Part shown: piece by piece, positions 1-26,055 of the stretch
How positions within the stretch are numbered: the first letter of the stretch is position 1
How the letters are laid out: the number at the start of each line of letters is the position of its first letter
Virus record (IMG/VR): IMGVR_UViG_3300027901_000031
Span: 1 to 26,055 of that record
Source: a virus
Direction: 5' to 3' (one strand)
DNA: 26,055 nucleotides
The notes under the pieces: model-generated
Database searches by the model: none
What the model was told of the DNA's origin: nothing
What the model saw: only the letters and a program-made list of their open reading frames with translations
Made by a program: the position numbers and the translations under genes

Positions 1-1435
1 CCGTATCACCGGAAGCAGCCGCATATTTTATCTCGATACCGATAGCGCCCATGTCCACAGTCTTTGACCATGTAACATCAACCGTTGTATCGTTATCTAC
101 GCGCCACTCTGTCTGGAGTCCTTCCGAATAAGGAACCCCCGCTTCGGCGATATTGTCGTCTACAAGTTCTGTGAAGCCAGAACCTTCAGTAGCACTAAAA
201 GCTGTTGTGTTGTCTCTATCGCAACCAAACGCGCCGAATGTAGCGTTATTGGCAGACCCGAAAGCGGCGAGCGTTGCTGTGATTGTCGTGCCACTTGTCG
301 GGCCACTGGTGGCAGATTGCACCACCGCACCGGAACCATTTGTTCCAGATGTATCTACATTTCCAAACTCATGCACCGCCCATATAGCGCCATCTTGCGT
401 AGCAGACCAGTCAAACGTAACGGCACCAGATGTGGGACTTGATCCCATCGCCCTGAAAACCGTGGTTCTGGAATAGTTTGTCTCATTTAATACTGTTTCA
501 ACTTGAACCCATGTCAAGCCATTACCAGAACAGGTCGGAACAACATTGTCGCCGGATGCGGCAGCGGCTGCCGTTACAACAGCCAAAAGCAGATAATTTC
601 CCGTAGGAGAAATAGACGCCGTACTTATAGAGGCGCTATTTGTTGTCGTGTTTCCGTTAGTCAGTAACGTTTGCGTTACTGTCGGCGGTTCATAGGCATC
701 TATGGTCGCAGCGTAAGTCGTGAGCGTTAACGCATCAACACCCGCATTGATGTTCGTACCGCTGCCAGTCGCGGGGGCAATGGCAATCTGGATGCCGACA
801 CGACCATCACTACCGCCAAGTGATACGGCTAGATTGGACGTACCACCGGCAGAGGCTTGGGTCTTGGTATAGACGTCTGCACCAACACCACTTGTATTGT
901 TGCTTGGGTCCTCAAGGCTGTAACCCGGCGCACCCCAGCCTGTACCGCTTGAGTAACTGGAGGGGGAGATGTCTGAGCCATCCGTACCCACCATCGCCAC
1001 AACAAGGCAGTCGTCAACATCCGTGGTAACAGCGGTTATCGTTAGCGACGAACCCGTGCTACCAACACCGACCCATGAACCGGTCTGGTTTATCGGGGCG
1101 GAGGTATCGACTCCGGTGATACGGAAGCACCAGCCGACTGCGTAATCTAATCCACCCGCAACCGCAACCGTAAGCGGGAAGGTTTCACTCCCGGTAGCAA
1201 CGCGCCAATAGAGAGAAGCCTGAACGTCCTGAGAATTATTGCCGTGGGCTATCTGCGTATAGGCATCGGGACTTGTTATCGTCGGCCAATCTTGCGTGTT
1301 GGAGTTTTCATTCGCAACAACTACAAGGATTAGATCATTGGCAGATAAACCCGAGGGTGCCGAGAAAGTTAATGAACTATCCTGAACACCTTCAGTGGTA
1401 GCAGTTGTATAACTAGCAATTACCGGGGCTGCCAT
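1..1435 (-). CDS. Tail/virion surface protein with tandem beta-rich domains (partial, C-terminus off window)
   Basis: An open frame starts at ATG 1435 (MAAPVIASYTTATTEG...) and runs off the left edge without a stop, giving at least 478 residues. It is rich in Ser, Thr, Gly, Ala and Val and poor in Lys. The pattern of short hydrophobic strands separated by Gly/Ser/Asn loops is typical of phage tail, fibre or decoration proteins. Two copies of the same domain can be seen, about residues 5-225 and 240-475. Each contains a strand like NDLILVVV or NYLLLAVV, a Trp-containing strand, an R(V/A)ATGSE or RAMGSSP turn, and a GVDTSAP or NVDTSGT turn. I found no catalytic motif. The gene is the last visible in the minus-strand structural run, 36 nt after its upstream neighbour, with a G-rich RBS (GGGGGCGC) just before ATAATG. 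The virion role is inferred from composition and position. Confidence 0.72.
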   Translation of the reverse strand, partial: MAAPVIASYTTATTEGVQDSSLTFSAPSGLSANDLILVVVANENSNTQDWPTITSPDAYTQIAHGNNSQDVQASLYWRVATGSETFPLTVAVAGGLDYAVGWCFRITGVDTSAPINQTGSWVGVGSTGSSLTITAVTTDVDDCLVVAMVGTDGSDISPSSYSSGTGWGAPGYSLEDPSNNTSGVGADVYTKTQASAGGTSNLAVSLGGSDGRVGIQIAIAPATGSGTNINAGVDALTLTTYAATIDAYEPPTVTQTLLTNGNTTTNSASISTASISPTGNYLLLAVVTAAAAASGDNVVPTCSGNGLTWVQVETVLNETNYSRTTVFRAMGSSPTSGAVTFDWSATQDGAIWAVHEFGNVDTSGTNGSGAVVQSATSGPTSGTTITATLAAFGSANNATFGAFGCDRDNTTAFSATEGSGFTELVDDNIAEAGVPYSEGLQTEWRVDNDTTVDVTWSKTVDMGAIGIEIKYAAASGDT

Positions 1436-1471
1436 TATGCGCCCCCGTTATTTATGCGATAAAACTCCACA

Positions 1472-1894
1472 TCATGCCCACTCTGTCGCTGCGATCAAGG
1501 AGTTAATCTGTGTAACAAGATCAGGCATATCGGTTGTCGTCACCTGTAGATTCGTAGATCGACCGTTTGTATCCAGTCCGTTATCAGAAGGCATTGGCAG
1601 ATTGGCAATCATGTAATCCCGATAAGTTGTCATGGCTGTACGGGTGGAGGCTGCCACAGCTCCAATATTGATACCGCCCAACTGATCAGACGCATACTGA
1701 CCAAGTCCAGTCAGAGTCTGGTTAGCCAAAATCGTATCGTAAGTATCCGCATTCAGGGTTAGAAGACGGCGAAGTTTCTGCTGGGATATAAAGCTGTTTG
1801 CTCCAAGCTCAGCAACTATACTATCAGCTTCAACGTTTAACCTACGGACTTCCGTAACGACCTCGTGAAATGCTTCTGAGAGTGTTTTAGCCAT
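1472..1894 (-). CDS. Hypothetical virion-associated protein, 140 aa
   Basis: I do not recognise the family. The chosen start is ATG 1894 (MAKTLSEAFHEVV), which shares a base with the upstream stop (TAATG) and so is translationally coupled. An earlier in-frame ATG at 1927 lies inside the upstream gene and is less likely. The protein is mostly helical in its first two thirds (FHEVVTEVRRLNVEADSIVAEL, shown here only by its outline: alternating charged and aliphatic residues). A Thr/Asn-rich linker follows, then a C-terminal helix ending in AATEWA. There are no membrane segments or catalytic motifs. It sits between a beta-rich 149-aa protein and the large tandem-domain tail protein, so a minor tail or neck role is plausible but inferred. 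Confidence 0.68.
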   Translation of the reverse strand: MAKTLSEAFHEVVTEVRRLNVEADSIVAELGANSFISQQKLRRLLTLNADTYDTILANQTLTGLGQYASDQLGGINIGAVAASTRTAMTTYRDYMIANLPMPSDNGLDTNGRSTNLQVTTTDMPDLVTQINSLIAATEWA

Positions 1895-2343
1895 TATGCT
1901 ATAGTGAAGATGCCTGAGGCATTCCAAGTAATAGTTAAATCGCCCGCTGTCATATCTACCGGACCCCCAAGGTCAACAAAAGCAATAGCCCTGTTGGTTG
2001 CATCCGTATCATTGTAGATAATCCCCCAGTAGGCATCTGTATCATTCGACGCATTCTGGGACCATGTTGGATTTGTGGCAGAATCAAACGTCATGGTACC
2101 CGCAGCTTCAGTTACTACAGTTCCCAAGTTGCCAAGAGAGGTGCCCCCGGCTGTATAAGAACCAGCTGATCCAACTTCAGTATAGTTTGTAGTGCCACCA
2201 GAAATACTGGGAACAGCATCCGAAGCTGTGGGTGTGGTAGTGTTATCACAGATAGCTACCTTGATATCATCAGCTGCTTCCCAACCACCATCTATCAAGT
2301 AAGCCTTAGCTTCATCAAAAACAGTTACGTCACCTTGTGCCAT
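1894..2343 (-). CDS. Beta-rich phage structural protein, 149 aa
   Basis: The protein starts MAQGDVTVFDEAKAYLIDGG at ATG 2343 and contains an Asp/Thr/Gly-rich body with repeated strand-turn segments and a C-terminal WNASGIFTIA. The MAQGDVTVF...DIKVAI-type opening is common among small virion or tail-associated proteins of tailed phages, from general family knowledge. Trp spacing and a high Thr/Asn/Gly content suggest an all-beta fold. There is no signal peptide or TM. The RBS AGAGG lies inside the end of the upstream gene, one base separating the two genes, and the stop overlaps the next ATG (TAATG). It could be a decoration or tail-tip protein; the exact role is unknown. Confidence 0.72.
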   Translation of the reverse strand: MAQGDVTVFDEAKAYLIDGGWEAADDIKVAICDNTTTPTASDAVPSISGGTTNYTEVGSAGSYTAGGTSLGNLGTVVTEAAGTMTFDSATNPTWSQNASNDTDAYWGIIYNDTDATNRAIAFVDLGGPVDMTAGDLTITWNASGIFTIA

Positions 2344-2344
2344 T

Positions 2345-2599
2345 TCAATATCCTCTTAATTTCTTAAGCGTTTTTTCCGCTTGTTTAACGTCAAATCGTT
2401 TATCCTTCTCCGCCTTCTTGCGAAATCTGTTCGGACCCTTCTTGGCTCCGGGGGTTCCGGCTTTTGGTGGATACTTGGAGTCAAGATTTCTCGCAGCCGC
2501 GATCCTCCCGCTCTCGTTGGTATATCCCGCGAAGAGTTTTCCAACCTTAGCCTTGGGCTTAGGCTTTCCAGATTTTACCCCGCCAGTTTGCTTCGCCAT
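2345..2599 (-). CDS. Small lysine-rich basic protein, 84 aa
   Basis: The protein starts at ATG 2599 behind a good RBS (AGAGGT, 7 nt spacing) and is very basic: Lys, Arg and Pro dominate, with motifs such as GKPKPKAKVGKLF and GPNRFRKKAEKDKRF. The gene overlaps the last 41 nt of the metallophosphoesterase gene in another frame and ends one base before the next gene, so it is part of a compressed operon. There are no hydrophobic segments. Such short basic proteins within a virion operon may bind DNA or help assembly. The family is not recognised, and this suggestion rests on charge and position only. Confidence 0.68.
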   Translation of the reverse strand: MAKQTGGVKSGKPKPKAKVGKLFAGYTNESGRIAAARNLDSKYPPKAGTPGAKKGPNRFRKKAEKDKRFDVKQAEKTLKKLRGY

Positions 2600-3509
2600 C
2601 TATAACCTCTACCCGCTCAGCGGTAATTTTACTGCCGTCAATTGTAAGGACAATAAACCCGCTTTGCCAGTCGGTCGGGCTGCCCTCTGCGTAAAGGAAG
2701 GCGGGAGAATCCCGACCTGCCAAGGTTCCACTTTCAATGCCATAGCGCGTTCCATTATAATCACTTAATGGATGTACTGTAAGCCTGTGCGTATGTCCGG
2801 TGACCATAGACTGTCCTGCTGCAAGAGCATTGTTACGTGCAGCGTAGTGCCCACCTCTAAAACGATGCTTGAGTACAATGGAGTCATTGATTGCCACCCC
2901 CCATCTAAACTTCCAATCAGGGAAGTGATCGACCAAGCGGGTACCCTTGACACCCTCAACATTGGGGGCATTGGTCGAAAAATAGGTATCGAACCGAATG
3001 TCATGGTTACCCCATATCCATTCAAGTTCCGCATTTCCCGCCGCTTCCCGAATAAGTCTCTGGGCTGTATCACACGCATCAAGCTCCTCAGCTACAGTAG
3101 GACCTTCATCCCACCCTATCCTTGAATGACGTGAAATAGAGTACCCGTCAAAGGCATCCCCATTACAGGTCACATTGTGTGGTTTAAGATGCTGGATTAC
3201 CTGAAGCAGTATCCAGAAGGCATCCGAGAAGTATCCGGGCCAGAAGTGGCAATCGCTGTAAACTACTCTAACATGAGTGTCATCAAAGTAACTAGGAGTA
3301 ATCGCCGCCGGGTACTGGATGTATTGCTCGCCGCCAATAGAAGGCAAAGATATAGAGTACTTGTTCTCAAGTGACCTCCGTCTCCGGTTGGCTGCTCTGA
3401 CACTGACTCGGGCTCTCTCTGCGACTTCCCTGACGGATGTGCTTGAGTCCCAAATCTGAATAAATTCCTGATCATTAACTTTTGGTTTTAGACCCAGTTT
3501 TTTCGTCAT
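2559..3509 (-). CDS. Calcineurin-like metallophosphoesterase with N-terminal helix-turn-helix, 316 aa
   Basis: The five signature blocks of the calcineurin-like phosphoesterase fold appear in order: D86-x-H88 (YSDCHF), NGD at 116-118, GNHD at 167-170, a His in the KHRFRGGH region near 214-221, and GHTH at 238-241. These residues bind the two catalytic metal ions in the family. Residues about 13-45 form a basic helix-turn-helix-like segment (SVREVAERARVSVRAANRRRR) not needed for catalysis, which suggests DNA or RNA binding. The substrate could be a nucleic acid end, a nucleotide or a phosphoprotein and cannot be read from the sequence. The gene overlaps both neighbours by 35 and 41 nt and lies among small virion genes, an unusual place for a phosphoesterase. 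Confidence 0.9.
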   Translation of the reverse strand: MTKKLGLKPKVNDQEFIQIWDSSTSVREVAERARVSVRAANRRRRSLENKYSISLPSIGGEQYIQYPAAITPSYFDDTHVRVVYSDCHFWPGYFSDAFWILLQVIQHLKPHNVTCNGDAFDGYSISRHSRIGWDEGPTVAEELDACDTAQRLIREAAGNAELEWIWGNHDIRFDTYFSTNAPNVEGVKGTRLVDHFPDWKFRWGVAINDSIVLKHRFRGGHYAARNNALAAGQSMVTGHTHRLTVHPLSDYNGTRYGIESGTLAGRDSPAFLYAEGSPTDWQSGFIVLTIDGSKITAERVEVIDGEANWRGKIWKA

Positions 3510-3765
3510 ACACCCACCACCCTAGAGTTTCAATCTTTTTAACCCAAGAGCGGGGAATCTTTCCCTTTCCACTCCATTGGTTGCCCCACGGATTATAAGT
3601 ATCAGCATGAACTACGAAGTTCTTGCCTTTGCTGACCAGCAAACCAACAGTTTGCATATAATGAATCCTCTGATCTTCAATCTCATCATACTCACTCCAG
3701 CCAGACTCCGCATCAGCATCCAGCCAATGTATTACAACGATAGGAATTTTCTTGCGGGAAGTCAT
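3475..3765 (-). CDS. Small conserved-type phage protein, 96 aa
   Basis: The start is ATG 3765 in an ATGA overlap with the upstream stop, and the 3' end overlaps the metallophosphoesterase by 35 nt. The pattern runs VVIHWLDADAESGWSEYDEI, then a central SVG-like strand (TVGLLVSKGKNFVVHADTY), then an IPRSWVKKIETL end. From memory this matches a widespread short phage protein family of unknown function: a W-D-A...GW opening and a C-terminal IPR...I..L helix. I would expect a small alpha/beta fold. No catalytic residues or membrane segment are evident. The function is unknown. Confidence 0.7.
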   Translation of the reverse strand: MTSRKKIPIVVIHWLDADAESGWSEYDEIEDQRIHYMQTVGLLVSKGKNFVVHADTYNPWGNQWSGKGKIPRSWVKKIETLGWWVYDEKTGSKTKS

Positions 3766-4064
3766 GAGTAAGAAAGGGAAGCCCGGTTATCCCAGACATT
3801 ATCAAAGTCGGCATTACCATCTGCCCATTCAATAGTGAGATCACCATCAGTACCGCTGGTCAGTCTTTGTACCTGCCAGACCGCTGAAGATGTAGCCGAA
3901 GCAATCGCAGCTTTCCCCACATAGGTGACCGTACTGCTGACCACATCCAATCGGGTGGCCTTCTCAGACGTATTCGACCCGACAACCGTAACGAGAGCAG
4001 CTCCGGTTTCTTCATTAACCAACCACGCTGCTTCTTTACCCTGTATGAGTAAAGAGTCGGCCAC
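3762..4064 (-). CDS. Small beta-rich probable virion protein, 100 aa (GTG start)
   Basis: Translation begins at GTG 4064, which overlaps the upstream TAG (TAGTG). The stop overlaps the next start by four bases, so expression is coupled on both sides. The sequence is Ser/Thr/Ala/Val-rich with alternating strand-like segments (AALVTVVGSN, TVTYVGKAAIASAT) and an acidic end (IEWADGNADFDNVWDNR). This resembles small head-tail joining or decoration proteins in composition only. No known motif, TM or signal peptide is seen. Confidence 0.66.
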   Translation of the reverse strand: MADSLLIQGKEAAWLVNEETGAALVTVVGSNTSEKATRLDVVSSTVTYVGKAAIASATSSAVWQVQRLTSGTDGDLTIEWADGNADFDNVWDNRASLSYS

Positions 4065-4426
4065 TACTCACCCTTTTTCTTGGTGGTGTACCGACGACCC
4101 CGCCACATGAACGTAGCATCAGCTCCCTTGGCAGCTCGGGCGGCATTAAACGCAGCTCTGAAAGACTTAGCAGAAGCAGAATCTTTCTTGTATACATCAT
4201 AGCCACCTTTACCCTTCTTGACTGGTTTATCCTTGGCTGCTTTTGCCTTAGCCTCAGCAGCATTAGCTTTACGGACAACCTCTTTATGCTTTCCCTTCTC
4301 TGCTTTGGCAGCAGCCTTGGAAGCCACTATCTTGTCAGACATAGAAGGAGCTGTAGCCATTCCGGGTTTAATCTTCTGAGGCTTCTTAAAAGTGCCAAGA
4401 GTCTCACCAACTTTACTTTTTGCCAT
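4064..4426 (-). CDS. Lys/Ala-rich basic phage protein with C-terminal WRGRRYTT motif, 120 aa
   Basis: The start is ATG 4426 in a TAATG overlap. Residues 1-85 are low complexity, rich in Lys and Ala, and probably disordered or helical. The C-terminus is better defined: a helix SFRAAFNAARAAKGADATF followed by the strand MWRGRRYTTKKKGE. The combination 'FRxAFxxAR...G..TFxWxGkkYtT' recurs in short phage head-region proteins, often of T7-like or marine phages, by general recollection. The strong positive charge suggests contact with DNA or an acidic partner inside the virion. The exact role is not known. Confidence 0.7.
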   Translation of the reverse strand: MAKSKVGETLGTFKKPQKIKPGMATAPSMSDKIVASKAAAKAEKGKHKEVVRKANAAEAKAKAAKDKPVKKGKGGYDVYKKDSASAKSFRAAFNAARAAKGADATFMWRGRRYTTKKKGE

Positions 4427-4644
4427 TACCTGTCACCCCACTTATCAATGCCATTTTTAACAGTCTTGATCATAAAAGGCCGCACTTCCTTGAGAGGGAT
4501 CAGCAAACCTTCATGGCCGGTGACACGCACGCGGTTGTTTTCATCAGTTGTGATAAGAGCTTTCTGACAATCGCTGTCGAAAGACTCAACCCACGTTCCG
4601 GTTGGAAAATACGGGTTCCTCTTGTGCACTATATACAGGCTCAT
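4426..4644 (-). CDS. Hypothetical protein, 72 aa
   Basis: The preferred start is ATG 4644, seven bases after GAGG. A GTG one codon earlier (4647) is possible. The gene starts 59 nt inside the 3' end of the glycosyltransferase gene and ends in a TAATG overlap with the basic protein gene. The sequence (MSLYIVHKRNPYFPTGTWVE...) has alternating strands and a central RVRVTGHEGLLIPLKEVRPF segment, suggesting a small beta-rich fold. The family is not recognised. Placement between coupled genes makes it a real gene despite its size. Confidence 0.62.
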   Translation of the reverse strand: MSLYIVHKRNPYFPTGTWVESFDSDCQKALITTDENNRVRVTGHEGLLIPLKEVRPFMIKTVKNGIDKWGDR

Positions 4645-5299
4645 CACTATTCCTCATTACCATATCATGACCGTAGTTCAACTTACCAACATGGCCTACT
4701 TGCTTACTGACATCATGGTCAATATAAATCTTGGCTCCGGAAGCTGCAATCTTCTCACAAAAAGCCCAATCCTCGCCAACATAACGTCCAGTTGTATTGT
4801 TCCACTTCTGTTCAAACCAAGGTTGGCCCATACCCTCTCTTGCAAACAGATTAAGATTAACAAGCATGATCCCGGTTCCGACTCTCCACACTTCTTCAAG
4901 ACCTGCCGAAGTGGGAGTTGTGTACACCAAATCTCCATAATGCTCTTTACCTTCCTGTCGGGCAGTCGGGTCTGAAGGAAGTTTTTTCGTAGCAACATTA
5001 CAGGCGACAACAAGCTTCCTATGCTCAAGAAGTCGATGTGCTAAATCTCGTGGAAATGTCTGATCCGAATCGAGAAAGAGGATATGGGTAGAACCCATCT
5101 CAAGGGCTTGTTCAACAAGCGATTCCCGTAACTGGGCAAGTATTGAACCTTTTTTATTCCAAACAGTGAAATCCCAACTATCAAAACCTTTCACTGGATG
5201 GGACGCAAGGTAGTTGGTTAGAAAAACCAAACTCATACCAAAATCTGACTCCCATATGTTGGTACTGGGAACAGCAATAAACAACCTCAATTGCTTCAC
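4586..5299 (-). CDS. GT-A-fold glycosyltransferase, 237 aa (GTG start)
   Basis: The start is GTG 5299, six bases after AGGAG, overlapping the stop of the 39-aa ORF. GT-A features are visible. They are an N-terminal nucleotide-sugar strand (LRLFIAVPST), the helix AQLRESLVEQALEMG, the DxD metal motif HILFLDSDQTFP (D77-S-D79), an acceptor-side GTGIML loop (141-146), and a G-E-D motif VGEDWAFCEKI (175-182) near the catalytic base. A final metal-ligand-type histidine lies in VGHVG (203). Family proteins transfer a sugar from an activated donor to an acceptor. Here the acceptor might be a virion protein, modified DNA or host glycan; nothing in the sequence decides. Its place in the head/neck operon favours virion decoration, as inference. 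Confidence 0.86.
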   Translation of the reverse strand: MKQLRLFIAVPSTNIWESDFGMSLVFLTNYLASHPVKGFDSWDFTVWNKKGSILAQLRESLVEQALEMGSTHILFLDSDQTFPRDLAHRLLEHRKLVVACNVATKKLPSDPTARQEGKEHYGDLVYTTPTSAGLEEVWRVGTGIMLVNLNLFAREGMGQPWFEQKWNNTTGRYVGEDWAFCEKIAASGAKIYIDHDVSKQVGHVGKLNYGHDMVMRNSDEPVYSAQEEPVFSNRNVG

Positions 5300-5415
5300 T
5301 TTTTTCTCCTTTTCTTGGCTCCCTTCTTACAATGCTTCTTCCAATCAGAAGGCACTCGTTCTCCGCGAGCAGCCTTCACCGCAAACGCCCTACATTGAGC
5401 TGCTGTATACGGCAT
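5296..5415 (-). CDS. Small basic ORF, 39 aa
   Basis: This short gene fills the space between two coupled genes. Its ATG (5415) overlaps the upstream TAA (TAATG) and its TGA overlaps the glycosyltransferase GTG. The peptide opens MPYTAAQCRAFAVKAARGER, continues with a VPSDWKKHC segment and ends in a Lys/Arg tail. The pattern 'YTAxQCRAFxxKAARGE..PxDWxxHC' looks like a recurring tiny phage head-gene product, by recollection. Two cysteines could bind metal, but that is conjecture. The exact fit between both neighbours is the main evidence that it is real. Confidence 0.66.
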   Translation of the reverse strand: MPYTAAQCRAFAVKAARGERVPSDWKKHCKKGAKKRRKK

Positions 5416-5690
5416 TAGTCTTCCCTTGCCATTTTCGCAAACTCATTTTCATTTTCGCCGTAAGCGTCAACCTCCTGAATCTCTATCTGGAACTCATACC
5501 GATCAGCATCAGTATTAGACTCACGGTTTTCCAACGATTTGACTCGACCTCGCAGTTTAACCTCCACCGGTTCGTCCAACTCCAAGGATTCGATAATCTC
5601 CTTGTTCGCCGGGATATATAAAACGGCATAGGGCTGCGATACGATACCCTCCTCACTGGGTGAGGTTTTTGGCAAAGTGTACTTCGGCAT
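5415..5690 (-). CDS. Small beta-rich capsid-region protein, 91 aa
   Basis: The chosen start is ATG 5690 (MPKYTLPKTSPSEEG), one base after the stop of the 41-aa membrane protein. A longer TTG-initiated frame from 5702 is less likely. The body alternates strands and charged turns: QPYAVLYIPANKEI, EVKLRGRVKSLENRES, RYEFQIEIQEVDAYGE. The 'VEVxLxGxVxxLE...YExxIEI..V.AY' pattern suggests a small beta-sandwich or capsid-stabilising protein. The location just downstream of the major capsid gene supports a head role, though this is inferred. The C-terminus is acidic and the stop is coupled to the next gene. Confidence 0.66.
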   Translation of the reverse strand: MPKYTLPKTSPSEEGIVSQPYAVLYIPANKEIIESLELDEPVEVKLRGRVKSLENRESNTDADRYEFQIEIQEVDAYGENENEFAKMARED

Positions 5691-5691
5691 C

Positions 5692-5817
5692 TCAACCGCC
5701 AAACAGCTTAGAGACCACAGTCAAGGCAGTACCTACGCCAACAACAACAAACATAACAATAATAACGCGCAACACAATGTGCTGCTCCATGAACTTAGCT
5801 TTGATTTGTTCCAACAT
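5692..5817 (-). CDS. Single-pass small membrane protein, 41 aa
   Basis: The ATG at 5817 follows a clear RBS (GGAGGT, four bases before ATG) and the frame ends TGA 5694-5692, one base before the next ATG. The peptide has a short amphipathic start (MLEQIKAKFMEQ) and one hydrophobic helix, about residues 13-36 (IVLRVIIVMFVVVGVGTALTVV). It ends KLFGG. It is the first gene after the capsid terminator. It could be a small holin-like, superinfection-exclusion or virion membrane peptide; no family is recognised. Good RBS, exact junction and coding bias towards a TM helix support it. Confidence 0.68.
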   Translation of the reverse strand: MLEQIKAKFMEQHIVLRVIIVMFVVVGVGTALTVVSKLFGG

Positions 5818-5828
5818 GACTACCTCCA

Positions 5829-5860
5829 GAAAAAAAAGAGAGAGGGGGGCCGAAGCCCCC
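5829..5860 (-). terminator. Rho-independent terminator after the major capsid gene
   Basis: On the minus strand the sequence reads GGGGGC-TTCG-GCCCCC, a six-pair GC stem with a UUCG tetraloop, followed by CTCTCTC and a run of eight T. It lies 8 nt past the capsid stop and is a textbook intrinsic terminator. Partial read-through would lower expression of the smaller downstream genes relative to capsid. Confidence 0.92.
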
Positions 5861-5868
5861 ATCCCTTA

Positions 5869-7050
5869 CTACACTACGAAGTTACCCAGATAAGCCATCG
5901 TCTTCTCGTGACGAATCTCCAGCCCGGCTTCAGTCAGCCACTGGCCCTTCTGGAAGTCAGCATCATTCGCTTGAATGTTGTCTTCCATACGGGTATCACG
6001 CATATGACGATAGATGATCGCACTCGGGTCGATGATGAAAGCACTATTGGTATAAACCGCATGGGTGTTCATCAAAGGGTGAGTACGAACATACAGCGTA
6101 CCCTGAGGCAGAACCCAACGCTGGAGCTGCATACCGTAAGTCTTGATCGTGCCGTCAAAATTGACACGGGTAGAACTCGAAGTACGAGCCAGCTTGTTGA
6201 GGCTGTTCAGGAAGCCATTACCTGCGAACACAATACGCTCGTTACCGGCAGAACCCGCATCGTAGTCAAACACCGAGTAGGTGTCGTCCAAGAAGGTGTC
6301 CTCGGTAGGAGTGGTCGTATAGACCTTTGCATTCGTAGTAATGAAGCTACGCAGACCACCAGTGAAACGCTTCGGCTTGGTGCCCGAAGTATCTTCATTG
6401 GCTACGCCGAAAATCCAAGCGAATTCCATTGCCACCGAATGATCGAACATCTTGCGCTTCTTATCATTCTTCAGCGGATCGCCAGTACGGGTACGAGTCA
6501 GCTTCGCCGTATTGGTGATCTGGTATGCCGTCTTGAAAATCTGGCAGTAGTTGGTCTTCTTGGTCGGGTTACGGGTTGACGTATCCGGAGAAGTACTACC
6601 TTCCTCGTAGGTGTTACCTACTTTGGTCAGGTTGGCACTCGCACCAGTAGCAGCCGCCGTAGTACCAGCAGCACCACGCTTAACCACAATCGCGGTATCA
6701 GAGGTAACGCTGGAAACTTCGACCAGTTCGTTGTCGTAGGTGGCAGTTTCAGTCTTCTCCACCAGCAAAATATCGCCGGGGACCAGATCAAGACCACCTG
6801 CGGTCAGGCCGAACGCTGTAGACGACGCAGAAGCACCGGTCGCATCCATAGTGACACGGATAGCGTTCAGCTCTTCTTCCCACCAATTGAACTCGGGATC
6901 GTCAACACTCTCACTCTTCATACGGCTCATAAGAGCAGTCAGAGGAGCAGAGCCGTTCGGGTTACGCCACAGAATCATTTCACGGAAATTTTTTGGACGC
7001 TCGTCTGTAGCCCAGTCGCCCGTTCCGCGCAAACCAGCAATGCTAGCCAT
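5869..7050 (-). CDS. Major capsid protein, 393 aa (SU10/DUF5309-like)
   Basis: The size, the position directly after portal and scaffold genes, and the strong terminator behind it identify the major head protein. The sequence opens MASIAGLRGTGDWATDERPK, continues with NFREMILWRNPNGSAPLTALMS and contains a helix-rich middle (QIFKTAYQITNTAKLTRT...) followed by a C-terminal beta-rich domain ending EIRHEKTMAYLGNFVV. The 'N-terminal GT..WaTdeRP..FRe.I....P.g.aPLTAL' layout resembles the SU10-type (DUF5309) capsid family with an HK97-like fold, by recollection; the precise family needs a profile search. The RBS (GAGG) is about nine bases from ATG. Codons are more GC-ending and regular than in neighbours, fitting high expression. 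Confidence 0.9.
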   Translation of the reverse strand: MASIAGLRGTGDWATDERPKNFREMILWRNPNGSAPLTALMSRMKSESVDDPEFNWWEEELNAIRVTMDATGASASSTAFGLTAGGLDLVPGDILLVEKTETATYDNELVEVSSVTSDTAIVVKRGAAGTTAAATGASANLTKVGNTYEEGSTSPDTSTRNPTKKTNYCQIFKTAYQITNTAKLTRTRTGDPLKNDKKRKMFDHSVAMEFAWIFGVANEDTSGTKPKRFTGGLRSFITTNAKVYTTTPTEDTFLDDTYSVFDYDAGSAGNERIVFAGNGFLNSLNKLARTSSSTRVNFDGTIKTYGMQLQRWVLPQGTLYVRTHPLMNTHAVYTNSAFIIDPSAIIYRHMRDTRMEDNIQANDADFQKGQWLTEAGLEIRHEKTMAYLGNFVV

Positions 7051-7061
7051 TTGTATCTACC

Positions 7062-7985
7062 TCACATATCTTCGTCAGCTATCAGTTCATCAGCCAACAA
7101 TTCATATTCATTTTTAGGCTTGGCTTTCGGTCTTGCCGAGGAAGCTCCGGCACCCGGCGCAGCTGGTGTAAACGAATCAGATTTCTCTGCTTCCACCGGC
7201 GTATCCGCCTTGAACGGAATCCTCAGGGCAACCATAGCCATAGCCCCCGATTCTTCGATCGCTTGATCCAGACTCACGTTGGGATTTGCTTGCCGATAGG
7301 CTTGAATAGTCCGCTCTACAACAGCCATTTGATCCGGGGTATCCAACTCCCCCAATTCAGGCCATCTGGCGTAGAAGGCTCTCTCGCTTTGCTCGGCTAC
7401 CTGCTGCTGAGTCATGTACTGTCCGATCTGGTTTGGCATGGTCTGTGTGACCGCCCCCATCATCATGTTGTACATATCCAGCGTTGCACTAGCCAAGATT
7501 CTCGGCAAAATCTTGTCCGGTTCCGTGAGAAGAAGATCACGATCTTCATCTGACAGAGAACTGTCAAAGTGGTCAACAAGTCCCGCTAGGGCATCTTCCC
7601 GCCACTTGGCCTGTTCTTCAGCCAGCTCTTCTTCGCTCTTCCGCTCTTCAGGTTCTACCTCAGCAATAAGGTAGTCATCGGGTTGGAGGTCTTCCTCCTC
7701 ATCCTCACCTTCATCTTCAGCGGGTTCCTGAGAGTCGTCCACCTCTGCGGTAGTTTCGTCAGTTGGAATTTCTTCCTCACTGTCCTCAGGGGAATCAGCC
7801 TTAGCCTCATCCGTGGGGGATTCTTCCAATCCCTCTTCAGCATCCTCAGCAAACAACGCGAGAAACTCGTCTTGCCTCGGATCAGAAACCGGTTCATCTT
7901 GTTCTGCCGTATCCGCATTCTCTGGCTTTTTCAGGGCCTCGTCAACAGTAGAACTGTATTTTGTATCACTCTTCGTTGCTGGCAT
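7062..7985 (-). CDS. Acidic capsid scaffolding protein, 307 aa
   Basis: The protein lies directly upstream of the capsid gene with an 11-nt gap, the usual place of a scaffold. Residues about 40-125 are an extremely acidic low-complexity tract of Glu, Asp, Pro and Ser. Residues about 120-245 are helical (RKSEEELAEEQAKWREDAL..., DMYNMMMGAVTQTMPNQIG...). The end has a Pro/Ala/Gly-rich linker and a short charged helix (NEYELLADELIADEDM) that may contact capsid. There is no protease motif, so any cleavage of scaffold would come from elsewhere. The start at ATG 7985 overlaps the upstream gene by 20 nt. Confidence 0.86.
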   Translation of the reverse strand: MPATKSDTKYSSTVDEALKKPENADTAEQDEPVSDPRQDEFLALFAEDAEEGLEESPTDEAKADSPEDSEEEIPTDETTAEVDDSQEPAEDEGEDEEEDLQPDDYLIAEVEPEERKSEEELAEEQAKWREDALAGLVDHFDSSLSDEDRDLLLTEPDKILPRILASATLDMYNMMMGAVTQTMPNQIGQYMTQQQVAEQSERAFYARWPELGELDTPDQMAVVERTIQAYRQANPNVSLDQAIEESGAMAMVALRIPFKADTPVEAEKSDSFTPAAPGAGASSARPKAKPKNEYELLADELIADEDM

Positions 7986-8274
7986 TTTCAGCCTCCTTGT
8001 ATTCTAAAATAATCTCTTTAGCTGCCGCCAGTGCCCCTAAAGGCAACGCCTTGGCCAGCATTAAACCGTTTATTTCCCCCGATTTAAACTCTTTCGCAAA
8101 GACACCGCCAAAATCTGCGCTGGCTTTTGGGGCTTCGAGTTGTCGAATATTGATTTGTTTTTGAAGCATTTCGAGATAAAACTCCCAGCCTTCCTGCTTC
8201 GTGAGCGGGTCAAGCATCTCAACCAGCTTTTGTGCTTGCCTAAGCTCTTCAAGTTCTTCATCTGATAATGCCAC
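7966..8274 (-). CDS. Small helical head-module protein, 102 aa (GTG start)
   Basis: The start is GTG 8274 within ATGTG, about four bases after AGGAGG. The overlapping ATG at 8276 is in a different frame that lacks a sensible neighbour fit. The protein is helical and charged (MALSDEELEELRQAQKLVEM...) with a central SADFGGVFAKEFKSGEINGL segment and an Ala-rich helix before an acidic tail. It lies between portal and scaffold and overlaps the scaffold start by 20 nt. Many phages keep a small unannotated gene at this place. A portal- or scaffold-associated role is inferred from position only. Confidence 0.72.
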   Translation of the reverse strand: MALSDEELEELRQAQKLVEMLDPLTKQEGWEFYLEMLQKQINIRQLEAPKASADFGGVFAKEFKSGEINGLMLAKALPLGALAAAKEIILEYKEAENASNEE

Positions 8275-8282
8275 ATAACCTC

Positions 8283-10217
8283 CTATCCTAGAGGGCCCAT
8301 GCCCTCAATCTGTTGTCCTGCCAATCCAGCCCGATCGCCCAGAGCTGAATTAAGGCTCACTGAATTGCCATCCTGTACCTGCTGTTGCATTTGCTGATCA
8401 GGTACAACCTGTACGTCAAACTGCTTGATATTCTTCATACCCATCAACTGCATGGCATGAGTTAACAAACCCACTACATCAAATCTCTGAGCCAACTGCG
8501 GAGAACCGCCAATATCACCGATAAACTGGCGGATAAGATTCGCTTGGGCAAACCGGTCAACCGGCAATGTCCCATCCACTGGAACATAGTCAAAGAACCC
8601 CGCAATGTCCTCCGGATTAACCTGCATAAATCTTTGGGCATCACTAACCAGATTTCCCGCAATCTTAAATTGCTGATCTCCATCATATTTTTGCTGGGTT
8701 GTCTGCACCAAGGCAGAAATCAGGGGATGCCACCCCATAGCACTCATATACTCAGCATTCGTCTTCAAACGATTAATACCAAACCCCGAAGAAGTTCTCA
8801 CTTCAGTTGCAGTCTTTCGACCGCCGGGGTCCTGCAATCCCATAATATTATCGGTAACACCTGTCACACGCTGAATCAGGTCCGTAATAATATTCGCATC
8901 CCGCAGGTGGTTCTGGGTAATGTCCACTACCTGCAACTGATGTACTGCATCAGCCGGATTAGTTCCGTAATACTCAGGTTTCAACCGGATCAGCTTACCT
9001 TCCTTCGGATCAGTAATATCCTTCATCATGATCTTGGAAGGATCAACCACAAACATATCGTTAATGGCCTTCCGAACACTCTGAAGGTGGGTATTAATCA
9101 GCCAACTCAGCGTATTCTGAAGTGGGTCCATTACCTCAATCATGGATCGTGAAAACAGTGAGTACCCATCAGGCTCATATTCCTGAATAAAGAACGGGAA
9201 CTTGTTGTGATACAGCCCCAAAGGCTGGGCTCCAATAATCACAGCATCCTCAGCCAGTGTGAACACCCACTTCTCGGGGTAATCACTCGGCCCCAATTGC
9301 CATTCATTTGGAACCAACTCAACATAAATCTCGTGCATCGACACATAAGGCCGATCTTCCTTACTCTTGCCCATTGAAATAGGCGGAGGCCCAATAGCCA
9401 TATCATCCTTGGCATCCGGCAAGGTGATCTGGGAACTACCCTGCTCCCTTTCCGACTGTTGACGACTCTTCAGGTAATTCTTCAACTCAGTAATATTAAA
9501 ATACTGGTTTGCTGCGGCTTTTTTCAGCACTGTGTTCCAAGATACTTCCACATACCGACCAACAAACTCGCCATCCTGAAGCCGGGAAATAGGCACCCGG
9601 GGGTCGGGAAAAAAGTCCTGAGGCCGCACATTGTATAAACGATTGCCCTTATACCCCGGAATACGCTCGGTAACCCGCCTTTTAACCGTCTTACCATCAA
9701 TAGGAATCCCGAGATAAGTAGCCTGTTCTTCCTCAACTCGACTGACTACAACACTCTCCTCATCCCAATACGTTCCAACAACACCAAACCCGTACTTGGC
9801 AGGATCAAGTAACCAGATATAAAGAGGCACCTGCATTCCCCCCACATTCAACTGGTAATCCAGCAAAGCTTCCATTGCCTGAACGGCCATCTGGGGTTCT
9901 CCATGCCGCGCACTCAGCTGGAAGACGGGATTGCGGGATAGAAAAACAGAAGTCCAATAAGTATGAGCAGTAAGAGCAACTGCATAGCTATAAGGAATTT
10001 CCAATCGGGTGAGCTGAGGATATCCAGTATTCCTCTTCCCACGGCGAAGCGCATCAGCATTCGTTTCAGGTAAGTAAGCAAGAAATCTCTCCTCATTCTT
10101 TTCCCAATCAGAATATCGCTGGGACATCTTTTCACGAGATAGTGCAATACGATCTTTCAAAGCATCCTTGATCAGAAGATGCTTCCGGGACTCATAGGGT
10201 ATGTTTACTTGGGCCAT
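8283..10217 (-). CDS. Portal protein, 644 aa
   Basis: The length, the position immediately after the large terminase, and the sequence pattern indicate the portal, the dodecameric ring at the head vertex through which DNA is pumped. The start is ATG 10217 in a TAATG overlap with terminase. Visible features include an N-terminal helical wing (SREKMSQRYSDWEKNEERFL), a long central region with HTYWTSVFLSRNPVF and RSMIEVMDPLQNTLSWLINT, and the clip/stem-like segment VTGVTDNIMGLQDPGGRKTATEV. The GRKTATEV...SGFGINRL block is typical of long portal proteins. The C-terminus is Gln/Met-rich (QMQQQVQDG). Its size suits the long portal class rather than the short HK97-type. Confidence 0.92.
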   Translation of the reverse strand: MAQVNIPYESRKHLLIKDALKDRIALSREKMSQRYSDWEKNEERFLAYLPETNADALRRGKRNTGYPQLTRLEIPYSYAVALTAHTYWTSVFLSRNPVFQLSARHGEPQMAVQAMEALLDYQLNVGGMQVPLYIWLLDPAKYGFGVVGTYWDEESVVVSRVEEEQATYLGIPIDGKTVKRRVTERIPGYKGNRLYNVRPQDFFPDPRVPISRLQDGEFVGRYVEVSWNTVLKKAAANQYFNITELKNYLKSRQQSEREQGSSQITLPDAKDDMAIGPPPISMGKSKEDRPYVSMHEIYVELVPNEWQLGPSDYPEKWVFTLAEDAVIIGAQPLGLYHNKFPFFIQEYEPDGYSLFSRSMIEVMDPLQNTLSWLINTHLQSVRKAINDMFVVDPSKIMMKDITDPKEGKLIRLKPEYYGTNPADAVHQLQVVDITQNHLRDANIITDLIQRVTGVTDNIMGLQDPGGRKTATEVRTSSGFGINRLKTNAEYMSAMGWHPLISALVQTTQQKYDGDQQFKIAGNLVSDAQRFMQVNPEDIAGFFDYVPVDGTLPVDRFAQANLIRQFIGDIGGSPQLAQRFDVVGLLTHAMQLMGMKNIKQFDVQVVPDQQMQQQVQDGNSVSLNSALGDRAGLAGQQIEGMGPLG

Positions 10218-11704
10218 TATTCACAAATTCTCCAGTCAGGCAGATCGGGAAACAACTTCTCCTCATCCTCGATCCTGTGATAATCCTCTACATCAATAAT
10301 GCCAGCACCCGGACCTGCAAGGTCCAACGCCATACTTACAGCATCTAGTAGATCGTCATGAGAAACATCAGGATAATCAGAAAACTCCTGAATGAATTCA
10401 ATGTGGGACTTATTGACATGAAGTGCCCCGTTTGAAGCCCGCCCAGTAAGAGCTTGTCGAATTCTATCATTCTTCTTCCTGCGGTCCACTATCTCATGAA
10501 TATAAAAGTGATGGCCAGTTGCAATCATCTTCTGACGCAGAAACCACGCCAGAGTTCGTTGGTAGGCCACACTCTCAACTCCAACCATCCGGGGCCGATA
10601 TTTCAAAGCCATCCTGAAAAACTCAGTACTCAACTGTTCAGGATTCTGATCCTTGGCCAGCGCATAATCCACCAGATAAGCATTACCCTTATGCAATCCA
10701 ATAACTACGATCGCCTGCCAGTCCGTATCGCGTCCCTTTCTTTTCGCTTCTTCCGACATTGGTGGGGCAGGGTCAATTGCCATGTAGGTAGCCATTCCAT
10801 CGGGCAGTATATCCCAGAACTGTAACCACTCGGGGTGGAACGCACTAAGCTCAGGTGCGGTGATCTTACATTCCAACTCTCGATACCAGAGAGATAATTG
10901 ATTACGCGCAATGTGGGCCTCCTTCTGCTTTCGCAGTTCTTCAGTTGTAAATCGTTCTTCCCAACGAGACCTTTGGTCCCTATCAAAACAGCCAAACCTG
11001 TGAGAAACCCAAGTCGGGTCCCTCAAGCAACTTTCAACAAGGTCTTCCTTATGCAGAGGAGTCTGCAAAAGAACCATTTTAGCGTGGGGATTTTCAGTAG
11101 CGGGCACCAAGGATTTATCCAGTGCTCCGAAAAAAAGATTCGAGGTTTTCAACCTCTGCTCAGGGGTAGCCGTATTTTCCTCGTCACAAGGGTCATCTAC
11201 GACAATGAGATCAGGACGATGATCGTCAATGTTAATTCCACGGGTTTGTCCAGTAATACCGAGAGCAAGCACTCTAACCGTATGACCAGCGGTTCCATGT
11301 ATGATCTCAATGTCTTCCCCAGTCCATTTATTTCCCGGCCTAAGCCCAAACGTTTTGGCAAACCCATGATTGTACTCCACAGCTTTTTTCAACCAGTCAA
11401 CGCTTTGAGCAGAATGTTTCTGGGAAGCGCTGACAAACAGTATGGTACGGCTCAATCCATACGCAATCCGCATAGCGGTAAACATTCTTAAAATCGTAGT
11501 TTTAGCACCGCCCCGAAAAACTTCAATAGCCACATGGCGGTTCATAGGATCAACAAGGGTTTCCCAAATCTCCCGGTGGAAAACCGGAGCCCGCATCTTG
11601 GCAGCCTTGGGAAAGAAATACGAAGCGAAAAAAAGAGGGTCAGTAGCGCCTAAAGTAACAGCTTCAGCCGAACTTATTTCATGGTCGGTATATGTGGACA
11701 CCAT
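10217..11704 (-). CDS. terL: Terminase large subunit, 495 aa
   Basis: This is the ATP-driven DNA packaging motor with nuclease activity. The chosen start is ATG 11704 (MVSTYTDHEISS), three bases after GGGAGA. A longer frame to 11794 would run far into the upstream gene. The ATPase domain shows a terminase-style Walker A, FRGGAKTT (63-70), and Walker B with catalytic acidic residue, LIVVDD (166-171). A coupling-motif-like segment (MVLLQTP, 210-216) follows. The RNase H-like nuclease domain shows the acidic residues D311 (MAIDPAP), E377 (VGVESVAYQ) and D451/D454 (HDDLLDAVSMAL). It overlaps the PD-(D/E)XK-like gene by 26 nt and is coupled to the portal gene. Confidence 0.96.
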   Translation of the reverse strand: MVSTYTDHEISSAEAVTLGATDPLFFASYFFPKAAKMRAPVFHREIWETLVDPMNRHVAIEVFRGGAKTTILRMFTAMRIAYGLSRTILFVSASQKHSAQSVDWLKKAVEYNHGFAKTFGLRPGNKWTGEDIEIIHGTAGHTVRVLALGITGQTRGINIDDHRPDLIVVDDPCDEENTATPEQRLKTSNLFFGALDKSLVPATENPHAKMVLLQTPLHKEDLVESCLRDPTWVSHRFGCFDRDQRSRWEERFTTEELRKQKEAHIARNQLSLWYRELECKITAPELSAFHPEWLQFWDILPDGMATYMAIDPAPPMSEEAKRKGRDTDWQAIVVIGLHKGNAYLVDYALAKDQNPEQLSTEFFRMALKYRPRMVGVESVAYQRTLAWFLRQKMIATGHHFYIHEIVDRRKKNDRIRQALTGRASNGALHVNKSHIEFIQEFSDYPDVSHDDLLDAVSMALDLAGPGAGIIDVEDYHRIEDEEKLFPDLPDWRICE

Positions 11705-12212
11705 ACTCTCCCGGAGTAGCCAGATGAATCTCACGGTACAACCGTGGTTGCTGGGGGCATCTAACAGCCGGGTCATACCACTTGGTAACCTCAACCGTAG
11801 CTATCTGCCATAAATCATCAGGCTCACACAAGGCCATCCTGACAACAGGAATATACTTCCAGAACAACTGCCACCAACTATCCGCAGTATGGGCCAGCTT
11901 GGCCTCTATCACATAAAGAATGCCCAGCTCGAAATCAAACAACAATCCGTCAGGCTGGCAAAACCGGGTCTGCCCACCCTTCACCTCCTTGTACACAAAC
12001 CACGGACTCTCCAGATAAAACGGCCCATACTTGGTCTGCAAATAAGAATGGACCCTCCTCTCATACCGTACCCCGGCAGCCTGCGATCCAGTCCTGTACT
12101 CCTTCACCGGTAACCAATCCGGCCTCCTACACAGCCGGGCCCACTCCAGATCACCCACAGGGTGAAATCTAGTCGGGGCTCTCTTCTGGGGACTCTGGCG
12201 ACTCGCCTGCAT
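11679..12212 (-). CDS. PD-(D/E)XK nuclease-like protein between terminase genes, 177 aa
   Basis: The start is ATG 12212, six bases after GGAGG. The gene overlaps terS by 44 nt and terL by 26 nt, so it is built into the packaging operon. Residues consistent with the PD-(D/E)XK core are E51 (VRYERRVHSYL), P87-D88 (CQPDGLLFDF), E103-x-K105 (YVIEAKL) and a following helix with Q115 and Y120 (WWQLFWKY). That spacing matches RecB/VRR-type endonuclease folds. Such an enzyme might act on DNA ends or structures during packaging. It could also be an inactive structural relative. The catalytic set is complete by eye, but the family has not been tested by profile search. Confidence 0.7.
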   Translation of the reverse strand: MQASRQSPQKRAPTRFHPVGDLEWARLCRRPDWLPVKEYRTGSQAAGVRYERRVHSYLQTKYGPFYLESPWFVYKEVKGGQTRFCQPDGLLFDFELGILYVIEAKLAHTADSWWQLFWKYIPVVRMALCEPDDLWQIATVEVTKWYDPAVRCPQQPRLYREIHLATPGEYGVHIYRP

Positions 12213-12675
12213 CCAAGACCTCCATAGGCTTCCTCAGCAGCCGGGCTCGATCCATCAACTCCCGGGCAGCAACCAAGGTATCACTATCTACCTGATTAAT
12301 ATTAATCTGCTGATTAGTCACATGGGTAGCTTCCCCACCCTTCTTCCCGTAAACCCGATCCAGCACCTTATCCACAGCATCCAGAATAAACTTCGGGTCT
12401 TCAGAACTCTCTATCTTCTCAGCCAGCCTCTCAACTCCCACATGAGCCAGCCCATGCAGCTTATCATTCAGCTCCAGCATAGTAGCCGAGAAGACCTTAT
12501 CCTGCCTCTCAGCCAGCCGGGTCTTAAACGCATCTGAATTAACAATAACCCCCAGCCACGTGGAGGAGAGATCAAAAGCAGCGGCACACTCTTTCAGCGT
12601 AGCCGTAGGATGAAGCAACAGCCAGTTCATAATGGCTTCATGCTTAATGTTCCAACTCTTCAGTTCTTGCCCCAT
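12169..12675 (-). CDS. terS: Terminase small subunit, 168 aa
   Basis: The protein is first in the operon, with RBS AAGGA five to six bases before ATG 12675 and promoter-like boxes further upstream. Residues about 10-50 form a helix-turn-helix (HEAIMNWLLLHPTATLKECAAAFDLS, in outline), the DNA-recognition domain usual for TerS. Residues 60-110 are helical and would form the oligomer ring core (ATMLELNDKLHGLAHVGVE...). The tail is Pro/Glu-rich (ESPESPEESPD) and could contact TerL. Position next to terL and this architecture support the call. It would bind the packaging-start site, perhaps in the non-coding DNA just upstream. Confidence 0.87.
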   Translation of the reverse strand: MGQELKSWNIKHEAIMNWLLLHPTATLKECAAAFDLSSTWLGVIVNSDAFKTRLAERQDKVFSATMLELNDKLHGLAHVGVERLAEKIESSEDPKFILDAVDKVLDRVYGKKGGEATHVTNQQININQVDSDTLVAARELMDRARLLRKPMEVLDAGESPESPEESPD

Positions 12676-12708
12676 TAAATTTCCTTATGCGGGTATAGAT
12701 TATCCCGC

Positions 12709-12736
12709 AGTCTAACACCACTTTTTTCACTGTCAA
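12709..12736 (-). promoter_or_regulatory. Sigma70-like promoter before terS
   Basis: On the minus strand TTGACA (12736-12731) is followed after 16 bases by TAGACT (12714-12709), a perfect -35 box and a fair -10 box, about 34 nt before the terS ATG. Immediately downstream (12707-12698) is CGGGATAATC within a GCGGG...CCCGC inverted repeat, where a regulator could bind near the start point. Confidence 0.62.
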
Positions 12737-12752
12737 ACGGGTAAGCAGTATC

Positions 12753-12769
12753 GGGGCGCTTCGCGCCCC
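12753..12769. other. Perfect 7-bp GC stem-loop
   Basis: GGGGCGC-TTC-GCGCCCC forms a seven-pair stem with a three-base loop, upstream of the terS promoter. No T run follows on either strand, so it is not a simple terminator. It may be an RNA structure of transcripts reading through from the right, or a DNA site near the packaging genes. Confidence 0.6.
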
Positions 12770-12805
12770 TCAGAGGGCAAGGCAAAAACACCCATCGCAC
12801 AATTC

Positions 12806-12922
12806 TCACAATGTGACTATATATAGAATGAACCCCGCGAGAACCAGCCAGCAAAAATAATCCAGCCGATCAGGCTTACCCCGATGGTCTATGTAGGCTT
12901 GGATAAGGGCCTTCAGGTTCAT
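12806..12922 (-). CDS. Small single-pass membrane ORF, 38 aa
   Basis: The frame runs from ATG 12922 to TGA 12806. The peptide starts MNLKALIQAYIDHRGKPDRL and ends in one hydrophobic helix, about residues 22-38 (DYFCWLVLAGFILYIVTL). A charged N-terminal half followed by a TM helix at the extreme C-terminus looks like a tail-anchored membrane peptide. The RBS is weak (GGGG close to ATG), which lowers confidence. It sits among stem-loops between the 75-aa gene and terS. A lysis or membrane-modifying role is possible but unsupported. Confidence 0.5.
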   Translation of the reverse strand: MNLKALIQAYIDHRGKPDRLDYFCWLVLAGFILYIVTL

Positions 12923-12946
12923 AACCCCAGTGTGCCATAGGAGAAG

Positions 12947-13003
12947 CCCCGGCCCTAGCCGGGCCCCGCGCAGCGGGGAGTAGCCTTACTTTTTGTAGGG
13001 GCT
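12947..13003 (-). other. Cluster of three consecutive stem-loops (possible structured RNA)
   Basis: Three hairpins follow each other: CCCGGC-CCTA-GCCGGG (12948-12963), CCCCGC-GCA-GCGGGG (12964-12978), and a weaker one with AGCC/GGCT and TAC/GTA pairs around an A/T5 loop (12982-13003). They lie between the hairpin terminator at 13062-13100 and the 38-aa ORF. The whole stretch 12676-13110 holds no larger gene. It may be an untranslated RNA, a leader structure, or part of a packaging (cos/pac) site next to terS. Confidence 0.5.
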
Positions 13004-13061
13004 TTCAAAAATTGGGCTAGCGCCGTGTGTGGTCTTTCATGTCGGATCAGGCACATAAGAA

Positions 13062-13100
13062 GGGGGATGACCGACCGGACGTATCCGATCAGCCACCCCC
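13062..13100 (-). terminator. Long hairpin terminator with UACG loop behind the 75-aa gene
   Basis: On the minus strand GGGGG, a U-A pair with one bulged U, and an 11-pair stem (GGCTGATCGGA against TCCGGTCGGTC) enclose the loop UACG, a UNCG-type tetraloop. Three of the 11 inner pairs are G-U, which pair only in the minus-strand RNA. The 3' flank is CTTCTTATG, a weak U tract. It starts 11 nt after the stop at 13111. A terminator or RNA-stabilising end is likely. Confidence 0.72.
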
Positions 13101-13110
13101 GGGTTGCTAC

Positions 13111-13338
13111 CTAGCTCTTGGGCTTGTAGGCCGTCACTGAAATTACCAGATTCTCGCCTGAACCCAGTACCGCGAAGGTCTTGCCAGCCATGGCACCCTT
13201 GGCCACCGACACGTTCTTACCGCTGCCGGTGTCGCCCAGATTGCCCTTGCCGTCAATCTTCAGGTAAACGTCGCTCCCATCGGTAGCGATTTCCAGATTT
13301 TGACCGGCCGGAGCCCATTTCAGATTTTGCGTTGCCAT
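13111..13338 (-). CDS. Small beta-rich protein, 75 aa
   Basis: The start is ATG 13338 (MATQNLKWAPAGQNLEIATD) behind GAGAGG; a longer open frame to 13401 has no RBS and overlaps the previous gene. The sequence is a string of short strands and Gly/Asp turns, with a middle GSGKNVSVAKGAMAGKTFAVL and an end GENLVISVTAYKPKS. The general layout, with strand, acidic turn, GxSGKN-like loop and closing strand, is seen in many short proteins of phages and bacteria of unknown function. It is second in a two-gene unit with its own promoter and terminator, apart from the head operon. Confidence 0.7.
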   Translation of the reverse strand: MATQNLKWAPAGQNLEIATDGSDVYLKIDGKGNLGDTGSGKNVSVAKGAMAGKTFAVLGSGENLVISVTAYKPKS

Positions 13339-13360
13339 AATTTCCTCTCTTTTCAAGTGT

Positions 13361-13618
13361 TTAAAGGCCAACCGGAAGGTAGATTGCCTTGGCAACCTCA
13401 CGTTCCTGCTGGTATTGCAATACAGCTTGCTCCCGACTGGTAAAACCCGTCAGTAACTCGCCGTAATCCTGCTCCCCAAAGGTCTGCCAGAAAACGCAGC
13501 AGTATTTTCCCCCGGGGAAAACCATCACTTCCAACACACCCGGCACACCATCCCGCTGAATCTCTTCGGAATAGACCGTCCGGGCTCCCATCTCTGCTAA
13601 TACCGTGATCTCTGCCAT
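13361..13618 (-). CDS. Hypothetical protein, 85 aa, first gene of the leftward block
   Basis: The start is ATG 13618 (MAEITVLAEMGARTVYSEEI) five bases after GGGGAGCAG. A longer frame to 13771 would cross the promoter and is rejected. The protein alternates strands (LEVMVFPGGKYCCVFWQTFG) with a C-terminal helix (SREQAVLQYQQEREVAKAIY). There is a Cys pair at CCV. No family is recognised. It lies directly behind the best promoter of the window and is separated from the next gene by only 22 nt, so the two are likely co-transcribed. Confidence 0.68.
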   Translation of the reverse strand: MAEITVLAEMGARTVYSEEIQRDGVPGVLEVMVFPGGKYCCVFWQTFGEQDYGELLTGFTSREQAVLQYQQEREVAKAIYLPVGL

Positions 13619-13648
13619 AACTGCTCCCCTTTGCGATTTGGTGAGCCC

Positions 13649-13677
13649 ATTATGCCCGATTATCCCGAACAAGTCAA
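13649..13677 (-). promoter_or_regulatory. Sigma70-like promoter for the 85-aa/75-aa unit
   Basis: On the minus strand TTGACT (13677-13672), exactly 17 bases, then CATAAT (13654-13649): five of six matches in each box. The -10 lies 30 bases upstream of the ATG at 13618. The spacer contains CGGGATAATC (13667-13658), also found at the terS promoter. Confidence 0.8.
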
Positions 13678-13792
13678 ATTTTTTCGCCCTATATATAGAA
13701 TCGCGCAGGCGTGGCTGCCACCGGACGACTTGACAAACTCCCATCAATACAATTCCCCTCATTTCCCTCACTTCCCCATGTTAACCAATGAA

Positions 13793-13963
13793 AACCCTGA
13801 ACCGAATGGTTCCAAATTCCCAGCCCCATCTTGCTATCTCCCAGCTCTCATATGTACGAAAAAAAATAACCTTACTTTTTATATATATATTCCCATGTAT
13901 TGACACTCACACCAAAATATCAAAAAATACCCCCGGACTTTTAGAACCATTCAATTCAGGGTT
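13793..13963. promoter_or_regulatory. Divergent control region with long inverted repeat
   Basis: Arm 13793-13812 (AACCCTGAACCGAATGGTTC) and arm 13944-13963 (GAACCATTCAATTCAGGGTT) are inverted copies matching at 18 of 20 bases, about 130 bp apart. The left arm also holds its own short palindrome GAACC-GAAT-GGTTC. Between them is AT-rich DNA including an alternating TATATATATA run (13880-13890) and a TTGACA box. The stretch from 13619 to 14008 contains no gene. The layout fits a pair of operators, possibly looped, between the two transcription blocks. Confidence 0.6.
13900..13929 (+). promoter_or_regulatory. Candidate rightward promoter
   Basis: TTGACA at 13900-13905 is a perfect -35 box. At 17-18 bases there is only an A-rich AAAAAT/AAAATA, a poor -10 box, so an activator or a phage-specific factor may be needed. 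It faces the first plus-strand gene and lies between the arms of the inverted repeat. Confidence 0.45.
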
Positions 13964-14008
13964 CTTATGGGTTCACCATTATCAAATCGAAGAGCACAGG
14001 AGCACACC

Positions 14009-14434
14009 ATGTCACAAGCACGAGAAATATCCTCATACCCTCCCCTCTGGTACGAAGTCATAGACCGACTCAAGAGTAGCAACGAACCCTTCATAGTCGG
14101 CCCTCTCTCAATAAGAGAAGCACTGAAACTCCGTCAGAGATGGTACGGATTTCTAAAAGCCCTTGACCGAGCCGGAGACACAGAGGCTGCCCACATGGGT
14201 CGCCAGTCCATCTGTTCAATCCGCAACGAAGAGTGGATAGTAGAACGAAAGACCTACACTTCAACCGCCCTGAAGGTCATGGCGCAAGAAGCCGCCAAGT
14301 CCAGTGAGAAGAAATGGTTAGTCTTTGAGCCCTACCGTACCAGCAGGGAAGCCCAGCTACTCATGGCCGCTCTGAAATATGACACCGCTGCGATTGACGA
14401 ATACATGAGGCCCGTTGACGACCCGGAAGTCTAA
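14009..14434 (+). CDS. Hypothetical early protein, 141 aa
   Basis: The start is ATG 14009 (MSQAREISSYPPLWYEVIDR), seven bases after AGGAG; the longer frame from 13967 would run into the inverted repeat. It looks like a compact alpha/beta protein: a helix with SIREALKLRQRWYGFLKALDRAG, then two strands (SICSIRNEEWIVERKTY), and a C-terminal helical stretch. No catalytic motif is evident. It is the first gene of the rightward block and is followed by a strong terminator, so it may be expressed alone at first. A regulatory or host-takeover role would fit the position, as speculation. Confidence 0.74.
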   Translation: MSQAREISSYPPLWYEVIDRLKSSNEPFIVGPLSIREALKLRQRWYGFLKALDRAGDTEAAHMGRQSICSIRNEEWIVERKTYTSTALKVMAQEAAKSSEKKWLVFEPYRTSREAQLLMAALKYDTAAIDEYMRPVDDPEV

Positions 14435-14465
14435 TCCCATCCCAGCTCACAAGAGCAAAAATCGT

Positions 14466-14505
14466 GCCGCGACTTCGCAAGTTGTTGATTTCGCGGCCTT
14501 TTTTT
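14466..14505 (+). terminator. Rho-independent terminator after first rightward gene
   Basis: GCCGCGA (14466-14472) pairs with TCGCGGC (14491-14497), with an inner ACTT/AAGT stem, and is followed by C and seven T. It sits 31 nt past the stop at 14434. Since further plus-strand genes follow, it probably attenuates rather than ends the early operon, unless a promoter or antitermination acts beyond it. Confidence 0.88.
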
Positions 14506-14582
14506 GCCCATAAAAAATTTTAATGCGCCCCCAAAAAAGTTTCATTGGCCGCGCCGGGGAAATTGGGCGAAAATGCGCCCCG

Positions 14583-14633
14583 CTGGAAGTTTTGCTCCCC
14601 TGACTGTCGGCTACGCCCGGGGGGAGTTTCCAG
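14583..14633 (+). promoter_or_regulatory. Structured 5' leader before the 79-aa gene
   Basis: CTGGAA/TTCCAG and CTCCCC/GGGGAG pair in nested fashion around a 20-base loop, giving a two-part stem 35 nt upstream of the ATG at 14668. A smaller stem GGGCG/CGCCC precedes it (about 14565-14580). The stretch 14506-14667 has no gene. It may control translation or transcription of the next gene. Confidence 0.45.
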
Positions 14634-14667
14634 CCCCCTTATCAACTCACACAACGGAGATGAGTAC

Positions 14668-14907
14668 ATGGCCCCAACAAACGATCATGACCAACAGATG
14701 ATGGCTTTGGAAAGCAAACTCCAAGCCTCCTTCAAATACCTGTCCGCTGGGGGTGCTCTCATCCCCGCCGCAGTAGCCCGTGAGTGGCTTCGTACCAGAG
14801 CCAACCTCTCCATCAAGACCGCGGTAAGCCACTACACGGAAAGTGACATCGACACCGTGGTGGAAAACTGCATCGCCGATCTACGGGCAGATATGTATAT
14901 CGCCTAA
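14668..14907 (+). CDS. Hypothetical helical protein, 79 aa
   Basis: The start is ATG 14668 (MAPTNDHDQQMMALESKLQA), eight bases after GGAG. A longer frame from 14545 overlaps the structured leader and is rejected. The protein is mainly helical: ALESKLQASFKYLSAGGALI, AAVAREWLRTRANLS and a C-terminal DIDTVVENCIADLRADMY. It has no TM or known motif, and an isolated Cys near the end. It is one of a run of small unknown genes in the early block. Confidence 0.66.
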   Translation: MAPTNDHDQQMMALESKLQASFKYLSAGGALIPAAVAREWLRTRANLSIKTAVSHYTESDIDTVVENCIADLRADMYIA

Positions 14908-14977
14908 CTGAGTTGCCATAAGCACAAGGACGTGCGCCTCAACTCTCAACCCAACAAACCAGACGGAGACACAATCC

Positions 14978-15529
14978 ATGCCTGAGGAAATGAAAGTCAC
15001 TCACAAGGTACAAGGCGGCCCCGAGCACATAGTCAGTGACAACGCCCTTGTTCTCTTTAAACAGTTCAGGAGAATGGCTATGCGAGCCCTTGAGAGCAAC
15101 AACACCCTTGGCCCGCCAATGGCATTTTTCATCAATGAGGGAGGTGCTCCTGTCGGTCAAGTCCAGCAGCAAGACGACGACGACGACAAGTACCGCAACC
15201 AAATCCGGACTCTCATCTCGGTCATGAAGCCAACCGCCTACGTGATCCTGAGCGAAGCGTGGGTCAAGACCTTTGAGCAAGGAGAGTCCTTGGACGACGC
15301 CAAGCCAGCCAGTGCCTACCCCGACAAGGAAGAGGTAGTAGTCATGTATCTTGAAACCAAGTTCGGTGAGACTGTCACGGCCTACTGCCCTCTGAATAGA
15401 AATGAAAGCGATGAGTACGAGAATCTCGGGAGCATAAACATAGTTGGCTCTTCGGGTACCCATCAGGAAGCTGCTCTGGGTAATCTCTTCGCTACAAATC
15501 CAGACTCTGTCAACTCTTCTCGGCACTAA
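14978..15529 (+). CDS. Hypothetical protein, 183 aa
   Basis: The start is ATG 14978, nine bases after GGAG. The leader before it contains CTCAACCCAACAAA, akin to the repeated leader found before the SPFH gene. The protein has an alpha/beta pattern: HIVSDNALVLFKQFRRMAMR, a Pro/Gly turn (LGPPMAFFINEGG), an acidic stretch QQQDDDDDK, then TAYVILSEAWVKTF and VVVMYLETKFGETVTAYCPL. The strand order resembles small phage proteins that answer metabolic or nuclease roles, but I recognise no family. The long antisense open frame here is a shadow caused by codon bias. Confidence 0.7.
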   Translation: MPEEMKVTHKVQGGPEHIVSDNALVLFKQFRRMAMRALESNNTLGPPMAFFINEGGAPVGQVQQQDDDDDKYRNQIRTLISVMKPTAYVILSEAWVKTFEQGESLDDAKPASAYPDKEEVVVMYLETKFGETVTAYCPLNRNESDEYENLGSINIVGSSGTHQEAALGNLFATNPDSVNSSRH

Positions 15530-15532
15530 GTG

Positions 15533-15709
15533 ATGAGAGAGCTTCTGGACGCCATGACAAGAGCAGCCACTGAGATGATGCCAGCCAGTGTAAAGACATG
15601 GGGGGCAAGGGCTTGGTTCCTCCTGTGCTTCACGGCTGTCATGGCCTTTTATCCACCCATACTGGCCCTGTGGCTGTCTATGTGGTGGGCACTTAAAGCA
15701 GTCAACTAA
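15533..15709 (+). CDS. Small two-helix membrane protein, 58 aa
   Basis: The frame runs from ATG 15533, three bases after the previous stop, to TAA 15709. A helical N-terminus (MRELLDAMTRAATEMMPASV) precedes a hydrophobic stretch of about 30 residues, 26-55, which is broken by a Pro-Pro pair and Tyr (AFYPPILALW). It is best read as a membrane hairpin or two short TM helices with many Trp. There is no SD of its own close to ATG, so translational coupling to the upstream gene is likely. The next gene follows after 13 nt. It may be part of the membrane group that follows. Confidence 0.62.
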   Translation: MRELLDAMTRAATEMMPASVKTWGARAWFLLCFTAVMAFYPPILALWLSMWWALKAVN

Positions 15710-15722
15710 AAGGAGACAACCA

Positions 15723-15947
15723 ATGACAAAAGTAACCGTCAAGAAGGGAACCCTCAACGACACCATCGTTATAGAAACCAGTGACCAGACCCTTAACTGG
15801 ACAGCGAGGGTGGAAAACTGTGGTAAGGCCTACGCTGTCTATGACGAAAACAACAACGAAATTACTCAAGTTCCAACATCGAGTAATTACGGTTACAGAG
15901 CAGTTGCAGAGGTAGCGATCAAACAAATCTTCGCTAACCGTCCTTAG
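15723..15947 (+). CDS. Hypothetical protein, 74 aa
   Basis: A strong RBS (AAAAGGAG) precedes ATG 15723. The protein seems small and beta-rich: MTKVTVKKGTLNDTIVIETS, TLNWTARVENCGKAYAVYDE, then a C-terminal helix (YRAVAEVAIKQIFANRP). No TM or catalytic residues are seen. It lies directly before the duplicated leader and the SPFH gene; whether it belongs with that group is unknown. Confidence 0.68.
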   Translation: MTKVTVKKGTLNDTIVIETSDQTLNWTARVENCGKAYAVYDENNNEITQVPTSSNYGYRAVAEVAIKQIFANRP

Positions 15948-15957
15948 TCAACCCAAC

Positions 15958-15979
15958 TCAACCCAGTAAAGGAGAAAGT
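15958..15979 (+). repeat. Leader repeat copy 1 (before SPFH gene)
   Basis: This 22-nt sequence, beginning TCAACCCAG and holding the RBS AAAGGAGAAAGT, recurs at 17075-17096 with one change (T to C). It forms the RBS region of the SPFH gene. Confidence 0.85.
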
Positions 15980-15981
15980 CT

Positions 15982-16947
15982 ATGTCAATAACACCCAAAG
16001 TGATCCTGACCTTCGCGGTTAGCTGCTTTGTCGTACTGTACCTGCTCATCGGTATTACCAGTATCGAGTTGGGTGAGGTCGGCCTGCAAGTCCGTATGAT
16101 CGGTACTGACCGGGGTAAAACTACCATGCTGCCCCCGGGTACACGTTGGGTAGACCCGACACTCAACGATGTTTTCACCTACGATGCGCGTCTGAAGCAA
16201 TACTCGCTGGAAGATGTTCCTGCCAGTACCAAGGACGGACAGCCCATTCAGGTTGATCTCTCCCTTGAGATGGGTCTTGTAGCCAAGAACATTCCTACGC
16301 TTCACAGGGATATTGGCCGTAGCTATTACGCACAGGTTGTCTACCCGGCTGTTCGTTCGACTCTTCGCAATACCACGACAGAGCAGTTGAGTGACGAAAT
16401 TTACACTGGTGACGGTCGAGCCTATATCCAGAACAAAATGGAGAAGCTCTTACGCGCCAAGCTGGAGCCGCTTGGATTCCGTATCGCAATTAACTTGCGG
16501 GAGATCGTCTTTACCAACTCTGATTTTGTCGCTCTCTTGGAAGATAAGGCCAAGGCACAGCAAACCGTCGAGATCGAAAAGCGCAAGGCAGAAGCGGCTG
16601 TCAATATCGCCAAGAAAGTGGCGAACATAGCCGAAGGTGAGAAGCAGAAAGTAATCAAGGCTGCTGAAGCGGAGAAAGAGAAAATCCGTCTCACCGGTCT
16701 GGGTCAGCGTCTGGCCAAGGAGCAGGAAGCCAAGGGTAATCTGGCTCTTGCGAAGGCCAAGGCTGAGGGTGAGCGTCTGTCAGTACAGGCTTACGGTGAC
16801 GGCGGTACTTATGCATCTGTCAAGTGGGCTGAAAGTATCGGGCCGAAGATGCAGGTCTGGGGTGTCCCGACCGGGGCTCCGGGTACCACAACCCTCATGG
16901 ACGTGAATGGCATTCTTCAGGGTGCTTTCCGGCCTGCTGCAAAGTAA
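15982..16947 (+). CDS. SPFH/band-7 (prohibitin/HflK-like) membrane protein, 321 aa
   Basis: One N-terminal TM helix (about 7-26, KVILTFAVSCFVVLYLLIG) is followed by an SPFH-type beta domain (about 28-185). Its features are SIELGEVGLQVRM, PPGTRWVDP, and the DGQPIQVDLSLEMGL strand pair, which is the band-7 signature arrangement. A long Ala/Glu/Lys coiled coil (about 186-265, DKAKAQQTVEIEKRKAEAAV...) follows and would drive ring or cage assembly. The C-terminus is Gly/Pro-rich. SPFH proteins form large membrane cages that corral lipids or regulate AAA proteases such as FtsH. The RBS is AAAGGAG, five to six bases from ATG 15982. Here it heads a group with an AAA+ ATPase and a VWA/HExxH protein, suggesting a membrane-anchored complex. 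Confidence 0.9.
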   Translation: MSITPKVILTFAVSCFVVLYLLIGITSIELGEVGLQVRMIGTDRGKTTMLPPGTRWVDPTLNDVFTYDARLKQYSLEDVPASTKDGQPIQVDLSLEMGLVAKNIPTLHRDIGRSYYAQVVYPAVRSTLRNTTTEQLSDEIYTGDGRAYIQNKMEKLLRAKLEPLGFRIAINLREIVFTNSDFVALLEDKAKAQQTVEIEKRKAEAAVNIAKKVANIAEGEKQKVIKAAEAEKEKIRLTGLGQRLAKEQEAKGNLALAKAKAEGERLSVQAYGDGGTYASVKWAESIGPKMQVWGVPTGAPGTTTLMDVNGILQGAFRPAAK

Positions 16948-16956
16948 GGAGCCTCT

Positions 16957-17073
16957 ATGTTCAGAACCATAGCGTTAATCGCCCTTGTACTACTGTTGGT
17001 GATCGTTATGTCTCCCGCTCTCATGGAGTGGGGCAAGCGATTGGCCCAGTACATCAAGGGTATGTTCAAGTAA
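16957..17073 (+). CDS. Small single-pass membrane protein, 38 aa, paired with SPFH gene
   Basis: ATG 16957 follows AAGGAG at six bases and the frame ends TAA 17073. The peptide is one hydrophobic helix (about 4-21, TIALIALVLLLVIVMSPAL) with a basic amphipathic tail (MEWGKRLAQYIKGMFK). It begins nine bases after the SPFH stop and precedes leader repeat copy 2, so the two genes form a unit. Small TM peptides often modulate SPFH or FtsH-type complexes; that role is inferred here. Confidence 0.75.
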   Translation: MFRTIALIALVLLLVIVMSPALMEWGKRLAQYIKGMFK

Positions 17074-17074
17074 G

Positions 17075-17096
17075 TCAACCCAGCAAAGGAGAAAGT
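17075..17096 (+). repeat. Leader repeat copy 2 (before AAA+ gene)
   Basis: This copy matches 15958-15979 at 21 of 22 bases. The gene it precedes has a longer RBS-to-ATG distance (11 bases), and the repeat is followed by GTGTAGTAATG, which places a GTG-TAG start-stop pair before the true ATG. Confidence 0.85.
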
Positions 17097-17102
17097 GTAG
17101 TA

Positions 17103-17912
17103 ATGAAATCTACTGTCAAGAAAGAGTTGGAGTCCTTGTCCAACGATGTCAAGGAACACTTCGAGGTTAAAATCCCCGATCATCGGTCTGCCATGCCGGA
17201 GATCAACGAGTGGGATTTGATTAACTCGATTCTGCCCAAGACTCGCCGGGTACTCCTGTACGGGCCTCCGGGCACCGGCAAGACTCATGCGGCCACGTAT
17301 CTCGATACTGAAGGCAAGACGGTGTATTCCCTGACTCTCACGGAAGCTACGCCCGATGCCGAGATTCGCGGTCACTTTGTCCCGGCTGGTGACGGTAAGT
17401 TCAAGTGGATGGACGGCCCGGCTATCAAGGCATGGAAAGAAGGCTGCCCTCTGGTTATCAATGAAATCAACCGGGGTAGCCCTGAAGCCCAGTCCTTCCT
17501 GTACGTGCTCTTGGACGATCCCAAGACTGCTCGTATTACGCTCCCTACCGGCGAGACTGTCACTCCACAAGAGGGCTTTCGCGTAGTGGCTACCATGAAT
17601 GGCCGACCGGATGAGCTGCCGGAAGCACTGGCTGATCGTTTCCCTGTCTCCGTTGAGGTGATGCAGACGAACCCTCACGCCCTTACCCAGCTTCCTACAG
17701 AGCTGCGTAAATTGGCGCGGGATACGTCCAACATTGTCGATGAAGAGCGTCGCATTACTATCCGTAGCTGGTTGGCCTTCGCTGATCTTCTGCGTATTGG
17801 AAGTGACGTAGACAAGGCGGGCAAGGCGGTCTTTAACGCGAAGTGGGAAGATTTACGTGTGGCTGTGCTTGTAGCTATGCAACCTTCCCCGGACAAGACC
17901 CGGGCCAAGTAA
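17103..17912 (+). CDS. MoxR/CbbQ-type AAA+ ATPase, 269 aa
   Basis: The start is ATG 17103 (MKSTVKKELESLSNDVKEHF); the longer frame from 17028 would overlap the small TM gene. Motifs: Walker A GPPGTGKT (54-61), Walker B LVINEINR (117-124), sensor 1 VVATMNGR (161-168) with N166, and arginine finger region ALADRF (R179). The ATP-dependent ring ATPase of this clade (MoxR, CbbQ, CobS, NorQ) works with a VWA-domain partner to remodel or insert cofactors into target proteins. The VWA partner is encoded directly downstream. A helical lid with RITIRSWLAFADLLR follows sensor 1. The preserved motif set indicates an active ATPase. Confidence 0.93.
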   Translation: MKSTVKKELESLSNDVKEHFEVKIPDHRSAMPEINEWDLINSILPKTRRVLLYGPPGTGKTHAATYLDTEGKTVYSLTLTEATPDAEIRGHFVPAGDGKFKWMDGPAIKAWKEGCPLVINEINRGSPEAQSFLYVLLDDPKTARITLPTGETVTPQEGFRVVATMNGRPDELPEALADRFPVSVEVMQTNPHALTQLPTELRKLARDTSNIVDEERRITIRSWLAFADLLRIGSDVDKAGKAVFNAKWEDLRVAVLVAMQPSPDKTRAK

Positions 17913-17957
17913 GGTAATTAGTGGGGGTAGGGAATGGGCCTTGCCCCCCAAGTTACC
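17913..17957 (+). promoter_or_regulatory. Stem-loop leader between AAA+ and VWA genes
   Basis: GGTAA (17913-17917) pairs with TTACC (17953-17957), and GGGGG (17923-17927) with CCCCC (17944-17948). The structure starts right after the AAA+ stop and ends about six bases before the AAAGGAG of the next reading frame. No T run follows, so it looks more like RNA stabilisation or translational control than a terminator. Confidence 0.5.
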
Positions 17958-17976
17958 AAGCAAAGGAGATATTTTT

Positions 17977-18006
17977 ATGCCAACAGAGAAGAGAGGTGGT
18001 CACTAA
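17977..18006 (+). CDS. Nine-residue upstream ORF (MPTEKRGGH) coupled to the VWA gene
   Basis: ATG 17977 has the best RBS here (AAAGGAG, nine bases). The frame encodes MPTEKRGGH, and its TAA shares a base with the VWA ATG (TAATG). It may be a leader peptide that sets VWA translation by coupling, though it could be a chance start. Confidence 0.42.
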   Translation: MPTEKRGGH

Positions 18007-19592
18007 TGGCTAAGAAACCGTTTTATCCTGAGGGTCACGACAATCAAACCGAGGTCGGACATTTCTACCCTGAGGTTATAGCCCCGGATATTAAATCTGG
18101 AGACAAACAGTGGGAGATTCATGAACCTGAGACTTGTCCCCGGGTAAACGCTGAACAGCGGATTGCCGAGATACCTAGAGGCAGGAATAACATAGATTAT
18201 TTCTCCAGAGTGCATGAATTGGCTCATGTAAAACTGTCTCCCCTGAGAAAACCGACCGATGTTAACGATCTTATTCTCAATTCTGTTGAGGATATGCGGG
18301 TGAATGGTTGGGCTACCCGGGTAGCAAGGGTACCTCTTAAGGTTTACAAGGAAGATGAGACTGCTGAACATTACCAGATACGGGCTAAAGAGCAGGCTAA
18401 GGCTATTAGTACCTTCGTTCAATTGCCTCCGTACTTGCAGTTTTTGTCTGCCTTGTCTGCCAAGGACAGTAATTTTGAAGAGGTCTTGAAACCTTTCCAG
18501 TCCAGAGACGTTACAGACTGTATAGACCGGGCACATAAACTTCTGTGGGCAGATGGTGTTCCGACTTTCAGTCGGGTACATGAGCTGGCTCGCTGGCTTC
18601 AGTTTTTGATAGCTGAAGAGGAAGAAGATATGCAGCAGGTAGCGGTAGCCCTTCAAGAGGCTCTCGACGGTATCCCGGTACGGAAGGTCGGTGAAGGTGA
18701 GCTTGAGGACGGTGACGGCCCACCCAACGCGAAGGCTCAGGGTGCTGTCCAAGGTGACGGTACGAGTAAGGGGGATTCTGACGAAAGTGATCCGACAGAG
18801 CTTCACGTGAATCCTTACTCTGTTCCAAAGGTGCCGGTGAATAGCATTCACTATAACAAGTTCAAGGTACCCTCTAGTTATCTCAAGAAATTCTACAGTA
18901 CCTTGGGAGATCGGGTTGGTAAGTTAATCACGGACAAGGTAGACGGTAAGCCGTCTACCCAGAGTGCTGAGTACTATCCGTGGAATGACATGAGGATTCT
19001 CATGCCGGATATGCCGCATCCTGCCTTGCCCCCCAAGGACAAAGCTATGCGTAACAAGTTCAACGCTACTGACAGGGGTTCAGTACCAACTCATATGCAC
19101 CGCTATCATGTGGATTTGGCTATCTTTGGACGAAAGACCAAGAAACAGGAAGGTATCAGTATCTTGGTTGATACTTCTGGTTCCATGTCTCTGGATGAAG
19201 AAGATATGACCCGGATATTGACTGAATGTCCGGCAGCTACAGTAGCAAGTTATTCCGGGCCTTGTAGTGGGAGTCGGGGAACGCTGATTATTCTGGCCCG
19301 GGGTAAACGAAGAGTTGCTCTTGACAATGTACCTTCTGCTGGTGGTTGTAACACTATCGACCTTCCGGCTCTTCAGTGGTTGGCTCGACAACCCGGCCCT
19401 CGTTACTGGCTGTCAGACGGTGGTGTAACTGGTAAGGATAATATGGGTAGTGCGCGTAACTCGCGACAAGTCTGGGATTTGTTGAAACAGGCTGACATCT
19501 TTCAGGTTTTTGACGTTGATGAGTTGATTAAAGTCATGACAGGTAAACAGAAACTGAAACCTATTCGCCTGTACAAACTTGACTGGACGTAA
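18006..19592 (+). CDS. VWA-domain protein with HELAH metallopeptidase-like motif, 528 aa (partner of MoxR-type ATPase)
   Basis: The start is ATG 18006 (MAKKPFYPEGHDN) by TAATG coupling. The longer frame from 17934 passes through the stem-loop. Residues 62-100 hold a zinc-peptidase-like motif, RVHELAHVKLSP (HExxH, 70-74), followed at 92-98 by NSVEDMR, a spacing seen in CobT-like and related VWA proteins. A helical region (110-225) and an acidic Gly-rich linker (228-265) follow. The C-terminal VWA domain shows the MIDAS motif ILVDTSGSM (D389-x-S-x-S393), a MIDAS threonine near T450 (GGCNT) and a closing D471 (LSDGG). VWA proteins bring substrates to MoxR-type ATPases. I read the pair as an ATP-driven remodeller with possible protease activity. 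Confidence 0.86.
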   Translation: MAKKPFYPEGHDNQTEVGHFYPEVIAPDIKSGDKQWEIHEPETCPRVNAEQRIAEIPRGRNNIDYFSRVHELAHVKLSPLRKPTDVNDLILNSVEDMRVNGWATRVARVPLKVYKEDETAEHYQIRAKEQAKAISTFVQLPPYLQFLSALSAKDSNFEEVLKPFQSRDVTDCIDRAHKLLWADGVPTFSRVHELARWLQFLIAEEEEDMQQVAVALQEALDGIPVRKVGEGELEDGDGPPNAKAQGAVQGDGTSKGDSDESDPTELHVNPYSVPKVPVNSIHYNKFKVPSSYLKKFYSTLGDRVGKLITDKVDGKPSTQSAEYYPWNDMRILMPDMPHPALPPKDKAMRNKFNATDRGSVPTHMHRYHVDLAIFGRKTKKQEGISILVDTSGSMSLDEEDMTRILTECPAATVASYSGPCSGSRGTLIILARGKRRVALDNVPSAGGCNTIDLPALQWLARQPGPRYWLSDGGVTGKDNMGSARNSRQVWDLLKQADIFQVFDVDELIKVMTGKQKLKPIRLYKLDWT

Positions 19593-19597
19593 GATGT

Positions 19598-19867
19598 ATG
19601 GCGGGTATGAAGTGTGACTGTTCTGTCTACACTGAATCCCACCCTTTACTGTGGGGTAGTTGTACTGGTGAGCCACTTCATCAATCAATGTTTGAGCAGG
19701 CTGTTGGTTGTATGGAGTGTCCTCACCGGGGGCAACACTTGCAGCGGGTTAAAGGCGAGAAGGGAAACTCAGTAGTAATTAAACGAACGTGCAAAGCTCG
19801 GGATGGAAGAGACTGTCCCACTGTGAAGCACCTAGCTCAGGAGAAATATAGAGATGAAAATGTTTGA
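19598..19867 (+). CDS. Cysteine-rich small protein, 89 aa
   Basis: ATG 19598 lies six bases past the VWA stop, without a clear SD. Seven cysteines occur: CDC near residue 6, C22, CMEC at 38-41, C65 and C73, plus several histidines. This favours a small zinc-binding or Fe-S fold. The rest is basic (RGQHLQRVKGEKG, VVIKRTCKARDGRD). The gene overlaps the start of the two-TM protein by 14 nt, and so belongs to the same operon. The family is not recognised. It could be an adaptor or DNA/RNA-binding partner. Confidence 0.64.
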   Translation: MAGMKCDCSVYTESHPLLWGSCTGEPLHQSMFEQAVGCMECPHRGQHLQRVKGEKGNSVVIKRTCKARDGRDCPTVKHLAQEKYRDENV

Positions 19868-20843
19868 AGATATGACAGCGATTTCTTTTATCCTTTACGG
19901 TGGTATAGCCGTTTTGTTTGGTGTGCTTGTGGGGACTAGTAATTTTGAGTCTGGCGCAGACCCGGCTACTGCTGTAGTTACGGGTATTCTGTATGCGCTT
20001 ACTCTTTTCGCTCTGAATATGGCCTTTCACCACTTCTGGCTGTGGGTTTTCTCCAAGAAGAAGAGGAAAGGTTCAGGCTCCAAGATACCACAGGAATTGG
20101 ATGCTATGTTGGAACGGTTACAGAATCTTCCCGGGGTGAAAGTTACGTCTTACCAGTTTAACGAACGGGATGCCGGATTAGCTCATGCTGCTACCTTGGC
20201 TCATGTCATGTTGGCCAAAGCTATGGCACAGATTGAGAAACATGGTTATGACGAAGAGGCGTTTCGTAAGGCTGATATTGAAGTGGATTTAGAGTGGTTG
20301 ACCAAGCTAGCTGCTGGTTTCATGGTTCTCTACACTCATCTTGTTACAACTGATGAGGGTTTCAAGAGTTCTATGGATGGTGCCCTTAAAATACTCATAG
20401 AGGGGTTGAGAGCAGATGCGCCTGACTCAAGAGCAGCTAAGGCTTTTATGGCTAATGCCAGTGAGATTCAGGTGTTACATGAGATGCCTAAAAAGACTCA
20501 GGAGGGATTCTTGAAGAGGAATGTCGCCATGACAATCGATACCTATGGGGGCTTGCAGAAACTCATGCGTGATGTTGAGGGTGGCAAACGGAAGGCTTCC
20601 AAGATTGACCCGGAGAAATTGAAGGAACACTTCAAAGAGATGGGTCTGCCGGATGAGTTGGCAGATACTGTTGCTACCAGCATAGAGGAGGAACAAAAGA
20701 AAGAGAAACGAAAGAAGGCTAAAAAGGATAAGGCTAAGGACAAGGATGAGCCTGTTGTCGTGGAGTTTGAGCCGGATGAGGTTACTAAGGACGGTTGGGA
20801 GGTAAAGGCTCGTGGCAAGAAAGCAGTCAACGATGATAAGTAG
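19854..20843 (+). CDS. Two-TM membrane protein with long charged cytoplasmic domain, 329 aa
   Basis: The start is ATG 19854, ten bases after AGGAG; ATG 19860 is also possible. Two N-terminal TM helices, about 9-28 (AISFILYGGIAVLFGVLVGT) and 40-66, are followed by a KKKRKGSGSK positive-inside stretch. The remainder (about 76-329) would be cytoplasmic: a helical domain rich in Ala, Met and Glu with LAHAATLAHVMLAKAMAQIEK, then a Lys/Glu-rich low-complexity segment (EEEQKKEKRKKAKKDKAKDK) and an acidic end. No family is recognised. As the last member of the SPFH-AAA-VWA run it could anchor the complex to the membrane or bind its substrate. Confidence 0.74.
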   Translation: MKMFEDMTAISFILYGGIAVLFGVLVGTSNFESGADPATAVVTGILYALTLFALNMAFHHFWLWVFSKKKRKGSGSKIPQELDAMLERLQNLPGVKVTSYQFNERDAGLAHAATLAHVMLAKAMAQIEKHGYDEEAFRKADIEVDLEWLTKLAAGFMVLYTHLVTTDEGFKSSMDGALKILIEGLRADAPDSRAAKAFMANASEIQVLHEMPKKTQEGFLKRNVAMTIDTYGGLQKLMRDVEGGKRKASKIDPEKLKEHFKEMGLPDELADTVATSIEEEQKKEKRKKAKKDKAKDKDEPVVVEFEPDEVTKDGWEVKARGKKAVNDDK

Positions 20844-21252
20844 AAAGATTACTTGGTATCGGTTAGGGGGTAAGGACGGGCATACGCCTGTCCCTACCCC
20901 GTTAGAGGGTGTTGACTGGAATACCCATCGTGTTGCTCAGACTCAATGTTGGGTACTGTGGAGATGGTGGTGCCCAATCCCGGTTTATATACGCTTGTCT
21001 ACGGTATTTTTAGCCTTGGATCATTCATTTGGCCCCGGGCCTTCCTGTATCGGGCCGCGCGTCTTTGAGACAATGGCTTTTTACCCTTCCACTTTTAGTG
21101 AGCACCCTTACCACCAAGCGGAGTTCCGTACCTGTACGTGGGAGCAGGCTGTTCGGGCTCATAAGTTGATTCTGTCCTATTTACGTTGGGGGCTGATACC
21201 TCCTGTGGAGAATATTACCCTCACCCTGATAGAGGAGAGTGTTCATGATTGA
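20833..21252 (+). CDS. Widespread phage hypothetical protein with DHSFG...ETM motif, 139 aa
   Basis: The start is ATG 20833 (MISRKITWYRLGGKDGHTPV), overlapping the previous stop by 11 nt. The core FLALDHSFGPGPSCIGPRVF followed by ETMAFY and later TWEQAVRAHKLIL matches a very common phage family of unknown function, recalled as 'TvFLGlDHsFG.GpPvlfETMvF...R..tweeA..gH'. It is soluble and rich in Trp, His and Pro. The pattern of conserved Asp, His and Glu could bind metal, but no activity is known to me. This member is typical in length and motif order. Confidence 0.78.
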   Translation: MISRKITWYRLGGKDGHTPVPTPLEGVDWNTHRVAQTQCWVLWRWWCPIPVYIRLSTVFLALDHSFGPGPSCIGPRVFETMAFYPSTFSEHPYHQAEFRTCTWEQAVRAHKLILSYLRWGLIPPVENITLTLIEESVHD

Positions 21253-21589
21253 CAAGATTGCAAAAGAGGAAATGCCTGTCGGTACAAGGTTGCTGGTAAA
21301 CCTTGAGCTGTGGGTGATTATTACCATTCTTAACATGGCTGATTTTTGGGCCTCCCGTATTGCTTTCTCCCGGGGGGCTTATGAGTCTAATCCCCTCATG
21401 GACAAGCTGATTGCTCACTACGGTATTGACGGACTGTTGGTCTGGAAGATGCTGTTTATGACAACCCTGCTTTTTGGGGTGGTAGCTGTTCCTAAACGCT
21501 GGTTCACCTACGCCTTGCTTGGGGTAGCTTTGGTCTATGGTGTGCTCTTTGGCTGGCACGCTTGGGGTCTTGGGAGGTTTGAATGGTAA
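21245..21589 (+). CDS. Integral membrane protein, 114 aa (DUF5658-like)
   Basis: The start is ATG 21245, seven bases after GGAG. A GTG two codons earlier (21239) is possible. Three hydrophobic segments are seen, near residues 16-40, 62-82 and 88-107. The first ends NMADFWASRI and is followed by AYESNPLMDKLI. The 'N..D...T...G..E.NP.m' arrangement between first and second helix matches the DUF5658 family as I recall it. The function is unknown. It overlaps the upstream gene by eight and the next gene by seven nt. Confidence 0.74.
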   Translation: MIDKIAKEEMPVGTRLLVNLELWVIITILNMADFWASRIAFSRGAYESNPLMDKLIAHYGIDGLLVWKMLFMTTLLFGVVAVPKRWFTYALLGVALVYGVLFGWHAWGLGRFEW

Positions 21590-21672
21590 GCGAACAAGAT
21601 ATGCTGACGCTTCTTATTCTCGCGGCCTTGTTTGTCCTGTGGCTGTTTGCCCGTAAAAACAAAGGAGATTGA
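21583..21672 (+). CDS. Tiny single-pass membrane protein, 29 aa
   Basis: ATG 21583 lies five bases after GGAGG and inside the previous stop region. The frame MVSEQDMLTLLILAALFVLW followed by LFARKNKGD ends TGA 21672, one base before the next ATG. One TM helix with basic end indicates N-out/C-in insertion. The strong RBS and junctions favour a real gene. It could be a holin-like or modulating peptide; there is no further evidence. Confidence 0.63.
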   Translation: MVSEQDMLTLLILAALFVLWLFARKNKGD

Positions 21673-21673
21673 T

Positions 21674-21949
21674 ATGGAACCTATCGCATTGTTCATTTTC
21701 TTGTCGGTTAATACTGTCCTTCTGGACATTGAAGGCACCTACATAGATGTTGGTGTCGCTCTTCACTCGGAACAATATGACGACCCGGAATTTATCGCTC
21801 CGAATCCTATCGGTCTTGCCGAGATTGGATACACCCGGGGCCGGTGGAATTTTGCAGTTTCTCACGACAGTAGCTTTACCAACCATGAGTACGGATATGG
21901 CTACAACAAGTTTAGTGTGAAGTATCGCCTCTGGCAGGGAAGGTCATGA
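21674..21949 (+). CDS. Small protein with N-terminal hydrophobic segment and beta-barrel-like strands, 91 aa
   Basis: The start is ATG 21674, six bases after AAAGGAG. Residues 3-17 are hydrophobic (PIALFIFLSVNTVLL) and could be a signal sequence. After it come amphipathic strands: GTYIDVGVALHSEQYDDPEF, NPIGLAEIGYTRGRWNFAVS, HEYGYGYNKFSVKYRLW. The pattern 'NPiG...igY....w.f..eH.Ss....eGYGyN....' resembles small envelope proteins of phages and Gram-negative bacteria. It may be exported to periplasm or outer membrane, which is inferred. The last four bases overlap the next gene. Confidence 0.66.
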   Translation: MEPIALFIFLSVNTVLLDIEGTYIDVGVALHSEQYDDPEFIAPNPIGLAEIGYTRGRWNFAVSHDSSFTNHEYGYGYNKFSVKYRLWQGRS

Positions 21950-22161
21950 TGAAAGTCAATTCTACAGCCTTGATGGGAAGGGGTAATGAGTACAACTGGA
22001 CTAGCACCCTGCGGGTTACAGATGAAAGTCGGAACTCCACTCATACTCCCGGTAATACCCGGGTACAGTATGTTGAGTCGGGAATAGCTTTACGCCCTCC
22101 CTGTGATACAAGTAATTGGCAGCCTTTTCTTTGCGGTAAACATACACCTGTACATGAGTAA
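21946..22161 (+). CDS. Hypothetical protein, 71 aa
   Basis: The start at 21946 (ATGATG) overlaps the previous TGA and follows GGGAAGG. The sequence (MMKVNSTALMGRGNEYNWTS...) is polar and Thr/Ser/Pro-rich, with C53 and C63 near the end. It has no hydrophobic segment or known motif. It is supported mainly by coupling on the 5' side and a neat 9-nt gap to the next gene, which has its own RBS. Confidence 0.52.
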   Translation: MMKVNSTALMGRGNEYNWTSTLRVTDESRNSTHTPGNTRVQYVESGIALRPPCDTSNWQPFLCGKHTPVHE

Positions 22162-22170
22162 GGAGAAGAG

Positions 22171-22764
22171 ATGATGTTTAAACTTGAGAGCCATATCACC
22201 GGCAAGGTATATGATCTTACACAAGAGAATATGCAGGCCATGATTGAAACAATCGAACGCCTACAGGCAGAGATTACCAAGCTAATGCTAACTCCATGCA
22301 AGTTCCATGCTGGCGGTGTGTGCGCCATCAGTCAGGAGAATCAGCGCCTACAGGCAGAGCTAATCGAAGCGAAGGAAGATGCTTCCTCATGGCAAAAGCA
22401 ATCTGATAAGGATGTGGACTTGTTGAATAAGGAAATTGAAAAGAACGCCAAGCTGCGAGAGGCTTTGAAAGAAGCAGAAGAACAAGGACTGAAAGAGCCA
22501 GATAAGATGGACAGGGTATTATCCATTTTACATGAAGCACTAGCACACAGTATGACTGATAAATGGATACCAGTAAGTGAGAGGTTGCCGGAACCGTATC
22601 GTTCGGTTGAACTATTTAGGCCAGAAGAAGGGGCTGGAGAAGATCAAGTTTTGATAGGGTATTATAGAAAATTACAAAAAGGCTTTTATTCAGATGAGCT
22701 TGAAGAAATTATTGATGGCGTAACACACTGGATGCCACTACCTGAACCACCGGAGAAGGAATGA
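22171..22764 (+). CDS. Coiled-coil protein with C-terminal DUF551 domain, 197 aa
   Basis: The RBS AAGGAG precedes ATG 22171. Residues about 15-110 are coiled coil (RLQAEITKLML, RLQAELIEAKEDASS, KLREALKEAEEQG). The C-terminal domain (131-194) shows DUF551 features: KWIPVSERLPEP, a DQVLIGYYRK strand, and the closing VTHWMPLPEPP. DUF551 occurs in many phage and prophage accessory proteins of unknown function. The 3' half uses more A/T-ending codons than neighbours, pointing to a separate origin. A 15-nt direct repeat (22258-22272, 22345-22359) encodes RLQAE twice, and a 17-nt segment recurs in the next gene. Confidence 0.82.
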   Translation: MMFKLESHITGKVYDLTQENMQAMIETIERLQAEITKLMLTPCKFHAGGVCAISQENQRLQAELIEAKEDASSWQKQSDKDVDLLNKEIEKNAKLREALKEAEEQGLKEPDKMDRVLSILHEALAHSMTDKWIPVSERLPEPYRSVELFRPEEGAGEDQVLIGYYRKLQKGFYSDELEEIIDGVTHWMPLPEPPEKE

Positions 22765-22988
22765 TGGACTGTTCACGATGTGGAAAACTACAGGCCGCAC
22801 TTGAGTTTGCTAATTTTGTAGCTGACGATCAGAGAGCAAGGAAGGCCGAGCTGCGAGAGGCTTTGGTTGGTGTTTTGCAGGTAGCTTGTGACGGTGATGA
22901 GTGTTCTACGCTTGAAGAATATCAAGAGCTGTTAAATAAGATTGCTGGTATTTCAGTTAAAGTACTGGCAGAACAGGAGGATGAGTGA
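22761..22988 (+). CDS. Small helical protein with N-terminal CxxC, 75 aa
   Basis: The start at 22761 is in an ATGA overlap. An N-terminal C-S-R-C motif at residues 4-7 and two further Cys (ACDGDEC) could bind zinc. The rest is helical (LQAALEFANFVADDQRARKA, LLNKIAGISVKVLAEQEDE). The segment ELREAL shares a 17-nt identity with KLREAL of the DUF551 protein, so part may have come by recombination between neighbours. The function is unknown. Confidence 0.62.
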   Translation: MMDCSRCGKLQAALEFANFVADDQRARKAELREALVGVLQVACDGDECSTLEEYQELLNKIAGISVKVLAEQEDE

Positions 22989-23332
22989 TGAGAACAGTTG
23001 AAGAACAGGCAGCCCGGATGCTGGATATTCTGCTGTCCTGTAACAGTAATGAGGAAGCCATGCAGCACCTCAGGAACGCCCTTCAGCTTGCCTATGAGGA
23101 CGGTATGAGGGCCGGGGTGCAGCATTTTGGGGAGTTGTGTGCTACCCACTTCTCTGTGGCCGCTTGGTTGGCTCCCCCCGTCAATGAGGAGAGTCAACCT
23201 CACTGTTTTGGCTGCTTCGTGGATAACTTGGAAGTTGCCACCCGACGACAGATGATTGAAGGTTTGATTAATCTTGGCAAGTTGCCACCCGACGCCTTGG
23301 AAAATTTCAACAAGGCAATTGCAAACAAATAA
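22988..23332 (+). CDS. Hypothetical protein, 114 aa
   Basis: The preferred start is ATG 22988, seven bases after AGGAGG. GTG 22985 is also possible. The previous stop overlaps by one base. It is helical (MRTVEEQAARMLDILLSCNS...), with a central HFGELCATHFSVAAWLAPP and a CFGCF motif at about 73-77. A 16-nt direct repeat (23232-23247 and 23279-23294) is read in two different frames, as VATRR and LPPDA, which is odd for a tandem duplication. The family is not recognised. It is the last gene before a fresh promoter. Confidence 0.62.
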   Translation: MRTVEEQAARMLDILLSCNSNEEAMQHLRNALQLAYEDGMRAGVQHFGELCATHFSVAAWLAPPVNEESQPHCFGCFVDNLEVATRRQMIEGLINLGKLPPDALENFNKAIANK

Positions 23333-23368
23333 GCTAAGTTTTTGATTTTTCAACTGAAAAATTTTTTG

Positions 23369-23397
23369 TTGACAATGGGGCGAAGCTATGTTCAAAT
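23369..23397 (+). promoter_or_regulatory. Sigma70-like promoter before the recombination module
   Basis: TTGACA (23369-23374), 17 bases, then TCAAAT (23392-23397), a perfect -35 and moderate -10 box. It is 43 nt before the ATG at 23441. Just upstream, TTTTTCA-AC-TGAAAAA followed by TTTTTT may act as a weak terminator for the previous genes. The 108-nt gap is otherwise non-coding. Confidence 0.62.
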
Positions 23398-23440
23398 TCG
23401 CTCGAAATATGAAATTTTTTCGATTAACAGGAGCTAACCT

Positions 23441-23635
23441 ATGGGCGATGATCTCATCGAAGCACAGAAGAAACTACAGGACTACCGGGTACGGATACTA
23501 GCTGGAGAGGTGATACCTCCCGAAGAGCTGGCTGGTGCTCTGGATGAACTCAGGGAAGCCCGGCAGACAGAACTGCTGGTGACTCCCCGTAAGAAAGCAA
23601 CAAAGAAGAAGGTGAACAAGAGTGCCGAGAGCTAA
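23441..23635 (+). CDS. Small basic helical protein, 64 aa
   Basis: The RBS AGGAG is seven bases before ATG 23441. The protein is helical and charged (IEAQKKLQDYRVRILAGEVI, PPEELAGALDELREARQTEL) with a Lys-rich tail (PRKKATKKKVNKSAES). The basic tail suggests DNA or RNA binding. It is first in the operon that includes the Cas4-like nuclease and Sak4-like ATPase, so it may help DNA metabolism. The function is not known. Confidence 0.66.
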   Translation: MGDDLIEAQKKLQDYRVRILAGEVIPPEELAGALDELREARQTELLVTPRKKATKKKVNKSAES

Positions 23636-23939
23636 ACAATACGAGAACTACCCCCAAGGGTTCTTCGAGCTGTTCCGTAGGGCTATTAAGAAGCCCATCA
23701 CTATCACTTGTGAGAGTGAAGCGGCAGCCAAGAACATGAGAGGAGAGCTGTATGTTTTCCGTAGTGTCCTGTACAAAAATGCGGGCAAAGCCCCACTATT
23801 AGCTGCTAACGCAACCAACCTGCAATTCAGTATTGACGATAATCGGTTGACTATCGGTCCCAAGAAGATCACCCGGGATTCTGTAATTGAGCAGGCACTG
23901 AAGGAGAATGACCATGACAGCACAGAAACTTCCTATTAA
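23622..23939 (+). CDS. Hypothetical protein, 105 aa (GTG start)
   Basis: The start is GTG 23622 (PRAKQYENYPQGFFELFRRA), overlapping the previous gene by 14 nt. The pattern is alpha/beta: a helix FFELFRRAIKK, strand ITITCES, helix EAAAKNMRGELYVFRSVLY, then strands LQFSIDDNRLTIGPKKI. A 'S..A...R..LY.fR..l......' layout resembles small phage proteins of recombination operons, without a name I can assign. The last 26 nt overlap the start of the Cas4-like nuclease gene. Confidence 0.62.
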   Translation: MPRAKQYENYPQGFFELFRRAIKKPITITCESEAAAKNMRGELYVFRSVLYKNAGKAPLLAANATNLQFSIDDNRLTIGPKKITRDSVIEQALKENDHDSTETSY

Positions 23940-24861
23940 CGGGTCGGGTCCGGGGGAACTGGAGTTCCCGCTAGCGATCGACAGCACCATGAGAGGGGCT
24001 TTCTCGGCGTGTCCGCAGAAGTTCTTCTGGGAATTTATGAGGCATTTGCAGCCTAGTCTGGTGAGTGTGCATCTGCACGCCGGGGCTGCCTATGCGAAAG
24101 GGTTGGAGGTGGCTCGGAAAGCCTACTACGGGGACGGTGTCTCCGCTCAAACAGCGAAAGGCTTGGGGGGCAAGGCGCTGATTGAGGAGTATGGGGAGTA
24201 TGAGCCACCTTCCAATAGTCCAAAGACGTTGGAGGGTATGTTGGGAGCTTACAGCTTCTATCTGGAACAGTTTCCATTCGAGACTGATACCCTCACTCCG
24301 TTTCGTGGGTCGGATGGTGTAGAATTCTCCTTTGCGCTACCCATCCCCGGTACTGCCCATCCAGCTACGGGCGAGCCTATCCTGTATATGGGCCGCTTTG
24401 ATATGTTGGGTCAGATCGGTGGCGATCTGTGGGTTGTCGATGATAAGACTACTCAAGCCTTGGGTCCCAGCTGGAGTAAACAGTGGGACTTGAGGGGGCA
24501 GTTTACCGGTTATTGCTGGGCTGCAAGGGAATACGGATACGATGTGAAAGGAGCCCTGATTCGAGGGGTTTCGATTCTAAAGACTAAGTTCGGTCATGCA
24601 CAGGCTCTTACTTACAGGCCTCAGTGGTTGATTGATTCTTGGCTGGAACAATTGGCTCGTGATGTGAACCGGATGATTGCTCTCTGGGAAGAAGGCCATT
24701 GGGACAGAAACTATGATGGTGCTTGTGTAAGTTATGGCACTTGCCAATTCCACACGCTTTGCTCAGTACCAGAACCTGAACGCTGGGTAAAGGCAGATTT
24801 TGTGGAGAGACAATGGAACCCCTTGGTAGGGGAACGCAAACCAAAGGAGAACGCAGCATGA
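23914..24861 (+). CDS. Cas4/RecB-like PD-(D/E)XK nuclease with likely Fe-S cluster, 315 aa
   Basis: The start is ATG 23914, seven bases after AAGGAG. ATG 23908 is too close to the RBS. Nuclease motifs: H55 in HLHAGAAYAKGLE, D163 in GRFDMLG, D176-x-K178 in WVVDDKTT, and QFTGY (Q196-x3-Y200), the RecB-type motif. One N-terminal cysteine (C33, SACPQKFFW) and three near the end (C271, C277, C283) fit the 4Fe-4S cluster of Cas4/AddB enzymes. Family enzymes trim single-stranded or recessed DNA ends. With the nearby Sak4-like ATPase it likely forms a phage recombination pathway. It is coupled to the next gene by an ATGA overlap. Confidence 0.9.
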   Translation: MTAQKLPINGSGPGELEFPLAIDSTMRGAFSACPQKFFWEFMRHLQPSLVSVHLHAGAAYAKGLEVARKAYYGDGVSAQTAKGLGGKALIEEYGEYEPPSNSPKTLEGMLGAYSFYLEQFPFETDTLTPFRGSDGVEFSFALPIPGTAHPATGEPILYMGRFDMLGQIGGDLWVVDDKTTQALGPSWSKQWDLRGQFTGYCWAAREYGYDVKGALIRGVSILKTKFGHAQALTYRPQWLIDSWLEQLARDVNRMIALWEEGHWDRNYDGACVSYGTCQFHTLCSVPEPERWVKADFVERQWNPLVGERKPKENAA

Positions 24862-25298
24862 GAATCTCATTCGCAGAAAAGAAGCGAAGTTTAACTCAAG
24901 CCTTTAATCTTTACTCGGAGAACTTTATCTCTATGGAAGCTCTGACCAAGATTACAGGCTACAGCCCGCAGCAAATTAAGATGACCCTGAACAAGATGTC
25001 TGATGTTGTTGATGACAACAAACGGCCTCGTGGGTATCAGCTGAAGGTTAATTTTCCGCACAGTAGTCGGTCGCATAATCGCTACCCGGCCAAGCGGAAG
25101 CAGGTTTCATCCTACAAACCCAAGAAGTTTCCCAAGAAGTCTGAAGTTGAGGCTCCAGTAGTTCAGAAGAAAGACTTGACTACTCAATTGGACTTGGTGA
25201 TTGGGGATGTTCTCATGCTCGCTGACAAGTTGATTACTATGAAAGATGAACTTGAAACCCAGCGAGAGACAATCCGTAAGTTGAAAGAGGTGATCTAA
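24858..25298 (+). CDS. Helix-turn-helix/coiled-coil protein between nuclease and Sak4-like gene, 146 aa
   Basis: The start is ATG 24858, eight bases after AAAGGAG, in an ATGA overlap. The longer frame from 24813 lies inside the nuclease gene. Residues about 20-55 look like a helix-turn-helix (FISMEALTKITGYSPQQIKM). A basic, Ser/Lys/Pro-rich linker (60-105) follows. The C-terminal 40 residues form a coiled coil (MKDELETQRETIRKLKEVI). It likely binds DNA and self-associates. The position inside the recombination operon suggests an accessory factor of the nuclease or ATPase. The family is not recognised. Confidence 0.7.
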   Translation: MRISFAEKKRSLTQAFNLYSENFISMEALTKITGYSPQQIKMTLNKMSDVVDDNKRPRGYQLKVNFPHSSRSHNRYPAKRKQVSSYKPKKFPKKSEVEAPVVQKKDLTTQLDLVIGDVLMLADKLITMKDELETQRETIRKLKEVI

Positions 25299-26055
25299 TG
25301 GCACTACCCGGAGCGAATGTGATGCTAGTTGGGGCTACTGGTACGGGTAAAACGTACTCGGTTCGTAGCCTGCTTGATTCTGGTGTGAAGGAGGTTTTCA
25401 TACTCTTTACCGAACCCGGAATGGAAGTGGTGGGCGATATTTCTTGCGATAAGGGTCTTCACTATCATTACATTCCTCCGGCTAACGCCCCGTGGACTGC
25501 CATGATTGACTCGGCCAAGAAGATTAACCAGTTCGATCAGGCAGCACTGAGTAAGCTTACCGGTATTAACACGAAGAACTATGCACAGTTTATTGAAGTA
25601 CTCCAGTGTTGTAATAACTTTACCTGCGACCGGTGTGGTAAAGAGTTTGGAGACATTTCCAGCTGGGGTACTGACAGGGCCTTTGTATTGGATTCACTCA
25701 GTGGATTGAATGTAATGGCTATGGATTTGGTGGTAGGTAGTAAGCCAGTCAAGAGTATGGCTGATTGGGGTATTGCTATGGACAATCTTGAACGTCTCAT
25801 ACAAAAACTCACTACCGACACCAAATGTCACTTTGTCATGATTACCCATCTCGAACGGGAACATGATGAAGCGACTGGAAGCACACAGTTAATGGCAAGC
25901 ACCTTGGGTAAGAAACTAGCACCCCGGATGCCCCGCTTCTTTTCTGATGTGGTTCACGTGGTAAGGAAGGGCGATAAATTCAAGTGGTCAACGTCAACGT
26001 TGAACGTAGATTTGAAGGCCCGGAATCTACCACTTTCAACCGATCTCGAACCCAG
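25298..26055 (+). CDS. Sak4-like RecA-fold ATPase (single-strand annealing type), partial, 252+ aa
   Basis: ATG 25298 shares a base with the upstream stop (TAATG). The frame is open to the right edge, so the C-terminus is missing. A RecA/AAA_24-type core is seen: Walker A GATGTGKT (12-19) and Walker B FVLDSLSGL (129-137, D132), with a later strand HFVMITHLERE (178-188) that holds the polar sensor. Between A and B lies a small cysteine cluster, C104, C105, C110, C113 (TCDRCGKEFGD), which resembles half of a zinc ribbon. Sak4 proteins promote annealing and strand exchange in phage recombination, usually with an SSB. The next gene to the right would be expected to serve replication or recombination. 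Confidence 0.86.
   Translation, partial: MALPGANVMLVGATGTGKTYSVRSLLDSGVKEVFILFTEPGMEVVGDISCDKGLHYHYIPPANAPWTAMIDSAKKINQFDQAALSKLTGINTKNYAQFIEVLQCCNNFTCDRCGKEFGDISSWGTDRAFVLDSLSGLNVMAMDLVVGSKPVKSMADWGIAMDNLERLIQKLTTDTKCHFVMITHLEREHDEATGSTQLMASTLGKKLAPRMPRFFSDVVHVVRKGDKFKWSTSTLNVDLKARNLPLSTDLEP

Follow-up and report, generated by a model that had tools for sequence, protein, structure and literature searches.

A MoxR-type AAA+ ATPase and VWA-domain protein form a conserved gene pair, probably a NorQD-like chaperone, next to a local SPFH gene in a tailed-phage contig

Pairs of a MoxR-type AAA+ ATPase and a VWA-domain protein are common in environmental phages, and the two published readings of their role, virion assembly and cobalamin synthesis, disagree. 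In group 2.2 jumbo phages, a MoxR AAA+ gene accompanies a gene for a VWA protein with an N-terminal metallopeptidase-like domain, and a chaperone that processes structural proteins has been proposed; the same study cites a MoxR-vWA role in tail assembly of Acidianus two-tailed virus (PMC7824862). Viral AAA-VWA pairs have also been named CobST, with cyanophage cobT usually misannotated as a peptidase (PMC8651126). Among cellular pairs, NorQ–NorD inserts iron into nitric oxide reductase; PMC13036017 describes a VWA domain that binds the AAA+ ring via a finger, a MIDAS site proposed as the contact with the target, and a rotation, powered by ATP, that remodels this target, with both midasin and NorQ described as partners of VWA domains. 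DUF2201 proteins combine an HExxH domain with a VWA-like domain and are encoded near an AAA gene. The pair described here is of the kind already published for phages, of which the earlier note on this DNA was unaware. Its likeness to the jumbo-phage proteins is one of described architecture rather than of direct comparison with the named proteins, and it differs from group 2.2 in that its near-complete sister records measure only ~47–50 kb and in that HExxH has been lost in some relatives.

The DNA analyzed here (the window) represents one IMG/VR virus record of 26,055 bases. Genes from position 1 to ~13.4 kb are on the minus strand and include those for the terminase, portal, and major head protein (assigned by PHROGs) and for a metallophosphoesterase, while plus-strand genes run from ~13.97 kb to the end, the last ones encoding an exonuclease and a Sak4-like ATPase; the region is a tailed-phage contig. 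A second contig, 99.7% identical over window positions 220–14979, stops there; this other assembly thus backs the left part of the window but not the six genes of interest. It ends where the gene at 14978 starts, ~1 kb before the SPFH gene, a point that could mark a variable region. All six open reading frames that had been proposed to form a membrane cassette are present on the plus strand (15982–20843), separated by 9, 29, 93, 5, and −14 nt in that order, and most are preceded by a plausible ribosome-binding site. While these genes are indeed consecutive, they do not represent a bounded unit, since same-strand genes, including membrane protein genes, continue on both sides within a plus-strand array covering at least 13.9–26 kb; upstream of the SPFH gene is a gene for a 59-aa protein with a predicted hydrophobic transmembrane (TM) segment (15530–15709, plus strand), and downstream of the sixth gene is one for a membrane protein matching Pfam DUF5658 (21239–21589, plus strand). 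A search against Rfam yielded no match, and promoter and terminator scans gave about as many hits as expected from shuffled sequence.

The ATPase gene (P0003; 17103..17912, plus strand) encodes a 269-aa MoxR-type AAA+ protein (Pfam AAA_5, E = 1.9e-19). The nearest PHROG is phrog_16448, annotated "ATPase" (1.7e-37), followed by phrog_249, CobS, annotated "porphyrin biosynthesis" (3.3e-23); among solved structures searched by sequence, the protein matched midasin (1.2e-35) and NorQ (1.6e-9). Its motifs had been described as complete, and Walker A (GPPGTGKT), sensor 1 (N166), R179, and R221 are present; in Walker B (VINEI), however, the expected Asp is an Asn (N120). This position is occupied by N in 54 and by D in 21 of 75 family members, and, as judged from this alignment, Asn is the usual residue in the family. 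Single-sequence searches for close relatives in the phage and IMG/VR collections, carried out with the ATPase, the VWA protein, the SPFH protein, and the two-TM protein P0006, yielded mostly nothing, with distant CobS-like ATPases (for P0003) and distant phage SPFH proteins (for P0001) matched at looser limits; alignments, rather than single-protein queries, were needed to find the AAA and VWA families. An AAA profile matched only distant MoxR proteins in genome_contigs (37% identity for the best by E-value), and no cellular source was found in that set. In Microbacterium phage Zooman (L004, 4701–9122), a related AAA-ATPase gene directly precedes rIIA-like and rIIB-like genes.

The downstream gene (P0004; 18006..19592, plus strand) encodes a 528-aa protein with an N-terminal zincin-like motif and a C-terminal VWA domain, as supported by its PHROG, its relatives, and an AlphaFold2 model. 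The protein and its relatives belong to phrog_33218, annotated as of unknown function, an annotation that can now be refined to likely VWA partner of ATPases of the phrog_16448 type. The MIDAS residues (D389, S391, S393, and D471, in the pattern DxSxS...D) are invariant in all 45 aligned relatives. The N-terminal motif (HExxHxKxSP...E; HELAHVKLSP at 70–79, with HELAH at 70–74, plus E95 and R98) is less constant, with H70 retained in 37, H74 in 38, E95 in 42, and R98 in 41 of these 45 sequences; the HExxH that had been read from the window is therefore present here but not universal, being kept in about 37/45 relatives, and the VWA protein of one sister phage lacks it while retaining EDMR. Conservation across this alignment thus points to an adaptor (MIDAS) site that is always kept and a zincin site that is sometimes lost.

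In the AlphaFold2 model, the VWA domain is confident (pLDDT about 90) and the N-terminal region fairly confident, with HExxH and E95 placed on successive helices. The best structural matches of the VWA domain are to NorD in NorQD complexes (Z = 9.6 and 9.5; for the former, rmsd 3.7 over 149 aligned residues at 9% identity), ahead of the next VWA fold (Z = 8.6) by only about one Z unit, such that the resemblance could be a generic one. When modeled by itself, the N-terminal domain gave weak matches to ArdC (Z = 4.1), to the minigluzincins jannalysin (3.8) and abylysin (3.2), and to PprI (3.1), with unrelated helical proteins scoring nearly as high; a zincin fold is no more than suggested. Foldseek retrieved nothing significant with this N-terminal domain, and the VWA profile had no meaningful match among the sequences of solved structures. 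NorD is thus the closest solved VWA fold, and NorQ the closest solved ATPase by sequence after midasin, and the same division of labor would be expected; the accessible part of PMC13036017, however, does not mention an HExxH domain in NorD. An assignment of P0004 to the DUF2201 metallopeptidase-VWA proteins was also considered and rejected, as neither PF13203 nor PF09967 matched the protein or any of the 45 aligned members, and the DUF2201 profile match to the window VWA family was very weak (probability 1.4%). One distant terminase relative (L098, 317–1489, minus strand) does carry a DUF2201 metallopeptidase-VWA gene near an AAA_5 gene, as if another HExxH-VWA family occupied the same slot.

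To compare gene order, terminase relatives were taken from IMG/VR, and 50 whole records were searched with the VWA protein, AAA_5, and Band_7. Two near relatives that include the early region, G004 (record L096, 49.5 kb) and G006 (record L097, 46.7 kb), hold both the AAA and the VWA gene, adjacent in G004 and separated by several genes in G006; their ATPases, those of the two nearest pair-bearing phages, are 54% and 50% identical to that of the window. Homologues of the gene at window positions 13967–14434 precede the pair in both phages, which makes the locus comparable even though the genes between differ; these are the only two sister phages with the pair at a comparable locus. Alignment-based scans of viral contigs added a broader view, with 72 AAA loci and 12 VWA loci. 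Linkage was assessed for AAA loci with a score >100 bits and ≥900 nt of downstream sequence, and all of these (68/68) showed a VWA gene downstream on the same strand, at a distance of ≤150 nt in 64. The MoxR-VWA partnership recognized in the earlier note is thus borne out, and the window carries a MoxR-class AAA+ gene (AAA_5 match) adjoining a gene for a protein with a VWA fold. In 22 phage loci (L135, 16767–17102, and 21 others), the pair is followed, at a distance of ~7 kb downstream, by a gene for a small SET-domain protein.

The AAA and VWA genes simply overlap in most relatives. In the window, the interval between them contains a strong predicted RNA hairpin (17913..17957, plus strand; MFE −29.8 kcal/mol, z = −3.6 for 17905–17980), followed by a ribosome-binding site, AAAGGAG, and a 9-codon open reading frame (MPTEKRGGH) with a stop codon that overlaps the VWA start (TAATG; span to 18008). 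This hairpin and leader reading frame may provide for a regulated or coupled translation start of the VWA gene.

The fifth gene (19598..19867, plus strand) encodes an 89-aa protein with seven Cys. A homologue comes immediately after the VWA gene in L097 (E = 1e-7), and one in L096 (E = 1.2e-4) overlaps the end of that phage's VWA gene, such that this gene follows the VWA gene in 3/3 phages of the clade; a search of viral_contigs with the protein gave a single match, the L097 record. We regard this Cys-rich protein as a probable accessory of the pair, binding zinc, within this phage clade. The sixth gene (P0006; 19854..20843, plus strand) encodes a 329-aa protein with two hydrophobic segments and a charged helical tail. 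It is an orphan, with no relatives found in L096, L097, or viral_contigs, and its membership in the AAA/VWA module is not supported by these comparisons. The six genes could, in principle, be unrelated neighbors of which none work together, since they belong to a longer run of co-directional genes and three of the six are without conserved linkage; such a chance neighborhood is extremely improbable overall, as it is contradicted for the AAA and VWA genes by their fixed linkage and is also at odds with the constant position of the Cys-rich gene after the VWA gene. On present comparative evidence, an arrangement beyond chance is indicated for the AAA-VWA pair but not for the six-gene set.

The published reading of such pairs as an auxiliary cobaltochelatase, in which CobS- and CobT-like proteins would borrow the host CobN to raise the cobalamin supply, draws on the match of the ATPase to phrog_249 and on the CobST naming of viral AAA-VWA pairs, to which the window pair is similar in composition. 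In addition, the window family profile aligns with the cyanophage "peptidase" in the N-terminal region around a shared HExxH(x4)P...EDxR (hhalign E = 3.5e-4, probability 37%) and, with a weaker link, with the CobT-like protein of phage DSL-LC01; comparisons of the single P0004 sequence with the VWA proteins of DSL-LC01 and GMA2 were not significant. We nevertheless consider a chelatase role very unlikely here. Neither window protein matched a curated CobS or CobT model, with no NCBIfam equivalog, no CobT Pfam model, and the putative chelatase model TIGR02442 hit only below its threshold; a search of 34 pair-bearing records turned up no CobN (which the host might provide), and just 2/34 had a ribonucleotide reductase large chain. 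A cobalamin role is thus not supported for this locus.

A virion-assembly chaperone that processes structural proteins, the other published reading, would be consistent with the architecture shared with the jumbo-phage pairs and with the Acidianus two-tailed virus precedent (PMC7824862). Three observations make it an unlikely explanation, however: the terminase gene is on the strand opposite to the pair in 23/28 loci, as in the window; the pair is located near the exonuclease and Sak4-like genes; and HExxH has been lost in about 8/45 relatives, one of them the sister phage G004. The constancy of the MIDAS, the partial loss of the zincin site, and the terminase-opposite strand in most loci together offer a concrete way to choose between the two published readings.

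We therefore favor a third reading, which we judge to be probable: the core of the locus would be a phage-specific, NorQD-like MoxR AAA+/VWA chaperone pair, and the SPFH and 38-aa genes a separate acquired unit. The chaperone reading follows from the VWA fold being nearest to NorD and from the resemblance of the ATPase to midasin and NorQ. The ATPase would form a hexamer on which the VWA protein docks as in NorQ–NorD; Mg2+ in the MIDAS would grip an acidic residue of the target protein, and ATP-driven twisting would remodel it. The N-terminal zincin-like domain, with its motif intact here, would probably contribute limited proteolysis or the handling of a metal. The Cys-rich protein may serve as a metal-binding accessory in the clade of the window phage. 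The target would most likely be a protein of the host or the phage that is engaged early or in the middle of infection, a timing suggested by strand rather than by expression, since the pair and the head and packaging genes are on divergent arms. A remodeling chaperone of early or middle infection is the most economical reading of the pair.

The SPFH gene (P0001; 15982..16947, plus strand) encodes a 321-aa protein with an N-terminal TM segment and a Band_7 domain (Pfam E = 2.7e-21; 76.9 bits against a gathering score of 23.6), which also matched phrog_200 (3.9e-28) and, in the PDB, prohibitin-2 (2.5e-5). An identity as HflK or HflC was rejected, with NCBIfam equivalog scores of 14.3 against 159.4 and 13.3 against 134.4 bits. 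Like other phage SPFH proteins (phrog_200; the Bruynoghevirus SPFH protein, PMC8540360), it is a Band_7 protein of the kind that carries an N-terminal membrane anchor or lipoprotein signal. Directly after it is a gene for a 38-aa single-TM peptide (16957..17073, plus strand) with one strong hydrophobic segment (5–23) and no family match in Pfam, PHROGs, or NCBIfam. In four other SPFH phages, the SPFH gene is immediately preceded, rather than followed, by one or two genes for very small TM proteins (L215, 3729–3985; L217, 2588–2992; L218, 2737–2955; L216, 2684–2992); such tiny proteins may be membrane partners of phage SPFH proteins.

The linkage of SPFH to the pair could not be extended beyond the window phage. 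No Band_7 match above the cut-off was found in 50, 50, and 29 non-control records related by AAA/VWA or terminase, while three SPFH-bearing phages used as positive controls exceeded it under the same search; many of these records are fragments, so that a single negative record carries little weight, and the argument rests on absence throughout, including in several that are near-complete as judged by length. Two records showed sub-threshold Band_7 matches, both inside ~3,480-aa frames that are not SPFH genes. The SPFH alignment was too diverse for profile scanning, and four proteobacterial genomes yielded one weak SPFH match. Conversely, the known SPFH phages inspected have no AAA/VWA genes annotated around their SPFH genes. 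Within the records searched, the single system of SPFH protein, small peptide, and AAA/VWA pair put forward in the earlier note runs into the refuting condition that the note itself had set, as AAA and VWA occur in relatives without SPFH; gene order is conserved for the pair and for the Cys-rich gene after it, but not for SPFH. By gene content, the SPFH gene beside the pair is a local addition, seen in the window phage only, on one incomplete contig.

The SPFH and 38-aa genes are bracketed by a 28-nt direct repeat, the copies of which are 89% identical, 1,117 nt apart, and placed just before the start codons of the SPFH gene (15955..15982, plus strand; AACTCAACCCAGTAAAGGAGAAAGTCTA) and the ATPase gene (17072..17099, plus strand). 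Its 21-nt core is present twice in the window but did not appear in any of 100 shuffles. Considered alongside the absence of SPFH elsewhere, this bracketing suggests an insertion before the ATPase gene, consistent with SPFH and its 38-aa TM neighbor being a separate membrane-scaffold unit acquired beside the pair; alternatively, the duplicated leader could be a regulatory site common to both genes rather than the scar of an insertion. By composition, the SPFH gene is similar to the ATPase gene and thus not marked as foreign, and a step occurs between the ATPase and VWA genes.

An integrated membrane system, in which an SPFH ring, joined by the 38-aa and two-TM proteins, provides a platform that localizes or regulates the MoxR-VWA machine (e.g., for remodeling or shielding of membrane complexes or proteases of the host), would explain the tight same-strand spacing (the first two gaps) and the near-identical leaders, which suggest co-regulation; in addition, an interaction with the inner membrane is reported for the MoxR-VWA pair RavA-ViaA (PMC9489729). 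We regard it as quite unlikely, as no pair-bearing relative has SPFH above the cut-off, P0006 is without detectable relatives, and PADLOC gave no convincing match; a joint SPFH–MoxR–VWA system is, as far as gene content goes, without comparative support. A more specific version, in which an SPFH cage and its tiny TM partner would bring a chaperone of the MoxR-VWA-zincin type to the inner membrane of the host, where a membrane complex would be opened, cut, or shielded, is highly doubtful; if true, it would be the first known phage system of that kind. A role in anti-phage defence was set aside, as matches to the PADLOC library, which covers described systems, are short, weak stretches of AAA motif only.

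A second 28-nt direct repeat (89%) was identified further downstream, at window positions 22440–22467 and 22838–22865, inside two neighboring coding regions. This repeat encodes KLREAL and ELREAL and perhaps represents a partial gene duplication.
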